A DNA stretch of 64,000 nt from positions 62,001 through 126,000 of the forward strand of contig NZ_JAJNCL010000015.1 of assembly GCF_021025955.1 (NCBI RefSeq), written 5' to 3'. The position numbers and the translations under genes are program-made. Of the stretch, positions 1-64,000 are shown in pieces; the first letter of the stretch is position 1; each line of letters begins with the position of its first letter. The notes beneath the pieces are model-generated. The model worked only from the letters and a program-made list of their open reading frames with translations. It was not told the DNA's origin and ran no database searches. Source of the DNA: Rhodococcus qingshengii (GTDB lineage: Bacteria; Actinomycetota; Actinomycetes; Mycobacteriales; Mycobacteriaceae).

Positions 1-1297
1 TGACAATGCCGACGTCGAGTTTTCCGTCGAGCGACATCACCGTCACGTTGAGGCCCGCCCCGTGAAAGATCGGACCGAGTGGGAACATTCCTTTGATCTG
101 CGCGCCCAGGAAGTAGAGCGGGACCGGCGGCCCTGGCACGTTGGAGACCACCAGGTTGGACACGACGGGGTGACGTTCGGCAAGTTTGAGTGACGAGTAC
201 ACGCGCATGGCAGCGCCGAACACTGCCGGCGATGCGAACTGCGACCAGTCTTGAAGCATGTTCGCCCCCAGTGCTTCGTTGTGGTTCTTCGAGGTGGCGT
301 TGTAATCGCTGATCGCGTGCAGGCGTTCGACCGGATCGGCGATCTGGGTGCCGAGTTGCGTGAACATGCCCGAGATCTGGTTCGTGCCCGGCCGATCGGA
401 TTTGCCGTGGACCGACACCGGCACCATGGCGACGAGGGAATCCTCCGGCAGTTCGTCCCGGTCCTCCAGATACTTACGCAATGCTCCGGCGCAGAGCGCG
501 AGAACCACGTCGTTGACCTTCACGCCATGACGGTCTTTGACGGCTTTGACCTTCGCGAGATCGAGCTGGCTGAACGCGACGTTGCGGTGACCGGTGATAG
601 CGCCGTTGAACGAGGTTCGCGGCGCGGTGAACGGTGCAGGCATGGCTTCACCCTTCCGTGCGCGCGTCACCCACTTGGGGAGCATGGCGATTCCGCCGGG
701 AACTAATCGGGCAATTCGTGCGGGCCGTGCAATCACGGCCATGAGCCCACCGATCGCGATGTCCAGCGTTCCCGCGTCGCCTGCGCCCTGAGCGTCGGGG
801 TCCACCAGGGCCGCTGAATCCGGTTCGAGGCTGCATAGCTGAGCCAGGATGTTTGCGCCGGTTATGCCGTCAGCGGCGCTGTGATGGATCTTCGACATGA
901 CCGCGATCTGTCCGTCGGCGAGTCCCTCGATGACCCACATCTCCCACAGCGGACGCGACCGATCCAATGGCTGGCTGGCGATGTGCCCGGCAAGTTCCGC
1001 CAGTTCCGCGTGGGTGCCTGGCGCGGGTACCGCGGTCCGATGGCAATGCCGCTCGATGTCGAAATCGTGATCGTCGACCCACACCGGGTAGTCGAGATTG
1101 AGGCGCGAATCCTTGAGCTTGCGCCGGAAGGTCGGCATGGTCGCCATCCGCGAGTCCAACTCGCGAAGCAGCTTCCGGTAGTCGTAACCGCCCGGGATGG
1201 TCGTGGGGTCGAGCAGGACAAGTCCACAAACGTGCAATAGCTGGGTCGGTGTTTCCAAGTAGAGGAAGGTTGCGTCGAGTCCGCTGAGACGTTGCAT
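1..1297 (-). CDS. Wax ester synthase/diacylglycerol acyltransferase (WS/DGAT), 3' end off the window
   Basis: Family role: transfers fatty acyl groups from acyl-CoA to diacylglycerol or long-chain alcohols, making storage triacylglycerol or wax esters at the membrane or lipid-droplet surface. Reading in from ATG at 1297 gives a protein beginning MQRLSGLDATFLYLE, the usual N-terminus of the family, with the catalytic HHxxxDG motif as KIHHSAADG (His about 138-139). About 432 codons are visible and no stop is reached, so roughly the last 30-40 residues are missing if it has the usual length. The gene is alone on this strand before the DUF3000 gene. Lipid substrate cannot be told from sequence. 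Confidence 0.9.
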   Translation of the reverse strand, partial: MQRLSGLDATFLYLETPTQLLHVCGLVLLDPTTIPGGYDYRKLLRELDSRMATMPTFRRKLKDSRLNLDYPVWVDDHDFDIERHCHRTAVPAPGTHAELAELAGHIASQPLDRSRPLWEMWVIEGLADGQIAVMSKIHHSAADGITGANILAQLCSLEPDSAALVDPDAQGAGDAGTLDIAIGGLMAVIARPARIARLVPGGIAMLPKWVTRARKGEAMPAPFTAPRTSFNGAITGHRNVAFSQLDLAKVKAVKDRHGVKVNDVVLALCAGALRKYLEDRDELPEDSLVAMVPVSVHGKSDRPGTNQISGMFTQLGTQIADPVERLHAISDYNATSKNHNEALGANMLQDWSQFASPAVFGAAMRVYSSLKLAERHPVVSNLVVSNVPGPPVPLYFLGAQIKGMFPLGPIFHGAGLNVTVMSLDGKLDVGIV

Positions 1298-1356
1298 GAC
1301 TCATTTTAGAACAGGTTCTAGTATTTTCCGGTGAAATGCTCAAACGAGTAGCGGAG

Positions 1357-1947
1357 TCAGTCGTTCTGCCGCGACAGCGTGGTTATCCCGGCGGGAGGAA
1401 GTCCCGCGGCATAGGCGAGAACTTCACAGAAAGCCTCGACGTGGTGAGCCAGTTCGGACGAAGTTGCAGTCCAGGACGCTCGGAGTTCGAGCTGATGGGC
1501 TCGGGGCGGCCCGGCAATGTCGCCGTAACGCACCGATGTCGTGGCCGTGACCGTGCCGCCCAGGGCGACAAAAGGTTCCGGCCCCGCTTCCAATGCGTCC
1601 ACCAGCCAACTCCAGGCTACTTCGGGAAGTAGTGGATCCGCGGCGACAGCTTCGTCGAGATCGGCCTGAATATAGGCGACCAAGCGCATGGTGCCGTTCC
1701 ACGCCTCGTCGCCGTCCGGATCGAACAGCAGGATGAGGCGGCCGAAAGCGTCACCTTCGGATTGCTCTGCCACGACGTCGGAGTCCGGATGCAGCACCTC
1801 CGCCCCCACAGCGTGGCTGTACGGAGCGAGACGTTGCGGCGGACGGATGGGACCGACCTCTATCTCGGGCCGAACCCGCGCAGCGGTCATCGCCTCCACG
1901 GCGGCACGGAACTCGGCCGGGTCGGCTGTCGATCCGGATGTCGTCAC
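1357..1947 (-). CDS. DUF3000 family protein
   Basis: A 196-residue protein from a GTG start, recognised as the actinobacterial DUF3000 family, whose function is unknown. It has no signal peptide or membrane segment and is acidic in its centre. It is divergent from hemE, an arrangement I recall as common in mycolic-acid actinobacteria; the link to heme synthesis is positional only. The stop lies 59 bases from the start codon of the WS/DGAT gene on the same strand. Confidence 0.8.
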   Translation of the reverse strand: MTTSGSTADPAEFRAAVEAMTAARVRPEIEVGPIRPPQRLAPYSHAVGAEVLHPDSDVVAEQSEGDAFGRLILLFDPDGDEAWNGTMRLVAYIQADLDEAVAADPLLPEVAWSWLVDALEAGPEPFVALGGTVTATTSVRYGDIAGPPRAHQLELRASWTATSSELAHHVEAFCEVLAYAAGLPPAGITTLSRQND

Positions 1948-2115
1948 AGGTCAGGACGTTAGTCGGGGATGCGGGCGGGTAGGTGGAGGCGCGCCGACCG
2001 AGAGTGGCTCGGGTGTGGGGGCGCTCACGAACCGCTCGGGTGTCCGATCCGGAGTGTGGGGCATGGCAGCATTGAGTCGATCGAAGACACACGTCGGCGG
2101 AGAGCGCGAGGACTG

Positions 2116-3213
2116 ATGAGCGGGTTGGACAACATGAATTCAGGCACCACCGGGTCGGCGGAATACAGTGCTCGGCGAGTTTTGCCCGACGCACCGTTGC
2201 TTGCCGCGGCGACCGGACGCACTCCGAGTCGACGGCCGGTGTGGTTCATGCGCCAGGCAGGGCGTTCGTTGCCCGAGTACCGCGAGATCCGCGCGGGGAT
2301 CGGCATGCTGGAATCATGTTTCGATCCGGCGCTGGTCTGTGAGATCACGATGCAGCCGGTGCGCCGTCACGACGTGGACGCGGCAATCCTGTTCTCGGAC
2401 ATCGTTGTTCCGCTCAAAGCCGCGGGGATCGATCTCGACATCGTTGCCGGCGTCGGACCGGTGGTTGCCAATCCGATTCGCTCCGTCGCCGACGTCGCAG
2501 CACTCCCACGTTTGGTCCCGGAAGAGGTAGGCGCAATCGCGCAGGCCGTTCGGCTTCTCACCGCCGAGTTGGGCTCGACTCCGCTGATCGGTTTTGCCGG
2601 AGCGCCGTTCACGTTGGCGTCGTATCTGGTCGAGGGCGGTCCGAGCCGGAACCACGAGAAGACCAAAGCGCTCATGCACTCCGACCCGAAGACCTGGCAC
2701 GCGTTGCTCGGAAGCTTGGCCGACACCACGATCTGCTTCCTGCAAGCGCAGCTCAAGGCAGGTGTCGACGCAGTCCAGTTGTTCGACTCGTGGGCTGGCG
2801 CACTCTCGCTGGCCGACTACCGGGAATTTGTTCTCCCGCATTCCGAGCGCGTATTCGCCGAGGTTGCCGCTGCCGGCGTTCCGCGCATCCACTTCGGTGT
2901 CGGAACCGGTGAACTCCTCGGCGCGATGGGGGAGGCCGGCGCCGACGTCGTGGGTGTCGACTGGCGAATCCCGCTCGACGTCGCGGCTGGTCGTGTCGGT
3001 CCGGGCAAGGCGCTGCAGGGCAACCTCGATCCCGCCGTCCTGTTCGCCGGACCCGAGGTGATCGATCGCGAGGTACGACGGATCGCCGCCGAAGGGGATC
3101 GCGCGATCGAAGCCGGTGCCATCGGCCACATCTTCAATCTCGGCCACGGCGTCCTTCCCGACACCGATCCCTCGGCGATCACCGCGGCGGTGGAGCTGGT
3201 GCACTCGCTGTGA
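2116..3213 (+). CDS. hemE: Uroporphyrinogen decarboxylase
   Basis: Converts uroporphyrinogen III to coproporphyrinogen III by removing four carboxyl groups, in the cytoplasm. The 365-residue product has the signature [18 protein letters not shown] near residue 45, the substrate-binding segment of the family, and [17 protein letters not shown] in the middle. ATG at 2116 is preferred over the open frame running back to 1969, because the upstream extension is low-complexity Arg/Gly-rich and the family starts close to this site. The stop overlaps the hemY start by four bases (GTGA), so the two are translationally coupled. First gene of the heme operon hemE-hemY-hemQ. Confidence 0.97.
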
Positions 3214-4589
3214 CGACCACTCGGCCGTCGGTCGCGGTGATCGGAGGCGGAATCTCCGGTCTGGTTGCCGGGTACCGGCTTCGGCGCAGCCTGGGTTCCG
3301 ATGCCGACATCACGGTCGTCGACGACTCGCCGCGACTGGGCGGGAAACTGCGAACTATCGATCTGGGCGGCGGCCCGATCGACATCGGTGCCGAGGCGTT
3401 CATCGCCCGTCGGCCCGAGGTTCCTGCGCTTCTCGCCGAGCTGGGACTGACCGATCAGATCGTCCATCCCGCTGGCCTGAGCCCGTTGATCTGGTCGCAG
3501 GGCTCACTGAATCGGTTGCCCACCGGAACCCTGATGGGAATCCCGGCGTCGGCGGAGTCGGTGCGAGATCTTGTCGACGAGCAGACTCTGGCGCGCATAG
3601 CGGCCGAGCCCGACGTCCCGTTCGAGTGGACCCGCGGTTCCGATTGCAGTGTTGCCGAACTGGTTTCGCAGCGATTCGGTGATCAGGTGGTCAGCCGATC
3701 GGTGGATCCGCTTCTGGGTGGGGTGTACTCGGGGCTGGCGGAGACCATCGGCGTCCGCGCAGCACTACCGACGCTCGCTGCGGCGCTCGATGCCGGGGCT
3801 CAGAGCCTCACGGATGCAGTCGCGGCTGCGTTGCCGACGCCTGCACCCGGACCGGTGTTCGGAGCGCTCAGGGGCGGTTACGGTGTCTTGCTCGATGCGC
3901 TGCGGGAGGCCGCCGACGCGAAGTTCGTCCGCGGAGAGGCTTCAGGGTTACGCCGGGACGGGACGGGTTGGAACGTCGATCCGCTCGGCAGCGTCGACGC
4001 GGTCATTCTGGCGGTCCCGGCGCCGCGTGCAGCGACGCTGTTGGCCGGAGTTGATCCGAAGATCGCGAGGATCGCTGCGCGGATCGAACTGGCGTCGTCC
4101 GCGGTGGTGGCGCTCCGGCTGTCCGGCAAGGTCGATCTTCCGCAGAATTCGGGGATTCTTGTTGCCACCGACGCCGACCTGACCGCCAAGGCGTTCACGT
4201 TGTCGAGTCGAAAATGGACGCACCTCGCTGATCGCCGAGAGCATCTCGTTCGGGTGTCGTTCGGCCGATTCGGCGCATCGGAGGTCGTCGACCGGCCGGA
4301 CGGGGAACTGATCGATCTCGCGCGGGCCGATCTCGAGGTCGTGACCGGAATCACCGAGAGGCCAGGAGCCAGCTTCGTCCAGCGGTGGCACGGAGGTCTT
4401 CCCCAGTACGCCCCAGGTCACACGGAAATCGTGGCTGAAATCGAGTCCGAGATGACGCAGTTCGACGGTCTCGAAGTGGCCGGGTCATGGCTGCACGGTG
4501 TCGGGGTTCCAGCGTGTGTCGCAGTCGGCACGACGGCGGCTACACGGATATTCGAGCGAGTGGCACGATGGACGCATGGCACGCCTTGA
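3210..4589 (+). CDS. hemY: Coproporphyrinogen III/protoporphyrinogen oxidase (HemY/CgoX type)
   Basis: FAD-dependent oxidase of heme synthesis. With a HemQ gene next door it is expected to oxidise coproporphyrinogen III to coproporphyrin III (CgoX role) rather than to act on protoporphyrinogen. The 459-residue protein opens with the dinucleotide-binding motif [15 protein letters not shown] and ends with the typical [17 protein letters not shown] segment that closes the FAD site. GTG start overlaps the hemE stop. The assignment to the coproporphyrin-dependent branch is inference from gene order. Confidence 0.94.
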
Positions 4590-5271
4590 TTTCGACAAAC
4601 TGAACTCTGAAATCCGATACCTCATGTTCTCCGTGTTCCAGGTGGAACCCGGTGTGCTGGGCGATGATCGGGAAGCTGCGGTCAAGGACGCCCGCTTGTT
4701 CTTCGAGGGTCTCGAAGACAAGGGCGTCGTGGTTCGCGGCATCTACGACGTCGCCGGCTTGCGCGCCGACGCGGACTTCATGATCTGGACCCACGCGGCC
4801 AGCATCGAGGAGCTGCAGGCCGCGTACGCGGATTTCCGCCGCACCACGGTCCTCGGACAGGCGAGTGCCCCGATCTGGAGCAACTCGGCGGTGCACCGCC
4901 CCGCGGAGTTCAACAAGAGCCACGTGCCCTCCTTCATCGCTGGTGAGGATCCGGGCGACTACATCTGCGTCTACCCGTTCGTCCGCTCGTACGAGTGGTA
5001 CCTGCTCCCCGACGAGGAGCGTCGCAAGATGCTCGCCGATCACGGTATGGCTGCTCGTTCGTACAAGGACGTTCGCGCCAACACGGTCCCCGCCTTCGCT
5101 CTGGGGGACTACGAGTGGATCCTCGCGTTCGAAGCACCCGAACTCATTCGTATCGTCGACCTGATGCGTGATCTGCGCGCCACCGAAGCTCGCTTGCACG
5201 TTCGCGAAGAGGTGCCGTTCTTCACCGGGCCGCGCGTGGACATCGAGAAGTTGGTTCTTTCCCTTCCCTGA
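4576..5271 (+). CDS. hemQ: Coproheme decarboxylase HemQ (chlorite-dismutase fold)
   Basis: Final enzyme of the coproporphyrin-dependent heme pathway: oxidatively decarboxylates Fe-coproporphyrin III to protoheme. The 231-residue product begins [20 protein letters not shown], typical of actinobacterial HemQ, and carries the [12 protein letters not shown] segment containing the expected heme-ligand histidine. It lacks a secretion signal. The ATG at 4576 overlaps the 3' end of hemY; longer upstream readings are out of family. Together hemE-hemY-hemQ form a compact operon. Confidence 0.95.
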
Positions 5272-5292
5272 TCTAACTCGAAAGTAATTTCT

Positions 5293-7602
5293 GTGACAAC
5301 TGCACCGAACCGGCGTCGTCAACACATGTCCCATTGGGGAATGTTCACCGCCGAGTCGGTCGCCGGCGAGGTGACCGCAGTGCATCCGTACGAGGGTGAT
5401 TCGAATCCTTCGCCGATGCTCGGGAACCTCGCCGGTTCGGTGCGCAGTCGAGCTCGCGTTTCGGGCCCGGCGGTGCGCCGAGGTTGGCTCGAGAACGGAC
5501 CGGGTCCCAGCGACCAACGTGGAGCCGACGAATTCGTCTCGGTCTCCTGGGACGAGCTGACAGAACTGCTCTCGCGTGAACTGCGTCGCGTGGTCGACAC
5601 ACATGGAAACAACGCGATCTTCGGTGGCTCGTACGGCTGGGCCAGCGCCGGTCGATTCCATCACGCGCAGAGCCAAGTTCACCGATTTCTGAATCAGCTG
5701 GGTGGATACACCAAGTCGGTCCACAGCTACTCGCTCGGCGCCACCGGCGTCATCATGCCGCGTGTGGTCGGAACGCACTGGAAGATCTTCGCGCGCTCCA
5801 CGTCGTGGGACGTCATCGCGAAGCATTCCGATCTCCTCGTCTCGTTCGGGGGCGTGCCGATCAAGAACACCGGCGTCAATGCCGGTGGTACGAGCGATCA
5901 TCCGACGCTCGGGGCGCTCGACGCGTTTCGGGCCCGCGGCGGAAAGATCGTCTCGTTCAGTCCGCTGCGTGACGACGTCGATGGTGACTGCGAGTGGATC
6001 GCACCCGTTCCGGGAACCGACGTGGCGATCATGCTCGCACTAGCTTTTGTCCTGGCGTCGGAGAACTTGCACGATCGCGAATTCCTGAACCGCTTTTGCG
6101 TCGGCTACGAACGCTTCGAGGACTACCTGCTCGGACGGACGGACGGAGTCCCCAAGGATCCCCGCTGGGCGCAGAAGGTCTCGGGGGTGCCTGCCGAGTT
6201 CATCACCGACCTGGCTCGGAGAATGGCGTCGGGCCGGACGCTGGTGACCGTCACGTGGTCGTTGCAACGCATCAAACACGGTGAGCAAGCGCCGTGGATG
6301 GGCGTCACACTTGCAGCGATGCTCGGCCAATTCGGTCTTCCGGGTGGCGGTTTCGGGCACGGCTACGGTTCGATGAACGAACCCGGTCTAGCCCCGGTCC
6401 CGTACCCGTTGCCGACATTTTCCCAAGGTCTGAATCCGGTGTCGGATTTCATACCGGTAGCCGCGATTTCCGATCTGCTGCTCTCGCCCGGGGAGGAGTT
6501 CGACTACGACGGCCGACGCCTGACCTATCCCGACATCCGGTTGGTCTACTGGGCCGGTGGCAATCCCTTCCATCACCATCAGGATCTCCCGCGGCTGCGA
6601 CGCGCGTTTGCACGGCCGGACACGATCGTCGTTCACGATCCGTACTGGACGCCGATGGCCCGCAGCGCCGACATCGTTGTCCCGTCGACCACCTCGCTCG
6701 AACGAAATGACCTGAGCTGCACTCGAAACGACCCGCTTCTGGTCGCGATGCAGCAGGTCGTTCCACCTTTCGAGAACTCGCGTGACGACTACGACACGTT
6801 TGCCGATCTGGCTTCTGCGCTCGGATTCGGGGAACAGTTCACCGAGGGGCGATCCTCACAGGAGTGGATCGAGCACCTCTACAGTCAATGGCGGCCGTTT
6901 GTCGATGCAGACGGCGGCAACACGCCGACGTTCGAGGATTTCTGGGCAGACGGGCACTACCGGATGCGAACCGAAGACAACCTCGTGCTCTTCGGCGACT
7001 TCCGTGAGGATCCCGAGAAGTATCCGCTCTCGACTCCCAGTGGGAAGATCGAGATCTTCTCCGAGACCATCGAGTCCTTCGGCTACGACGACTGCGCCGG
7101 CCATCCGCGCTGGTACGAGCCCGACGAGTGGTTGGGTGGCCCGCGTGCCTCGCAGTTCCCGCTTCACCTGATCGCCAACCAGCCCAAGTCGCGGCTGCAC
7201 AGCCAACTCGATCACGGCGCTGCAAGCCAGGCGTCGAAGATTCAGGGACGCGAGCCGATTCGTATGCACCCCGATGCAGCGGCCGCGCGCGGCGTGTCGG
7301 CCGGAGACGTGGTGCGCGTGTTCAACGATCGCGGGGCGTGCCTTGCTGGTGTGATCGTCGATTCGGATTTGCGGAGCGATGTCGTCCAGCTGTCCACCGG
7401 TGCGTGGTACGACCCGCTCGATCCTGCCGATCCCGACGCCATGTGTGTGCACGGAAATCCCAACGTTCTGACACCGGACATCGGTACGTCGTCACTTTCG
7501 CACGGCTGCACTGGCCAGCACGTTCTGGTGCAGATCGAGAAATTCGAAGGCGCCCTGCCGCCGGTCAAGGCGTTCGATCCGCCGGTGCTTCGTTCGCGCT
7601 GA
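5293..7602 (+). CDS. Molybdopterin-dependent oxidoreductase, biotin sulfoxide/TMAO reductase-like
   Basis: A 769-residue DMSO-reductase-family enzyme. The N-terminus (HMSHWGMFTAESVAGEV) lacks the CxxC cluster that binds Fe4S4 in formate dehydrogenases and nitrate reductases, and there is no twin-arginine signal, pointing to a cytoplasmic BisC-like sulfoxide or N-oxide reductase. The segment GGSYGWASAGRFHHAQSQ near residue 115 carries the serine that ligates molybdenum in this subgroup, and the molydopterin-dinucleotide-binding domain is at the C-terminus (LIANQPKSRLHSQLDHG). GTG start, 21 bases after hemQ. The substrate is not determinable from sequence; methionine or biotin sulfoxide are plausible. 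Confidence 0.85.
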   Translation: MTTAPNRRRQHMSHWGMFTAESVAGEVTAVHPYEGDSNPSPMLGNLAGSVRSRARVSGPAVRRGWLENGPGPSDQRGADEFVSVSWDELTELLSRELRRVVDTHGNNAIFGGSYGWASAGRFHHAQSQVHRFLNQLGGYTKSVHSYSLGATGVIMPRVVGTHWKIFARSTSWDVIAKHSDLLVSFGGVPIKNTGVNAGGTSDHPTLGALDAFRARGGKIVSFSPLRDDVDGDCEWIAPVPGTDVAIMLALAFVLASENLHDREFLNRFCVGYERFEDYLLGRTDGVPKDPRWAQKVSGVPAEFITDLARRMASGRTLVTVTWSLQRIKHGEQAPWMGVTLAAMLGQFGLPGGGFGHGYGSMNEPGLAPVPYPLPTFSQGLNPVSDFIPVAAISDLLLSPGEEFDYDGRRLTYPDIRLVYWAGGNPFHHHQDLPRLRRAFARPDTIVVHDPYWTPMARSADIVVPSTTSLERNDLSCTRNDPLLVAMQQVVPPFENSRDDYDTFADLASALGFGEQFTEGRSSQEWIEHLYSQWRPFVDADGGNTPTFEDFWADGHYRMRTEDNLVLFGDFREDPEKYPLSTPSGKIEIFSETIESFGYDDCAGHPRWYEPDEWLGGPRASQFPLHLIANQPKSRLHSQLDHGAASQASKIQGREPIRMHPDAAAARGVSAGDVVRVFNDRGACLAGVIVDSDLRSDVVQLSTGAWYDPLDPADPDAMCVHGNPNVLTPDIGTSSLSHGCTGQHVLVQIEKFEGALPPVKAFDPPVLRSR

Positions 7603-7684
7603 CGGAACCGATCGGCCACCTCTCGCGTCGAACCTCGTGAGCGCCTGAATCAGGTGCCACGATCGATCAAAGGTGGGGGCCATC

Positions 7685-8158
7685 GTGAGTGCAGCGGATG
7701 TTGGTTCGATGCGGGGGCAAGTCGAAGTTCTTCGGGCCCAGATAGATTCGATGCAGGACGTTCTGTTGGAGCGAACGCGATCGCTGGCGGGCTTGCAGGT
7801 GAGGATCACCCGATCCACGGCAAGCGCGCGTTCGAGTGACGGCTGCGTGGACATTGTCGTAGACGCTTCGGGGGCAGTTGTGGGAGTCACCCTGTCGGGG
7901 AGTTCTTACGGCAAGCATTCGGCGGCAGCGTTGGGGAATCTGATTCTGGCTACGGCCACGTCTGCGGCAGAAGACATGCGCCGACAGGTTGTCGAGATGA
8001 CGAAGCCGTTCACGGAGGCGGCCAGAATCGACTTGCCGGACCTGGTTCCGGGTGTGCTCGGATTGCGCGAGATTCTCGAGCCTCGTCCGACGTCTGTACC
8101 GGTCTCCAGCGACGAACGCTGGGACCGCACCGTTCTGAGGAGCTCCGGCAATGTCTGA
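7685..8158 (+). CDS. YbaB/EbfC-like protein of a T7SS-type cassette
   Basis: About 157 residues. The N-terminal third is a predicted helical segment (SMRGQVEVLRAQIDSMQ) followed by a beta-rich part (VDIVVDASGAVVGVTLSG) that matches the YbaB/EbfC nucleoid-associated fold. In actinobacteria such proteins often lead gene sets coding EspC-like and WXG-like secreted proteins, as here. GTG at 7685 is chosen because a purine-rich site (AAGGTGGGGG) lies just upstream; an in-frame GTG at 7673 is possible. The stop overlaps the next gene by eight bases. Confidence 0.65.
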   Translation: MSAADVGSMRGQVEVLRAQIDSMQDVLLERTRSLAGLQVRITRSTASARSSDGCVDIVVDASGAVVGVTLSGSSYGKHSAAALGNLILATATSAAEDMRRQVVEMTKPFTEAARIDLPDLVPGVLGLREILEPRPTSVPVSSDERWDRTVLRSSGNV

Positions 8159-8462
8159 ACTGGGTGTGGACGTAGCCGCGATGAAAAGTGCTGCACCAGC
8201 CTTCGAGGTGGTCGCTGCCGATCTCGACGAGGCGCGGAGCACTCTCGACGCAGTGGTCGCCGCCGAAGAGGGTTGCTGGGGAGGCGACGAGTTCGGAACC
8301 GCATTCTCGGTCGCATATGTTCCCGGTTCGGCGTCAGCGGTCGGTGGGATGACGCTGGTCGCGGGCGCGCTGCGCGAATTGACCGCCACGCTGATCGAGA
8401 TCGCCGATCGTTTCGAATCGATCGACTCCTCGCTCGCCGACGACATGGCGGGTGGGCTCTGA
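8151..8462 (+). CDS. EspC/WXG-like type VII secretion-associated protein
   Basis: A 103-residue helical protein resembling the ESX EspC family (T7SS_ESX_EspC). It opens with LGVDVAAMKSAAPAF, has a central tryptophan turn EGCWGGDEFGTAF that stands in for the WXG bend, and ends in a helix (LIEIADRFESIDSSLADD). Such proteins are exported by, or act as partners of, substrates of type VII secretion systems. No secretion machinery genes are in the window. Overlaps both neighbours, so it is translated from one transcript with them. Confidence 0.7.
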   Translation: MSELGVDVAAMKSAAPAFEVVAADLDEARSTLDAVVAAEEGCWGGDEFGTAFSVAYVPGSASAVGGMTLVAGALRELTATLIEIADRFESIDSSLADDMAGGL

Positions 8463-9382
8463 TGGGACTCGAGATTCCGGGATGGTTACAGGCGGTTGCG
8501 TCGGTCGCGGTGGGTAGCGACTGGCCGCAAGGAGACGAAACGGCACTGTGGCGATTGGGGGATGCCTGGTCAGGTGCGGCTGATCGGATCGAGGCTTCGG
8601 CCGCTGCCGGTGATTACGGATTGCAGGCGGTACTGGCATCGATCGACGGTCAAGCCGGCGACTCGTTGTCTCGGTGTTGGTCGGAGGCCGGGGGAGTTGC
8701 GGAGGTCTTCGAGCGGTTGTCCTCTGCTGCAGCCGAACTGGGCCGGTCGTGCACCGATACAGGCACGGACATCGAGTACACCAAACTGTCGATCCTCGCG
8801 GCGCTGAGCGCACTGGCGCTCGAGATTGCCGCCATGGTGGCGGCCGCTGTCCCGACATTGGGTGTCAGTACCGCCGGGGTCGTGGCGGCTGAGGTGGCAA
8901 CAACCCTCACGGTCCGAATGTTGTTGCAGCAATTGTTGATGCGAGTGATCGAGGCCGCGGCAGTGGAAGCTGCGGCAGCCGTCTTCTCCGGTCTCGCCAT
9001 TCAACTGGGTCAGATGTCGATGGATCACCGCCGGTCGATCGACGGTGGCAAGGTCGTGACCGAAGGACGCGACGGTTTCATCAAGGGACTCGCGAACGGA
9101 GGATTGAAGACGACGCCGGATCGTGTCGGGCCGGACCCGAACCCGCTTCCAACCGGTTCGAGGTTGCAGCAAATCGCGCGAGGCGCCTTCGACGACGCGG
9201 TCTCGGGAGCGTCCGCTGCGATCGTGACGAAGGAGGTCACGGGCGGCGACGCCTCACTGACGGACATCACGTCCGGCGCGATCGGTGGCGGGATCGGTTC
9301 CGTCAAAGACGGTCTTGTCGCTCGCAACGAGGACCTGAATGCGGCCGGTCTGAGCCTGACTGCGCTGAACTGGGACTTCTGA
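8462..9382 (+). CDS. T7SS-substrate-like protein with helical N-terminal domain, no visible toxin domain
   Basis: A 306-residue protein beginning MGLEIPGWLQAVASVAVG and holding DWPQGDETALWRLGDAW, the pattern found at the N-terminus of large WXG-type toxins secreted through ESX systems. The middle (about residues 105-190) is Ala/Val-rich and may insert in membranes or form long helices. The C-terminal 60 residues are Gly/Ser/Thr-rich and stop without a recognisable catalytic domain, and no immunity gene follows. It may be a shortened polymorphic toxin or a secreted structural partner; function is unproven. ATG start overlaps the previous stop. Confidence 0.55.
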   Translation: MGLEIPGWLQAVASVAVGSDWPQGDETALWRLGDAWSGAADRIEASAAAGDYGLQAVLASIDGQAGDSLSRCWSEAGGVAEVFERLSSAAAELGRSCTDTGTDIEYTKLSILAALSALALEIAAMVAAAVPTLGVSTAGVVAAEVATTLTVRMLLQQLLMRVIEAAAVEAAAAVFSGLAIQLGQMSMDHRRSIDGGKVVTEGRDGFIKGLANGGLKTTPDRVGPDPNPLPTGSRLQQIARGAFDDAVSGASAAIVTKEVTGGDASLTDITSGAIGGGIGSVKDGLVARNEDLNAAGLSLTALNWDF

Positions 9383-9396
9383 GTCGAAGTCTCGAA

Positions 9397-9432
9397 CCGT
9401 GGGCTACTCCCGTACCACGGGGTAGCCCACGG
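9397..9432. terminator. Hairpin terminator, ancestral msrB/T7SS convergent terminator
   Basis: CCGTGGGCTAC (9397-9407) pairs with GTAGCCCACGG (9422-9432). It lies between the T7SS-like gene and the orphaned 3' end of msrB, so before integration it probably stopped transcription of msrB from the other side. Confidence 0.75.
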
Positions 9433-9437
9433 ACTGC

Positions 9438-9482
9438 TTACTCAGCAGGCTTGAGTACCAGCGAGATCGAGTTGATGCAGTA
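9438..9482 (-). pseudogene. msrB: Orphaned original 3' end of msrB
   Basis: On the minus strand these bases read Y C I N S I S L V L K P A E stop, which is the expected C-terminus of MsrB. The rest of msrB starts 11.5 kb away at 21021. The fragment was cut off when the element integrated. Its first 17 bases are the left copy of the integration core. Confidence 0.9.
9466..9482. repeat. attL core
   Basis: The 17-mer ATCGAGTTGATGCAGTA is shared exactly with 21021-21037. On the minus strand it reads Tyr-Cys-Ile-Asn-Ser-Ile, the catalytic-cysteine region of MsrB. The flanks differ immediately outside the 17 bases on both sides, so this is the full shared segment. Confidence 0.92.
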
Positions 9483-9513
9483 GCATTATTTACATATGTC
9501 GTAAGGAGTCTGA

Positions 9514-10857
9514 ATGCCCACGTCAGCAGCAGTTTACGCCCGCATCTCACTGGATCGAGACAATGAGCAGCTCGGCGTATCGAGACAACGGCAAGACTGC
9601 CTAGAGCTTGCGAAGCGGCTTGGTTGGGGCATCGGAGAGGTCTATCTCGACAACTCGATCAGTGCCAGCAAGGACGTACTCAGACCTGAGTACGAACGGA
9701 TGATCGCTGATTTGTCGTCCGGCAAGCGTGATGGACTGATCGTGTACGACTTGGACCGACTCACCCGCAAACCAGCAGAGCTGGAATCGTTCATTGCACT
9801 CGCTGAGAAGGCAGGATTCGCGTTAGCCAATGTCGCTGGCGACGTGGACCTGAGCACGGCAAACGGTCGGATGCTTGCCCGTTTTAAGGGTGCAATTGCT
9901 CGACAGGAGGCTGAACGAATCGGGGAGCGCGTCAGCAGAGCTGCCAAACAACGAGCTGAACAGGGAAAACCGCAGAAGGCTAAGCATCGTCCGTTCGGCT
10001 ACACGGTTGACTACGAAATCGTGCCGGATGAAGCGGAGATGATTCGTCAGGCATATGCGAGAGTCATTGCAGGAGAGAGTATTACGTCGATAATGCGTGA
10101 CTTTCAGGCGAACTTCTCGACTGTCGCAGGTGGCAAATGGTACCGACAGACCGTCAAGAAAATCTTGCAACGACCAGCGAACGCAGGCATTCGGGAGTAC
10201 AAGGGCGAAGAGGTTGGGGTAGGGGACTGGACTCCGATTGTCGATAGGGCGACCTATGACGCTGCAATGGAGACCTTCAGCAAGGCGAGCAAGCCAATGC
10301 CCGACATGGCTAACAAGCACCTACTAAGCGCTATCTGCAAGTGTGGTTTGTGCGGCTTCCCGATGTACGGCAGGCGTAGAGGCAAAGGAAGCACAGCGCA
10401 GTACACCTGCATGCCAACACATGGTGGTTGTGGTCGGATTGCGCGTGCTCAGGAGCCGCTGGACAAGTACATCATCAGCCTGGTTGTCGCGCATCTGGAG
10501 AAGATCGCTCCTGTGGTTGCCGTAGCCAACGAGAACGATGACAAGATCGCTGAAACGCAAAAACGTATTAGTGATCTTCAGAAAGCGTACTCAGATGAAC
10601 AGCTTTCAATGATTGACTTCATGCCGCTTGTGAACGCAGAACGGCAAAAATTGAAGCAGTATCAGAGAAAGGAAGCGAAAGCCGCAACGGTCGCAACCAA
10701 ATCAACCCGAGCGGAACATTTCATAGACGCAAACTTGTCGCAGCAACGAGCAATCATCAAACGGTACATCCGCGATGTAGTCGTAATGCCGACAGGCAGA
10801 GGTTCCCGCAAACTTGACTACGATTGCATCAAGGTCATAAAGAACGAGCGAACATAG
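9514..10857 (+). CDS. int: Large serine recombinase (integrase)
   Basis: 447 residues, near the small end of the large-serine-integrase range. The N-terminal resolvase domain (1-150) starts AAVYARISLDRD, with the nucleophilic serine at about residue 12 and the arginine-rich DRLTRKPAELESF segment following. A recombinase domain (about 160-260) contains HRPFGYTVDYEIVPDE. The zinc ribbon near 275-310 shows CKCGLCGFPMYG and a second CxxxxxGGCG pair. A coiled-coil follows (about 345-400, ISDLQKAYSDEQ). ATG 9514 has a strong AAGGAG site. It starts only 31 bases from the attL core, so its own promoter must lie across the junction. It should catalyse attP x attB integration in msrB; excision would need a directionality factor, not identified. 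Confidence 0.95.
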   Translation: MPTSAAVYARISLDRDNEQLGVSRQRQDCLELAKRLGWGIGEVYLDNSISASKDVLRPEYERMIADLSSGKRDGLIVYDLDRLTRKPAELESFIALAEKAGFALANVAGDVDLSTANGRMLARFKGAIARQEAERIGERVSRAAKQRAEQGKPQKAKHRPFGYTVDYEIVPDEAEMIRQAYARVIAGESITSIMRDFQANFSTVAGGKWYRQTVKKILQRPANAGIREYKGEEVGVGDWTPIVDRATYDAAMETFSKASKPMPDMANKHLLSAICKCGLCGFPMYGRRRGKGSTAQYTCMPTHGGCGRIARAQEPLDKYIISLVVAHLEKIAPVVAVANENDDKIAETQKRISDLQKAYSDEQLSMIDFMPLVNAERQKLKQYQRKEAKAATVATKSTRAEHFIDANLSQQRAIIKRYIRDVVVMPTGRGSRKLDYDCIKVIKNERT

Positions 10858-10861
10858 AAAA

Positions 10862-10886
10862 GCCGGGTAGCGAATGCCTACCCGGC
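10862..10886. terminator. Terminator after integrase
   Basis: GCCGGGTAG (10862-10870) pairs with CTACCCGGC (10878-10886). It separates the integrase from the converging minus-strand small genes and can serve both. Confidence 0.75.
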
Positions 10887-10892
10887 CGATTT

Positions 10893-11000
10893 CTACTTAC
10901 TCGCAAATATCATGTCTAGAAATCTGATGTCATCTTCGGTCGTGTCAGAAGCGTCTTCCATGTACTTTGCGACTGCTGTTGCAAGGTCGTAGTTTGCCAA
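10893..11000 (-). CDS. Small protein, 35 residues
   Basis: TTG start; sequence begins MANYDLATAVAKYMEDASD and is acidic and probably helical. It is the last of three overlapping or adjoining minus-strand reading frames. The start lies three bases from the end of the previous frame, with a GGGAGA site about a dozen bases upstream. No family recognised. Position next to the integrase makes a directionality factor or small regulator conceivable, but nothing in the sequence shows it. Confidence 0.5.
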   Translation of the reverse strand: MANYDLATAVAKYMEDASDTTEDDIRFLDMIFASK

Positions 11001-11003
11001 CGA

Positions 11004-11162
11004 TCATTCGGTCTCCCTTCTGTAGAATCGGTGCCAGACCTTGTGTCTGACGATGCTACGAGTGCCCTGAATTAGGGCGTGCTCCCTTCCGTCGTTAACG
11101 AAATTGGCTGTCGGGTCAATCGGTACCCGGCAGAAAATCTGATTACTCTGAGCGCTTCTCAC
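11004..11162 (-). CDS. Small protein, 52 residues
   Basis: GTG start inside the end of the preceding frame (20-base overlap). The protein has a well-behaved composition: IFCRVPIDPTANFVNDG in the first half and a basic, aromatic end RHKVWHRFYRRETE that could bind nucleic acid. No family recognised. The overlap with its upstream neighbour and the three-base gap to the next frame indicate one short operon. Confidence 0.55.
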   Translation of the reverse strand: MRSAQSNQIFCRVPIDPTANFVNDGREHALIQGTRSIVRHKVWHRFYRRETE

Positions 11163-11253
11163 GCGGGGTGTTGTACCTCAACGTGGCTAGGAACTCTTTC
11201 TTGATTCGTTCCGCCCATGCCTTGAACCTGGTGTTCTCGTCTGACTTGCTCAT
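11143..11253 (-). CDS. Small basic protein, 36 residues
   Basis: ATG start with a clear GGAGAGG ribosome site. Begins MSKSDENTRFKAWAERIKKE and is rich in Lys/Arg/Glu, likely one helix. First gene of the three-gene minus-strand set 11253-10893, with a promoter-like sequence about 110 bases upstream. Function unknown. Confidence 0.55.
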   Translation of the reverse strand: MSKSDENTRFKAWAERIKKEFLATLRYNTPREKRSE

Positions 11254-11364
11254 TTGTCGTGCCTCTCCTTGGTTGTTGTGCTGCGCTCTGGCAAAATTAA
11301 ACGTCGTTCTGGTCTCTCCGTGCCGATCTGGGTCTCCGATTAATCTGAGACGCTTAGCTATCCG

Positions 11365-11394
11365 ATTCTAGGTATTCTCCTATCGTTGTTGTAA
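11365..11394 (-). promoter_or_regulatory. Promoter-like sequence for the minus-strand small genes
   Basis: On the minus strand TTACAA (11389-11394) and TAGAAT (11365-11370) are separated by 18 bases, close to the vegetative sigma consensus. It would drive the three small genes ending at 10893. Confidence 0.45.
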
Positions 11395-11403
11395 CATCAC
11401 GTC

Positions 11404-11601
11404 ATGGATCGTCTTTTCAACTTCCTAGATAGTTTCTTACTATTCCTCTTCTGGGGATTTGTGAATGAAACCATAGACGGAAGACGATTGCAAGCTTTCT
11501 GTACCGCCGAAACCTGTAAGCCTCTGACCTGCGACGATGCTAACTTTAGATATAGTTATGTTCGAGTAAGTCATGATCTTATTTGGATTCTTGACGATTG
11601 A
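11404..11601 (+). CDS. Possible small membrane protein, 65 residues
   Basis: Open frame beginning MDRLFNFLDSFLLFLFWGFV, one hydrophobic segment at residues 6-20, followed by a polar tail with two cysteines. There is no convincing ribosome site before the ATG, and the frame has no known relatives that I recognise. It sits divergently to the three minus-strand small genes. Could be a chance frame. Confidence 0.3.
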   Translation: MDRLFNFLDSFLLFLFWGFVNETIDGRRLQAFCTAETCKPLTCDDANFRYSYVRVSHDLIWILDD

Positions 11602-11685
11602 TCGCTAACAGCGGTCCGTGAACCGGAATGGTATAATTGAGCAGTGCAGGTGGAACTGCATAAGTTTGTATAAGATCATACCCAG

Positions 11686-11728
11686 GAAGACCGCTCAGTT
11701 ACGTTGTCAAAGATGCTGAGCGGTCTTC
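11686..11728. terminator. Exact 13-bp hairpin
   Basis: GAAGACCGCTCAG pairs perfectly with CTGAGCGGTCTTC over a 17-base loop. The run after it (TGCCTTGATTTTC) is only weakly T-rich, so it may be a terminator or a structured RNA. Confidence 0.55.
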
Positions 11729-11823
11729 TGCCTTGATTTTCAAGAGTCAAGGTGTCATACTCAAACAAGCGGTCAGCGTTAGCTAGCAGCCCCAAGATCC
11801 TATTTAAGTTCTTGTTAGCCTAT

Positions 11824-11852
11824 TAGACAATCCGAGCACTACCGCGTATAAT
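11824..11852 (+). promoter_or_regulatory. Promoter candidate before the 340-residue protein gene
   Basis: TAGACA (11824-11829), 17 bases, TATAAT (11847-11852). The transcript would run through the hairpin at 11935-11968 before reaching the gene at 11992, leaving room for attenuation. Confidence 0.5.
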
Positions 11853-11934
11853 TAGTACCAGAGATTCATTCAACCAACCGCTAATTGGTAAGGAGCACTC
11901 AGAAACTTTCTTTTTGGAATAAGAAAATACCTGG

Positions 11935-11968
11935 ACACTCGATCAGTAGCGGCTGATCGGGTGTTTTT
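11935..11968 (+). terminator. Intrinsic terminator or attenuator just upstream of 11992
   Basis: ACACTCGATCAG (11935-11946) pairs with CTGATCGGGTGT (11953-11964), one G-T pair, followed by TTTT. It is placed between the likely promoter and the next gene, so some read-through is needed for that gene to be expressed. Confidence 0.65.
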
Positions 11969-11991
11969 CTATATTCCAACAAAGAAAGTAA

Positions 11992-13014
11992 GTGAAATGT
12001 TACATGAATTACAGCAACACTAGCACCACCCAACTCAATATTGATTGGTCCAATCCTGAGTTCGTCAGGGACGTCTTCGAAAGATCAGATGAACATCTAC
12101 ACCTCAGTCCACAGGATAGAATCAACGCTCTTGCTCACGCACCAGAACTCACTATTGAGGATCTGATTGATGTACTAGCCAACGATTCTATTGATGAAGA
12201 GTACAAGACAGCTCTTCTGAATCTATCTAGAGAGTCTTCAGGTAGCCCGCTTCTGACGGGTATTAGAAGGAACTTAGATACTGTGGGACACCTAAAATAC
12301 GGGTACACACCAAGACACACGATTCAGATAAATCTCAAAGGATCGAAGTTCGACGTTGAACTACCAGAGGTAGAAGTCTGGAAGAACAACAGTTCGTACG
12401 TCACACGGATGCAAAACTGTGACAAAAAGGATCTGGCAAAGACTCTGTACAAATGTGCGTTGTACACGAAGCGTTATGCGATGGATACGGGTAGCTTGGT
12501 TCAGATTGCGCATGATAGAGGTCTTGACTTTAATCGGGCACTACGAACCAGCCATGCAGCTGGTCAGAAAGCGCATCTAGTCAAGACGATTGACGCAGAG
12601 GCAAACGTGTTCTTCGAGAATGCCGTGGAGCACTGCAACTCGTTCAAGCAAGTCCAAATCCTGATTGCGTTGTACACAGAAGCCTGCACGTACACGACGA
12701 TGCAGCCCGTCTTCTGCAAGAAAAGGTGTTCGGACAGTCTGGGAGTGGATCGCAAAGTCATCATCAGGCTCTTCGCAAGGTTGGAGAAGATCGGTCTCTT
12801 GATGGAATCGCCGGAGACGATGAAAAAGTATGACTATGCGGCCGGTATGCCGTTGTCTAATCCCAGAATCGTTAATATGGATCTGACGCAGCACGGTCGT
12901 TGGTGGAACTTGGACGAAAAGCCTGGTCCTGACCGTTCACCGGAGAAGAAAGCTCTTAAGCAGCGCAGGACAGAAGTTTTGGCCGGGAATGGATATTGGA
13001 AAGAAAGTAAATGA
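11992..13014 (+). CDS. Unknown element protein with C-terminal winged-helix-like segment (replication initiator candidate)
   Basis: 340 residues from GTG 11992 (ATG 12004 is also possible). The first 80 residues are acidic and helical. The middle holds a basic region (KKDLAKTLYKCALYTKRYAM). Near residues 240-275 there is KKRCSDSLGVDRKVIIRLFA followed by RLEKIGLLM, which looks like a helix-turn-helix with the wing-type RLEKIGLL continuation. A basic tail follows (KKALKQRRTEV). By position between integrase and head genes it may be a replication initiator or transcription regulator. No family is recognised with certainty. Confidence 0.5.
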   Translation: MKCYMNYSNTSTTQLNIDWSNPEFVRDVFERSDEHLHLSPQDRINALAHAPELTIEDLIDVLANDSIDEEYKTALLNLSRESSGSPLLTGIRRNLDTVGHLKYGYTPRHTIQINLKGSKFDVELPEVEVWKNNSSYVTRMQNCDKKDLAKTLYKCALYTKRYAMDTGSLVQIAHDRGLDFNRALRTSHAAGQKAHLVKTIDAEANVFFENAVEHCNSFKQVQILIALYTEACTYTTMQPVFCKKRCSDSLGVDRKVIIRLFARLEKIGLLMESPETMKKYDYAAGMPLSNPRIVNMDLTQHGRWWNLDEKPGPDRSPEKKALKQRRTEVLAGNGYWKESK

Positions 13015-13054
13015 CTGATATTGGCCCGATCCTAGGAGAAAGGAGGGACGAAAT

Positions 13055-13228
13055 TTGACAGAAGTACGTAAATACGACCAACAGTCAGCCAAAGACGCCG
13101 AGAGTGTGAGCAAGATTTTCGAACAGATCGAAATATTACTGACAGAGGCAGTTGAGCTAGGCGCGTCGAACCAGAGGCTGAAGCTTGGTTTACAGCACAT
13201 CTATTCGAAATTTACGCGACAGAGATAG
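13055..13228 (+). CDS. Small helical protein, 57 residues
   Basis: TTG start eight bases after a very strong site AGGAGGG (13041-13047 region). It reads MTEVRKYDQQSAKDAESVSK and continues as a probable amphipathic helix to a basic end (IYSKFTRQR). It follows the 340-residue gene by 40 bases and is itself followed by a terminator hairpin, so the two share a transcript. Function unknown. Confidence 0.55.
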   Translation: MTEVRKYDQQSAKDAESVSKIFEQIEILLTEAVELGASNQRLKLGLQHIYSKFTRQR

Positions 13229-13234
13229 ATGACA

Positions 13235-13271
13235 GTAGGGGATAGGAGTTAGACTGATTCCTATCTCCTAC
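13235..13271. terminator. Hairpin after the 57-residue gene
   Basis: GTAGGGGATAGGA (13235-13247) pairs with TCCTATCTCCTAC (13259-13271) with one G-T pair. It ends the 11992-13228 transcript. Confidence 0.65.
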
Positions 13272-13389
13272 CGTTCTCAAGTACCTCCATTCAGATAGTG
13301 TGACGGGATTAGACGAGCAACAGCCGGCGGCATGGGTAAATGTGTACCTAGATTAATCCAATCGCTTAGATTCGATATTACAAGAATAT

Positions 13390-13418
13390 TTGGATTAGCG
13401 GGATATGGTGCGTATAAT
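13390..13418 (+). promoter_or_regulatory. Promoter of the small-gene/HNH operon
   Basis: TTGGAT (13390-13395), 17 bases, TATAAT (13413-13418), a near-consensus vegetative promoter. It precedes the run of overlapping small genes from 13475. Confidence 0.6.
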
Positions 13419-13425
13419 GGTAAAC

Positions 13426-13464
13426 AGAGACACTAACGATTGATTCGTTAAATCCAATGTCTCT
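13426..13464 (+). promoter_or_regulatory. Nested leader hairpin ending at the ribosome site of the 26-residue gene
   Basis: Outer stem AGAGACA (13426-13432)/TGTCTCT (13458-13464); inner stem TAACGA (13434-13439)/TCGTTA (13445-13450). The 3' side ends one base before GGAGA (13466-13470), so folding could influence access to the ribosome site. Regulation is inference. Confidence 0.45.
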
Positions 13465-13474
13465 TGGAGATAGT

Positions 13475-13555
13475 ATGAATGATTACGAAGAAATCGTATG
13501 TCTAAGCTGCAATGAACGTGATTGTGAACATGATAATAAGTTGGTGCTCGGATGA
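13475..13555 (+). CDS. Cys-rich microprotein, 26 residues
   Basis: ATG five bases after GGAGA. The sequence contains VCLSCNERDCEH: a CxxC pair followed by C-x-H, enough for one small zinc site. The TGA overlaps the next ATG (ATGA), a sign that it is translated. Function unknown. Confidence 0.5.
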   Translation: MNDYEEIVCLSCNERDCEHDNKLVLG

Positions 13556-13737
13556 CCGATTTTGAGTTTGTAGAAGTTGAGTCGGAATTAAATTCAGTCA
13601 ACGAGATTGAAGAAAAGTTCGTTGACGAGCAGATCGAAGCGAAAGATGTTGCGGCAGAAGAGAAGTCAGAAGCGCAGCAGTTAGAAGAGGCTAAGAAGTA
13701 TTTCAAAAACCTCTTTGCGAATATGGGTGCGAAGTGA
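13552..13737 (+). CDS. Acidic small protein, 61 residues
   Basis: Very Glu-rich helical protein (MTDFEFVEVESELNSVNEIE) ending in AKKYFKNLFANMGAK. It overlaps genes on both sides by four bases, in the manner of phage early genes. DNA-mimic or partner roles are conceivable for such an acidic protein but not shown. Confidence 0.5.
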   Translation: MTDFEFVEVESELNSVNEIEEKFVDEQIEAKDVAAEEKSEAQQLEEAKKYFKNLFANMGAK

Positions 13738-13844
13738 ACGAGTTTGAAGATTTTGATTTCGTAGCTATCGCGGTAGAAGCAAAAAGAGTCAGGCAAGAGC
13801 TTGAAGCGTTGTACGACACCAGAGGTCAGCGGATTGCAGATTAA
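13734..13844 (+). CDS. Small protein, 36 residues
   Basis: GTG start in a GTGA overlap with the previous stop. Begins MNEFEDFDFVAIAVEAKRVR, probably a helix. The next gene starts eight bases later at 13852 or inside this frame at TTG 13801. Function unknown. Confidence 0.45.
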   Translation: MNEFEDFDFVAIAVEAKRVRQELEALYDTRGQRIAD

Positions 13845-13851
13845 ATATGAG

Positions 13852-14178
13852 ATGGAGGGGGAGTGTTGGCGCTACGTGGGTCCGTACAGCAGTGACGGTT
13901 ATCCGCTAATCAAGCTAGACGGTAAACGTCAGCTACTTCGCCGGGTGTTGTATCAAAATTTGATTGAGTCAATTCCCTATGGAAAATCAATCGGCAACAC
14001 TTGCCGACACAAATGGTGTATTCGGATAGAGCATTTGCAAATATATGCAGCGAGAACACACTGTTTGTACGGTCACGAATTGACTGATGACAATGTTTAC
14101 AGACACAAGGGGCAAACCTGTAAACAGTGCAGAAAAGTTCAACGTCAGAAACGTAAAGCGAAAAAGTTTAATGAATGA
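13852..14178 (+). CDS. HNH-type homing-endonuclease-like protein with altered active site, plus zinc ribbon
   Basis: About 108 residues from ATG 13852. It follows the HNH_3 pattern: GYPLIKLDGKRQLLRRVLY, then IGNTCRHKWCIRIEHL, then a C-terminal zinc ribbon CLYGHELTDDN...CKQC. Compared with the next gene, the first His of the motif is Asn and the Asn before the last His is Glu, so nuclease activity is doubtful. TTG 13801 would add 17 residues. The stop overlaps the next gene's ATG. Confidence 0.6.
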   Translation: MEGECWRYVGPYSSDGYPLIKLDGKRQLLRRVLYQNLIESIPYGKSIGNTCRHKWCIRIEHLQIYAARTHCLYGHELTDDNVYRHKGQTCKQCRKVQRQKRKAKKFNE

Positions 14179-14617
14179 TAAAGTAATAGGTAAGATGCAA
14201 GAATGTAGTGACTCAGAAGCTAGTTCAGATGAAGACAAATATTCGAGGATTCTTGAGTACGTTGTCAACAAGAATAATTGCCATATATTCAAGCTTTCTG
14301 CACGAGACCGTAACGGGTATGCAGTAGTAAAGATTGACGGCAAGAATTGGTATGCACACAAATATGTGTACGAACAGAAGCATGGTCCGGTTCCAGCCGG
14401 TATGGAAGTAATGCATTTGTGCAAGAATCAACGTGATTGCATCTCTATAAATCATCTACGTGCAGGTACACATGCTGAGAATATGGCTCAGATTCCAGAA
14501 GATAAAAAGGAATTTTGCGCGGCAGGGCATGAATTAAATAGATCCAACAGCTTCAAATTCAACAACAATCTGCATTGCAAAATATGTAGAGCGTTGAAGA
14601 GAGTTCAAGATGCCTAG
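14171..14617 (+). CDS. HNH endonuclease (HNH_3) with C-terminal zinc ribbon
   Basis: 148 residues from ATG 14171, which overlaps the end of the previous gene; the frame is open further upstream but that part is antisense-like to family. Core: GYAVVKIDGKNWYAHKYVYE then MHLCKNQRDCISINHLRAG, keeping His, Asn and His of the HNH motif, then a zinc ribbon CAAGHELNRSN...CKIC. Phage-type nucleases of this form can act as homing enzymes or aid packaging; here location ahead of the terminase genes permits either. Paralogue of the preceding gene. Confidence 0.7.
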   Translation: MNDKVIGKMQECSDSEASSDEDKYSRILEYVVNKNNCHIFKLSARDRNGYAVVKIDGKNWYAHKYVYEQKHGPVPAGMEVMHLCKNQRDCISINHLRAGTHAENMAQIPEDKKEFCAAGHELNRSNSFKFNNNLHCKICRALKRVQDA

Positions 14618-14748
14618 CTATTGCGTGAACAAGCATGAACAGACTAGGTCCAAACACGTACTGGTTTGCAGGTACACTGATCTGCCGGATTTGTAGAAAA
14701 GATCGAACGGAACAGAGAAAGCTAGAAAGTCAAGGCAGAAAGTCTTGA
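14610..14748 (+). pseudogene. Frameshifted zinc-ribbon gene, third member of the HNH/zinc-ribbon set
   Basis: ATG 14610 gives MPSYCVNKHEQTRSK and then leaves frame, ending at 14696 after 28 residues. Shifting one base near 14655 restores NTYWFAGTLICRICRKDR and a basic tail to TGA 14748. The combined pattern C-x3-H ... C-x2-C with basic end matches the zinc ribbons closing the two preceding proteins. A single indel therefore explains it; a sequencing error is also possible. Confidence 0.55.
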
Positions 14749-14891
14749 TTAGGGTATTGCGAATTCGCGCCTGTACTTAAAAGTAGTTGTTTTCTTTTTA
14801 CACAACTCTGGCAGACGGACTCAAAGTCAAATGAAAACAAGATTCAAGAAAGGGATAGAAATGAAAGTCATAATCAAAAAGCAGGTGCCGA

Positions 14892-15326
14892 ATGGCGAAG
14901 TACGAAGAGGCTGAACGAAGAGCATTCGCTGAACTGGCGGGTGATGTTGGATTAAGTGCTGCCAGAAGGGAATTGGGCTATCCATCGAGCTGGGCAACTG
15001 GCAAAAAGTGGACAGAGGAATTCGGCATAGAGATTGAACTCGATGAGCTGAAGGCGAAAGCCAGTGCATACAATAATTGGTACAAAGACTCCGAACTGCT
15101 GATCGCACAGCAAGACCTGATTGCCAGAGCACGAGACCTGATGGACTCCAAGACTCTCAATCCGGCAGAGCTAGAGAAGCTTGGTCAGACGATCAAGCGC
15201 GCAACTGAGATGATCCGTGTCATCGACGGCAAGGCCAACGTCTACACAGCCAAGGAAGACACGACAGAGCTTGAAGCCTTGCAGATGTACGACGAGTTCC
15301 AGCGAGCCAGAGCTGATGATGCGTGA
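14892..15326 (+). CDS. Phage terminase small subunit
   Basis: 144 residues. Expected to bind the packaging start site and hand DNA to the large subunit. The N-terminus (EEAERRAFAELAGDVGLSAA) is a helix-turn-helix-like DNA-binding segment, followed by a helical oligomerisation part (AQQDLIARARDLMDSK) and an acidic end. ATG 14892 has an AGCAGG site. Its stop overlaps the large-subunit GTG (GTGA). Confidence 0.7.
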   Translation: MAKYEEAERRAFAELAGDVGLSAARRELGYPSSWATGKKWTEEFGIEIELDELKAKASAYNNWYKDSELLIAQQDLIARARDLMDSKTLNPAELEKLGQTIKRATEMIRVIDGKANVYTAKEDTTELEALQMYDEFQRARADDA

Positions 15327-16129
15327 ATCCGTTGGAGTACATCGGTCAGTTTCCGCGTGAACTGATTGCATCGTCCGAAGGTCGAAAACTGCTGACCAGG
15401 CAAGACCCTCTGTTGTTCAGTGTGGTCTACCTGAGTCACAGCATCAGGTTCGAAGGTCAAGAACCATCGTTCAGTCAGTTCCATCTTGACCTGGCTGAGT
15501 ATGCTAAGTCTTGGATGCAGACCGATTCCCAACGAGACTGCTGGATTGCTCCGCGTGAAGCTGGCAAGTCTCAGTGGTTGTTCAAGATTCTGCCGTTGTG
15601 GGCAGCAAGTCATGGTCACCTGAAGTTCATTGCAGCCTTCTCGGATGCTGGCTCACAAGCGACTGATCATCTTGATTCGTTCAAGTTCGAACTAGATCAC
15701 AACAAGCTGTTGCGCAAAGACTATCCAGAGTTGTGCAAGCCGATGATGCGCGGTGCAGTGAAGAGGTATGTCAGTCAGAGCAACGAGCAGATTCAGCAAG
15801 CCAATGGATTCAGTTTCTCGGCAAAAGGCATTGATGCAAAATCGCTGGGTATGAAGATCGGTGATCAAAGACCTGATCTGATTTTGTTGGATGATATTGA
15901 ACCAACTGAATCCAACTACTCAGTCAATGAAGCAGAGAAGCGCAAGAGAACAATGCTTGATGGAATCTTCTATCTGGGATCAAGAACGCGATCAACAAGC
16001 TGGTCAGTTCGATCCGGCCAAGCCAGAGACGTTGATCAGCCCGTACAGGGAGTACGTCAGAGCTATGGCGTCAGTGACGAGCACACCGCTGAGCTACTTC
16101 GAGAACACACAGACGAACGTGTCAGGTGA
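15323..16129 (+). pseudogene. Terminase large subunit, ATPase part only, joined out of frame to portal sequence
   Basis: The frame codes a terminase ATPase domain: Walker A region DCWIAPREAGKSQWLFK near residue 70-86 and Walker B PDLILLDDIEP near residue 190. Family homology ends near MLDGIFYLG (about nt 15985). The remaining 50 residues (SRTRSTSWSVRSG...) are portal DNA read in the wrong frame. The C-terminal RNase-H-like nuclease domain is absent, so headful cutting cannot be done by this protein alone. An ATPase-only motor is conceivable but the abrupt junction points to an internal deletion. Confidence 0.75.
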
Positions 16130-16460
16130 AGCACTCAGAGCTGCCGAAGCGCCGCTAGTCAAGAAAGTCCGATTGCGTCAGCTTGCCATTGGGTCAGCTC
16201 TGCGCAAGATGTTCCTGTTCGTGTTGAAGCTCAATCAGATAGACGAAGATGTACAGCTTCAGTGGCGACAGATCGAATCAATCGACACGTCAGAAACCTG
16301 GGACATTATCAAAAAGAAGCGTGATGCTGGTCTGCCAGCGGAACAAATTTGGCTTGAACATGGGTACGACACAGCTCTTATTGAGCAGTGGAAACGAGCT
16401 GGTCTACTGGATCAGCCAGCAACAACAAATATTACAGAAATTGGAGATGAAGCAGCATGA
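16002..16460 (+). pseudogene. Phage portal protein, C-terminal fragment
   Basis: From GQFDPAKPETLISPYREYV onward the frame matches the C-terminal third of SPP1/HK97-like siphophage portals (TPLSYFENTQTNVSGEALRA, then helical crown). The N-terminal two thirds are missing. The frame is open upstream to 15891, but there it reads through terL DNA. An in-frame ATG at 16065 could allow a shorter product. The stop overlaps the scaffold start (ATGA). Confidence 0.75.
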
Positions 16461-16864
16461 ACGAAGACACAAACGAGCTAGATCAGATGAGAGAAGCGCT
16501 GAAGAACGCAAACGGTGAATCAGCCGCGCATAGGCACAAGGTCAAAGAGCTTGAACAGCAGATTGAAGCATTGTCGGAAACGGCAGAGCGTGTGACCGCA
16601 AAGTACCGTCAGGCTCAGATTGGCGCTGAGCTTGAACGCAACGGAATCACGAACACGAAGATCACGAAGTTGCTCGATCTGGATCAGATTGAGCTGGATG
16701 ACGAAGGCAATGTGACCGGACTTGATGAGCAAATTCAATCAGTGAAATCAGAGTTTCCTGAATTGTTTGAAACGAAGCGAGCAGCGCCAAAGGTTGATGC
16801 AGCCGACAAGCCAGCGATCAAGCGTCAGATAACAAGCGCTGAACGCCTAATCAACGGACGTTGA
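16457..16864 (+). CDS. Capsid scaffold protein
   Basis: 135 residues with a long charged coiled-coil first half (ANGESAAHRHKVKELEQQIE) and a second half ending in a basic helix-turn-helix-like tail (KRQITSAERLINGR), as in phage scaffold proteins of the GP20 type. Expected to guide capsid assembly inside the procapsid. Position between portal and capsid genes agrees. Frame intact; ATG overlaps the portal stop. Confidence 0.7.
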   Translation: MNEDTNELDQMREALKNANGESAAHRHKVKELEQQIEALSETAERVTAKYRQAQIGAELERNGITNTKITKLLDLDQIELDDEGNVTGLDEQIQSVKSEFPELFETKRAAPKVDAADKPAIKRQITSAERLINGR

Positions 16865-16999
16865 GCGGCATTGTTCCTATTTATGATAAAATAGACCTAA
16901 TATTAACCGAGATGGTTTGATTGCGAAGCGAGATGTTAAGCAATATTTAGCAGTAAGCGTAACGGCTTTAACGAAATTTAAGAGAAATGAAGTGTATGA

Positions 17000-17878
17000 A
17001 GAATTTCAGCAATTAATGCAAGTAGTTGGGTAAACGAGGAACTTGGTTCTTCTGTTCTAACTACGATTACAACAAACTCTGCGGCAGAAGCATTTGCCCG
17101 TAGAGAGAATATGGATTCGGACGCTTTGCGCGTTCCGCGTCTTACGGACGTAGATGTATCGGTAATTCCAATGTCAGGCGCATATCCAGAAGATGCGGCG
17201 AACCTTGACACTGTATTGCTAGTGCTAGCAAAGTTCGGTGGACGAGTACTTGTTCCATACGAACAGCTAGACGATTCCAACATTGCGGTTCTTACTGAGC
17301 TGCAAAAGAGCTGGGCGAGAAGCTATGCAGCAAAGATTGACAATGCAGTATTCGGAACTACTGGTACCGAAAATGGTCAATCAGTTCCATTTACAAGTGT
17401 TTACAAATCTGTTGGTTCGGCAGTAATCAAGACTGCTGGTCCTGTGTCGTATGCACATCTTAGTGCAACGCTGGGCAAAGCTGAGAATGGTGGATATTTC
17501 AGTGACCCTGACACAATCATCGTTGCTCATATTTCATTGAAGGAATCGCTTCGCAACATCGTTGACGACAACAATCGTCCGTTGTTCATTGATTCGATTC
17601 CTGGGGTACAGCCTTCAACGCTGTTTGGCTATCAGATTCAGTTCAGCGCTGGAGCGAAGACCAGTGCAACGAACGTAGTGAATCCAACTGGTAATCCTCT
17701 GTTGATCGTTGGTAACAGAAACCACTTGATCCTGGGTGTTGGTTCTGGTCCTGAGTCCAAGCTTTCCGAAGAGGCGGGCTATTCAACTGATGAGATTCAT
17801 TTGAAGATGCGAGCACGTAGAGCCTTCGCTGTTGGACGAGCGAATGCCTTTGGCGTCCTTGAGGTTACAGGAGCGTAA
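17000..17878 (+). CDS. HK97-fold major capsid protein, N-terminally shortened
   Basis: The frame is open from 17000 but the first standard start is ATG 17111, giving 255 residues; reading from 17000 adds SSWVNEELGSSVLTTITTN, which looks like true family sequence. Core features: PRLTDVDVSVIPMSGAYPED, the E-loop region, and a C-terminal beta part with MRARRAFAVGRANAFGVL. The usual N-terminal arm and any delta domain are missing, and the 135 bases upstream hold unrelated AT-rich DNA. Either a rare start is used or the gene is damaged at its 5' end. Confidence 0.7.
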   Translation, partial: RISAINASSWVNEELGSSVLTTITTNSAAEAFARRENMDSDALRVPRLTDVDVSVIPMSGAYPEDAANLDTVLLVLAKFGGRVLVPYEQLDDSNIAVLTELQKSWARSYAAKIDNAVFGTTGTENGQSVPFTSVYKSVGSAVIKTAGPVSYAHLSATLGKAENGGYFSDPDTIIVAHISLKESLRNIVDDNNRPLFIDSIPGVQPSTLFGYQIQFSAGAKTSATNVVNPTGNPLLIVGNRNHLILGVGSGPESKLSEEAGYSTDEIHLKMRARRAFAVGRANAFGVLEVTGA

Positions 17879-17886
17879 GCAATTCG

Positions 17887-17929
17887 GAACAGCTCAGCGT
17901 TCAGTCGAATGTTGGGCTGTTCTGTTTTT
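17887..17929 (+). terminator. Terminator after the capsid gene
   Basis: GAACAGC (17887-17893) pairs with GCTGTTC (17916-17922), followed by TGTTTTT. It would give excess capsid transcript relative to the connector genes downstream. Confidence 0.7.
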
Positions 17930-17932
17930 CAT

Positions 17933-18085
17933 ATGGAAGATTACGAATACGAGTTCACAATGACGTTGCCGACTATCGGTGACTATTTTCAGACACGTCA
18001 GTTTCAGCTTGGATTCTCAGTTTCCGAGCAGAACTTGACGCTAGGTCGATTGTTCGCTGTTGCAAGAATCAGTGATGCAACGTGA
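17933..18085 (+). CDS. Small virion-module protein, 50 residues
   Basis: ATG 17933 gives MEDYEYEFTMTLPTIGDYFQ and on to TGA 18085, which overlaps the next GTG. Composition is ordinary and the tight overlap supports translation. No ribosome site stands out. Possibly a connector-associated small protein; family not recognised. Confidence 0.45.
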   Translation: MEDYEYEFTMTLPTIGDYFQTRQFQLGFSVSEQNLTLGRLFAVARISDAT

Positions 18086-18417
18086 GAAATTTCTACGTAG
18101 GTCAGAATCCGCATGGTTCAGTCTTGTTCAAAATTGTTGACGAACGTAAGCAGCCCGTAGACGTGATGATGTATTACACGGCAAAGGTGTTCATTCGTAG
18201 ACCTGACGGTTCAGTGTATTCGGATGGGTATGCAGTTCCGATTGCAAATCCGTATCACGCTGTTGACTACACGTTCGGTTCAACGAGTCCATTCACGATG
18301 ACTGGTGAGTATCAGATACAGATCAAGTTGAACCGCAACAGCGGCGAACCAGGCGATAAGTTCGACTATACGGATATCATTGCTATCGACGTTATAGAAA
18401 GTTTGGAGGGAAGTTAG
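18082..18417 (+). CDS. Phage structural protein, beta-rich, 111 residues
   Basis: GTG start overlapping the previous gene. The protein has alternating beta segments (GSVLFKIVDERKQPVDVMMY) and reads like an Ig-like or baseplate/neck adaptor domain of siphophages. It is placed between the capsid gene and the connector genes. Exact role not established. Confidence 0.5.
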   Translation: MRNFYVGQNPHGSVLFKIVDERKQPVDVMMYYTAKVFIRRPDGSVYSDGYAVPIANPYHAVDYTFGSTSPFTMTGEYQIQIKLNRNSGEPGDKFDYTDIIAIDVIESLEGS

Positions 18418-18798
18418 ATGTTAGCAACAGATTCAGATGTTCTGGATATGACTGGATATACAGTCAATGATCAGCAGATCAGACAAGCTCAGGGAATTGT
18501 TGAAGTATGTGCAGGCAGACCCGAAAGTCTTGTGACGAACGAAACAGACAAGCACTGGCTCAAGTATGCCGTGTGTTGGCAGTCAGCCTATTTGGACAAC
18601 TCAGACGTGTTCGCACAAGCGAATGTGGAACAGGTGAAGCAGGACAAGACCACCGTTACCTATGGAGAGAAGACGTATGCCGTCAGTCCGTTGGTGGTTG
18701 AAGCGGTCAAGCAGCTCAGTTGGAACAAGTCTCGTTCGATAATGACCGGATCGAACACAGTCAAGGCGAATCGTATGCCTGATTGGTGGTACTGGTGA
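18418..18798 (+). CDS. Head-tail connector protein (gp6-like)
   Basis: 126 residues, mainly helical, starting MLATDSDVLDMTGYTVNDQQ; the pattern of an N-terminal helical bundle detecting 'sequence position' codons, with ALAV-type helices and the basic C-terminus, fits the siphophage head-tail connector/adaptor that docks under the portal. It begins immediately after the previous stop and its own stop overlaps the next ATG (TGATG). Confidence 0.55.
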   Translation: MLATDSDVLDMTGYTVNDQQIRQAQGIVEVCAGRPESLVTNETDKHWLKYAVCWQSAYLDNSDVFAQANVEQVKQDKTTVTYGEKTYAVSPLVVEAVKQLSWNKSRSIMTGSNTVKANRMPDWWYW

Positions 18799-19226
18799 TG
18801 CCGAGATTCATTGTGCGAACGTGGCCTAGCCTGGTGGACATTTACACCCAGCGAGTGACGTTTGATCCTGAAACAGGCTCAGCCGAGCGAAAGTGGAACT
18901 ATCTCGATCCTGAGACAGTGCCGTGCAACGTCGTAGCGCTGAATCCAGAAGACAGCCTTGAGCAGTTCGGCGCGGAATATACAAAAAAGAAGTTCGTCAA
19001 GCTTGAGATTCCAACAGGTCAGTTCGAACTGAGCCAGCAAGCCGGGAATCTGCGCAGCAAAGACGGAAAACAGCGGTACTACGATCATTTGATCGACAAC
19101 GAGTTCTATCCAGAAGTGTTCAACATCAGCAACATTGGCACTCGTATCGACTTGAACGGTCAGATTGACTGCTATGAGCTGTATCTAGAACTGTTCGATG
19201 ACAGTATTACTCAGATTGCAAGATGA
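18798..19226 (+). CDS. Head-closure/neck protein
   Basis: 142 residues from ATG 18798. It begins MPRFIVRTWPSLVDIYTQRV and includes a beta-barrel-like run (KFVKLEIPTGQFELSQQAGN), in keeping with head-closure proteins that follow the connector. It is the last head-module gene; a terminator follows and no tail gene is present before attR. Confidence 0.5.
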   Translation: MPRFIVRTWPSLVDIYTQRVTFDPETGSAERKWNYLDPETVPCNVVALNPEDSLEQFGAEYTKKKFVKLEIPTGQFELSQQAGNLRSKDGKQRYYDHLIDNEFYPEVFNISNIGTRIDLNGQIDCYELYLELFDDSITQIAR

Positions 19227-19230
19227 CAGA

Positions 19231-19266
19231 AAAAGGGCTACAAGCAATTCGGCTTGTAGCCCTTTT
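19231..19266. terminator. Bidirectional terminator ending the head module
   Basis: AAAAGGGCTACAAGC (19231-19245) pairs exactly with GCTTGTAGCCCTTTT (19252-19266). A/T runs on both sides let it stop both the head operon and the converging cargo genes. Confidence 0.9.
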
Positions 19267-19333
19267 CTTACCCTTATTCCACTTATACGCGAAGGAGGAT
19301 TGTGCGTAATAAGTCTATTATACCAGCTTGCGC

Positions 19334-20236
19334 CTACTTCTGCTTTGCGATAGCACGAGCGTAGAGAACGACGTTCTTGGCCCATGCACTGTACGCAAAA
19401 TTTAAGGGCGGCGGTTCGTTCGTACTGCGCTGAGATGTTAAGGCGCGCACTCCGTCTTTCTTGTTGAATAGATCGTCGAACTCAACTATTATTTGACAAG
19501 CATCCCGCATGTCAGGGTACATCTTGGGAAGTATCCGCTCGTTCGCGTCTTTGGCCGCTTTAAATGCTTCGTAAGCCAGCGTGAGAAGATCCGGTTTTTG
19601 TTCGGGTAACGCTTTTAACAGTTCTCGATACTTGTCATCCATCTTCTTGTCAAGGTCAGTCATTGCTTTTATGTCAACCTTGGGAGTGCTGATAGCTATC
19701 GTTTCTCCCTTCTCGTCCAGCCAGGCGCGGGCGCTGATTGAGATTGCTTCCATTGTGTGGTGAACCATTGTATTTCTCAAACGATAGAGAATCCTATACT
19801 CGGAACTCTTTTCGAAGAGCTTGTTGAGAATCTTCTGAACGTCTTTATGTTGCTTGCTATCTTCGCCGTACAGTTGTTTAATCTCTTCGTATGTATGTTC
19901 CTGGTGGTAATGCAGAGCTGAACAAAATGCGAGTGCCGCACTCCGCATCCGGATTCCCATGCGAACAATATCGTCTGGCTGTGAGGCATCCAGTTTCCCT
20001 CCTTTGAGTTCTTCCATGTCAGCTTGTATTGCCCGACCCAAATCACCAATTGTCTTTGTCATGTAGGTAAAGACGTTAACGTTTAGAATCTTGTTTATTT
20101 CGTGATACGCATCTCCGTATCTTTTGAAATCTGATTCGCTAATCTTCTGAATCACTTCGAAATCAGCGTCGGAGTCAATATCGGGATTATTATGAATCAG
20201 CAGTGCTGAGTAAAACTCTTCCATATTTGATGTCAT
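19334..20236 (-). CDS. Cargo protein with R-x4-H (HEPN-like) motif
   Basis: 300 residues, soluble, largely helical. The segment YRLRNTMVHHTME carries R154-N-T-M-V-H159, the R-x4-H arrangement of HEPN ribonucleases, set in a predicted helix after a Lys/Glu-rich helix pair. A second acidic/basic helical region fills residues 180-290. It lies with the upstream membrane-protein gene in the slot between head genes and attR, where phages and satellites often carry anti-phage or lysogenic-conversion genes. An RNase-type defence role is inference; the motif alone is weak evidence. Confidence 0.5.
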   Translation of the reverse strand: MTSNMEEFYSALLIHNNPDIDSDADFEVIQKISESDFKRYGDAYHEINKILNVNVFTYMTKTIGDLGRAIQADMEELKGGKLDASQPDDIVRMGIRMRSAALAFCSALHYHQEHTYEEIKQLYGEDSKQHKDVQKILNKLFEKSSEYRILYRLRNTMVHHTMEAISISARAWLDEKGETIAISTPKVDIKAMTDLDKKMDDKYRELLKALPEQKPDLLTLAYEAFKAAKDANERILPKMYPDMRDACQIIVEFDDLFNKKDGVRALTSQRSTNEPPPLNFAYSAWAKNVVLYARAIAKQK

Positions 20237-20272
20237 TGTTTTTCTCTCGTTTGGGTGAAGGCATATTTGGAA

Positions 20273-20809
20273 TTATTCGGGGGTGATAGCTTTGGTGCTT
20301 GAAGTCAAACTCTCGGATTGCTTCTGTTTCAGTTCTGACTGAGCTGCCCTAAGAAGTTCATGATGCAGTGTGGTTAGATCAATCTTCACCATCGAGATTG
20401 TGTTCTGGACGGTTTCGCGCTCGCTGTCTACATACTCCATGTGCGCGTCTCGAACTTGCCATAGTTCAGCAACGCTCTGGCCGTGTGCAAGATAGATCTC
20501 TTTCGCGCACCTCTCTAGCTCGGTGAATGGTGCGCAAATCAGAATTTGGTTGTATTCAGTCTGAATAGTGCGGTATAGGTCATTCGCTGTCTCCTCGCGG
20601 GCTTGCTGATCGGTGTCATCTGTCCAGCGTTTGATGACGTCGGACCTTTGTCGCGATAGCTCAAGCAGGTTGGCCACCGCTTTAGTGATGGTGGTTCGCT
20701 TCCAGTTAGTCAGGTCGCGCTTGCTGGCCCAAACGAGATTGACTGCAAGGCTCAGTAGGGCCAAAACCGCAGCTCCGACCGAAATCCAGTTTGAAGTGTC
20801 CATCGCCAC
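20273..20809 (-). CDS. Membrane-anchored helical protein, partner of the HEPN-like gene
   Basis: 178 residues with an N-terminal membrane segment (WISVGAAVLALLSLAVNLVW, about residues 8-27) and a long cytoplasmic helical part with repeated charged heptads. GTG 20809 or ATG 20803 can start it. It is transcribed first, 36 bases before the HEPN-like gene, so the pair likely forms an operon. No family recognised. A membrane sensor or effector paired with a nuclease-like protein would fit an abortive-infection system, but this is conjecture. Confidence 0.5.
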   Translation of the reverse strand: MAMDTSNWISVGAAVLALLSLAVNLVWASKRDLTNWKRTTITKAVANLLELSRQRSDVIKRWTDDTDQQAREETANDLYRTIQTEYNQILICAPFTELERCAKEIYLAHGQSVAELWQVRDAHMEYVDSERETVQNTISMVKIDLTTLHHELLRAAQSELKQKQSESLTSSTKAITPE

Positions 20810-20880
20810 ATCATGCCAGGTAGTTAAGGCTTTTCACTCGACGTATTTATGAGTATGCAAAGACGCCGAACACTCGTTTC

Positions 20881-20928
20881 CACGCACTGCGTGGTGTGCA
20901 TGCACTGCGTGTGTCCGCTGGCTAGCGG
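20881..20928. repeat. Cluster of short inverted and direct repeats near attR
   Basis: CACGCA-C-TGCGTG (20881-20893) is palindromic; GCACTGCGTG recurs at 20884-20893 and 20902-20911; CCGCT/AGCGG forms another inverted repeat (20915-20928). Could be regulator or recombination-factor sites for the element. Confidence 0.45.
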
Positions 20929-20948
20929 TAGGGCTAGACGGATCGCCA

Positions 20949-20982
20949 AAAGAGGTCCAGGTCTGTTGACCTGGACCTCTTT
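20949..20982. terminator. Element-borne terminator for hybrid msrB
   Basis: AAAGAGGTCCAGGTC (20949-20963) pairs exactly with GACCTGGACCTCTTT (20968-20982) around TGTT. It lies inside the element just past the msrB stop and replaces the terminator now stranded at 9397-9432. Confidence 0.9.
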
Positions 20983-20992
20983 CGTTTCTAAC

Positions 20993-21424
20993 TCACTCCG
21001 ACTTATGTAAAACTAATGCTATCGAGTTGATGCAGTACCGCTGATCGGTCGGCGTCGGGTATCCCTCGCCCTCGAAGACGTGGCCCAGGTGGCTGTGGCA
21101 CTTCTTGCAGATGACCTCGACGCGGCGCATCCCCAGTGAGCTGTCTTCCTTCAGGATCACGGCATCCGAATCCGCCGGATCGAAGAAGGACGGCCACCCG
21201 CAGTGCGATTCGAACTTCTCGGTGCTGCGGAACAGTTCGGCTCCGCACGCCCGGCAGGAGTAAACACCTTCCGTGGTGGTGTCGGTGTATTCGCCGACGA
21301 AGGGGCGTTCGGTGCCGGCTTGGCGCAGAACCGCGAACTCCTCCGGACTCAGCTTTTCGCGCCACTCGCTCTCGGTGTACGTGACCTCAGGTGTGCTGTC
21401 GATGCCATCGTGTGAAGAACTCAT
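20993..21424 (-). CDS. msrB: Peptide-methionine (R)-S-oxide reductase, C-terminus rewritten by the element
   Basis: 143 residues. Reduces methionine-R-sulfoxide in proteins using a C-terminal-side cysteine. Two zinc pairs are present (CRAC and CKKC), and the catalytic motif RYCINS lies about ten residues from the end. The last residues, IALVLHKSE, are coded by the element (20993-21020); the displaced host version reads ISLVLKPAE. Length and all catalytic residues are kept, so the enzyme should work. The 17-bp attR core covers the catalytic Cys codon. Confidence 0.96.
   Translation of the reverse strand: MSSSHDGIDSTPEVTYTESEWREKLSPEEFAVLRQAGTERPFVGEYTDTTTEGVYSCRACGAELFRSTEKFESHCGWPSFFDPADSDAVILKEDSSLGMRRVEVICKKCHSHLGHVFEGEGYPTPTDQRYCINSIALVLHKSE
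21021..21037. repeat. attR core
   Basis: Second copy of ATCGAGTTGATGCAGTA, inside the msrB coding sequence. Host DNA lies to its right (the rest of msrB) and element DNA to its left. Confidence 0.92.
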
Positions 21425-21433
21425 GCCTCCACG

Positions 21434-22717
21434 CTAATGCTTTGTCACCGTTTCGGCTTCGCCGGCAGGTGAGACGGCTGGGAGCGGGGGATCGAGGAGG
21501 TAGGCGGGATCGATTCCGCGATCCAAGCGGCCTTCTCGACGCGCGACCAGATACCGGTATCCGAGGACACAGAAGATCACGATCAGCAGAAGGCTCCAGC
21601 CGAGGGTGCTCTTGGTGTATTCGGCGGCCCGGCCGAAGGTCGGCCAGCGGTTCGACCACCAGCTGTCGAAAGTCATGAAGCCGTAGACGGCGAGCCAGGC
21701 CGGCCAGTTCCGCATGACCGAGTTCTTGAGCACCACGGACATCAGGAGCGGGAGCAGCATCATCGAGTAGTACATCTGGCCGAGCGAGGGCAGCAGGAAC
21801 GATGCGGTCATGATCACACCGGTTGCGGTGGTGAGGAAGAAGAGTTCGTCGTTGCGGTAGTAGCGGTACAGCAGCCACAGAGAGACTGCGACCATGGCGG
21901 CGAACACGACGCGAAGCAGCAGGATCAGCCACTCGGGCAGGCCGAAGTAAGCGCCGTTTCCGACAATCGAACTGTTGAAGTAGTCACGCGATTCGAGTAG
22001 GTACGGCACGGTGCGGCGGACGAAGTCCATCGGATCCGACGCCAGTGGCCACGCCACGACGGTGAGAATGAACGGGATGCCCAGGGCGGTGACGAACACC
22101 TTCCACTGGCCGCGAACGAGTGGCAGTAGGAGCAGCGGCGCGAGAGTGGGTTTCACTGCGATGGTGAGCCCGATCGCGGCGCCGGCCCACAGATCCTTCT
22201 TGCGCATCAGCAGCAGGAGGAAGGCAATTTCGCCGAGCAGCACGAGACCATTGATGTTGGTGAACACCAACGTGTTGGTGACCGTCTCCGACATGAAAGC
22301 ACCGAGCACGAGAATCGGCGCCGCAATGGAACTGATCGTCAGGTCGAACAGGCGCAACAGCAGGTAGAGAGCCACGAGGACGGCGACGGCATTGACACCG
22401 ATGAACAGCCACCGCGAGCGCTCGGGATCGAGGATCGCGAGGGGCGCCATCAACAACGAACCCGATGGTGGGTACAGGTAATGGGGGTCTACCGAGTTGA
22501 AATCTGCGGTGTAGACGTCGCGCCCGTTCCAGAACGCCAGCGCGGCGTTGTAGACCGGTCGGAAGTCATCGGTGATGGCGCCGTTGACTGCTGTCACGAT
22601 GACACGATTGAGCACTGTCATCACGGCGATCGGCCACAAAACGAAGTTGACGACTTGTTGGGTTGTCCGCCCGGTACGCGGCTCGAGCTGTCGAAGGAAC
22701 ACTTCGGCACGGTACAC
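21434..22717 (-). CDS. GT87-type polyprenyl-phosphomannose-dependent mannosyltransferase (integral membrane)
   Basis: 427 residues with about ten hydrophobic segments, the layout of the GT-C glycosyltransferase family 87 (DUF2029). The first extracytoplasmic loop has ITDDFRPVYNAALAFWNGRD and VDPHYLYPPS, the Asp and aromatic pattern typical for alpha-1,2/1,6-mannosyltransferases making lipomannan or lipoarabinomannan. GTG start at 22717. It ends ten bases before msrB on the same strand, and follows the hydrolase gene by 60 bases. Linkage made is not inferable. Confidence 0.8.
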   Translation of the reverse strand: MYRAEVFLRQLEPRTGRTTQQVVNFVLWPIAVMTVLNRVIVTAVNGAITDDFRPVYNAALAFWNGRDVYTADFNSVDPHYLYPPSGSLLMAPLAILDPERSRWLFIGVNAVAVLVALYLLLRLFDLTISSIAAPILVLGAFMSETVTNTLVFTNINGLVLLGEIAFLLLLMRKKDLWAGAAIGLTIAVKPTLAPLLLLPLVRGQWKVFVTALGIPFILTVVAWPLASDPMDFVRRTVPYLLESRDYFNSSIVGNGAYFGLPEWLILLLRVVFAAMVAVSLWLLYRYYRNDELFFLTTATGVIMTASFLLPSLGQMYYSMMLLPLLMSVVLKNSVMRNWPAWLAVYGFMTFDSWWSNRWPTFGRAAEYTKSTLGWSLLLIVIFCVLGYRYLVARREGRLDRGIDPAYLLDPPLPAVSPAGEAETVTKH

Positions 22718-22777
22718 CGGAGCAGGGTGTGATCGGGGGATGCACCCCTTTTCGGTCGTGGTGGACGAGCGCCCGAG

Positions 22778-24331
22778 TCAGGCCGGGCACACGCTTCCGT
22801 TGCTGGGCAGGGAGGCGTCGCTGAGGTAGAGGCGCATCGCCTGTTGAGCGCACGTGGATTGCGCCGCGGGGTGACCCGCACCCTGCCAGTCCAGGGTTGC
22901 GAAGCGCGACCCTGCATTGGTCACGACGCCGGTGACGGTCGAGAGTCCGGAGTTCCCGACGGCCGGGTCACCCCGACCGCTCAGTACGAGGACGGCGGGC
23001 TTCAACTGGTTGGGCAGGGGAGAGTTGGCGGTCGACGGCCAGCTGGCGCATGCGAGCAATCCGAGCGCGGCTTCTCGACCGAATACCGGATAGTTGGTGC
23101 TCCACGTGTCCGCCAGTTCGCGGGCACGCCCGATCCCCGGCCATTGCATGCCGTCGGTGCACCGTCCGATGAACTGGCCGTCGCCGTCCACCTCGTTCTC
23201 CGCCCGGGCGGCGCGCTCTCGAATCGGCGAAGCATTTCCGGTACCGAGCGCAGTCAGAGCGTCGGCGAGTGAGCGGGTCTCTTGCTCACGATTGGTTCCG
23301 GCTGTCCACAGGCTCGCCGAAATCGCGTTCGACACTGCAGCGGCGGACAATGGTTGGAATTCATCGGCCCGAGCGCGCTCCATCAAGTCGGTGATCGCTT
23401 TTTTCGGATCAGGTCCGAGCGAGCACCCCAGCGCCACACATCGCTGAGCAAACGCGGTCAATGCCGCTTCCTCGCCCTGCACGCGGCTCTCGGCTTCGGT
23501 GGCAGCGTCAGTGGCTACAGGAGCGGGAGAATCGAGGATCAATCTCGCGAGGTTGTTCGGGTGGGCTGCCGCATAGCTCAGCGCGATGTCCGAGCCGGAC
23601 CCTGCAGACCACAGAGCGATGGTCTCGACGCCCCACCGAGTGCGCAAGGCGTCGATGTCCTCGGCTGCGGAGTCGGCGCCGAACTTCAGTTCTTGAGGGT
23701 CGAGGTAGTCCGTGCAGGCAATGGTTGCGTCGTGACCGAGGGCCGCGACCGCATCGGCCGCGTCACCGGTGGTGTCCGAGTCGAACTGGCCCAGATCGTG
23801 AAGTCCGCGCCGAATCTCCGGCGTCATGCAGTCGATTGCGGTGGACCTGTCGATTCCGCGGCGATCGAGGGCAACCACGGGATGTTCTGCGAGAACCGTC
23901 GTCAAGCCGGATGCGGCGAGCATGGCGAGCGAGTTTCCCGACGAACGGTCGGTGCCGGATGTGAACACGATCGGATATGCGTTGGCAGGCGTCGACGACG
24001 TGCGAGCGCGGGTCAATCCGGCAGTGAAGTTGCCGTCGATCGCGCCGGTCACGTCGATGGGAGCACTGAATTCTGCGCATTCGAGGATGACTCCGGCGCT
24101 CGACGCTGCGAGAGCCTGGTCGGCGAGTGACGTGCCGGTGCAGTCTCGCCACGGTAGATCGTCGGTCGGGACGCCAGGGACAACCGGCGGCGCATCGGGC
24201 GACGGGCCCTCGCTCTGGGCCGGGCTGCCGTCGGTACGGCCTTCGACCGCGACGGCGGGCCGAAGCGACGGTCCGGCGCCGCACGCACAACACGTCGCGA
24301 GGACGACGGCCATCAAAGCAACTCTGCGCAT
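22778..24331 (-). CDS. Secreted alpha/beta-hydrolase lipoprotein with altered nucleophile motif (TAP-like C-terminus)
   Basis: 517 residues from ATG 24331: MRRVALMAVVLATCCACGAG is a lipoprotein signal with the lipobox cysteine near residue 15-17. The fold matches secreted tripeptidyl-aminopeptidase-like hydrolases: catalytic Asp candidate in LSGRGDPAV and His in WQGAGHPAA. At the nucleophile elbow the expected G-x-S-x-G reads S-A-G-S-G (ALWSAGSGSDIAL), so the serine seems to be replaced by glycine. It may be a non-catalytic family member, or a neighbouring serine may serve. The upstream open frame to 24523 is unlikely to be coding. Confidence 0.7.
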   Translation of the reverse strand: MRRVALMAVVLATCCACGAGPSLRPAVAVEGRTDGSPAQSEGPSPDAPPVVPGVPTDDLPWRDCTGTSLADQALAASSAGVILECAEFSAPIDVTGAIDGNFTAGLTRARTSSTPANAYPIVFTSGTDRSSGNSLAMLAASGLTTVLAEHPVVALDRRGIDRSTAIDCMTPEIRRGLHDLGQFDSDTTGDAADAVAALGHDATIACTDYLDPQELKFGADSAAEDIDALRTRWGVETIALWSAGSGSDIALSYAAAHPNNLARLILDSPAPVATDAATEAESRVQGEEAALTAFAQRCVALGCSLGPDPKKAITDLMERARADEFQPLSAAAVSNAISASLWTAGTNREQETRSLADALTALGTGNASPIRERAARAENEVDGDGQFIGRCTDGMQWPGIGRARELADTWSTNYPVFGREAALGLLACASWPSTANSPLPNQLKPAVLVLSGRGDPAVGNSGLSTVTGVVTNAGSRFATLDWQGAGHPAAQSTCAQQAMRLYLSDASLPSNGSVCPA

Positions 24332-24350
24332 GCCGACCAGAGTGCCAGGT

Positions 24351-25121
24351 TCACCGACGTGGCTGCTGACGAACCCATCGAGTGATGATCGTGCCGTCCG
24401 AATCGCCGAGGATGTGCGCGGGGCGCATGGCTGTGGGCATTGCGTTGGGGGAGAGTGAGATTCGGCCGACTTTGCTGCCCACCAGTTGAGGCGAAGTGGT
24501 GATGCAGAGTTCGTCGACTGCATTGTCCTCGATCAACTGCCCGAAAAGTGACGGTCCGCCCTCGCACAGCACGCGACGGAGCTTGCGAACCGACAAGGCC
24601 CTGTCGATGTCGCCGCTGCTGACGTTCGGCGAGTCCGTCACCTCCACCTGTGCTCCGGCAGATCTCAGCGCCGAAATCGCCGCGGAGTTCGCGTCGCGAC
24701 CGACAACAAGGATCGGTGGAATTTCGGTATCCCGCAGGAGTCGACTGTCAGGGTCGATCGACGCATGCGCCGAGACGACCAGTATCGGTGGCACCCGAGC
24801 GAGGCCGCCGGCAGTGCGTCGGGCCCGTGCTGCGTCCGAGATCTGCACACCCCCGTAGTTCTCGGCTCGCGCAGTGCCTGCGCCGACCACGACGACGTCA
24901 CAGAGTTCGCGCATGATCCCGAATACCGACTTGTCCGCAGGTGTGCCCAGTCCGCCGCTCACTCCGTCGACGGAGACGCACCCGTCGATGCTGGAAACGA
25001 AGTTCACACGCATCCAGGGTTGCGAGAGATTCTCCGGATAGGCGTACAGGCTGCGGAGTTCGTCTTCGTGGCCTGGTGTGAAGTAGGTCGCAATATCCAT
25101 ACGGTGCACATGAGAGATCAC
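24351..25121 (-). CDS. RibD C-terminal-domain reductase (pyrimidine reductase family)
   Basis: 256 residues resembling the NADPH-dependent reductase half of RibD, without the deaminase half. Visible motifs are VNFVSSIDGCVSVDG (N-terminal strand and turn), VVVGAGTARAENYGG for cofactor binding, and LCEGGPSLFGQL near the C-terminus. Actinobacteria carry several such stand-alone paralogues; some reduce riboflavin intermediates, others act on folate or F420-type substrates. No rib gene is nearby, so the substrate stays open. GTG 25121 start; ATG 25100 is an alternative. Divergent from zapE. Confidence 0.8.
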   Translation of the reverse strand: MISHVHRMDIATYFTPGHEDELRSLYAYPENLSQPWMRVNFVSSIDGCVSVDGVSGGLGTPADKSVFGIMRELCDVVVVGAGTARAENYGGVQISDAARARRTAGGLARVPPILVVSAHASIDPDSRLLRDTEIPPILVVGRDANSAAISALRSAGAQVEVTDSPNVSSGDIDRALSVRKLRRVLCEGGPSLFGQLIEDNAVDELCITTSPQLVGSKVGRISLSPNAMPTAMRPAHILGDSDGTIITRWVRQQPRR

Positions 25122-25143
25122 ATCACGTAGATACCCTTGACGG

Positions 25144-26160
25144 ATGCATGAACGTCTTGTCGATCGCAGCCCGGTGGTACCCGCCGATCAACTGGTAGCT
25201 CAAATGGTGCCTCCCGCAATGTTCGACGAGGTGAGTTTTGCGTCCTACATTCCTGATCCGAAGGAACCGAGCCAGGCAGCTGCTGTCGCCAAGGCCGAGG
25301 AATTCTCCAAGCGCGTCACCAAGATCCGTAGTGGTGGACGCCGCGGACTGTTCGGCAAGAAGACCCAAGCGACCGGCGCCGGCCTGTACCTCGACGGTGG
25401 ATTCGGTGTCGGTAAGACGCACTTGCTGGCATCGATCTTCCACAGCGTTCCGTCGCCGAAGGCGTTCGGAACCTTCGTCGAGCTGACACACGTCGTCGGC
25501 GCTCTCGGCTTCAACAAGGCCGTCGAAGCGCTCGCCGACCACAGCGTTCTCTGCATCGACGAGTTCGAGCTCGACGATCCGGGCGACACCATGCTCGTCT
25601 CCCGCCTCCTCTCGGAGCTTTCCGCGCGCGGCGTGTCCATCGTCGCGACGTCGAACACGCTTCCCGGCCAGCTCGGTGAGGGTCGCTTCGCCGCTCAGGA
25701 CTTCCTGCGTGAGATCAAGAAGCTCGGCTCGATCTTCGAGACGATTCGCGTCGACGGCCCCGACTACCGTCACCGTGACCTCCCGCCCGCACCGGAGCCC
25801 GTCACGTCGGAGGAGTTGGTTTCTCGGGCCGACGCCATCGACGGTGCCACGCTCGACGACTTCGACGAGCTGTGCAAGCACCTCAGCACACTGCACCCGT
25901 CGCGGTACAACAAGCTCGTCGAGGGTGTGAAGGCAGTCTTCATCGACGGCGTTCACCCCGCAACGGATCAGTCCGTTGCACTGCGCATCGTGGTTCTCGC
26001 CGACCGCTTGTACGACGCGAGCATCCCGGTCACCGTCTCCGGCGCACGCCTCGACGAGATATTCACTCCCGAGATGCTCGCCGGTGGGTACAAGAAGAAG
26101 TACCTGCGCGCGACCTCGCGTCTGCTCGCACTTTCTCGTTTCGAGGTCGCGGCCGGCTGA
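25144..26160 (+). CDS. zapE: ZapE/AFG1-like AAA ATPase
   Basis: 338 residues. P-loop ATPase linked in other bacteria to division-ring control and membrane-protein quality. Walker A is GGFGVGKTHLLASIF (about residue 88), Walker B VLCIDEFELDD, and the sensor region ATSNTLPGQLGEGRFAAQDF. It ends with a conserved RLLALSRFEVAAG. ATG 25144 fits the family; the gene is monocistronic and divergent from the RibD-like gene. Confidence 0.92.
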   Translation: MHERLVDRSPVVPADQLVAQMVPPAMFDEVSFASYIPDPKEPSQAAAVAKAEEFSKRVTKIRSGGRRGLFGKKTQATGAGLYLDGGFGVGKTHLLASIFHSVPSPKAFGTFVELTHVVGALGFNKAVEALADHSVLCIDEFELDDPGDTMLVSRLLSELSARGVSIVATSNTLPGQLGEGRFAAQDFLREIKKLGSIFETIRVDGPDYRHRDLPPAPEPVTSEELVSRADAIDGATLDDFDELCKHLSTLHPSRYNKLVEGVKAVFIDGVHPATDQSVALRIVVLADRLYDASIPVTVSGARLDEIFTPEMLAGGYKKKYLRATSRLLALSRFEVAAG

Positions 26161-26172
26161 TCGGCACGCCTG

Positions 26173-26706
26173 TCAGCTGACGGGGCGCTCCATCACGAAA
26201 TCGTGGTGGAGTTGTGCGCCCACGAGGAAAGTCTTTGTGCCGACCTGGGTGAAACCGTGCTTGGCGTAGAACTTCTGGGCACGCAGATTCTCCTGATTGA
26301 CACCAAGCCAGATTCCGGCACTTCCGCTGCGTCGTGCGTGGTCGAGGACGGCGTCCATCAAGGATGCTGCCGCGCCGGTCCCGTGGTTACCCGGAAGCAC
26401 GTACAACTTGCTCAGTTCCGTCGTCGGGCGAAGAGTCACAGCAGCTTTGACGTCCGGGTCGGCGGGCTCGTCGTCGACAAGCATCGCGTAGCCCACGATC
26501 GAACCGTCGCGAATGACCTTGAGAACGGTTCGCGTCGGATCGGTCAGGTACTCGGAGAACTTGTCGACGGAGAGAACGTTGTCGATGAAGGCGCTGATGT
26601 CGTCGTCCGACGCGTCCGGCGGACATGCCAATGGAAATGTCACCGCTGCCACGTCGGCGATTGCTTCGGAATCCCAGATTCCGGCCCGGTCAACGGTGAT
26701 CGTCAC
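26173..26706 (-). CDS. GNAT family N-acetyltransferase
   Basis: 177 residues with the GNAT core: beta4 ELSKLYVLPGNHGTGAAASL, in which the acetyl-CoA-binding loop reads GNHGTGAA in place of Q/RxxGxG/A, and the C-terminal FYAKHGFTQVGTKTF strand-helix. No signal peptide. It converges with zapE with a 12-base gap. Substrate unknown. Confidence 0.85.
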   Translation of the reverse strand: MTITVDRAGIWDSEAIADVAAVTFPLACPPDASDDDISAFIDNVLSVDKFSEYLTDPTRTVLKVIRDGSIVGYAMLVDDEPADPDVKAAVTLRPTTELSKLYVLPGNHGTGAAASLMDAVLDHARRSGSAGIWLGVNQENLRAQKFYAKHGFTQVGTKTFLVGAQLHHDFVMERPVS

Positions 26707-26773
26707 GTCAGCTTCTACCTCTCGCGCACACAGTTCGGTCGATCAAGTACACCACTTTCCTGGAGCGCAATGC

Positions 26774-27970
26774 TCAAGCGGCGTTCTCGGTGACCGGAGT
26801 CTTGGCTCGTTTCGGCGCGAACGCGGGAGCAAGAACTATCAAGATCGCACAGAACGCCAACGGAATCAGGAACCCGATCCGGAGGTCACTGAAGGCAGCG
26901 ACTGCGCCGACGATGCCACCACCGACCACGGTGCCGACGTAGTTGAAGAGGTTGATGCGTGCGATGACCGCGTCGACCTGATCCGGGGGCGCCATCCGGC
27001 CGGCGGCGCTGAAGCAGATCGGAGCGATCACCGGTACCCCGAGCCCGACGATGAGGAAACCGGCGATGGCAACGGCGGGTGATTGCGCGAGAACAACGAC
27101 TGTCATACCGACTACGCCGATGAGAGAGCCGATCCGCACGACGGTGATCTCACCGAACTTCCCGACCCAGTAGTCGCCGGTCAGTCGTGCGATCAGTGCG
27201 GCGATTTGGTACGCCGCCACGGACAGGGCAGCGGTCCCGGCGTCGGCGAGCAGTTCGTCCTTGACGTAGAGAGTCGACCAGTTTCCGACGCTGAAGTCAA
27301 TCGCATAGAACAAAGCCATCGCGATGCCGAGGAGGACAAAGGCGCGGGTAGGGACGGTGAACTTCGCGGTGCTCGTGATGTTTGCATCGGCAACCGGAGA
27401 CTCGGACCGATCCAACAGTTGCGGGCCGAAGGCCAGAAGCATCAGTCCGACAACGACTCCCGCGATCACCTGCGTCACGCGGATCGAAATCTCGAGACCT
27501 GCGGTTGCTGAGATGAAGAGAGCGCCGACAATCGCTCCGACGCTCCAGGAAGCATGGAACGAGGAGAGAATGAAGCGACCCTTGGCGTGTTGAATCGAGA
27601 CCGCCTGCATGTTGGCGGCTGCGTCGACCATGCCGAGTCCGATGCCGTAGATCGCCAGGAAGACGAAGAACATCGCCGCATTGGGTGCAATTCCCGTTGC
27701 CCCGCCGAAGACTGCGATGACGGCGAGTCCGGTTCGCAGAGTCATCTTGCTCGACGTCCGCACCGCCAGCATCTCGGCGAGCACGCTGCCGAGGCCGGCG
27801 ATGACGGACACAGTGACAACCGCAACCACCACCAGCGTCTCGCTCAGCTCGAACAAGTCCTTGTACTGCGGAAGCTGCGTCAGAATGGCGGCGAGCAGAA
27901 ATCCTTGAAGTCCGAAGGCCACCGAAGTGGCGATCCGGGCCCTCGTCAGGGTGCGGGTGTTATCCGTCAT
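26774..27970 (-). CDS. Major facilitator superfamily transporter
   Basis: 398 residues from ATG 27970 with twelve hydrophobic segments in two halves. The loop after TM2 (LAEMLAVRTSSKMTLRTG) and the central charged linker (LLDRSESPVADANITSTAKF) match the MFS layout. It is divergent from the beta-glucosidase gene, so sugar or glycoside transport is possible but unproven. An inverted repeat just upstream may be its operator. Confidence 0.85.
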   Translation of the reverse strand: MTDNTRTLTRARIATSVAFGLQGFLLAAILTQLPQYKDLFELSETLVVVAVVTVSVIAGLGSVLAEMLAVRTSSKMTLRTGLAVIAVFGGATGIAPNAAMFFVFLAIYGIGLGMVDAAANMQAVSIQHAKGRFILSSFHASWSVGAIVGALFISATAGLEISIRVTQVIAGVVVGLMLLAFGPQLLDRSESPVADANITSTAKFTVPTRAFVLLGIAMALFYAIDFSVGNWSTLYVKDELLADAGTAALSVAAYQIAALIARLTGDYWVGKFGEITVVRIGSLIGVVGMTVVVLAQSPAVAIAGFLIVGLGVPVIAPICFSAAGRMAPPDQVDAVIARINLFNYVGTVVGGGIVGAVAAFSDLRIGFLIPLAFCAILIVLAPAFAPKRAKTPVTENAA

Positions 27971-27991
27971 CAAGCAGGGCCTTTGTCTCGT

Positions 27992-28012
27992 CCGTTCGGT
28001 TGGGCCGAACGG
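27992..28012. promoter_or_regulatory. Operator-like inverted repeat between MFS and beta-glucosidase genes
   Basis: CCGTTCGG (27992-27999) and CCGAACGG (28005-28012) form a perfect 8-bp inverted repeat around five bases, 22 bases upstream of the transporter start. A dimeric repressor could control both divergent genes from it; no regulator gene lies next to it. Confidence 0.45.
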
Positions 28013-28086
28013 TACTGGATCTCGATACTGGTCGAGTGTCCAACAAAGCTGCGTGTTTTGCACGGTTCTTTGATTAACTGACCGGC

Positions 28087-29472
28087 ATGACTCGGCAGCC
28101 GACACCAGAATTTCCGTCTTCCTTCGTCTGGGGAACCGCCACCGCGGCCTATCAAATCGAAGGAGCTGTGGCGGAAGACGGTCGCGGACCGTCGATCTGG
28201 GATGAGTTCTGTGACCGTCCCGGTGTAGTCGTCGGGGGCGACACCGGGACGGTCGCTGCCGATCATTATCACCGCTGGGAATCGGATATCGAGTTGATGA
28301 AAGACCTCGGGCTCGACGCTTATCGGCTGTCCCTGTCGTGGTCGCGAATACTCCCCACCGGATCGGGGGCCGTGAATGCGAAAGGGCTCGACTTCTACGA
28401 CCGCCTGATCGATCGACTGTGTTCGGTGGGAATTACTCCTGCTGTCACTCTCTTTCACTGGGATCTGCCCTTGGCGCTACAAGAGCAGGGCGGCTGGATG
28501 AACCGAGACACCTCGTACCGGCTGGCAGAGTACGCGCATGTCGTCGGCGAACGGTTGTCCGATCGCGTCGGAATGTGGATGCCGCTCAACGAACCGGTAG
28601 TGCACACGCTCTACGGCCATGCCTTGGGAGTTCACGCCCCCGGACTGGCTTTGGGGTTCGAGGCTTTCCAAGCCGCACATCATCAGCTGCTCGGGCACGG
28701 CCTCGCTGTCGAAGCGCTTCGGGCAACCGGATGCACGAACATCGGAATCGCCTCCAATCATGCTCCGGTGCGGGCAGCTTCGGATTCCCCGGAAGACGTG
28801 ATGGCTGCCGACATCTACGACCACGTCGTCAATTGGATGTTCGCCGACCCGGTATTGGTCGGAAAGTATCCCGCAGACGAATTTGCACAGCTGCTCAGCG
28901 GTCCGGTCGAAGAGGACTTGAAGATCATCGGGGCGCCGCTCGACTGGTACGGGATCAACTACTACGAGCCGACGATGATTGCCGCTCCGGTGGAAGGCCA
29001 GGGGACAGAAGGTGTGCTCGAGGTCGACCTACCGCCGGGCCTGCCCTTTGCGCCTGTCGCGATTACCGGTTATCCCATAACCGATTTCGGATGGCCGATC
29101 GTCCCTGAGGGACTAGGTGAGATCTTGCGGACGTTCCAAGCACGCTTCGGTGACGCACTGCCGCCGATCTACATCACGGAAAGCGGGTGTTCGTTCCACG
29201 ACGCTCCGGATGCCGCAGGAGTTGTCGAGGACGAAGCACGAATCGACTATCACGATGCGCACCTTCGCGCCCTCCGATCGGCAATGGACGACGGTGTCGA
29301 CGTCCGTGGTTATTTTGTGTGGTCGCTTCTCGACAACTTCGAATGGGCCGCGGGATACAAGGAGCGATTCGGCCTGGTGCACGTCGATTTCGACACCCAG
29401 AAGCGCACACCGAAGACCTCGTTCGAGTGGTATCGCGCCCTGATCGCCGAGCATAAAGAGGCTCACGTCTGA
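28087..29472 (+). CDS. bglB: Beta-glucosidase, glycoside hydrolase family 1
   Basis: 461 residues, cytoplasmic. GH1 landmarks in order: FVWGTATAAYQIEGAV near the start, TLFHWDLPLALQEQGGW, the acid/base glutamate in WMPLNEPVVHTLYGH, the nucleophile glutamate in PIYITESGCSF, and YFVWSLLDNFEWAAGY near the end. Both catalytic glutamates are present. ATG 28087. The divergent MFS gene may bring in the glycoside. A hairpin follows the stop. Confidence 0.95.
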   Translation: MTRQPTPEFPSSFVWGTATAAYQIEGAVAEDGRGPSIWDEFCDRPGVVVGGDTGTVAADHYHRWESDIELMKDLGLDAYRLSLSWSRILPTGSGAVNAKGLDFYDRLIDRLCSVGITPAVTLFHWDLPLALQEQGGWMNRDTSYRLAEYAHVVGERLSDRVGMWMPLNEPVVHTLYGHALGVHAPGLALGFEAFQAAHHQLLGHGLAVEALRATGCTNIGIASNHAPVRAASDSPEDVMAADIYDHVVNWMFADPVLVGKYPADEFAQLLSGPVEEDLKIIGAPLDWYGINYYEPTMIAAPVEGQGTEGVLEVDLPPGLPFAPVAITGYPITDFGWPIVPEGLGEILRTFQARFGDALPPIYITESGCSFHDAPDAAGVVEDEARIDYHDAHLRALRSAMDDGVDVRGYFVWSLLDNFEWAAGYKERFGLVHVDFDTQKRTPKTSFEWYRALIAEHKEAHV

Positions 29473-29482
29473 CCTGAAGTGG

Positions 29483-29522
29483 AGGCGGTCTGGGTTGCTT
29501 TGCTAGGCGGTCTGGGTTGCTT
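29483..29522. repeat. Tandem 18-bp direct repeat after bglB
   Basis: AGGCGGTCTGGGTTGCTT occurs at 29483-29500 and again at 29505-29522. The second copy forms the left arm of the following hairpin. Confidence 0.85.
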
Positions 29523-29543
29523 TATGGAACCAGGCCGCCTAGC
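29502..29543 (+). terminator. Hairpin after bglB
   Basis: GCTAGGCGGTCTGG (29502-29515) pairs with CCAGGCCGCCTAGC (29530-29543), one G-T pair. Only a weak T-run follows. Probably ends bglB transcription before the leader of the next gene. Confidence 0.7.
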
Positions 29544-29553
29544 CTCTTCTCTC

Positions 29554-29621
29554 ATGAAGCGAATTCTCGTAGTAAGCCGCCGTAGCGGGGTCTGAATCGG
29601 ACCGACCCCTCGCTGCGGGTC
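29554..29621 (+). promoter_or_regulatory. Branched-chain amino-acid leader peptide and alternative hairpins (attenuator candidate)
   Basis: ATG 29554 opens a 13-codon frame MKRILVVSRRSGV ending at 29595, with adjacent Ile-Leu-Val-Val codons. GACCCC (29604-29609) can pair with GGGGTC at the end of the leader frame (29587-29592), while its first five bases can instead pair with GGGTC (29617-29621), giving mutually exclusive hairpins. Ribosome stalling on scarce Leu/Ile/Val charged tRNA could choose between them. Leader-peptide control of leuA is known in actinobacteria; its use for this orphan domain gene is inference. Confidence 0.6.
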
Positions 29622-29669
29622 GTCTTGCTACCAGTTGGTCCTCCACTTCATTCCAGGAAGACCACGACT

Positions 29670-30149
29670 ATGACTTACAACTTCGCCTTCGCTTCTGATT
29701 CCTCTTCTACGCCTGCTGATCCTTTCGCAGCGCGCCACGGAAAATCTCTGCCTGCCGGCCTGCGTGCCGAATGCTCTGCGATGTCCTGGACCGAGTTCGA
29801 GTCCACGTACGCGGCAATGAGCGGCCCGATCCGTCTGGGCGCGTGGTCATCCGAAAAGATTGCACCGGGTCGGTGGACCTTCGAAGCGACTCTCGGTCTG
29901 GGGGAGCGCATCCAGAAAGCGTCCACCACCTCGACCGGTGCGATCTCGGCTATGACCTCGATGCTGCACGACGCGGGAATCTCTCTCGAGATCCTGTCTT
30001 TCCACCAGCACCAGATCGGCCACCGTACTGCGACGTTCATCTTCACCGAGTGTGACGGACGTCGGAGCTGGGCGATGGGTATTGCGGAGTCGTCCACGGA
30101 GTCCTCGCTGCGCGCGATGACCTCGGCAGCGAACCGCTTCTCTCACTGA
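29670..30149 (+). CDS. Orphan LeuA allosteric (dimerisation) domain protein
   Basis: 159 residues from ATG 29670 after CAGGAAG. The C-terminal 90 residues match the leucine-binding regulatory domain of 2-isopropylmalate synthase: ISAMTSMLHDAGISLEILSF, then FIFTECDGRRSWAMGIAES and SLRAMTSAANRF. The catalytic TIM barrel is absent. It might bind leucine and form mixed dimers with full LeuA, or be a separate leucine sensor. The leader upstream suggests its amount responds to branched-chain amino acids. No leu genes are adjacent. Confidence 0.75.
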   Translation: MTYNFAFASDSSSTPADPFAARHGKSLPAGLRAECSAMSWTEFESTYAAMSGPIRLGAWSSEKIAPGRWTFEATLGLGERIQKASTTSTGAISAMTSMLHDAGISLEILSFHQHQIGHRTATFIFTECDGRRSWAMGIAESSTESSLRAMTSAANRFSH

Positions 30150-30160
30150 TCAGCTCCATC

Positions 30161-30210
30161 AACCGCAGTGCTGACGCATTCCCTGGGGGGCTTGCGTCAG
30201 CACTGCGGTT
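30161..30210. terminator. Strong terminator after the LeuA-domain gene
   Basis: AACCGCAGTGCTGACGCA (30161-30178) pairs exactly with TGCGTCAGCACTGCGGTT (30193-30210), an 18-bp stem. Confidence 0.9.
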
Positions 30211-30235
30211 AGTGTGTTCGGTGCTCAAACACAAA

Positions 30236-30261
30236 AAGCCGGAACCCTGAGGTTCCGGCTT
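30236..30261. terminator. Terminator of the tRNA cluster
   Basis: AAGCCGGAACC (30236-30246) pairs with GGTTCCGGCTT (30251-30261) with A-rich sequence on the far side, as expected for transcription coming leftward from the tRNA genes. Confidence 0.85.
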
Positions 30262-30275
30262 CTTGCATTCTCAAA

Positions 30276-30350
30276 TGGTGCGCGATACTGGGATTGAACC
30301 AGTGACCTCTTCCGTGTCAGGGAAGCGCTCTCCCGCTGAGCTAATCGCGC
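30276..30350 (-). tRNA. tRNA-Val (GAC), copy 1
   Basis: Minus-strand cloverleaf with acceptor GCGCGAT/ATCGCGC, anticodon loop CTGACAC (GAC) and T-arm GGTTCAATCCC-type sequence. CCA is encoded (TGG at 30276-30278). Identical to the copy at 30535-30609. Confidence 0.95.
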
Positions 30351-30366
30351 GGGTTCTGGAGAAAAA

Positions 30367-30442
30367 TGGAGCGGACGACGGGATTCGAACCCGCGACCCC
30401 AACCTTGGCAAGGTTGTGCGCTACCAGCTGCGCCACGTCCGC
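30367..30442 (-). tRNA. tRNA-Gly (GCC), copy 1
   Basis: Acceptor GCGGACG/CGTCCGC, anticodon loop TTGCCAA (GCC), T-loop GGTTCGAATCC. CCA is encoded at the 3' end, unlike the second copy. Confidence 0.95.
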
Positions 30443-30534
30443 ATGAGCAATGAACTCCGTTACCGGAACTCAGTACTTTTCTAACTTATCAGACCTGCAA
30501 GCAGGCCTTGACCATCAGGCCCGAAGGCCTGACG

Positions 30535-30609
30535 TGGTGCGCGATACTGGGATTGAACCAGTGACCTCTTCCGTGTCAGGGAAGCGCTCTCCCGCTGAGC
30601 TAATCGCGC
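30535..30609 (-). tRNA. tRNA-Val (GAC), copy 2
   Basis: Same sequence as copy 1 over its full length including encoded CCA. Separated from tRNA-Gly copy 1 by a stretch holding the hairpin TCAGGCC-CGAA-GGCCTGA (30515-30532). Confidence 0.95.
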
Positions 30610-30610
30610 G

Positions 30611-30681
30611 AGGTGGAGACGGGAATCGAACCCGTGTGCACGGCTTTGCAGGCCGTTGCCTCACCACTCGGCCACTCCACC
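30611..30681 (-). tRNA. tRNA-Cys (GCA)
   Basis: Acceptor GGTGGAG/CTCCACC, anticodon loop CTGCAAA (GCA), T-loop GGTTCGATTCC. No encoded CCA. One base from tRNA-Val copy 2. Confidence 0.95.
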
Positions 30682-30706
30682 GTAAAAGGTTGAGTCACAC
30701 CTCTCG

Positions 30707-30779
30707 AGCGGACGACGGGATTCGAACCCGCGACCCCAACCTTGGCAAGGTTGTGCGCTACCAGCTGCGCCACGTCCGC
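30707..30779 (-). tRNA. tRNA-Gly (GCC), copy 2
   Basis: Mature sequence identical to copy 1 except that CCA is not encoded. First gene of the minus-strand tRNA cluster Gly-Cys-Val-Gly-Val. The 293 bases between it and the plus-strand tRNA-Val (30780-31072) show no gene; the cluster's promoter should lie there. Confidence 0.95.
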
Positions 30780-31072
30780 ATCGCACCGTGTTTCTTGGGG
30801 AGCTGCTCGCTCTCCTCGGTGCGTTGGAAACATTAGCCGACCGTGTCGGATACACACAAATCACCAGCTCAGTGGCGTGTTCGGAGTCGAATCGGCCCGT
30901 CGCGCGCGGTGCAACTGTCCATCTTGCCGATGAATACGGTCTGAAATCAGCTCGAATTCGTAGATTTCGGGGTTGCCTGGAGCAAAACGAATGCCAACCT
31001 GGTGATTCGTATTCATCGCGCAGCCGTGTTAATGTTCCAACTCGTTCGAGCGCATGCGTTCGGATGACTTAC

Positions 31073-31144
31073 GGTCCCGTGGCTCAGTGGGAGAGCGTCC
31101 GCTTCACACGCGGAAGGTCGCTGGTTCGATCCCAGCCGGGACCA
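31073..31144 (+). tRNA. tRNA-Val (CAC)
   Basis: Acceptor GGTCCCG/CGGGACC, anticodon loop TTCACAC (CAC), T-loop GGTTCGATCCC. No encoded CCA. Followed by a terminator. Confidence 0.95.
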
Positions 31145-31153
31145 CAGAAAGAC

Positions 31154-31190
31154 ACTGAAGGCGTTCCCGATCATCGGGGACGCCTTCAGT
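31154..31190 (+). terminator. Terminator after tRNA-Val (CAC)
   Basis: ACTGAAGGCG (31154-31163) pairs with CGCCTTCAGT (31181-31190), extended inward by GTTCCC/GGGGAC, followed by CGTTT. Confidence 0.85.
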
Positions 31191-31315
31191 CGTTTGAGAG
31201 CGCAGTGGTTCGAGGGCACGGTTGTTTCGGCATGCAGACCGTCTTCGCAGGTCGCCGGGCGACGATTTCGGTAGCCTGGTCCAAGAGACATTTCGCGACG
31301 GAAAAGGTGACCGAC

Positions 31316-31768
31316 TTGAGTACCGAAAAGGTCGATTCTCCCGTCGACGATTCAGACCTGTCCGTCTTCCAAGACGCAGAGTCCCGCTGGGAGCGGTGGC
31401 GCGCTGGAATCGCCGCGCGGCCCACCCTCAATCTTGCGTATCGCATCGGCGTTGGAGTCGTCGGCGTGATCGTGCTCGCCGCAGGTGTCATAGCTATTCC
31501 GTACCCCGGCCCCGGATGGCTCATAGTGTTCGCCGGCCTGGGCATTTTGGCGTCGGAGTTCGCCTGGGCTCATCGACTCCTTCATTTTGCGAAGGCTCGA
31601 TACGACAGGTTCATGGAATGGTTCGGCAAGCAGTCGCTGTTTGTCAAAGGGTTAGGCGTTCTGTTCACCACAGTGTTCGTCCTGGCGACTTTGTGGGTGC
31701 TCGGCACCTTCGGCCTGATCGGGACATGGGTAGGGCTGGACTACTCGTGGCTCGAATCGCCACTGTGA
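31316..31768 (+). CDS. PGPGW-motif transmembrane protein (TIGR02611 type)
   Basis: About 150 residues with three or four hydrophobic segments. The first pair is joined by IPYPGPGWLIVFAGLG, the hallmark PGPGW motif, followed by SEFAWAHRLLHFAKARYD. TTG 31316 is chosen because AAGGTG lies six bases upstream; GTG 31307 is an alternative, and the frame's further upstream opening runs through a tRNA gene. Function unknown; inner-membrane location. Confidence 0.8.
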   Translation: MSTEKVDSPVDDSDLSVFQDAESRWERWRAGIAARPTLNLAYRIGVGVVGVIVLAAGVIAIPYPGPGWLIVFAGLGILASEFAWAHRLLHFAKARYDRFMEWFGKQSLFVKGLGVLFTTVFVLATLWVLGTFGLIGTWVGLDYSWLESPL

Positions 31769-31900
31769 GCTGAACGAGGTCGGTTTCCTTCACTCGGTTG
31801 TCTCGACATGTCGGTAGGGCCGATAACATGATCGTGCGCGTGCTCGCAGTGGGTACGACGCCTGTCTTAACTTGTCGCAATACCTTAGGAGCACATCGCC

Positions 31901-33958
31901 GTGACCAGTCCCGCGCCAGAGCACTCAGCCGCCCCACTTCGGGTGCCCGCGGGGACGACCGCCGGGACTGCAGTGCGTGAAGCCGGATACCCCACGAAGG
32001 GGCCCGACGTGATCGTCGTCGTGCGGGACGGCGAGGGAACGCTCAAGGATCTGTCGTGGACTCCTGAGGTCGATGTCGACGTCGAGCCGGTGGCAGCGTC
32101 CACCGAAGACGGTCGCAGCGTCATCCGACACTCCGCGGCCCACGTCCTCGCGCAGGCGGTCCAGAAGGAATTCCCCGATGCGAAGCTGGGCATCGGGCCG
32201 CCGATCAAAGACGGCTTCTACTACGACTTCGCGGTGGATCGTCCGTTCACTCCGGAGGATCTGGCCAAGCTCGAAAAGCGCATGAAGCAGATCATCAAGG
32301 GTTCGCAGCGCTTCTCGCGTCGAGTGGTCGATTCGATCGAGGACGCCCGGGTCGAGTTGGCCGACGAGCCTTTCAAGCTCGAACTCATCGACGACAAGTC
32401 CGGTATCGACGATCCAGAGATCATGGAGGTGGGTGGCAACGAGCTGACCATCTACGACAATCTCGATCCCCGTACCGGTGACAAGATCTGGTCCGATCTG
32501 TGCCGCGGTCCGCATATTCCGACCACCAAACACATTCCAGCGTTCAAGCTGACGCGTAGCTCCGCCGCGTACTGGCGCGGAAATCAGGACAACGCCGATC
32601 TTCAGCGTGTCTACGGCACCGCGTGGGAGTCCACCGAGGCTCAGGATGAGTACCTCGAGTTGCTCGCCGAGGCCGAGCGTCGTGACCACCGCAAGCTCGG
32701 TACCGAACTGGACCTCTTCAGCTTCCCCGACGAACTCGGCTCCGGTCTGCCGGTCTTCCATCCCAAGGGCGGCATCATCCGTACCGAGATGGAGAATTAC
32801 TCTCGCAGCCGCCACATCGAGGCCGGCTACGAGTTCGTCAACACCCCGCACATCACCAAGGGACATCTGTACGAGGTGTCCGGTCACCTCGACTGGTACC
32901 GCGACGGCATGTTCCCGGCGATGCACGTCGACGAGGAACTCAACGAGGACGGCACCGTGCGTAAGCCGGGCCAGGACTACTACCTCAAGCCGATGAACTG
33001 CCCGATGCACAACCTGATCTTCCGTGCCCGCGGACGTTCGTACCGTGAATTGCCGTTGCGGCTCTTCGAGTTCGGCTCGGTCTACCGCTACGAGAAGTCT
33101 GGCGTCATCCACGGTTTGACCCGTGTGCGCGGCATGACTCAGGACGACGCTCACATCTACTGCACCCGTGAGCAGATGCGCGACGAGCTGACCACCACGC
33201 TGCAGTTCGTGCTGAACTTGCTCAAGGACTACGGCCTCGACGACTTCTACCTCGAGCTGTCCACCAAGAACCCGGACAAGTTCGTCGGTAGCGACGACGT
33301 CTGGGAAGAGGCGACCGCAACGCTCGCCGAGGTCGGCGAAGCCTCCGGCCTTACACTGGTGCCGGACCCGGGTGGAGCTGCGTTCTACGGTCCCAAGATC
33401 TCCGTTCAGGTCAAGGACGCACTCGGCCGTACATGGCAGATGTCGACCATCCAGCTCGACTTCAACCTGCCCGAGCGGTTCGAGCTCGAATACACCGGCA
33501 ACGACGGCGTCAAGACTCGACCGGTCATGATCCACCGCGCTCTGTTCGGCTCGATTGAACGGTTCTTCGGCGTCCTGACCGAGCACTACGCCGGCGCTTT
33601 CCCGGCGTGGCTGGCGCCGGTGCAGGTCGTCGGAATCCCGGTGGCGGAGGCATTCGCCGATCACCTGTTCGACGTCACGAAGAAGCTCAAGGCTGCCGGT
33701 GTGCGCGCCGAGGTCGACTTCAGTGACGACCGCATGCAGAAGAAGATCCGCAACCACACCACGCAGAAGGTCCCGTTCATGCTCCTGGCGGGCGAGCGTG
33801 ACGTCGAAGCCGGCGCGGTCAGTTTCCGCTTCCGCGACGGCACACAGATCAACGGAATTCCCGTCGACGACGCCGTCCGGATCATCACCGAGTGGATCAG
33901 CCGTCGCGAGAATGCCTCGCCGACAGCCGAACTGGTGCAGCCAAGCGTGGCGCAGTGA
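31901..33958 (+). CDS. thrS: Threonyl-tRNA synthetase
   Basis: 685 residues. An N-terminal TGS-like domain (about 1-75) is followed by the editing domain with [12 protein letters not shown] (zinc-like HxxxH) and the class II catalytic core ([13 protein letters not shown], motif 2 around [20 protein letters not shown], motif 3 near [19 protein letters not shown]), then the anticodon-binding domain. GTG 31901 with an AGGAG site about ten bases upstream. Its GTGA overlap starts a six-gene operon running to 38346. Confidence 0.97.
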
Positions 33959-34509
33959 GCGGCCCCGGTGACGAGGGACCAGGTTCGCTGATCGACCACG
34001 GCGTCGGCGACCCTGACCATTTGCAGCGCATTTGGTCGCCGCATCGGATGTCGTACATCACCGAGGCGCCCAACACCCCGGGTACGACGGGTGAGCCGTT
34101 CATCGATATCCCGAAGATGTCGGACGAAGAAGGGCTCATCGTTGCCCGCGGTGAGCATGTCTACGCGGTTCTGAACTTGTACCCGTATAACCCCGGGCAT
34201 CTCATGGTGGTTCCGTATCGCAAGGTCGCGGCTCTCGAAGATCTGACGCCGGAGGAGAGCGCCGAGCTGATGGCGTTCACCCAGCGTGCGCTGCGGGTGA
34301 TCAAGAGTGTGTCGAATCCTCACGGGTTCAATGTCGGCCTGAATCTCGGTGCCGCTGCGGGCGGTTCGTTGTCCGAGCACCTTCACCAACACGTAGTGCC
34401 CCGCTGGGGTGGCGACGCCAACTTCATCACCGTGCTCGGTGGGGTGAAGGTGATGCCGCAACTGCTGCGGGAGACCCGGGGACTACTCGCCGGTGCCTGG
34501 CAACAATAG
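33955..34509 (+). CDS. HIT-family nucleotide phosphorylase/hydrolase (Ap4A-type)
   Basis: 184 residues. The histidine triad is [10 protein letters not shown], preceded by the conserved [18 protein letters not shown] block; both are typical of the mycobacterial Ap4A phosphorylase relatives found downstream of thrS. Acts on dinucleoside polyphosphates in the cytoplasm. GTG start overlaps the thrS stop. Confidence 0.9.
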
Positions 34510-34590
34510 ATCGATGCGTCCGGCTTCATGGCAGGATGCTTTGTTGCGACGAGTTCCAATCCGGAACTCACGACGGGGAGGTTTCCTGCG

Positions 34591-35304
34591 GTGTTGAGCT
34601 TCTTCGGACGCGAATCGGTGTCCAAGGTGACGGCACCTATGGGGAAGGCGCTGGTCAAGACCGGCCTGACGCCAGACACGGTGACGGTGATCGGCACGGT
34701 GGCGAGTGTCGCCGGGGCGGTGACTCTGTTTCCGTCCGGACACTTGTTCTGGGGAACCATGTTCATTTGGTTCTTCGTCATGTTCGACATGCTCGACGGC
34801 GCCATGGCCCGCGCTCGCGGTGGTGGAACGCGATACGGGGCCGTCCTGGACGCCACCTGTGATCGCGTGGCCGACGGTGCGATTTTTGCCGGCCTTGCGT
34901 GGTGGGCGGTTTACCACGAGAACAGCAAGTGGCTTCTCGTGGCGACGCTCATCTGCCTCGTCACCTCGCAGGTCATCTCGTACGCTAAAGCACGCGCCGA
35001 GGCGAGCGGGCTGACTGCCGACGGTGGGTGGATAGAGCGTCCGGACCGGCTGATCATCGTGTTGGTCGGATCAGGCCTGACGGGCATGGGTCTACCGTGG
35101 GCAATCCACATCGCGATGTGGGTATTGGCCGCCGGAAGTATCGTCACTGTCTTCCAGCGAGTGCTCGCGGTGCGCAATTCCCCTGGCGCCCGGGAACTTC
35201 TGCCGATCGCCCCGGCGTCATCAACGGCCGAAGGCGGGTCGAAGCCCGATGGCGAGCCCGAAACAGATGGTGGGCCCAAGACGGAAGGCGAGGCAGATCA
35301 ATGA
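34591..35304 (+). CDS. pgsA: Phosphatidylinositol phosphate synthase (CDP-alcohol phosphatidyltransferase)
   Basis: 237 residues, about six membrane helices. Joins CDP-diacylglycerol and inositol phosphate, the first step to phosphatidylinositol in actinobacteria. The CDP-AP motif is complete: DMLDGAMARARGGGTRYGAV then LDATCDRVAD (D-x2-DG-x2-AR-x8-G-x3-D-x3-D). GTG 34591 has GGGGAGG upstream; ATG 34528 would add 21 residues. A hydrophilic tail follows residue 205. The stop overlaps the acyltransferase ATG. Confidence 0.92.
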   Translation: MLSFFGRESVSKVTAPMGKALVKTGLTPDTVTVIGTVASVAGAVTLFPSGHLFWGTMFIWFFVMFDMLDGAMARARGGGTRYGAVLDATCDRVADGAIFAGLAWWAVYHENSKWLLVATLICLVTSQVISYAKARAEASGLTADGGWIERPDRLIIVLVGSGLTGMGLPWAIHIAMWVLAAGSIVTVFQRVLAVRNSPGARELLPIAPASSTAEGGSKPDGEPETDGGPKTEGEADQ

Positions 35305-36203
35305 GTTTTGCCGAGCGTGCAACCGATCTGGGATACGCCGCGGGATGGCGGTTGGTGCGAAGCCTGCCGGAATCGGTGGCAGTCAAGCTGTTCGACGCTG
35401 GAGCGGATTTCGCGGTACGCAAGGGCGGACCCGAACAACTCAGGAAGAACCTCGCGAGAGTTCTGGGGACGACACCGGAGGAAGTCCCGGATCAGTTGAT
35501 CAAGGATTCGATGCGCTCGTACGCCCGGTACTGGCGTGAGGCGTTCCGTCTTCCGTCGATGGACCTGGTCGCCACCGGTAAGGCGTTGCATGCGCTGGTC
35601 GAGGGCCAGGAACATCTGGAAAAAGCGATGGCGGCAGGTCATGGCGCAGTGCTGGCGCTGCCCCACAGCGGCAACTGGGACATGGCCGGCGTGTGGTGCG
35701 TTCAGCAGTGGGGTGGATTGACCTCGGTGGCCGAGCGGCTCAAACCCGAATCCCTGTACGAGCGGTTCGTCGAATATCGCGAGAGTCTCGGTTTCGAGAT
35801 CTTCCCGCTCAGCGGCGGAGAGCATCCTCCGTTCGTCGAACTCTCCAAGCATCTGCGTGAGAACAAGATCGTGTGTCTTCTGGGGGAGCGCGATCTGGCG
35901 AAGAAGGGTGTGCCTGTCACGTTCTTCGGAGAACCTACTCGCATGCCCGCAGGCCCGGCGAAGCTCGCGATCGACACCGGAGCGCCGCTTCTACCGGTCC
36001 ACTGCTGGTTCACTCCCGACGGGTGGGGTTTCAAGATCGACCCGCCGATCGACGTTTCCGGGGGCGTCGGCCCGGCCACGCAGGCACTGGCCGACCGATT
36101 CGCGGTCAACATCGCAGCGCACCCCGCTGACTGGCACATGCTTCAGCCGCTGTGGCGCTCGGATCTCTCCGAATCGCGGCTCGCCCGCATGGAGGGTGAA
36201 TGA
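35301..36203 (+). CDS. patA: Phosphatidylinositol mannoside acyltransferase (LpxL/HtrB-like)
   Basis: 300 residues. Acylates the mannose of PIM1/PIM2 on the cytoplasmic face. Family motif ALPHSGNWDMAG holds the H-x4-D active-site pair (NHxxxxD equivalent), and LLGERDLAKKGVPVTFFGEP is the second conserved block. Between pgsA and pimA, the order known from mycobacteria, so the assignment to PIM synthesis is strong. ATG 35301 overlaps pgsA. Confidence 0.9.
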   Translation: MSFAERATDLGYAAGWRLVRSLPESVAVKLFDAGADFAVRKGGPEQLRKNLARVLGTTPEEVPDQLIKDSMRSYARYWREAFRLPSMDLVATGKALHALVEGQEHLEKAMAAGHGAVLALPHSGNWDMAGVWCVQQWGGLTSVAERLKPESLYERFVEYRESLGFEIFPLSGGEHPPFVELSKHLRENKIVCLLGERDLAKKGVPVTFFGEPTRMPAGPAKLAIDTGAPLLPVHCWFTPDGWGFKIDPPIDVSGGVGPATQALADRFAVNIAAHPADWHMLQPLWRSDLSESRLARMEGE

Positions 36204-37327
36204 AAATCGGCATGATCTGCCCGTACTCCTTCGACGTCCCCGGCGGGGTGCAGGCGCACGTGGTGGATCTGGCCGAGGTGCTGATCGAACGTGGCCACAA
36301 GGTGAGCGTGCTTGCGCCATCGTCCGACGATGACGAGTTACCGGATTTTGTGGTCTCCGCTGGTAAAGCCGTCGCGATTCCTTACAACGGTTCTGTTGCG
36401 CGGTTGTCCTTCGGCCCGACGGCGAACGCCCGCCTCCGCAAGTTCATCGCGGAAGGTGGCTTCGACGTTCTGCACATCCACGAACCCAATGCGCCGAGTC
36501 TGTCCATGCTCGCGTTGCGTATCGCGGAAGGCCCGATCGTGGCGACCTTCCACACGTCGACCACGAAGTCGTTGGTGCTGAGCACTTTTCAGGGTGTCCT
36601 GGCCCCGTATCTCGAGAAGATCAGTGGCCGGATCGCAGTCTCGGAGTTGGCGCGTCGTTGGCAGGTCGAGTCCCTAGGATCCGACGCCGTCGAAATACCC
36701 AACGGCGTCGACGTCGCCGCGTTTGCCGAGGCCGACATGTTGCCCGGCTATCCGCGCGAGGGTGGAACCATTCTGTTCCTCGGGCGCTACGACGAACCGC
36801 GCAAGGGTATGGCCGTCCTCCTCGGTGCACTGCCGGAGTTGGTCGAGCGTCATCCTGATCTCGAAGTGATCGTGGTCGGGCGCGGCGACGAGGAAAAACT
36901 CCGCAAAGAGGCGGGCAAGTACTTCAAGCATCTCCGACTGCTCGGGCAGGTCAGCGACGAGGAGAAAGCGTCGGCACTTCGCAGTGCGGACGTCTACTGC
37001 GCGCCCAACCTCGGCGGTGAGAGCTTCGGGATCGTTCTGGTCGAGGCCATGGCGGCCGGTACCGCCGTCGTCGCGAGTGAGTTGGACGCCTTCCGTCGGG
37101 TACTTCGCGACGGCCAGGCCGGCTTGCTGGTCCCCATCGGGAGCTCCGATGCCCTGGCCGAGGCAATCGATTCCGTTCTCGGTGATCCGGACCGACGCCG
37201 TGCTCTGGTCAACACCGCGACAAGCGTTGTCGCCGAATACGACTGGCCGGTGGTGGCGGAGCAGATCCTGCGTGTCTACGAGACCGTCACGGTCGGCGGC
37301 ACCGGCGTTCGTGTGGTGGGATCATGA
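36200..37327 (+). CDS. pimA: Phosphatidylinositol alpha-mannosyltransferase (GT4)
   Basis: 375 residues with the GT-B fold. Adds the first mannose from GDP-mannose to phosphatidylinositol. N-terminal glycine loop CPYSFDVPGGVQAHVVDLAE; C-terminal donor site GRYDEPRKGMAVLL and the E-x7-E motif in NLGGESFGIVLVEAMAAG. Overlaps both neighbours in the thrS-NUDIX operon. Confidence 0.95.
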   Translation: MKIGMICPYSFDVPGGVQAHVVDLAEVLIERGHKVSVLAPSSDDDELPDFVVSAGKAVAIPYNGSVARLSFGPTANARLRKFIAEGGFDVLHIHEPNAPSLSMLALRIAEGPIVATFHTSTTKSLVLSTFQGVLAPYLEKISGRIAVSELARRWQVESLGSDAVEIPNGVDVAAFAEADMLPGYPREGGTILFLGRYDEPRKGMAVLLGALPELVERHPDLEVIVVGRGDEEKLRKEAGKYFKHLRLLGQVSDEEKASALRSADVYCAPNLGGESFGIVLVEAMAAGTAVVASELDAFRRVLRDGQAGLLVPIGSSDALAEAIDSVLGDPDRRRALVNTATSVVAEYDWPVVAEQILRVYETVTVGGTGVRVVGS

Positions 37328-38346
37328 CCTTTTCCGCTCTGACGATCTTCATTCTCGGACTTGTCGCTGCCGTCGTCCTGGTCGTCGGACTGTGGGCGTA
37401 CGGGACGGCGAATCGACTCGATCGGCTGCATGTGCGTTCGGATCAGTCCTGGTTGGCGCTCGATGCGGCGCTGTCCCGCCGTGCAGCGGTGGTCCGCGCG
37501 GCGGCCGTGGACATGAGCGCCGACGACGCCCGCAGATTCGTCACCTTGGCCGACGCCGCTGAACGGGCGGATCGTCAGGACCGAGAACTCGCGGAGAATC
37601 GGTTGTCCAACGCTCTTGCCGCCTACGGCACGACGTCGCTGCGACCTCAACTGGTGGCCGAGCTGGCCGACGCCGAAGCGCGGGTTCTGATCGCCAGGCG
37701 GTTCCACAACGACGCGGTGCGAGACACCCTTGCACTCCGTACGCGTCGACTTGTTCGCTGGCTTCACCTCGGCGGAACGGCGCCGCTGCCTCAGTATTTC
37801 GAGATCTCCGAGCGGACCACCGCGGCCGCGGTGCCCGAGGGCATCACTGTCGATACGTCGCGGACCTCCGCCCGCGTGGTGATGCTGGACGAGGACGATC
37901 GGGTGCTGCTGCTGCGCGGGCACGATCCTCAGATCCCGAACACTTACTTCTGGTTCACCGTCGGCGGCGGGCTCGAACGCGGTGAACATCTGCGGGCGGC
38001 TGCCGTTCGTGAGATCGAGGAGGAGACCGGATTCGTCGTGGCGCCGCAGAATCTGCGAGGTCCGCTCTGGCGTCGAGTGGCGATTTTCCCGTTCGACGGT
38101 GAGCTGATCCGTTCGGAAGAGCTGTTCTTCGCCACGCGCACTCACGGCTTCGAGCCGGTCTTCCAAGGCCACACGGAGTTGGAGCAGCGTGCGATTACGG
38201 GCCATCGCTGGTGCAGTGCCGACGAGATCCGCCGACTGGCCAAGTCCGGTGAGCCCGTCTACCCGTTGGATCTGGCAGACCTCCTGGTGGAAGCAGCGAC
38301 GATCGCGGACGGCAGCGAGGATCCGGAAGTGCGTTCCATCCGCTGA
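37324..38346 (+). CDS. NUDIX hydrolase with N-terminal membrane anchor
   Basis: 340 residues. Residues 5-25 form one membrane helix, followed by a helical domain (about 30-150), then a NUDIX domain with the box GGGLERGEHLRAAAVREIEEETG (spread over positions about 216-238; key residues G, E, R-E-x2-EE). Location at the end of the PIM operon is conserved in relatives; its substrate is unknown. ATG overlaps the pimA stop. Confidence 0.88.
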   Translation: MTFSALTIFILGLVAAVVLVVGLWAYGTANRLDRLHVRSDQSWLALDAALSRRAAVVRAAAVDMSADDARRFVTLADAAERADRQDRELAENRLSNALAAYGTTSLRPQLVAELADAEARVLIARRFHNDAVRDTLALRTRRLVRWLHLGGTAPLPQYFEISERTTAAAVPEGITVDTSRTSARVVMLDEDDRVLLLRGHDPQIPNTYFWFTVGGGLERGEHLRAAAVREIEEETGFVVAPQNLRGPLWRRVAIFPFDGELIRSEELFFATRTHGFEPVFQGHTELEQRAITGHRWCSADEIRRLAKSGEPVYPLDLADLLVEAATIADGSEDPEVRSIR

Positions 38347-38517
38347 TCCGTTCGGCCGATCAGGCGTCGCGGCTATTTAAGGCCAGCAATGGCAAATTGG
38401 ATACGGAATCGAAGGCCGGTTGGTCCTAGAGTTCTGGCCAGAGGCCTCCGAGCGAATGAACTCGTGTGTTCGCCGTGCCTCGTTTCTTTTGTCACGCCAC
38501 TACTGCAGGAGTTTGCT

Positions 38518-39426
38518 GTGAGCACCCCCGACTCTGCCCCCACCACCGCCATCGGCACCGCACGCGTCAAGCGCGGCATGGCTGAAATGCTCAAGGGCGG
38601 TGTGATCATGGACGTTGTCACCGCTGAGCAGGCCAAGATCGCCGAAGACGCAGGCGCCGTCGCCGTCATGGCACTCGAGCGGGTCCCCGCGGACATTCGC
38701 GCACAGGGCGGCGTCTCGCGCATGAGCGACCCGGACATGATCGACAGCATCATCTCCACCGTCAGCATTCCTGTCATGGCAAAGGCACGCATCGGTCACT
38801 TCGTCGAAGCGCAGATCCTGCAGAGCCTCGGCGTGGACTACATCGACGAGTCCGAGGTCCTGACCCCGGCCGACTACGCCAACCACATCGACAAGTGGAA
38901 GTTCACCGCTCCCTTCGTCTGTGGCGCCACCAACCTCGGCGAAGCGCTGCGTCGCATCAACGAAGGTGCGGCCATGATCCGCTCGAAGGGTGAAGCCGGT
39001 ACCGGAGACGTCTCCAACGCCACCACCCACATGCGCACCATCCGCGGCGAGATCCGCCGGTTGACCTCGCTGAGCGAAGACGAACTGTACGTCGCTGCCA
39101 AGGAACTGCAGGCACCGTACGAGCTGGTCGTCGAGGTCGCCAAGGCCGGCAAGCTGCCGGTCACCATGTTCACCGCCGGCGGCATCGCCACCCCGGCAGA
39201 CGCTGCGATGATGATGCAGCTCGGCGCCGAAGGCGTGTTCGTCGGATCGGGCATCTTCAAGTCCGGCAACCCGAAGCAGCGCGCCGAGGCCATCGTCAAG
39301 GCCACCACGTTCTACGACGACCCGGACGTGCTCGCCAAGGTCTCGCGCGGACTCGGCGAGGCAATGGTCGGCATCAACGTCGACGACCTGCCGGTTGGAC
39401 ACCGCCTCGCAGAGCGCGGTTGGTGA
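38518..39426 (+). CDS. pdxS: Pyridoxal 5'-phosphate synthase, synthase subunit
   Basis: 302 residues. With PdxT builds PLP from ribose 5-phosphate, glyceraldehyde 3-phosphate and glutamine-derived ammonia. TIM-barrel motifs: [20 protein letters not shown], the Schiff-base lysine in [18 protein letters not shown], and the phosphate site [12 protein letters not shown] 38518 has GCAGGAG upstream; the open frame upstream to 38389 is non-family. pdxT lies 5.4 kb downstream, separated by accessory genes. Confidence 0.97.
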
Positions 39427-39472
39427 CACCAGGTCTGATGACCGGGCCCAGTGCCTGAAGGTTTTCGACAAC

Positions 39473-39512
39473 GAAGGGGCGGCGAGTTGCAGAAGCAACC
39501 CGCCGCCCCTTC
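39473..39512. terminator. Terminator after pdxS
   Basis: GAAGGGGCGGCG (39473-39484) pairs with CGCCGCCCCTTC (39501-39512); it also serves the converging RidA-like gene. Confidence 0.88.
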
Positions 39513-39533
39513 GTCGTGTGGGGGGTCAGACCG

Positions 39534-40010
39534 TCAGATGCTTTCGGAGACCTCGAATACGAATTCCACCTCGACGGCACTGTTTCGGGGGAGTTCGGCG
39601 ACGCCGATCGCAGAGCGTGCGTGTTGCCCTGCGGTACCGAAGATCTGGGCCAGCAGGTCGGACGCGCCGTTGATCACCTGGGGTTGCTGTGAGAATCCGG
39701 GTCCGGAAGCAACAAATCCAACGACCTTGACGACGCGAACGATGCGGTCGAGCCCGACCAAGGCGTCGACGGCCGCGAGTCCGTTGAGAGTGCACAACCG
39801 CGCAGCCTGGGCTGCGTCTTCGACGGAGACACCTTCACCCAACTTGCCGATGCACGTCGTGGTGCCGTCGACGAGTGGCAATTGCCCCGACGTGTAGACG
39901 TATGCCCCCGTCTGAACGGCGGGGAGGTAGGAGCCTGCCGGGGTAGCGACCGGCGGAAGCGTCAGGTCGAGTGCGGCGAGTCGTGCAGTCCAGGTACTGG
40001 CGTCGTTCAT
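39534..40010 (-). CDS. RidA/YjgF-family protein
   Basis: 158 residues from ATG 40010. Matches RidA-like proteins that hydrolyse reactive enamine/imine intermediates released by PLP enzymes: TGAYVYTSGQLPLVDG, then VVKVVGFVASGPGFSQQPQV. The longer form of the family (about 150 residues) lacks the strictly conserved Arg of RidA proper, so activity may differ. Proximity to pdxS is suggestive only. Confidence 0.85.
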   Translation of the reverse strand: MNDASTWTARLAALDLTLPPVATPAGSYLPAVQTGAYVYTSGQLPLVDGTTTCIGKLGEGVSVEDAAQAARLCTLNGLAAVDALVGLDRIVRVVKVVGFVASGPGFSQQPQVINGASDLLAQIFGTAGQHARSAIGVAELPRNSAVEVEFVFEVSESI

Positions 40011-40173
40011 CGAGTTCCTCAATGGGTTCCTTTGTCTGGGAATGATGTTCGAGTCTGGCATCGGGACTCTCTGCAAGTCCAAGTCGTATTTGCGCCCACC
40101 CCATCACTTTTGGTGATACTCACTGTCGTCGGATTCAAAATGGTGTTCGATTTGGCCACCTAAGCTTTGTTGT

Positions 40174-40596
40174 ATGTCGTCAATTCGCAACATCTCATTG
40201 GGGCTACCTGTCCGTTGCGGTCACGTGCTCATGCTCGACGGCACGGACTCTGTCACGGGGGAGAACTTCCATCGATTGATCGGTGGCAGTATCGAGTTCG
40301 GTGAGACGGCCGAGGCAGCGCTGCGACGCGAGTTCGCGGAGGAACTCGGCGTCACGTTGGGAAGTGTCGAGTTGCTCGAGGTTGTCGAGAATATCTTCGA
40401 GTTCGAGGGGCGACTTGGGCATGAGATTGTCCATGTCTTTGCAGTCGACTCAGCCGAATTCGATGCGTTTCCGCTCGACGTGCAACTCCGAGTCCTCGAC
40501 GAAGGTAGTCCAGTCCACTGGGTATTGACAGGTGGGTCCGACCGCCCCATCTACCCGGCCGAAGCCGCCCGCATTATCAACGCCCTGGTTCAGTAG
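40174..40596 (+). CDS. NUDIX hydrolase, small
   Basis: 140 residues. NUDIX box GGSIEFGETAEAALRREF followed by AEELGV, with all metal-binding Glu residues kept. Resembles MutT-like proteins acting on nucleoside triphosphates or sugar nucleotides. ATG 40174; monocistronic. Substrate unknown. Confidence 0.85.
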   Translation: MSSIRNISLGLPVRCGHVLMLDGTDSVTGENFHRLIGGSIEFGETAEAALRREFAEELGVTLGSVELLEVVENIFEFEGRLGHEIVHVFAVDSAEFDAFPLDVQLRVLDEGSPVHWVLTGGSDRPIYPAEAARIINALVQ

Positions 40597-40696
40597 TGGA
40601 ATCCGTTGCCGAAACAAGAGTGGCCGCAAAGGTTGCTCCGCAGCAATTTTCGGTCAATCGGGATTCTTCGGACTGATTTCTGGAAACTGTAGATCT

Positions 40697-40712
40697 TCGA
40701 ACATAGTTTCGA
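40697..40712. promoter_or_regulatory. LexA box before the 13E12 gene
   Basis: TCGAACATAGTTTCGA differs by one base from the actinobacterial SOS consensus TCGAAC-N4-GTTCGA. It lies 14 bases upstream of the ATG at 40726. DNA-damage control of 13E12 genes is known in mycobacteria; here it is inferred. Confidence 0.7.
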
Positions 40713-40725
40713 ATATTGTGGAGGA

Positions 40726-42252
40726 ATGTTCGATGACGGAGTAGGAAGTTCGAGTGCCGCAGCGCAGCTGTTCGGAGCTGAATCCGACTGCGCCCTAATC
40801 GATCTCATTGCCGAACTGCATGCGCGCGAGTAGATGCTCGTGGAACGCAAACTCGCTGCCATTGCCGAGTTTTTCGAGCGTCGCAGCGCTGAACACTCCG
40901 ATGCCGGCGCGTGGTCGTCCACCGCGCACGAACTAGCTGAGGCCGAGCTCGGCGCAGCGTTGACCATGGGCCGTGCCGCGGCGGGAAAGTTGATCGGCCT
41001 CGGCTTTTCTCTCAAGACTCGACTCCATCGCACGCGTGCCGCTATGGCACGCGGAGAACTGGATTTGTATCGAGTCGGATTGATCGACTCCGCTACAGCC
41101 AACGTCGATGACGATTTGATTGACGAGGTGGAACGGCAGCTCCTCGAGAAGATTTCAGCACCACCGATACATGGCGGTACCGGCTTGACCGGCCGCCGAT
41201 TGACGGCGGCTATCGACCGTATCGTCGCCGTGGTGGATCCGGAGGGGATGCGGGAGCGTCGACGCCGCGCCCTGGCTGATCGGTTCGTAGGTGTGAGCGC
41301 TGCCGAAGACGGTATGGCGCGGATATTGGGGAGCATTCCGGCGGAGGACGCACGGGCTTTCGACGGTCGCTTGCGGGAGTTGGCGATTTCGGTGTGCCGA
41401 CACGATTCCCGTAAATACGAGCAGCGACGAGCCGACGCCCTAGGAGCGTTAGTAGTGGGGTCGACGCTTCTGCCGTGCGATTGTGGCAGGGACGACTGCC
41501 CACAAGACCGAAGTGGGATTGTTGTGGTGCGTCGGCCGTTAGTTCACGTGGTCATGCTGGAAAGCGCGCTCCTGAGCGGTGACTCACCAGGTGCAGACGA
41601 ACCCGCTCACCTCGACGGTTATGGAGTGATCAGTGCAGAGCATGCGCGTGACATCGCCGCGGGAGCGCTGATTCGGAAGGTGAAGGTACCAGCCGATGCG
41701 GCGCTCGAGTCTGCCGATGAGGGCGAGCCAGTTCCTTCGCCTGTAGTTCCTCCGCCCGTCATTCCTTCGGCGTTGGTGTACCGCCCGGGCGCTGTCCTCG
41801 ACACGTGGGTGAGGGTGATCTCGGGTAGCTGTCAGTGGTTGCACTGCGATGTCGCGGCATGGAATTCCGATCTCGATCACGCTGAGCGTTTTGATCATCG
41901 CGATCCAGCGCGTGGTGGAAAGACCGCGGCCTCGAACTTGAGTGCCTACTGTCGAAATCATCACCGCCTCAAGCATTCCGGTCAGTGGGTGCATACCTTG
42001 AATCCGGACCGGAGTGTCACGCTGACCTCTGCGACCGCACATTGCTACCGAACTCGGCCGTCAGGTCTGCTGGCAGGAATGCTCAAGCCTGTACTGCCGG
42101 AGGGTGGTCGGCGTCGGCGTACACGTTTGGAGAACAAGGCGGCCCGCGTGCGGGGTGAACGCCGGCGCCAGCGGATACGGATGCACCTGCGGATGAAGAA
42201 GAAGGTCCAGAGGAGGACCGTCGATCGAGGAGACGATCCACCGCCGTTCTGA
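40726..42252 (+). pseudogene. 13E12 repeat family (DUF222 + HNH) gene with an in-frame amber codon
   Basis: The natural frame starts at ATG 40726 next to GGAGGA, reads MFDDGVGSSSAAAQLFGAES and on to HARE, then meets TAG (40831-40833) and continues MLVERKLAAIAEFFERRS to 42252. A CAG-to-TAG change would explain it. The rest (472 codons) is intact: DUF222 region, then an HNH nuclease C-terminus (SAYCRNHHRLKHSGQW). ATG 40834 directly after the stop could restart translation, giving a protein lacking about 35 residues. Sequencing error is the simplest alternative. Confidence 0.8.
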
Positions 42253-42381
42253 GCAGATGTGCCCCGTCGCTCAGTGTTTTCGGATGCCCAGTTTTCGGAT
42301 GCCCACTTTGGTGGACAGGGCCGCATCAGGCATTGTGTGAAGGTCGGTAGACGTCGGTACATGGGAAGATGTGGAGCATCG

Positions 42382-43203
42382 ATGGCGAGGATCGAAGAAA
42401 TTCTGGAGTTGGAACGCCTCGAGCGTGACATCTTTCGAGGAATCATCGCGGAGACCACCCTGACCCGTACTTTCGGCGGCCAGGTCGCCGGCCAGGCATT
42501 GGTGTCGGCAGTACGAACGGTCGATCCGGCCTACTCAGTTCATTCGTTGCACGGATACTTCCTGCGTCCGGGAAATCCGATGGAACCGACCGTCTTTCTG
42601 GTGGATCGTGTTCGGGACGGTCGTTCATTTGCGACCCGCCTGGTCACCGGAATTCAAGACGGACAAGCCATTTTCACGATGTCGGCATCCTTCCACGTCC
42701 AGGACGAAGGGATCGAGCACCAGGACGAGATGCCGCCCGTCCCTGACCCCGAGACCTTGGCCATCGCCCAGGATTCGGAAGACCCCGAGACCGCGTGGTT
42801 GGCTCGCGAGTGGTCCGACTGGGACCTGCGAATGGTGCCGAAGGCAGACATCAACAAGCGGCCGGGTGCTGCCGCGCAGCAGCAAGTCTGGTTCCGTTCC
42901 CGCGAGGCGCTCCCGGACGACCCGGTATTCCACGTCTGCACGCTTGCATACATGAGTGACATGACGTTGCTCGGATCTTCCCGCGGCCCCCACATGGACG
43001 TCGCCATGCAAAGCGCCTCGCTCGATCACGCCATGTGGTTCCTGCGGCCGTTCCGGGCCGACGAGTGGCTGTTGTACGACCAGACGTCGCCGTCAGCGGG
43101 CTTCGGCCGGGCACTGACGCAGGGGCGCATCTTCGACAGCCGAGGAAACATGGTTGCCGCGGTCGTCCAGGAAGGCCTGACCAGGCTCTATCGCCCGAAG
43201 TAA
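42382..43203 (+). CDS. tesB: Acyl-CoA thioesterase II, copy 1
   Basis: 273 residues from ATG 42382. Double hot-dog enzyme that hydrolyses acyl-CoA. Active-site residues fall in [12 protein letters not shown] (Asp), [14 protein letters not shown] (Thr) and the adjacent TQGRIFD (Gln). The 40 residues around them are identical to the second copy. The frame extends upstream to 42259 but without family sequence. Confidence 0.93.
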   Translation: MARIEEILELERLERDIFRGIIAETTLTRTFGGQVAGQALVSAVRTVDPAYSVHSLHGYFLRPGNPMEPTVFLVDRVRDGRSFATRLVTGIQDGQAIFTMSASFHVQDEGIEHQDEMPPVPDPETLAIAQDSEDPETAWLAREWSDWDLRMVPKADINKRPGAAAQQQVWFRSREALPDDPVFHVCTLAYMSDMTLLGSSRGPHMDVAMQSASLDHAMWFLRPFRADEWLLYDQTSPSAGFGRALTQGRIFDSRGNMVAAVVQEGLTRLYRPK

Positions 43204-43220
43204 GATCAACCGCTGTGAAA

Positions 43221-43847
43221 TCAAACGAGGCGAGAGCGCACCGCAGGCCGGGCCGGATGGTCGTACCTGACCTCGAAATCGACCTCCTCGAACACCGCCG
43301 AGCGGTGCTCGAGGAGCGCGTCGACTGTCCACAAATCCGCCTGCGGTGTGTGCCTCCGCATGGCAGCTTCGCTCATGTCCAGACGGACGGTGACGTCGAA
43401 CTCCAGTCCGCGCCCGAGCAACATCGGACCGGCGATTACGATGACCGCGCGCTCGTGGACAGGGATACGGGTCGAGCGAGCCGAGCGATCAGTGGTTTCG
43501 TCCCAGAGTTTCGGCAACAGCGTCCGTTTGGTGCGAGCCGCTGTGATCACTTCACGATCGAGTGCCGGGTAGTCGAACCAGATGGCGCGGTAACTCAGCG
43601 CATCCTCGTGGCCGAACTCGTATCGCAGCGAAGCCGGCCGCACGTAGTCGTGCAGTGACACAACGGAACTCGGCCTGCTGTGCGACTGGACTGCAACCCT
43701 TACCAGTTCCGCGAGCCGAGACGGTTGCGCACAATCCGGTCCGTCGATCGCTGCTACCACCACCGATGGAAATGATCCGCTCAGCGTTGCGATCTGCTCG
43801 GCCAGAGCGAGGGGAGTGGACGGGATGAATGTACTCACGCCCACCAT
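43221..43847 (-). CDS. Uridine-kinase-like protein with degenerate P-loop
   Basis: 208 residues from ATG 43847 (GTG 43838 also possible). The fold matches actinobacterial 'uridine kinase' proteins: VVVAAIDGPDCAQPSRLAEL, SVVSLHDYVRP, and VIVIAGPMLLGRGLEFDVTV. The Walker A position reads G-P-D-C-A-Q-P-S, missing the GK of GxxxxGK[ST], so ATP binding in the normal way is unlikely. It sits antisense between the two tesB copies. Confidence 0.65.
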   Translation of the reverse strand: MVGVSTFIPSTPLALAEQIATLSGSFPSVVVAAIDGPDCAQPSRLAELVRVAVQSHSRPSSVVSLHDYVRPASLRYEFGHEDALSYRAIWFDYPALDREVITAARTKRTLLPKLWDETTDRSARSTRIPVHERAVIVIAGPMLLGRGLEFDVTVRLDMSEAAMRRHTPQADLWTVDALLEHRSAVFEEVDFEVRYDHPARPAVRSRLV

Positions 43848-43939
43848 GGTGCCGTGCCCGCTCGCCAAGGCGATATTGTGAACCGTCATCGCGCCTAGTG
43901 CTGCGGTCTGTGTATGCGGTCAATGTTTCCGGAGGACTC

Positions 43940-44791
43940 ATGGTTGGTATCGAGGAGATCCTCGCGCTCGAACACCTGGAGAAGGACATCTTCCGCGGTG
44001 CGGTCCATCCCACGGCACTTCAACGGACGTTCGGCGGGCAGGTTGCCGGGCAGTCGTTGGTTTCTGCCGTGAGCACCGTCGACGAGAGCTACCACGTGCA
44101 TTCGTTGCACGGATACTTTCTGCGCCCGGGCAACCCGAAGATTCCGACGGTCTACCTGATCGACCGGATTCGCGACGGGCGCTCGTTCTGCACGCGTCGG
44201 GTCAATGCAGTCCAGGACGGTAAGACGATCTTCACGATGTCGGCCTCGTTCCACGTCGACGACGACGGTATCGAGCACCAGGATCGGATGCCCTCCGTTC
44301 CGGCGCCGGAGGACTTGCCGGATGCGCAGACCGTTCCCAAGTTGGCGGAATCGCAGTTCTACCAGGAGTGGAAGAACTGGGACATCCGAATTGTGCCGGC
44401 CGAGCAGAGTGCGTCAGCGCCGGATCTGGCCGCCCAGCAGCGTGTATGGATGCGCTACCGCGAGGCTCTGCCGGATCGTCCGCTGCTGCACATCTGCACC
44501 CTCGCGTACCTCAGTGACATGACCTTGCTCGGAACTTCCAAAGTCCCGCACCGGGGTGTGAAGACGCAAACGGCTTCGCTCGATCACGCGATGTGGTTCC
44601 TACGGCCCTTCCGGGCCGACGAGTGGTTGCTCTACGACCAGACATCACCGTCGGCAGGTTTCGGTCGCGCGCTCACTCAGGGGCGTATCTACGATCGCGA
44701 TGGCAACATGGTGGCAGCGGTGGTTCAGGAGGGTTTGACGCGGCTGGAACGCGAACCCGACAGCCGTGAGAACAAGACAGGAACTGTGTGA
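43940..44791 (+). CDS. tesB: Acyl-CoA thioesterase II, copy 2
   Basis: 283 residues from ATG 43940 with GGAGGA upstream. Same domain layout and active-site residues as copy 1. This copy is the one coupled to pdxT by a GTGATG overlap, the order usual in actinobacteria, so it is probably the ancestral gene and copy 1 the duplicate. Confidence 0.93.
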
Positions 44792-45396
44792 TGACGCGTC
44801 CGTTGATCGGTGTACTCGCCCTCCAGGGTGATGTTCGCGAACACCTTGCCGCACTCGATGAGTCGGGAGCGGACGCAGTCGGTATCCGGCGCCCGGAGGA
44901 GCTCGACAAGGTCGACGGCATCGTGATCCCGGGTGGCGAATCCACCACTATGAGCCGGCTTCTGCAGGTTTTCGAGCTGCTGGAACCGCTTCGTGATCGA
45001 CTCCGCGGCGGGCTGCCGGCTTACGGATCGTGTGCAGGCATGATTCTGCTCGCCAGCGAGGTACTCGACACCCGGCCGGACGCCGAGCATCTCGGCGCCA
45101 TCGACATGACGGTGCGCCGCAACGCTTTCGGTCGTCAGGTCGATTCCTTCGAGTCCGACCTGGAGTTCGAGGGAATCATCGGTGGTCCCATCCGCGCAGT
45201 CTTCATCCGTGCACCGTGGGTCGAGCGGGTCGGTCCGGGTGTGGAGGTGCTCGCGCAGGTTCCCGCCGCGGCGGGTGAGGCTGCGGGTCGCATCGTCGCG
45301 GTTCGGCAGGGCTCGGTGATCGCCACTTCGTTCCATCCCGAGGTCACCGGGGACCGTCGAGTCCACGAGATGTTCGTCGATCTCGTGCGCGGCTAG
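44788..45396 (+). CDS. pdxT: Pyridoxal 5'-phosphate synthase, glutaminase subunit
   Basis: About 201 residues. Supplies ammonia to PdxS. Triad: Cys in [14 protein letters not shown], His and Glu in [17 protein letters not shown]-terminal [16 protein letters not shown] and [12 protein letters not shown] are typical. GTG 44788 or ATG 44791 start, overlapping tesB copy 2. Confidence 0.96.
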
Positions 45397-45419
45397 GGCG
45401 CGCGTTCACTTCGGCTGAA

Positions 45420-46055
45420 CTACAGCTCCAGTTCGCGGGCAAGGATCGCCGCCTGGACGCGTGAGGTGAGGTGCAGCTTCGACAGAACTCGCGACACATG
45501 CGACTTCACCGTCGGAGCACCGACACCGAGTTCACGCGACAGTTCGGCGTTGGACAGACCCATACCCAGTAGAACGAGCACTTCGCGCTCGCGATCGGTG
45601 AGCTCGCTCAGTCCGAGCGGTTCGGCGGGTTTGGGAGTGCGCTGAACGAACGCGCCGATCAGTGCGCGTGCGGCTCGGGGAGCGAGCACGGCATCGCCGG
45701 CCGCGACATTGCGGACGGCGCTGATCAGCTCGTCCGCTGTCGCGGTCTTGAGGAGGAAGCCCGCTGCGCCGGCGCGCAGAGCTGCGAAGACGTATTCGTC
45801 GAGGTCGAAGGTGGTCAACACCAGAACGCGGCTGCGGGTCGTACCGATGATCTGACGTGTCGCTTCGATGCCGTCGGTGCCCGGCATCCGGATGTCCATC
45901 AGCACGACGTCGGGTTGATGTGTGCGAGTGACGGTGATCGCCGACGCTCCGTCTCCCGCTTCCGCAACGACATCGATGTCGTCGTGCTGCCGCAGGATCA
46001 TCGACAGGCCGGAGCGGATCGCGGCGTGGTCGTCGACCAGGGCGACGGTGATCAC
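45420..46055 (-). CDS. NarL/LuxR-type response regulator
   Basis: 211 residues from GTG 46055, which overlaps the kinase stop. Receiver domain with acidic pair VDDHAAIRSGL, phosphoacceptor Asp in VVLMDIRMPGTDG and Lys in GFLLKTATADEL; C-terminal LuxR helix-turn-helix LTDREREVLVLLGMGLSNAE. Pairs with the adjacent histidine kinase. Target genes may include the divergent membrane genes at 47390-48293. Confidence 0.93.
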   Translation of the reverse strand: MITVALVDDHAAIRSGLSMILRQHDDIDVVAEAGDGASAITVTRTHQPDVVLMDIRMPGTDGIEATRQIIGTTRSRVLVLTTFDLDEYVFAALRAGAAGFLLKTATADELISAVRNVAAGDAVLAPRAARALIGAFVQRTPKPAEPLGLSELTDREREVLVLLGMGLSNAELSRELGVGAPTVKSHVSRVLSKLHLTSRVQAAILARELEL

Positions 46056-47299
46056 CGATCCGTTCCGTTCGGTGTGTGGACCGGTAGCTGCGCGCATACC
46101 GTCCATTCTCCGTCGACAGGAAGTGCGTCGAGTGAACCGCCCAGCAGCTCAGCACGATGACGCATGTTTGCAAGCCCGCGCGTTCGTGCCCGCGGACTGG
46201 CTATGTCGGGACCGACGGGGTTTCGGATCTCGACCTGTAATGCATTGTGCTGGAGAGAGATCGACATCGAGATCGGCGCGCCGGGGGCATGCTTGAGCGC
46301 GTTGGTCAACGCCTCTTGAGCGATCCGGTACGCCGTGTGATCGACGACGCTCGGCAGCTCGGCGGCATCGACGTCGATCGCTACTTCCACTGTGCTGCCG
46401 GCGGCTCGAGCTGCGTCCAGGACGACGGGCAACTCGGTCAGCCGCGGGGGAGAGGAACGCGGGTCAGGCGTCTCGCCGTCCCCCGCGTGGAGCAGTTCGA
46501 TCATCGACCGCATCTCGGAAAGGCCCGCGAGACTGCTCGATCTGATCGCCCCGATCATCTCCCGCAATCCAGTTTGTCGTTCATCGTATGGTTCACCCTG
46601 CTCTGCGGAGAGAGCTGTGGTGGAGAGTGCAGCTTCGGAGTGGATTGCGATGGCAGAGAGGTGGCTTGCGATCACGTCATGCAGATCCCGCGCCATGGTT
46701 GCCCGTTCGTGAGCGACCGCGGCCTCGCGATCCAGAGTGGCGAGTGCTTCGTGGACTCTGGAACGCTCGCGTTCGGCCTCGGTCAATTCGACTTGTCGAC
46801 GGATGACCAGTGCCCACCACACCGGCGTACCGAAGAACAGAGCGGTCACGACGCCCGCCCCAGCCGCAGCGCGGACGTCCCTGGTGGACAGGTAAACGAG
46901 TGCGGTGAGCGCGGCAACCGTCACCGCGGTCAGAGAACACACCACTCGGCCCAGCCGCGCCGTCCCGTACAGAACTGCGGCGTAGGTGAGATCCGAGAGG
47001 ACAAGCCACATCGGCAGAGAGGGGCCAAGGGCGGCGTCGACCACGACGATGACGGCCCCCGCCGCCAAGGCCGTTGCCGGACGCACCCGCCGAAACGAGT
47101 CGATCGCACACAGCAGAGCCAGCATCCCGATCCGAACCCCGACGGGAACGTCGGCGACACCTCCGACATCGGTCCACATTTGGTACAGGCCGACCAGGTA
47201 GAGGAGTACCCCGATCGCGAACAGGCCGAAGGCGATGAGCGGATCGTTCCACTTGCCGAAACTCCGACTTCTGGTCACCACAGACTTATCAGAGCACAT
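46052..47299 (-). CDS. Sensor histidine kinase (DesK/NarX-like)
   Basis: 415 residues from ATG 47299. Five or six membrane helices fill residues 15-175, without a large outer loop, so it likely senses within the membrane. The dimerisation/phospho-acceptor motif is ERATMARDLHDVIASHLSAI (His in the H-box) and a HATPase domain follows (AYRIAQEALTNALKHAPGAP). The signal is unknown. Operon with the response regulator. Confidence 0.92.
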   Translation of the reverse strand: MCSDKSVVTRSRSFGKWNDPLIAFGLFAIGVLLYLVGLYQMWTDVGGVADVPVGVRIGMLALLCAIDSFRRVRPATALAAGAVIVVVDAALGPSLPMWLVLSDLTYAAVLYGTARLGRVVCSLTAVTVAALTALVYLSTRDVRAAAGAGVVTALFFGTPVWWALVIRRQVELTEAERERSRVHEALATLDREAAVAHERATMARDLHDVIASHLSAIAIHSEAALSTTALSAEQGEPYDERQTGLREMIGAIRSSSLAGLSEMRSMIELLHAGDGETPDPRSSPPRLTELPVVLDAARAAGSTVEVAIDVDAAELPSVVDHTAYRIAQEALTNALKHAPGAPISMSISLQHNALQVEIRNPVGPDIASPRARTRGLANMRHRAELLGGSLDALPVDGEWTVCAQLPVHTPNGTDR

Positions 47300-47389
47300 C
47301 GGGGCGCCTGACTTGTCATACCAAATGATGAGGTCGGCGTTGTTCCGATGACTGATGTGCGGATTCGATAGAGAAGACAGGCTCGACGT

Positions 47390-47590
47390 ATGAAAATTCG
47401 TTTCGAGTTGATGATCGGCATTCTCTTGGTCGTCGGTGGCGGTTGTCTGTGGCTGTTCGCGCGTGACGCCGAGTTCTTCTGGTTTCGCGGCGGGCCACTC
47501 GGCGTGATCCTGGCGATCATCGGTGCTTTCGACATCGTGAATGCAGTCCGAACGAGGGAGGCAGCGATACCCGAGCGCCGAAACGACTGA
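47390..47590 (+). CDS. Small membrane protein, 66 residues
   Basis: Two hydrophobic segments (LMIGILLVVGGGCLWLFA and a second near LGVILAIIGAFDIV) joined by a short aromatic loop, ending in a basic tail. It starts 91 bases from the divergent kinase gene, and the GAP-family gene follows two bases after its stop. Function unknown. Confidence 0.65.
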   Translation: MKIRFELMIGILLVVGGGCLWLFARDAEFFWFRGGPLGVILAIIGAFDIVNAVRTREAAIPERRND

Positions 47591-47591
47591 C

Positions 47592-48293
47592 GTGGAACTC
47601 GTCCTGCTCACGACCCTGGGCGGGCTCGCCCTGCTGGACAGTACGAGCATCGGAACATTGGTCGTCCCGGTCTGGATGTTGTTGATGCCGGGACGACCGC
47701 AGGTTCGCAGGCTGCTGACGTATCTGGTGGTCATCACGACGTTCTATTTTGTTGTCGGGGTGGCAGTCTGGACGACGGCACGGGCAGGTATGCCTGTCGT
47801 CGCCCCGCTGCTCGAAACCCCCGCCGCCCGCGTTACGCAGTTGATACTCGGTATCGTTTTGTTCGCGTGGAGCTTTCGATTCGATTCCGAGAAGAGGCGC
47901 ACATCCGGTCAGGCCGATCGAACTCATGTTTGGCGAGAGCGGGTGCTCGGCTCGGCCAGTTCCGCGAGAAGTGTCGTACTTCTGGCAATTGCTGCCGGGA
48001 CCGCCGAGTTGGTGACGATGCTGCCCTACTTGGCGGCGATCGCGATGATCACCGCTGCTGGGCTGTCCGCAGTCACGTCTGCGTCGATACTTGCCGGTTA
48101 CTGCCTGATCATGGCCGCGCCGGCAGTGCTTCTGTTGTGCGGGCGGATCGTGGCCGGCAACCGCCTCGACAAGCCGCTGCGCGGGGTGGACTCGTTCATC
48201 TCTCGCCACGGCGACAGTGCGATGGGTTGGGTGTTCGGCATTGCCGGCTTCTACCTCGCCGGCAATGCCGCTGCCGTGTTGTTCGTGAATTGA
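47592..48293 (+). CDS. GAP/SfLAP-family integral membrane protein
   Basis: 233 residues with six membrane segments. The start MELVLLTTLGGLALLDSTSIG and GTAELVTMLPYLAAIAM are characteristic of the actinobacterial GAP (SfLAP) family, related to glycolipid or peptidoglycolipid export proteins such as Sap. GTG 47592. Likely co-transcribed with the small upstream membrane protein. Substrate not known. Confidence 0.8.
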   Translation: MELVLLTTLGGLALLDSTSIGTLVVPVWMLLMPGRPQVRRLLTYLVVITTFYFVVGVAVWTTARAGMPVVAPLLETPAARVTQLILGIVLFAWSFRFDSEKRRTSGQADRTHVWRERVLGSASSARSVVLLAIAAGTAELVTMLPYLAAIAMITAAGLSAVTSASILAGYCLIMAAPAVLLLCGRIVAGNRLDKPLRGVDSFISRHGDSAMGWVFGIAGFYLAGNAAAVLFVN

Positions 48294-48306
48294 CGTTGTT
48301 CGTGAA

Positions 48307-49227
48307 TCAACCAGCCTGAACCAACGAATTGATCAGCTTCACACCGTCTTCCGGGTGATCGACGGTCACGGCAAACAGTCGTCCGTTCTCGAGAGTGACC
48401 ACGATGGCCTCACCCGAGCGGAGCGTGACGGCTGTTCCGCGCGGTGTCATTCGGTAACCCCATCCACCCCATTCAGCCGGACGTATCGCGTCGACTGATG
48501 CGGACTTCACCTTCGAGATGGGGATCTTCTTCCATCGAACGCCCCAGGAACTGATGCCGACACCGTGACGGTCGACGCGCACGGTGACCGACGCGAATGC
48601 TGTGACGGCGAGGGTGGACACACCCAGGATCACGGCAACCCACCAATCCGAGTACGCGGCAGTCGCGATCACGAGAACTACGAGGCCGGCGGTAACGATC
48701 CACGGCCAGACACTGCGGACCTGCCCGACCCACACTGCACGTTCGGAGGCCGTGAGCGGAGTATCGAGCGTCGGGGTCGGCAGTGCCGACTCCGGGCCGT
48801 TTCGTTGCTGGTCAGGCAGCGCGTATGCCAGAACTCCTACGAGTACCGCAGCGATCGGCGCAAGAATCCACCAGCCGATACGCGCGTCTTCCGGCGTTCC
48901 GGCGTCGATCGTCAGGGCGACGCTCAGGATCCAGATCGTCGCCAGCGTCGCACTCGAGATCGAGGTGACGGCGAGAAACAGGGGCGCGTTGGCGCTCGAA
49001 CGGGCCGCGACAACACACGCGAAAACGCCTGCCACCAGTGAAAGCGCCAGCGCGATGGCGAAGAACGTCGTCGTGGTGCTGAACCCGTCCGGGTTCGATC
49101 CGGACCAATGGCTCGCGACGGTCTCGGGTAGCTGGTCGCCCCACGCGAAGCGCGCGAGAACCAGGATCAGGGTCGGGATCAGAGTCAGCGAAGCCGCTGT
49201 CCAGAGTCGGATCTTGCTGGTCGTCAT
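48307..49227 (-). CDS. DUF1648 membrane protein
   Basis: 306 residues with about six membrane segments. The first part (LPETVASHWSGSNPDGF) is the DUF1648 signature. The C-terminus is a soluble PH-like domain (VTVDHPEDGVKLINSL). The ATG overlaps the stop of the GntR gene, which presumably controls it. Confidence 0.85.
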   Translation of the reverse strand: MTTSKIRLWTAASLTLIPTLILVLARFAWGDQLPETVASHWSGSNPDGFSTTTTFFAIALALSLVAGVFACVVAARSSANAPLFLAVTSISSATLATIWILSVALTIDAGTPEDARIGWWILAPIAAVLVGVLAYALPDQQRNGPESALPTPTLDTPLTASERAVWVGQVRSVWPWIVTAGLVVLVIATAAYSDWWVAVILGVSTLAVTAFASVTVRVDRHGVGISSWGVRWKKIPISKVKSASVDAIRPAEWGGWGYRMTPRGTAVTLRSGEAIVVTLENGRLFAVTVDHPEDGVKLINSLVQAG

Positions 49228-49580
49228 TGTGTGCTGGTCTCCTTGATGAGGTCGAGCATGTGCGCGGTGTCGAGTCCCAGATTTCGGGCCTGCCGAACGA
49301 ACTCGCGTGCAGATTCGTTGAGAGCCGTTCTTCCCGAGTCGAATTCGGCGCGAATGACGGCGCCACGTCCGCGTCGGAGGTCGATCAGGCCTTCGTCGCG
49401 GAGTGTTGCGTACGCACGAAGGACCGTATGGAGATTGACGTCGATCGACTCGGCGAGAGCGCGAGCGGACGGCAGTCGATCGCCCGGGCCGATTTCGCCG
49501 CGGATGACCGAGCCACGAACCCCGGCGGCAATCTGTTCCGCGAGTGGAGTTGTGGAGGCGTGATCTATTCGCACCAACAT
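49224..49580 (-). CDS. GntR-family regulator, YtrA subfamily
   Basis: 118 residues. N-terminal winged helix ([20 protein letters not shown], then [20 protein letters not shown]) with a short helical C-terminus, the YtrA size. Such regulators usually repress their own operon with a linked membrane gene, here DUF1648. An operator-like repeat lies next to the start. Confidence 0.9.
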
Positions 49581-49599
49581 GTTTGCATTCTATGCGAAC
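49581..49599. promoter_or_regulatory. GntR/YtrA operator candidate
   Basis: GTTTGCAT-TCT-ATGCGAAC is an inverted repeat with one mismatch, immediately upstream of the GntR start codon, where autoregulation is expected. Confidence 0.5.
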
Positions 49600-49725
49600 A
49601 ATGCGGTGTTTGGTCAATTCGTGTCGGGGGATGCAGCGAGTTGTGACGTGGGACGGGTAACATCGGCAGAGCTGAAAGACGCGCATTCGGCGTGCGCAAC
49701 GCAGCAGGAAAGGGGCTTGAATCGC

Positions 49726-50478
49726 ATGAGCGGCCACTCAAAATGGGCCACCACCAAGCACAAGAAGGCTGTGATCGACGCACGTCGTGGCAAATCCTTC
49801 GCGAAGCTGATCAAGAACATCGAGGTGGCGGCACGAACCGGCGGTGGCGATCCCACGGGCAACCCCACCTTGTTCGACGCCATCCAGAAGGCGAAGAAGA
49901 CGTCAGTTCCCAATGACAATATCGAGCGTGCGCGCAAGCGCGGCGCCGGTGAAGAAGCGGGCGGCGCAGACTGGCAGACCATCATGTACGAGGGCTACGG
50001 ACCCAACGGCGTCGCCGTTCTGATCGAGTGCCTCACCGACAACCGTAACCGCGCAGCCGGTGAAGTTCGCACCGCGATGACCCGCAACGGTGGCAACCTC
50101 GCTGACCCGGGTTCGGTCTCCTACCTGTTCGCTCGCAAGGGCGTCGTCACACTGGAGAAGAACGGCCAGTCGGAGGACGACGTCCTGATGGCTGTGCTCG
50201 ACGCCGGTGCCGAAGAGGTCACCGATCTCGGTGAAACCTTCGAAATCGTCAGTGAGCCACAGGATCTGGTTGCCGTACGTTCGGCACTGCAGGAAGCCGG
50301 CATCGACTACGACTCCGCCGAAGCCGATTTCCGCGCTTCCGTCGAGGTTCCCCTGGATGTCGACGGCGCACGCAAGATCTTCAAGCTCGTCGACGCGCTC
50401 GAAGATTCTGACGACGTGCAGAACGTCTACACCAACATCGATCTGTCCGACGAGGTTCTCGCGGCTCTCGAAGACTGA
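49726..50478 (+). CDS. yebC: YebC/PmpR-family protein
   Basis: 250 residues beginning [19 protein letters not shown], the family N-terminus. Members act as transcription regulators or as translation factors easing polyproline stalls. Upstream of ruvC, the usual place. ATG 49726 follows AGGAAAGGGG; the open frame runs further upstream without family sequence. Confidence 0.96.
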
Positions 50479-50491
50479 TTGCTTTTCAACT

Positions 50492-50527
50492 CAACCCGGC
50501 CCTGACGTCCGCGTCTCGGCCGGGTTG
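50492..50527 (+). terminator. Terminator after yebC
   Basis: CAACCCGGCC (50492-50501) pairs with GGCCGGGTTG (50518-50527). Separates yebC from the SOS-controlled ruv genes. Confidence 0.8.
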
Positions 50528-50568
50528 CGTGTTGATGCGGGGTAGTAGGCCTGCGCACCGCTAAGCTA

Positions 50569-50584
50569 TCGAACAGCTGTTCGG
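50569..50584. promoter_or_regulatory. LexA box before ruvC
   Basis: TCGAACAGCTGTTCGG has one mismatch to TCGAAC-N4-GTTCGA and sits 20 bases before the ruvC start, consistent with SOS induction of ruvCAB. Confidence 0.8.
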
Positions 50585-50603
50585 TATGGAGAGGTGTGAC
50601 AAA

Positions 50604-51173
50604 GTGCGCGTGCTCGGAGTGGACCCAGGCTTGACTCGCTGCGGGTTGGGTGTGGTCGACGGGAGCAACGGCAGGAAAGTGCGCCCGATTGCTGTCGACG
50701 TGGTGCGGACCCCGCCCGAGATGGACCTCGGGTCTCGGCTACTGCGGATCTCCGATGCGGCTGAACTGTGGATCGAGCAGTACAAGCCGGAGGTCGTCGC
50801 GATCGAGCGCGTATTCGCGCAGCACAACGTCAGTACGGCGATGGGGACGGCGCAAGCAGGCGGAGTTGTCGCGCTCGCTGCCGCCAGACGCGGCATCCCG
50901 GTGTGTTTCCACACGCCCAGCGAGGTGAAGGCCGCCGTTACCGGCAGCGGTAACGCAGACAAGGCGCAGGTCACCGCGATGGTGACGCGAATCCTGAACT
51001 TGAAGACGGCGCCGAAACCGGCTGACGCCGCTGACGCTCTGGCGCTCGCGATCTGTCACTGCTGGCGAGCACCGATGATCGAGCGAATGGCCCGCGCCGA
51101 GGCGATGGCCGCCGAACAAATGCGTAAGTATCAGGCAAAATTGGCCGACATGAAGAAGGCAGGTTCACGATGA
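50604..51173 (+). CDS. ruvC: Holliday junction endonuclease RuvC
   Basis: 189 residues from GTG 50604 ([15 protein letters not shown]). Acidic residues of the RNase-H-like site are present: Asp in VDPG, Glu in [10 protein letters not shown], and Asp in [14 protein letters not shown]. Cuts Holliday junctions with RuvAB. ATG 50586 would add six residues. The stop overlaps ruvA. Confidence 0.96.
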
Positions 51174-51769
51174 TCGCGTCGGTACGCGGCGAGGTACTCG
51201 ATATTGCGCTCGACCATGCGGTCATCGAAGCGTCAGGTGTCGGCTATCGGGTCAATGCCACCCCCGTGACGCTCGGTGCGCTCCATCGCGGAAGTGAAGC
51301 GCGCCTGTTCACGACGATGATCGTTCGCGAAGATTCGATGACGCTGTACGGCTTTTCCGATACAGAGTCGAAGGACCTGTTCAGCCTCCTGCAGACGGTC
51401 TCGGGAGTCGGGCCGCGCCTGGCGATGGCAACTCTCGCAGTTCTCGAACCCGACGCACTACGGCGTGCTCTGTCGGAAGGCAACCTGACGGCGTTGACGA
51501 GAGTCCCCGGTATCGGAAAACGCGGCGCGGAGCGCATGGTCGTCGAATTGCGCGACAAAGTGGACGCCGTCGCTACGACGGCCGGCGCGGCTTCCGGTGT
51601 CGTCGTCGGCAGTTCGATCCGTGATCAGATCGTCGAAGCTCTCGAAGGTTTGGGTTTCCCGATCAAGCAGGCCGAGCAGGCCACGGATTCGGTTCTGGCG
51701 GAATCGCCCGAGGCCACTACGTCGGTAGCACTGCGTTCTGCCCTGTCGCTGCTCGGTAAGACTCGATGA
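51170..51769 (+). CDS. ruvA: Holliday junction helicase subunit RuvA
   Basis: 199 residues. OB-fold N-terminus ([20 protein letters not shown]), helix-hairpin-helix pair ([20 protein letters not shown] and [19 protein letters not shown]) and C-terminal RuvB-binding domain. Four-base overlaps with both ruvC and ruvB. Confidence 0.97.
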
Positions 51770-52863
51770 ACTTCGATCCGATCGACGATTTCGACGACGA
51801 ATCGCAGGTCTCTGCCGAATTGGTGGCAGGAGACGGCGACGTCGAAGCGAGTTTGCGCCCCAAGAGTCTCGACGACTTCATCGGTCAACCCCGAGTCCGC
51901 GAGCAATTGCAGCTCGTGCTCACCGGCGCAAAACTTCGTGGCAGCACGCCTGACCACATCCTGATGTCCGGTCCCCCCGGACTCGGTAAAACGTCGATGG
52001 CGATGATCATCGCGGGGGAGTTGGGCTCCTCCCTGCGGCTGACGTCCGGGCCGGCGCTCGAACGCGCCGGGGACTTGGCGGCGATGCTGAGCAATCTCGT
52101 CGAGGGCGACGTGTTGTTCATCGACGAGATTCACCGAATCGCTCGTCCGGCCGAGGAGATGTTGTACCTCGCGATGGAGGACTTCCGCGTCGACGTCGTC
52201 GTCGGTAAGGGGCCCGGCGCCACGTCGATTCCTCTGGAGGTCGCACCATTCACGCTGGTCGGTGCGACAACCCGATCCGGTGCCCTTACCGGTCCGTTGC
52301 GTGACCGCTTCGGGTTCACCGCGCACATGGATTTCTACGAACCCGAAGAGTTGCAACAGATTCTGATGCGCTCGGCGGGAATTCTGGGAGTCAATCTCGA
52401 AGTTGACGCCGGCGCCGAAATCGCGAGACGCTCGCGGGGGACGCCGCGTATCGCGAACCGATTGCTGCGACGGGTTCGCGACTTCGCGGAGGTTCGTGCC
52501 GACGGAATCGTCACCATGGACGTCGCTCAGGCCGCCTTGGCTGTCTACGACGTGGACCAGTTGGGCTTGGACCGACTCGACCGATCCGTTCTGAGTGCGT
52601 TGGTGCGTTCATTCGGCGGCGGGCCCGTCGGCGTGTCGACGCTGGCTGTGGCCGTGGGCGAGGAACCGTCAACGGTGGAAGAAGTGTGTGAGCCGTTCCT
52701 GGTCCGTGCCGGGATGATCGCCCGGACGCCGCGAGGACGTGTGGCTACCGCCGCTGCCTGGACTCAACTCGGAATGACACCGCCGCCGGATGCCGCCGCG
52801 GGCGGTATCGAGGTTCGTGTCAACGAACCGCAGGCCATGTTGTTCGATCCGAACAGAGAGTGA
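51766..52863 (+). CDS. ruvB: Holliday junction helicase ATPase RuvB
   Basis: 365 residues. Walker [19 protein letters not shown], Walker [11 protein letters not shown], sensor 1 LVGATTRSG, and winged-helix C-terminus. ATP-driven branch migration motor with RuvA. Confidence 0.98.
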
Positions 52864-53001
52864 ATTTCGACTGGAAAGGCCTACTTGAACGGCCGATCTG
52901 TCAGGAATCCTCAGCAACTAATGGCACACTGGTGTATTGCGTAGGTCCATCCGGGACCATCGCGGCGTAAAACGTGCAACACAACCGAGGTTGATCAACA
53001 C

Positions 53002-53349
53002 ATGTCGAGTTTGCTTTTCCCACTCTTGATCCTCGCACTGCTGGTGCCCATGTTCCTGGGCATGCGCAAGCAGAAGAAGGCTTTGGCTGCCACTTCCGAG
53101 ATGCAGGACTCGCTGCAGGTCGGCGATCGGGTGCAGACCACAGCCGGGCTCTACGCCACGATCGCTTCTCTAGGCGACGACACCGTGGACCTCGAGATCG
53201 CCGACGGTGTCATCACCACCTGGTCTCGTCTGGTCATCCGTGAGCGCGTCGTCGAGACGACCGAGACCGACGAGTACGACGACGACTCGATTTCCGAGAT
53301 CGAAGAGTCTGCTACCGACACCGAAATCCGGCTCACCAAGGAGTCCTGA
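53002..53349 (+). CDS. yajC: Preprotein translocase subunit YajC
   Basis: 115 residues: one N-terminal membrane helix (LLFPLLILALLVPMFLGM), KKALAATSEMQDSLQVGDRV and the beta-rich VQTTAGLYATIASLGDD, then an acidic tail. Accessory to SecDF, which follow. Confidence 0.93.
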   Translation: MSSLLFPLLILALLVPMFLGMRKQKKALAATSEMQDSLQVGDRVQTTAGLYATIASLGDDTVDLEIADGVITTWSRLVIRERVVETTETDEYDDDSISEIEESATDTEIRLTKES

Positions 53350-53473
53350 CTTCGTCGACCTGGTACGTGTTCTAGAGTTGTGAACTCGGACACACGTCCA
53401 GATCGGTTTGTCCGTTCTTTCACCAGCAGCTCAGTTCACCCCGTTGATCAATCGTTGCAGTTCGAACGCCGCA

Positions 53474-53500
53474 GCTCGGGTGGTCGTCGACCACCCGAGC
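53474..53500. terminator. Perfect hairpin between yajC and secD
   Basis: GCTCGGGTGGTCG and CGACCACCCGAGC are exact complements separated by a single base (effective loop about five bases). There is no T-run. It lies 47 bases before secD and may tune transcription or stability between yajC and secDF. Confidence 0.55.
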
Positions 53501-53546
53501 CGTGCACTTACTGAAGCTCTGCACCTACTGAGGAGACTTAAAGATC

Positions 53547-55268
53547 GTGGCACCTTCCACCGGAACGGTGCATCCGGTCCGCTACCTGGCCCTTTTCGGG
53601 GTCTTGGTGGTGGCACTGTATGCCCTGGTGTTCTTCACTGGAGACAAGTCGGCCACGCCGAAACTCGGCATCGACCTGCAGGGTGGAACGCGGGTCACGT
53701 TGACCGCTCGTACCCCGGACGGCAGTGCTCCGAGTCAGGACAGTCTCAAGCAGGCGCAGGAGATCATCGAGACCCGCGTCAACGGTCTCGGCGTTTCCGG
53801 CTCCGAGGTCGTCATCGACGGTGACAACCTCGTCATCACGGTTCCCGGCGACGACAGCGCACAGGCTCGCTCGCTCGGTCAGACCGCCCGCCTCTACATC
53901 CGGCCGGTGACCGGTTCGATCGATGTCGCCACCCGTGACGCGAGTCGGACAGCTACCCCTGAGGCGCCGGCGGCCGAAACCCCGGCCACTGATGCTCCGG
54001 CTCCCGAGGCACCCGCCGACGGGACCCAGACTCCGCAGAACCGTCCGTTCCTGGCTCAGGACCCGACCACTCCGGAGACAACCCCGGCGCCGGAGACGAC
54101 AACGCCGGCTCCCAGCGGGGACGCATCGAGTGACGGCACCGACGAAGGCGACGCAGCAGCAGCGGAAATCGCCGCAGCGCGAGCCCTCCGACAGAGCACC
54201 GATCCGACCGTGCAGCAGCAAGCAGTGGCGAACCTCGACTGCTCCGTCGCAGATCCGCTTCGTGGAAACGACGACCCCACGCTGCCGCTGGTTGCGTGCT
54301 CGCAAGACGGTCTGAACATCTATCTCCTCGGTCCCTCGATCATCGACGGCCAGGAGATCGCCGACGCCTCGTCGGTCTTCAACTCACAGCAGTCGCGTCA
54401 CGAGATCAGCCTCTCGTTCAAGACGACGGGCAGCAACACCTGGGCCGCGTTCACCTCAGCCAACATCGGCAAGCAGGCAGCGTTCACGCTCGACTCGAAG
54501 GTCGTCAGCGCTCCCACGATTCAAGGCGCAACGCCCGCGGGCAGCGCCACCTCGATCACCGGCAGCTTCACCGCTGACAGTGCCAAGGAATTGGCCAACA
54601 CGCTCAAGTACGGTTCGCTTCCGCTGTCGTTCGCGGCCTCGGAAGCCGAGACGGTCTCGGCCACGCTCGGCCTGGCGTCACTGCAGGCGGCACTGATCGC
54701 CGGCGCGGTGGGTCTTGTGCTCGTTCTGCTGTACTGCCTCGTCTACTACCGCATGCTCGGCGTCCTGACGGCGTTGTCGCTGATTCTCTCGGGAGTCATG
54801 GTTTACGCAATCATGGTTCTGCTCGGTAGATACATCGGCTTCACACTCGACTTGGCCGGTATGGCAGGTCTGATCATCGGTATCGGTATGACCGCCGACT
54901 CGTTCGTCGTGTTCTTCGAACGCATCAAGGACGAAATGCGTGAGGGCCGTAGCTTCCGCTCGGCGGTGCCACGCGGTTGGGCGCGAGCGCGTCGGACCAT
55001 TCTTTCCGGCAACGCGGTCAGCTTCATCGCCGCTGCAGTTCTGTACGTGCTGGCGGTCGGCCAGGTGCGAGGCTTCGCCTTCACCTTGGGCCTGACCACC
55101 ATCCTCGACGTGATTGTCGTGTTCCTCGTGACGTGGCCACTGGTCAGCATGGCGTCCCGTTCGGCGTTCTGGTCCAAGCCCAGGGTCAACGGTCTCGGCG
55201 CAGTGCAAGAGGTTGCCCGCGAACGTAAGGTTGCCGCCGCTGCGTCGGCTAAGGAGACACGAGCATGA
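53547..55268 (+). CDS. secD: Protein translocase subunit SecD
   Basis: 573 residues. One N-terminal membrane helix, a large outer domain beginning [20 protein letters not shown] (the conserved GLDLxGG), then five membrane segments with [21 protein letters not shown] Pro/Ala/Thr/Glu-rich stretch of about 60 residues (roughly 135-195) is inserted in the first outer domain, as in other actinobacterial SecD. GTG 53547 with GAGGAGAC. Overlaps secF. Confidence 0.96.
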
Positions 55269-56488
55269 GCGAGTCCAACAACTCCCCGGTGGGGCCTTCC
55301 AACAATTCCTCGGCCGAGTCCGCAGACGCCGCCGCCCGCTCGGAGATCACCGACTCGGGCGTCGATCAAGGCGCGATGCCCAAGCACAGCTGGCTCTCAC
55401 GGCTGTACACCGGAACGGGTGCGTTCGAGGTCGTCGGCAAGCGTCGCTTCTACTACGGACTGACCGGCGCTCTGGTCGCGATCGCGCTGCTGAGCATCAT
55501 CCTGCGCGGGTTCACCTTCGGTATCGATTTCGAGGGTGGATCGCGCATTCAGTTCCCGGCAGAGGGTGGAGTCGAGACGTCGGCGGTCGAAACCGTCTAC
55601 TCAGACACGCTCGGATTCGAGCCGGTAACCGTGCAGACGGTCGGCTCGGGCGCCAGTGCTACCGTGCAGATTCGGTCGGAGACGCTGAACGCGACGCAGA
55701 TCAACGAACTGCAGTCGGCCCTCTTCGACGAGTTCCAGCCCAAGGACAAGGACGGGAACCCGTCGGCGCAAGCCATCAGTTTCGCGGACGTGAGTGAAAC
55801 CTGGGGCGGTCAGATCACCAAGAAGGCGCTGATCGCGCTGATCGTGTTCCTGGTGATCGTGAGTATCTACATCGCAGTCCGCTTCGAGAGAGACATGGCG
55901 GTAGCCGCGATCGTCGCGTTGTTCTTCGACATCATCGTCACCGCCGGCGTCTACTCGCTCGTCGGTTTCGAGGTGTCGCCCGCGACGGTGATCGGTTTGC
56001 TCACCATTCTCGGCTTCTCGCTGTACGACACGGTGGTCGTGTTCGACAAGGTCGAAGAGAACACCCGCGGTGTTCTGCACCTGACGCGCCGGACGTACGG
56101 CGAGCAGGCCAACCTCGCGGTGAATCAGACCTTGATGCGTTCGATCAACACGACCGTCATCAGTGTGCTTCCCGTGATCGCACTGATGGTGGTCGCGGTC
56201 TGGATGCTCGGCGTCGGCACACTCAAGGACCTTGCGCTCGTTCAGCTCGTCGGAATCATCGTGGGTGCGTACTCCTCGATCTTCTTCGCGACGCCGCTCC
56301 TGGTGTCGATGAAGGAACGCTGGGGACCCGTCGCCGCGCACACTCGTAAGGTGCTCGCCCGCCGGGCTACGCTGGCCGAGAAGGGTACGCAGGCGGTTGC
56401 CGTCGGCGCACCAGTTGCACGCCGTGCGCCGGTTGCTCCGCAGCCGGGTGCGCGGCCGACCGGAAAGCGAAACAAGAGGGGGCACTGA
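55265..56488 (+). CDS. secF: Protein translocase subunit SecF
   Basis: 407 residues with six membrane segments; [16 protein letters not shown] near residue 80 and [20 protein letters not shown] in the central part are SecF signatures. N- and C-terminal hydrophilic extensions are long (about 40 and 50 residues). Works with SecD in proton-driven late export. Confidence 0.97.
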
Positions 56489-56490
56489 AC

Positions 56491-58221
56491 ATGCTCCCAA
56501 GAACACGCACACTGGTTCGATCGATGACGTTCGTTGCAGCCACCGCGGTGGCTGCGGGTTCGTTGGCGGCCTGCTCGGAAAGCGCCGAGCAGGTTCCGTC
56601 CATCGGATACGCCATCGACAACTCCATCACCACGTACAACGCCAACACGACAGCTGGGTCGGTGTCCGGAGCGATGGCCGCGTTCGGCCGGGTGCTTCCC
56701 GGTTTCACGTTCACCGGTCCGGCGGGGGCGCCCGTGTCGGACACCGACATCGGAACGGCGTCGGAGTTGCCCGGTGACGTGCTCACCGTCTCGTACAAGC
56801 TCAACCCGGCTTCCGTGTACTCCGACGGGATTCCGATGTCCTGTGATGATCTCGTCCTCACGTGGGCGGCGTCGAGTGGCACGTTCACCAAAGATGTCGA
56901 CGGTTCCGTGAAGCCCATGTTCGACACGGCGAACAATCTCGGTTACGCGGACATCGACCGGATCGACTGCCAGAGCGGGTCGAAGGATGCGACGGTGTTC
57001 TTCAAACCCGGGCGATCGTTCACCGATTGGCGGTCGTTGTTCGGTGCGACTGCGTTGATGCCTTCACACATCGTGACGCAGCGCACGGGTGTCAGCGACG
57101 TGGTGAGCGCGGTGAATGCCGGTGACACCGAAGCATTGTCGAAGATCGCGGACTTCTGGAACACCGGGTGGAACCTGACTCCAGGTCAGGTGGACACTTC
57201 GGTACTGCCTTCCGCCGGACCGTATCGAATCGACTCGTACAGTGCCGACGACGGTCTGGTGCTGGTCGCGAACGAGCGGTGGTGGGGTAACCAGCCGGCG
57301 ACCGATCGCATCGTCGTTTGGCCACGTGGTGTGAATCTGAACGAGGATCTCGACAAGAGCTCGATCGAGGTCGTCGACGTCGCCTCCGGGTCTGCCGGCC
57401 AGCTCGGTACTCCGTCCGGTTTCGACGTCCAACAGATTCCGTCGCGGTCGATCGAGCAGTTCGTTCTCGCGACGTCGGGTTCTCTGGGCGACGAAGCCGC
57501 GCGGCGAGCGTTCGCGCATTGTGTTCCGCGGACAGTGTTGTTCGAGAAGTTCGGTCAGACGGAGAACGCGCCGCAGGCCGGTCTGGGCTCCGGCGTGGTC
57601 GATTCGCGACTGATGGCGCCGGATTCACTGGTCTACAGCGACGCCGCTGCGGTTGACGGTGATCGGTACGCCAATTCCGACGTCGAGGCTGCGAAGACCT
57701 CGTTGTCGGAAGCTGACCTCGAACAGTTGACCGTCCGAGTCGGCTACCTGGCGCCGGACCCGGTGCGGGCGCAGATCGTCTCCGAAGCAAAAGCAGCGTG
57801 CGCTCCGGCGGGAATCACGATCGAGGACGCGAGCAGCGACAGCTTCGATCCTACGAGTCTGCAGTCCGGGGGAGTCGACGCTGTGCTTTCCGGCATGGCC
57901 GGCAAAGTCGGGGCGGGCGGAACAGCGAGCATGATCGACGCGCGCGGAGCGTTGCGATCGGGCAACGGTGCAAACCTCGGCAATTACGGAAACGCGAGGA
58001 TCGATCAGATCATCGATCAGCTGAACGTGGATGCGAGCACGAGTGCGCAATTGGGACTCTCGGTGGAGGCGGAGAACATCCTCTGGACTCAGGTGCCTAC
58101 GATTCCACTGTTCAATCAACTACGAACTGTCGCTGTAGCTCCAGGCATGTCGGCAGTCTTGGTCAATCCGGCTCGGGCCGCTACCGGCTGGAACATGGAC
58201 AGATGGGTACTACGCAGATGA
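56491..58221 (+). CDS. Peptide/solute-binding lipoprotein, ABC transporter family 5
   Basis: 576 residues. Signal peptide with lipobox (AAGSLAACSES, Cys about residue 28). The SBP_bac_5 layout is clear: VLTVSYKLNPASVYSDGIPM, WRSLFGATALMPSHIV, and PTIPLFNQLRTVAVAP near the end. No permease or ATPase genes adjoin; it lies between secF and apt, a conserved spot where the homologue is a lone binding protein. Ligand unknown. Confidence 0.88.
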   Translation: MLPRTRTLVRSMTFVAATAVAAGSLAACSESAEQVPSIGYAIDNSITTYNANTTAGSVSGAMAAFGRVLPGFTFTGPAGAPVSDTDIGTASELPGDVLTVSYKLNPASVYSDGIPMSCDDLVLTWAASSGTFTKDVDGSVKPMFDTANNLGYADIDRIDCQSGSKDATVFFKPGRSFTDWRSLFGATALMPSHIVTQRTGVSDVVSAVNAGDTEALSKIADFWNTGWNLTPGQVDTSVLPSAGPYRIDSYSADDGLVLVANERWWGNQPATDRIVVWPRGVNLNEDLDKSSIEVVDVASGSAGQLGTPSGFDVQQIPSRSIEQFVLATSGSLGDEAARRAFAHCVPRTVLFEKFGQTENAPQAGLGSGVVDSRLMAPDSLVYSDAAAVDGDRYANSDVEAAKTSLSEADLEQLTVRVGYLAPDPVRAQIVSEAKAACAPAGITIEDASSDSFDPTSLQSGGVDAVLSGMAGKVGAGGTASMIDARGALRSGNGANLGNYGNARIDQIIDQLNVDASTSAQLGLSVEAENILWTQVPTIPLFNQLRTVAVAPGMSAVLVNPARAATGWNMDRWVLRR

Positions 58222-58796
58222 CCGTCTCGAATGGCGTTGCCTTGCACACGCCTGAAGAATTGATCGCAATCCACCGGGCTGCCGGAGACGCTGTTGTTCG
58301 GCTGACCCGCTGGGCAGACAACTTCCCGGGCCCTGGAGTGCGGTTCGCCGATCTGACTCCGGTGTTCGCCGACGCAGAGGGGTTCGGCGCCGTGCTCGAC
58401 GCCCTTGTCGCCTGTGCCCCGGACGCCGACACGATCGCAGCCGTCGATGCCCGCGGATTCCTGCTCGGTGCCGGCGCAGCCGCGAAGATGGGCGCTGGGG
58501 TGGTGGCCGTGCGTAAGGTCGGCAAACTGCCGCCGCCGGTGCTCTCTCGCTCGTACAGCCTCGAGTACGGATCGTCGACTCTCGAGATCCCGGCGAACGG
58601 CTTCGATCTCGCCGGGCGGAATGTTCTGGTGATCGACGACGTTCTGGCTACCGGAGGGACACTCGAGGCGGCTGTACAGTTGGTTGAGTTGGGTGGAGCG
58701 AACGTCGTCGGCGTCGCAGTGGTGCTCGAGATCGAGGAATTGCGCGGTCGAGATCGCTTCTTGAAGTACCCACTGACATCCCTGGTGAAGGTCTGA
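58218..58796 (+). CDS. apt: Adenine phosphoribosyltransferase
   Basis: 192 residues. Salvages adenine to AMP using PRPP. PRPP loop VLVIDDVLATGGTLEAAVQL; N-terminal FPGPGVRFADLTPVFAD. ATG 58218 overlaps the binding-protein stop (ATGA). Next gene is rel, the usual order. Confidence 0.93.
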   Translation: MTVSNGVALHTPEELIAIHRAAGDAVVRLTRWADNFPGPGVRFADLTPVFADAEGFGAVLDALVACAPDADTIAAVDARGFLLGAGAAAKMGAGVVAVRKVGKLPPPVLSRSYSLEYGSSTLEIPANGFDLAGRNVLVIDDVLATGGTLEAAVQLVELGGANVVGVAVVLEIEELRGRDRFLKYPLTSLVKV

Positions 58797-58894
58797 GTAT
58801 TAAAGTTGTCTCCTGGGGGTCGAGTTAGACCTCCAGGGCAATTAACCGATGCAGGGCGGTTGCCTCATCCAACTCGGTGGTAGGAGGTGGCGAC

Positions 58895-61306
58895 ATGACG
58901 TCGAATCTTGATCGATCACAGAACTCGGGTGCAGTGTCGCAGGAGACGGGTGCAGTTCCGTCTCCGGAGACGACACCATCGAAGTCCGCGGTGCCCGACG
59001 ATTCGGGATCTGCGCAAACTACCGGCAATCGGGGTGGGCAGAACCTGGCCGTGCCCGCCTCCGCCTCCCGTAGGGTGCGTGCTCGGCTTGCTCGGCGCAT
59101 CACCGGTCAGCGCAATGCCACCATCCGCCCGGTGCTCGAGCCGTTGGTCAGCCTTCACCGTGAGCTGTATCCGAAGGCCGACCTCGCGCTGCTCCAGCGT
59201 GCGTACGACGTCGCCGAGGACAGACATTCGAGCCAGCGGCGCAAGTCCGGCGATCCGTACATCACGCATCCGTTGGCCGTCGCAAGCATTCTGGCCGAGT
59301 TGGGTATGGACACCACCACCCTCGTCGCAGCCCTTCTACACGACACCGTCGAGGACACCGGTTACTCCCTCGAGGAGTTGACCAAGGACTTCGGTGACGA
59401 GGTCGCTCACCTCGTCGACGGCGTCACCAAACTCGACAAGGTCGTTCTCGGCACCGCCGCCGAGGGCGAAACCATCCGCAAGATGATCATCGCGATGGCG
59501 CGGGACCCGCGCGTGCTCGTGATCAAGGTTGCGGATCGTCTGCACAACATGCGCACGATGCGATTCCTGCCGCCCGAGAAGCAGGCGCGCAAGGCACGGG
59601 AGACTCTCGAAGTCATTGCGCCACTTGCGCATCGACTCGGTATGGCGACCGTCAAGTGGGAACTCGAAGACCTCTCGTTCGCGATCCTTCACCCGAAGAA
59701 GTACGACGAGATCGTTCGACTGGTCGCAGATCGCGCGCCCTCTCGTGACACCTATCTGGCCAAGGTTCGGGCCGAGATCAACTCGACTCTGTCTGCCTCA
59801 CGGATCAACGCCATCGTCGAGGGCCGGCCCAAGCACTACTGGTCGATCTATCAGAAGATGATCGTCAAGGGCCGCGACTTCGACGACATTCACGATTTGG
59901 TCGGCGTCCGCATTCTGTGCGAAGAAGTGCGTGACTGTTACGCCGCGGTCGGCGTTGTCCACTCGCTGTGGCAGCCGATGGCCGGTCGCTTCAAGGACTA
60001 CATTGCACAGCCGCGCTATGGCGTCTACCAGTCGCTGCACACCACCGTCGTGGGACCGGAAGGCAAGCCCCTGGAGGTCCAGATCCGGACCCAGGACATG
60101 CACCGGACCGCGGAGTTCGGTATTGCCGCGCACTGGCGGTACAAGGAGACCAAGGGCAAGCACGCGGGTGACATCGCCGAGGTCGACGACATGGCGTGGA
60201 TGCGTCAGCTACTCGATTGGCAACGTGAAGCGGCCGATCCGGGGGAGTTCCTCGAATCGCTGCGTTACGACCTCGCGGTCAAGGAGATCTTCGTCTTCAC
60301 ACCGAAGGGTGACGTCATCACGTTGCCTGCCGGATCGACTCCGGTCGATTTTGCATATGCCGTGCACACCGAGGTCGGGCACCGATGCATCGGTGCCAGG
60401 GTCAACGGCCGATTGGTCGCGCTGGAGCGAACTCTCGAGAACGGCGAAGTGGTGGAGGTCTTCACGTCGAAGGCCGCAACCGCCGGGCCGAGTCGCGATT
60501 GGCAGACGTTTGTCGTCTCCCCGCGCGCCAAGGCGAAGATCCGACAGTGGTTCGCGAAGGAACGGCGCGAGGAGGCGCTCGAGTCCGGTAAGGATCAGAT
60601 CGCAAAGGAGGTCCGCCGTGTGGGACTTCCGTTGCAGCGCTTGATGAATGCCGAATCGATGAGCACCATCGCGCACGAACTTCGTTATCCCGACGTCTCC
60701 GCGTTGTACACGGCTGTAGGCGAGAGTCAGGTGTCGGCGCACCACGTTGTGCAGCGCCTGGTTGCTCATCTGGGCGGCGTCGGCGCCGTCGAGGAGGAAC
60801 TGGCCGAGCGTTCGACGCCGTCGACCATGCCGGTGCGCACCCGCAGCACGGGCGACTCCGGAATCCTGGTTCCCGGGGCTCCCGGCACGGTGGCAAAACT
60901 TGCGAAGTGTTGCACGCCGGTTCCAGGCGATTCGATTCTGGGCTTCGTCACGCGCGGCGGAGCAGTCAGTGTGCACCGTACCGACTGCACCAACGCCAAC
61001 TCGCTCCACGATCAGTCGGAGCGAATCATCGACGTCGAATGGGCACCGTCAGCGACGTCGGTGTTCCTGGTCGCGATCCAGATCGAGGCGCTCGATCGTC
61101 ATCGGTTGCTTTCCGACGTCACCAAGGCGTTGGCCGACGAGAAGGTGAACATCCTGTCCGCCTCGGTCACCACGTCCGGCGACCGAGTGGCGATCAGCAA
61201 GTTCACCTTCGAGATGGGTGACCCGAAGCACCTGGGTCATGTGCTCAACGTGGTTCGTAACGTGGAAGGCGTTTACGACGTCTACCGGGTGACTTCTGCC
61301 TCGTAA
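58895..61306 (+). CDS. rel: Bifunctional (p)ppGpp synthetase/hydrolase (RelA/SpoT, Rel)
   Basis: 803 residues. HD hydrolase domain (residues about 110-220, [20 protein letters not shown]), synthetase domain ([20 protein letters not shown], with [15 protein letters not shown]), TGS ([20 protein letters not shown]), zinc-finger/helical region with [20 protein letters not shown], and C-terminal ACT. ATG 58895 with a perfect AGGAGG is preferred over GTG 58877. Alarmone control of starvation response. Confidence 0.97.
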
Positions 61307-61312
61307 ACTGCT

Positions 61313-61352
61313 GTGCGCCTTTATTAACCGCGGGCGGTTAATAAAGGCGCAC
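61313..61352. terminator. Bidirectional terminator between rel and the cyclophilin genes
   Basis: GTGCGCCTTTATTAACCGC (61313-61331) pairs with GCGGTTAATAAAGGCGCAC (61334-61352): a 19-bp stem, the longest in the window. Confidence 0.92.
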
Positions 61353-61357
61353 AAGGG

Positions 61358-62170
61358 TCAGGCGACTACTGCAGTCTCGATGGTGATCGGGGTGTTGGGT
61401 GCACCGCCGCCGGTTGCTCCCATGCCACCGTCGTCGCCGTCGGCTGCGATCTTCTCGATGGTCGCCAGGCCGGCGTCGTCGATGGTGCCGAAGACCGTGT
61501 AGTCAGGCGGCAGCATCGAATCCTTGTAGACGAGGAAAAACTGGCTGCCGTTGCTGTCAGGTGCGGACGAATGAGCCATTGCCAGAGTGCCGCGGGGGTA
61601 GACGACCGGCAGCGACATCGCCGGATCGTTCTGGGCGTACGTCGTAGTGGGGTACTCGTTTGCAAACTGGTACCCAGGTCCACCGGTGCCCTTGCCTGAC
61701 GGATCGCCGCACTGCAGGATCTGCAGACCCGGCATCGTCGAGAGTCGATGGCACGGAGTGTCGTCGAAGAATTTCTGCTCGGTCAGGCTCACGATGCTGT
61801 TGACCGTGCAGGGGGCTTCCGCCCGGTTCAGTTGCATCCCGATCGGGCCGGCCGTAGTCGTGAGCGCGACGTTGATGGTTCCGTCGGTGGACACACCCGT
61901 GGGGTTCGGCGGATTGACGGTTTTTGCTGCACCCGCCGCGCTCGGGTACGAGCAGTCGACGGTTGCAGCGGCCGGCGCCGGGACAGGCGGGAGTGCCTCG
62001 AACTGTGACATGTCGAGCGGCGGCATGGCAGCCGTTGTCGTCTTCGCCTTGGAGGTACTGGACGGCGAGTCCGAGCTACCGGAATCGCTGGAACAACCAG
62101 CCAGAAGCAGCGCCGCGGCGCTTGCAGCGGCAATAACTACAGGAAAGCGCATCACAGGATTACGTCGCAT
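61358..62170 (-). CDS. Cyclophilin-type peptidyl-prolyl isomerase, lipoprotein
   Basis: 270 residues. Lipoprotein signal MRFPVVIAAASAAALLLAGC (from the second ATG, 62152), Ser/Thr-rich linker, then a cyclophilin domain: FDDTPCHRLSTMPGLQILQC, GPGYQFANEYP, LAMAHSSAPDSNGSQFFLVY and TVFGTIDD. Folding catalyst of the cell envelope. ATG overlaps the stop of the paralogue upstream. Confidence 0.9.
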   Translation of the reverse strand: MRRNPVMRFPVVIAAASAAALLLAGCSSDSGSSDSPSSTSKAKTTTAAMPPLDMSQFEALPPVPAPAAATVDCSYPSAAGAAKTVNPPNPTGVSTDGTINVALTTTAGPIGMQLNRAEAPCTVNSIVSLTEQKFFDDTPCHRLSTMPGLQILQCGDPSGKGTGGPGYQFANEYPTTTYAQNDPAMSLPVVYPRGTLAMAHSSAPDSNGSQFFLVYKDSMLPPDYTVFGTIDDAGLATIEKIAADGDDGGMGATGGGAPNTPITIETAVVA

Positions 62171-63051
62171 CAGTCGAGCCTTACTGTCTTGATGTCGGTG
62201 GTCAGATTCGGCTTGCCGTCACCCTCTGGTGTCGATCCGCCGGCCGCGACCTTGTCCAAAGTGGCGAGACCGGTCTCGTCGATCGTGCCGAAAACCGTGT
62301 ACTGCGGCGGAAGCTGCGAGTCGCCGTAGACGAGGAAGAACTGACTGCCGTTGCTACCGGGTGCCCCGGTGTTGGCCATCGCAACCGTGCCGCGCGCGTA
62401 GGTGACGGGCTCTTGCGCCGCCGGGTCGGTGGTGGCGTACGCCGTGGTGGGGAACTCGTTGTCGAATCCGTATCCCGGGCCGCCGGAGCCAGTGCCGGAG
62501 GGATCACCGCACTGCAGAACCTGGAGCGACGGGCTCGTCGTCATGCGGTGGCAGGTGGTGTCGTTGAAGTAGTCCTGCTGCGCCAAGCTCACGAAGCTGT
62601 TGACCGTGCACGGAGACTTCGTTCCGTCGAGCGTGAGCCCGATGTTCCCCTGTGACGTCTCGACGCTGATGCTCGGTGTCGCGTCCGGGGCGGTGGTGGG
62701 AATCCCGTCGGTACGAGGCGGGTTGTTGGCCTTGGACGCGGTAGCGCCGTCCGCCGGGTAAGAGCAGGAAACCGTGTCGGCCAGTGGCGTCGACAGACCG
62801 GCCGGCATCGCACCCGCAGTTTGCGGCGTGAGGCTCGAGTCGTCGGCTGCAGTGTTGGTGGTGTTCGCGTCGTCGTCGCTGCGGTTGCTGAACCAAATGA
62901 GGCCGCCGACGACACCGACTACGACAACAACGCCGAGTGCAGTTCCGGCTATCGTCATCTGCTTGCGCTTGCGGGCACGTTCTGCGCGACGTTCGAGCTG
63001 ACGCTCGAGCTTGCGTTTCGCCGCCTCGCGGCGTTGCTCGTTACTCGGCAC
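62170..63051 (-). CDS. Cyclophilin-type peptidyl-prolyl isomerase, membrane-anchored
   Basis: 293 residues from GTG 63051. Basic cytoplasmic start (PSNEQRREAAKRKLERQLER), one membrane helix (AGTALGVVVVVGVVGGLIWF), Thr/Asp-rich linker, then a cyclophilin domain nearly parallel to the next gene's (FNDTTCHRMTTSPSLQVLQC, VAMANTGAPGSNGSQFFLVY). The pair is a tandem duplication with different anchors. Confidence 0.9.
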   Translation of the reverse strand: MPSNEQRREAAKRKLERQLERRAERARKRKQMTIAGTALGVVVVVGVVGGLIWFSNRSDDDANTTNTAADDSSLTPQTAGAMPAGLSTPLADTVSCSYPADGATASKANNPPRTDGIPTTAPDATPSISVETSQGNIGLTLDGTKSPCTVNSFVSLAQQDYFNDTTCHRMTTSPSLQVLQCGDPSGTGSGGPGYGFDNEFPTTAYATTDPAAQEPVTYARGTVAMANTGAPGSNGSQFFLVYGDSQLPPQYTVFGTIDETGLATLDKVAAGGSTPEGDGKPNLTTDIKTVRLD

Positions 63052-63245
63052 TGCTGTAGTCCTCCGTATCGCGGGTGGATCGTGGTCTGCCGGCCGAGCG
63101 ACACCCTGGGGTCGGCTTCGGCAAGCGGCTCTACTCGTCGTCAGAGTCTCCCATTGCAACCTGAGAACTTACTGGCGGGGCAGCAGCTTAGGCTGTAACC
63201 GACACCGTGTTGTTCGTTTCCGCCTTTCGAAGAGGAGTTGCCCCC

Positions 63246-63926
63246 GTGCTCGTCACTGGTTTTCCGGCCGGGATGTTCCAAACCAACTGCTACATACTCG
63301 CTCAGGTCGACGCGTGCGAATGCGTAGTCGTCGACCCGGGGCAGGATGCGGCCGAGCCGCTCTTCGAATATCTCGACTCGAAGGACATGACGGTCAACGC
63401 GGTCCTCCTGACACACGGTCATCTCGATCACGTGTGGTCGGCCCGCGAGGTCTGTGAGCGATATTCCGTACCCGCGTACATCCATCCCGAGGATCGCTAC
63501 ATGCTCAGCGATCCGGCACGGGGGATAGGCCCGACGATGAAGGAATTCATTCAAGGCATGACGTTCGTGGAGCCGGACGAGGTGATCGAACTGGCCGACG
63601 GCGACAAGATCACCGAGGCCGGAATGACGTTCGTCGTCGACCACACGCCCGGGCACACACAGGGATCCGTGGTGTTCCGAACCCAGGCGAACACCGAGGA
63701 CGGACCCGTGGACTTGGCGTTCACCGGTGACACCCTGTTCCAGGGTTCCATCGGGCGCAGCGACCTGCCCGGTGGAAATCACGAGCAGTTGCTCGCCTCG
63801 ATCGCCCGCAAGCTACTGGGACTCGGTGACGAGACAGTGCTCCTGCCCGGGCACGGCGGCAACAGTTCGATCGGCGCCGAGCGAAGCTCGAACCCGTTTC
63901 TCGTTGGACTCAGCGCACAAGAATAA
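63246..63926 (+). CDS. MBL-fold metallohydrolase (glyoxalase II-like)
   Basis: 226 residues from GTG 63246 (GAGGAG upstream). Zinc motif LLTHGHLDHVW (HxHxDH), second histidine in VVDHTPGHTQGSVVF, Asp in FTGDTLFQGSIGR, last His in VLLPGHGGNSSIG. Possibly hydrolyses S-lactoylglutathione-like or mycothiol thioesters. The usual neighbour of hisS in actinobacteria. Confidence 0.9.
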   Translation: MLVTGFPAGMFQTNCYILAQVDACECVVVDPGQDAAEPLFEYLDSKDMTVNAVLLTHGHLDHVWSAREVCERYSVPAYIHPEDRYMLSDPARGIGPTMKEFIQGMTFVEPDEVIELADGDKITEAGMTFVVDHTPGHTQGSVVFRTQANTEDGPVDLAFTGDTLFQGSIGRSDLPGGNHEQLLASIARKLLGLGDETVLLPGHGGNSSIGAERSSNPFLVGLSAQE

Positions 63927-63941
63927 GGAAAAGTACCTCTC

Positions 63942-64000
63942 GTGAGTAAAGCCAGCACCTTCTCTGCACCCAAAGGCATTCCGGACTACGTTCCGCCGCA
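63942..64000 (+). CDS. hisS: Histidyl-tRNA synthetase, 5' end only
   Basis: GTG 63942 reads MSKASTFSAPKGIPDYVPP, the N-terminus of class II HisRS (PKGxxD). Only 19 codons are inside the window. Confidence 0.85.
   Translation, partial: MSKASTFSAPKGIPDYVPP

Follow-up and report, generated by a model that had tools for sequence, protein, structure and literature searches.

A capsid-encoding phage satellite lodged among the active-site codons of msrB in Rhodococcus qingshengii, with an element-borne replacement for the end of the gene

A 64,000-nt stretch of Rhodococcus qingshengii DNA (hereafter, the window; GCF_021025955.1, NZ_JAJNCL010000015.1, positions 62,001 to 126,000, forward strand) contains an 11.55 kb element of 47% GC that is inserted among the active-site codons of msrB. 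Our preferred reading, to which we assign a probability of roughly 0.85, is that a phage satellite integrates here by its own serine integrase and re-supplies the end of the gene that it enters. The features at the two junctions are:

9397..9432, minus strand, displaced native hairpin
9438..9465, minus strand, displaced native msrB 3' end (SLVLKPAE*)
9466..9482, minus strand, left junction, 17-bp core, with the element arm on the right and the displaced host 3' end on the left
20947..20984, minus strand, element-supplied hairpin and likely terminator, directly after the new msrB stop
20993..21424, minus strand, chimeric msrB (143 aa; about 21029-21424 from the host, with the 3' end at about 20993-21028 supplied by the element)
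21021..21037, minus strand, right junction, 17-bp core within msrB
21028..21029, minus strand, predicted crossover dinucleotide CA, from the dyad (third base of Ile132, first base of Asn133; counterpart 9473-9474)

The element is bounded by an exact 17-bp direct repeat, ATCGAGTTGATGCAGTA, at 9466-9482 and 21021-21037 (spacing 11,555). This is the sole 17-mer common to both 1-kb end zones, for which the longest common word in 300 first-order Markov shuffles was 13. On the minus strand the repeat reads TAC TGC ATC AAC TCG AT, corresponding to Tyr-Cys-Ile-Asn-Ser-Ile, as an earlier reading made from the letters of the window (hereafter, the sequence-only reading) had described for both ends. When the flanks are joined at the repeat, all 945 bp align in four congeners (L025-L028) at 90–96% identity with 0, 1, 3 and 31 gap positions. 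The contiguity of the flanks in empty-site genomes, on which the sequence-only reading had staked its proposal, is thus seen in all four, and the unbroken alignment identifies the site as msrB. The element tail is absent at this position from all 25 other congener msrB loci, L025-L028 among them; a 26th locus, L050, ends short of the insertion position. The gene was matched once in the window's own genome, with no other match found there, and is present in 27 of 28 genomes of the genus, sampled as one genome per species.

The Pfam SelR domain spans residues 25–139 of the chimeric MsrB. The Cys131 codon (21032-21034) aligns with the cysteine of RYCINS or RYCMNS in three solved MsrB sequences, and we take this residue to be the catalytic cysteine. 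Reading onward from the left core gives the displaced host end ISLVLKPAE*, and the right junction gives the element-borne end IALVLHKSE*. The two are of equal length, in agreement with the sequence-only reading, and the end borne by the element thereby substitutes in frame for the one it displaced, as in gene-restoring integration of the e14/icd type. The element and host tails are identical at only 14 of 30 nt but at 5 of 9 residues (8e-5 for random sequence). Four positions that are invariant in 26 aligned MsrBs, the window's included (N133, S134, L137 and L139), are all kept by the element tail, although N133 and S134 lie inside the 17-bp core and their retention therefore says little. Two nearly invariant positions are altered, S136 to A and P141 to K, which counts against a rescue of the gene. 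A single-sequence AlphaFold model of MsrB was too poor (pLDDT 40) for any conclusion to rest upon it. Overall, the msrB frame is still complete after insertion, and from its sequence the enzyme would be expected to work. Integrase binding could also account for conservation in the tail's first ~20 nt.

The new stop codon is followed by a hairpin that was absent from the sequence-only reading. It comprises 17 uninterrupted pairs (-35.8 kcal/mol, z -7.3), and none of 200 shuffles was as good. A scan of this segment with a terminator consensus returned one site, on the plus strand only (0.7 expected), and none on the minus strand, which counts against its function as a terminator of msrB. The displaced native hairpin, which follows msrB in the empty-site genome L025, folds at -33.3 kcal/mol (z -4.8), and the same scan gave no terminator there. 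The element hairpin takes the place of the native one, and may, as judged from its sequence, end transcription at that point.

The 17-bp identity by itself cannot place the cut. The dinucleotide CA is the best 2-bp dyad centre of attP (15/25); in attB it is only tied for second (11/25), with the best score of 12 elsewhere, which counts against CA. The arms of attP in the window show gapped inverted-repeat symmetry with a 2-nt gap that none of 5000 shuffles equalled, the right arm reading as an inverted repeat of the non-coding left arm, and attP adjoins the integrase gene, with 31 bp between the core and the start codon. No such symmetry was found in the attB arms (1546 of 5000 shuffles as good). 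The attP symmetry suggests that the Cys-Ile codons immediately precede the likely crossover, which would fall on the CA where Ile132 meets Asn133; the Cys codon therefore likely stays host DNA, and the element would supply Asn133 onward. The proposal that the integrase targets the catalytic-cysteine codons consequently needs qualification: insertion among the active-site codons and provision of an equivalent C-terminus are upheld by the empty sites, by the second element described below and by how synonymous changes are distributed between the two element tails, whereas the Cys codon itself is probably retained from the host.

The sequence-only reading had called for a search for other msrB insertions. 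A second element, L052, lies at the same msrB core, with both ends on one contig (107 and 19517) and an integrase 76% identical to that of the window. L052 is a largely different element with its own tail genes. Its MsrB tail, IALVLHKSD*, differs from the window tail at 6 of 30 nt: three of the changes are synonymous, one turns E into D, and the remaining two alter the stop codon from TGA to TAG. When six substitutions are placed at random, only 0.2% of the sets preserve the stop while altering no more than one residue. Beyond the stop the similarity ends, with 13 of 60 nt identical, and the hairpin of L052 is a weak one (z -1.4), equalled by 18 of 200 shuffles. In their best alignment the attP arms of L052 are not in register, and 84 of 5000 shuffles did as well.

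Another satellite, which belongs to the same family as that of the window and has a 52% identical integrase, is inserted at a 7-bp core in a LysE-family gene, which it leaves truncated. As the msrB insertions re-supply the end of their gene and this relative does not, rescue goes with the msrB attachment module and not with the integrase family. Counting against the preferred reading, only two msrB-inserted elements were found, and the near relative L053 lacks both ends. In viral contigs the 17-mer occurs in 8 stretches, of which only the two L052 record ends read as msrB and the other 6 do not, and a scan for the element tail returned L052 only. Among genome contigs the integrase had no relatives when a single protein was used as the query, and six distant ones (25–31%) with an alignment query; matches in phage records numbered 1174, all below 60% identity, and one plasmid record passed a cut-off of E 1e-60 (34%). 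With the cut-off at E 1e-90, 3 of 401 family genomes, the window's own included, have a match to the integrase. In the short flanks of 21 integrase loci (L002-L021, L024) msrB was seen only for the window's own, and L074, with a 45% identical integrase, gave no credible msrB match. Moraxella phage Mcat15, in which a whole msrB lies about 60 bp from attL, was considered and rejected as the same arrangement because its msrB is complete.

It had been suggested that the conserved core would confer a wide host range. This is not shown by the loci read, since only 7 of 25 congener msrB loci contain the exact 17-mer; when two positions are allowed to vary, the core is present across the order in 149 of 397 genomes, which represent 46 of 85 genera. 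Under this relaxed search of the 397 genomes, two core copies on one contig were found in the window's own genome only. Two genomes with core copies on different contigs, G110 and G166, were rejected as msrB insertions, since each has two msrB paralogues.

The genes of the element are:

9514..10857, plus strand, large serine integrase, 447 aa (PHROG integrase, E 1.9e-91)
11992..13014, plus strand, putative replication initiation protein (no family match of its own; 33% to the L052 homologue)
14087..14617, plus strand, HNH endonuclease (Pfam HNH_3)
14892..15326, plus strand, terminase small subunit (44% to MulchRoom gene 1; no Pfam or PHROG match)
15323..15985, plus strand, terminase large subunit, N-terminal part, cut by a deletion (PHROG terminase large subunit; comparison with L053)
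15983..16460, plus strand, portal protein, C-terminal part, in another frame after the deletion (Pfam SPP1_portal; PHROG portal)
16457..16864, plus strand, scaffold protein (Pfam Phage_scaffold)
17111..17878, plus strand, major capsid protein (47% to MulchRoom, 36% to MiniFlayer)
18418..19226, plus strand, head-to-tail adaptor (18418-18798) and stopper (18783-19226), 42% and 35% to MulchRoom genes 6 and 7
19334..20236, minus strand, cargo protein (no Pfam match above cut-off, no PADLOC or PHROG match)
20273..20809, minus strand, right-end protein (28% to the homologue at the same end of L052, weak 30% match in the G015 element; no Pfam or PADLOC match)

Judged from these genes, the element is a capsid-encoding phage satellite of the MulchRoom type. 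The integrase combines Resolvase, Recombinase and zinc-ribbon (Zn_ribbon_recom) domains in one protein, with all three Pfam models above cut-off. The block of TerS, TerL, portal, scaffold, capsid, adaptor and stopper is similar to that of MulchRoom, with TerL and portal present only as fragments in the window copy, which in comparison with L053 lacks about 2.27 kb across these two genes. No tail or lysis genes were found among the ORFs scanned with Pfam, PHROG and PADLOC, the libraries varying by ORF. Instead of the tyrosine-integrase lysogeny module of MulchRoom, the element has a serine integrase; MiniFlayer has no annotated integrase, so that module is not common to the group. Assignment of the putative replication protein follows a weak match of its L052 homologue to replication initiation PHROGs (E 1.5e-4), and we read the hydrophobic start of the right-end protein as a probable membrane anchor. 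No intron was detected with Rfam in the terminase genes of L079, L053 and L052.

Taken together, we envisage that the satellite would use its own large serine integrase to enter host msrB at the codons surrounding the catalytic cysteine. The right arm of attP would double as coding sequence, with an integrase half-site that also spells the last MsrB residues, then the stop and then the hairpin, so that integration would swap the host 3' end for the element-borne one. The host would be left with msrB as a complete frame under its own upstream region, and selection on the host gene would have shaped attP. There is perhaps an even chance of a more specific history, in which the right arm is a host gene 3' end that has become a half-site, followed by stop and terminator, and the module of integrase, attP and tail has been exchanged between the capsid-encoding satellite of the window and L052, a phage-like element with a tail. 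Under this history, a widespread repair enzyme would offer, in its active-site codons, a landing site of low cost.

The MsrB-like tail could conceivably stem only from resemblance of attP to attB in a plain long-core insertion, in which case the coding rescue would follow incidentally from site recognition and would owe nothing to selection on the gene. The attP of a serine integrase is about 45–50 bp long (PMC5311408), so that most of the tail would fall within a half-site, and the inverted repetition of a non-coding left arm is also in keeping with this explanation. However, element and host tails share so few nucleotides that recognition does not force nucleotide identity, yet their residues agree. 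Moreover, differences between the two elements fall at synonymous positions, the stop is held in place by different stop codons, and the 52% identical integrase manages with a 7-bp core; we consider the long-core explanation fairly unlikely. Distinctly unlikely is that the element is a grounded remnant in which the frame is intact only because the junctions have yet to decay. The loss from the terminase and portal genes favours such a state, but the integrase retains its full 447-aa frame, both cores are perfect, the other element at this site keeps the same coding tail, and a deletion in packaging genes has no bearing on integration.

Compatible with the preferred reading, and tentatively rated a little short of even, is capture of the tail from another species' msrB, either when excision was imprecise or through gene conversion between the two junctions, followed by adaptation as a half-site. 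The right junction of L052 and the native msrB end of L029 have 33 nt in common at 91%, among 29 native MsrB ends those of L029, L031 and L030 lie closest to both element tails, and the tail pattern occurs in 2 of the other 400 family genomes. The match is short, however, the pattern was written after seeing the sequences that it later found, and the data do not distinguish transfer from host to element from transfer in the opposite direction. A remnant of the element had been suspected beside msrB in L029-L031 from the lower GC, but no match to element genes was found there, and only the 33-nt tail match and short core matches were seen.

The msrB insertion and its LysE-family relative form a natural pair, in which two satellites of one family with related integrases respectively replace the end of the target gene in frame and break it. 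An attachment site may be under two constraints at once, and the msrB element would show how. Its integrase is a candidate for a site in a gene carried by nearly all sampled genomes of the genus, and its use may spare the host that gene. Whether msrB was already a listed attB had been left undecided in the sequence-only reading; no report of it was found in the literature searched. Insertion that spares the target gene is known from other elements, and we found no description of the msrB site with the present combination of features.

The integrase of e14 is of the tyrosine type, the Ccr recombinases of SCCmec belong to the large serine recombinases, and SCCmec insertion restores the final codons of rlmH. 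The satellite resembles the Streptomyces phage satellites MulchRoom and MiniFlayer in its TerS-TerL-portal-scaffold-capsid-adaptor order, with similarity in each, and also in the stopper for MulchRoom; it differs from MulchRoom in the terminase-portal deletion of the msrB copy and in its serine integrase, MulchRoom having a tyrosine integrase according to the part of PMC10690885 that deals with it. Streptococcal ICEs with serine integrases likewise insert site-specifically in widespread protein genes, and those at rumA put element sequence in place of the 3' part of the gene; as far as the relevant sections of the survey (PMC4701971) go, every serine-integrase ICE examined disrupts its target gene, with all 29 insertions said to do so and the rumA exchange altering frame and length, whereas the new msrB end has the same length as the old one and stays in frame. 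An attB within coding sequence, close to the end of its gene, is also used by phiJoe (SCO2603 in Streptomyces) and by smaller elements with a 68% identical integrase, although the sections of PMC5311408 on this site do not describe a re-supplied C-terminus for phiJoe. SCCmec is inserted by Ccr recombinases at the 3' end of the conserved rlmH (orfX), but it is an unrelated type of element with, in the extract of PMC10018568, a 15-bp attB in orfX, and not in MsrB active-site codons. A like outcome is described for e14 (PMC6379469), a prophage that enters a conserved enzyme gene, icd of E. coli, in its 3' part and provides the 3' terminal codons, which leaves icd complete; there 163 bp of the icd 3' end are separated, whereas the msrB element, with a serine integrase, swaps about 11 codons at the active-site cysteine.

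The element is bounded by a perfect 17-bp direct repeat (9466-9482 and 21021-21037), which is the only 17-mer common to the two 1-kb end zones (maximum in 300 shuffles, 13). GC content is 47% between the repeat copies versus 63% in the remaining window. The right copy lies inside msrB, and no other msrB was found in the genome. The gene and the hairpins at its present and displaced ends are as follows:

20993-21424, minus strand: msrB, 143 aa, with Pfam SelR at residues 25-139
20947-20984: hairpin after the element-supplied stop codon; 17 uninterrupted pairs, -35.8 kcal/mol, z -7.3
9397-9432: displaced native msrB hairpin, z -4.8; also seen in the empty-site genome of congener locus L025

The repeat, hereafter the core, codes for Tyr-Cys-Ile-Asn-Ser. 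In alignment with MsrBs of solved structure its cysteine, residue 131, falls on the conserved RYC, and we take it to be the catalytic cysteine. When the flanks are joined at the repeat, the resulting 945 bp align as a single block in each of four congeners (L025-L028) at 90-96% identity, with 0, 1, 3 and 31 gap positions, and the insertion in msrB claimed by the sequence-only reading is borne out by these contiguous empty sites. Of the genus's 28 genomes, 27 were found to have msrB, one of them as a fragment only; the remaining genome has a completeness of 74%. The element-supplied tail was found in none of the 25 other congener msrB loci read at the site. The host gene next to the site (8273-9382), which encodes a WXG100-type domain (Pfam WXG100_2), and msrB are convergently oriented when the site is empty. 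The element did not integrate at the cluster of six tRNA genes (30276-31145), which lies roughly 9 kb away.

The host end displaced to the left of the element still codes for ISLVLKPAE and a stop, and the end supplied by the element codes for IALVLHKSE and a stop. In an alignment of 26 MsrBs, that of the window among them, residues T124 to S134, L137 and L139 never vary, and of these the element provides N133 and S134, both within the core, together with L137 and L139; its tail departs at two nearly invariant positions (S136 to A, P141 to K). Element and host tails are alike at 14 of 30 nt and 5 of 9 residues, the latter agreement being reached in 8e-5 of trials with random sequence of the element's composition. 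With the native hairpin displaced and the element hairpin following the stop, the coding end, the stop and the probable terminator have all been swapped. We call both hairpins probable terminators and infer the termination itself, since consensus scans detected no minus-strand terminator at 20947-20984 or 9397-9432 and the hairpin of L052, a second msrB-inserted element, is weak (z -1.4).

The best 2-bp symmetry centre in attP is CA at core positions 9-10 (15/25), corresponding to 9473-9474 and 21028-21029. The same centre scores 11/25 in attB, tied second, with another centre at 12. Gapped alignment of the window attP arms was better than all 5000 shuffles; the L052 attP arms align best out of register (84 of 5000 shuffles), and the attB arms fail to align (1546 of 5000). 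With the crossover at CA, the Cys codon would remain host DNA and residues from Asn133 onward would be element-derived.

L052, a 19,639-bp IMG/VR record, contains both ends of an element that uses the same core (at 107 and 19517). Over 147 bp surrounding its msrB junction it is 94.6% identical to the window, and its integrase is 76% identical to that of the window. Its tail, IALVLHKSD and a stop, differs from the window element tail at 6 of 30 nt: three changes are synonymous, one replaces E with D, and two fall in the stop codon, which is TAG instead of TGA. Only 0.2% of random six-substitution sets keep the stop with at most one residue change. Past the stop the two are alike at 13 of 60 positions, near chance. 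L052 is otherwise different and tailed phage-like, with another terminase, a major tail protein, a tape measure and minor tail proteins; besides the integrase, comparison of open frames of at least 50 codons found only a rep-like protein (33%) and a right-end protein (28%) in common. The right-end protein, one of three in both msrB elements, adjoins the right junction (window 20273-20809, minus strand; L052 18622-19434) and has a weak relative in the element of genome G015.

The gene order of the window element is integrase, rep-like, HNH, TerS, TerL, portal, scaffold, capsid, adaptor and stopper, and the TerS-to-stopper block matches MulchRoom. MulchRoom and MiniFlayer are described as satellites with their own capsid and packaging genes, of which MulchRoom apparently relies on its helper's tail, and their authors reported matches in a Rhodococcus genome (PMC10690885). 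The window element lacks about 2.27 kb present in its near relative L053 (6009-8283; junction at 15983-15985), leaving TerL and portal as fragments. TerL of L053 (5347-7374, 675 aa) carries an unusual Ser/Thr/Asn-rich stretch of about 200 residues between two conserved parts. The capsid protein of MulchRoom is matched in frame even upstream of the first start codon at 17111 (17000-17110); the true start may lie elsewhere, or the N-terminus may have changed.

The integrase next in similarity, 52% identical, is encoded by a satellite in G015 that is of the same family as the window element. Its terminase subunits, portal, capsid and adaptor are 49-69% identical to those of the window over the aligned segments, with 40% for the scaffold and 42% for the stopper. 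This 20.7-kb insert (L080 9442 to L079 14178) lies in a LysE-family gene at an NPKAVVFM motif, a site that is empty in all three congeners searched. Its core is 7 bp, and the insertion breaks the 226-codon open frame of the gene near codon 147 and gives it the new end PTHK and a stop, so neither a long core nor gene rescue is universal among these integrases. TerL of this satellite is split at the Ser-rich stretch by about 4.3 kb (L079 3544-7850) that, read from its frames, resembles a transposon bearing two tyrosine-recombinase-like genes; an Rfam search found no intron in the terminase region.

Of the 25 congener msrB loci, 7 contain the exact 17-mer. When two of its positions are left open, the core is found in 149 of the 397 genomes searched in the order and in 46 of the 85 genera; the MsrB protein motif is near-invariant, its DNA is not. 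The main part of the sequence-only reading, a gene-sparing msrB insertion, stands, and its wide host range is not borne out by these counts; because so few congeners carry the exact core, we regard that reading as partly supported. Among 29 native MsrB ends, the nearest to the element tails are L029, L031 and L030, which agree with the L052 tail at 19, 18 and 17 of the 28 nt that follow the core (others at most 15) and with the window tail at 17, 17 and 16 (others at most 13). L029 and L052 have a stretch of 33 nt at 91% in common. A pattern covering both these ends, written after the matches were seen, occurs in the window's genome and 2 of 400 other family genomes (G021, G004). A fair guess from these ends is that the tail was captured from a host gene end, but the transfer may have gone either way.

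The msrB insertion is real and is gene-sparing integration in a new form, much as first read. Our literature search, outside which lay most subscription journals and all supplementary tables, found no report of msrB or methionine sulfoxide reductase as a serine integrase attB; msrB may already be listed somewhere. Mycobacteria are known to carry PICI-like elements that have serine integrases, and the main text of that report has no mention of msr or sulfoxide (PMC10654092). The record of Moraxella phage Mcat15 (L072 2493-2976) contains a complete unannotated msrB about 60 bp from the annotated attL. SCCmec in rlmH is one case of gene-end rescue. It inserts at the 3' end of that gene (PMC10018568), and rescue is likewise known for e14 in icd (PMC6379469). 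According to a survey of ICEs in streptococci, each of the 29 that have a serine integrase disrupts its target gene, and at rumA the 3' part of the gene is exchanged out of frame (PMC4701971), whereas at msrB the gene end is swapped in frame.
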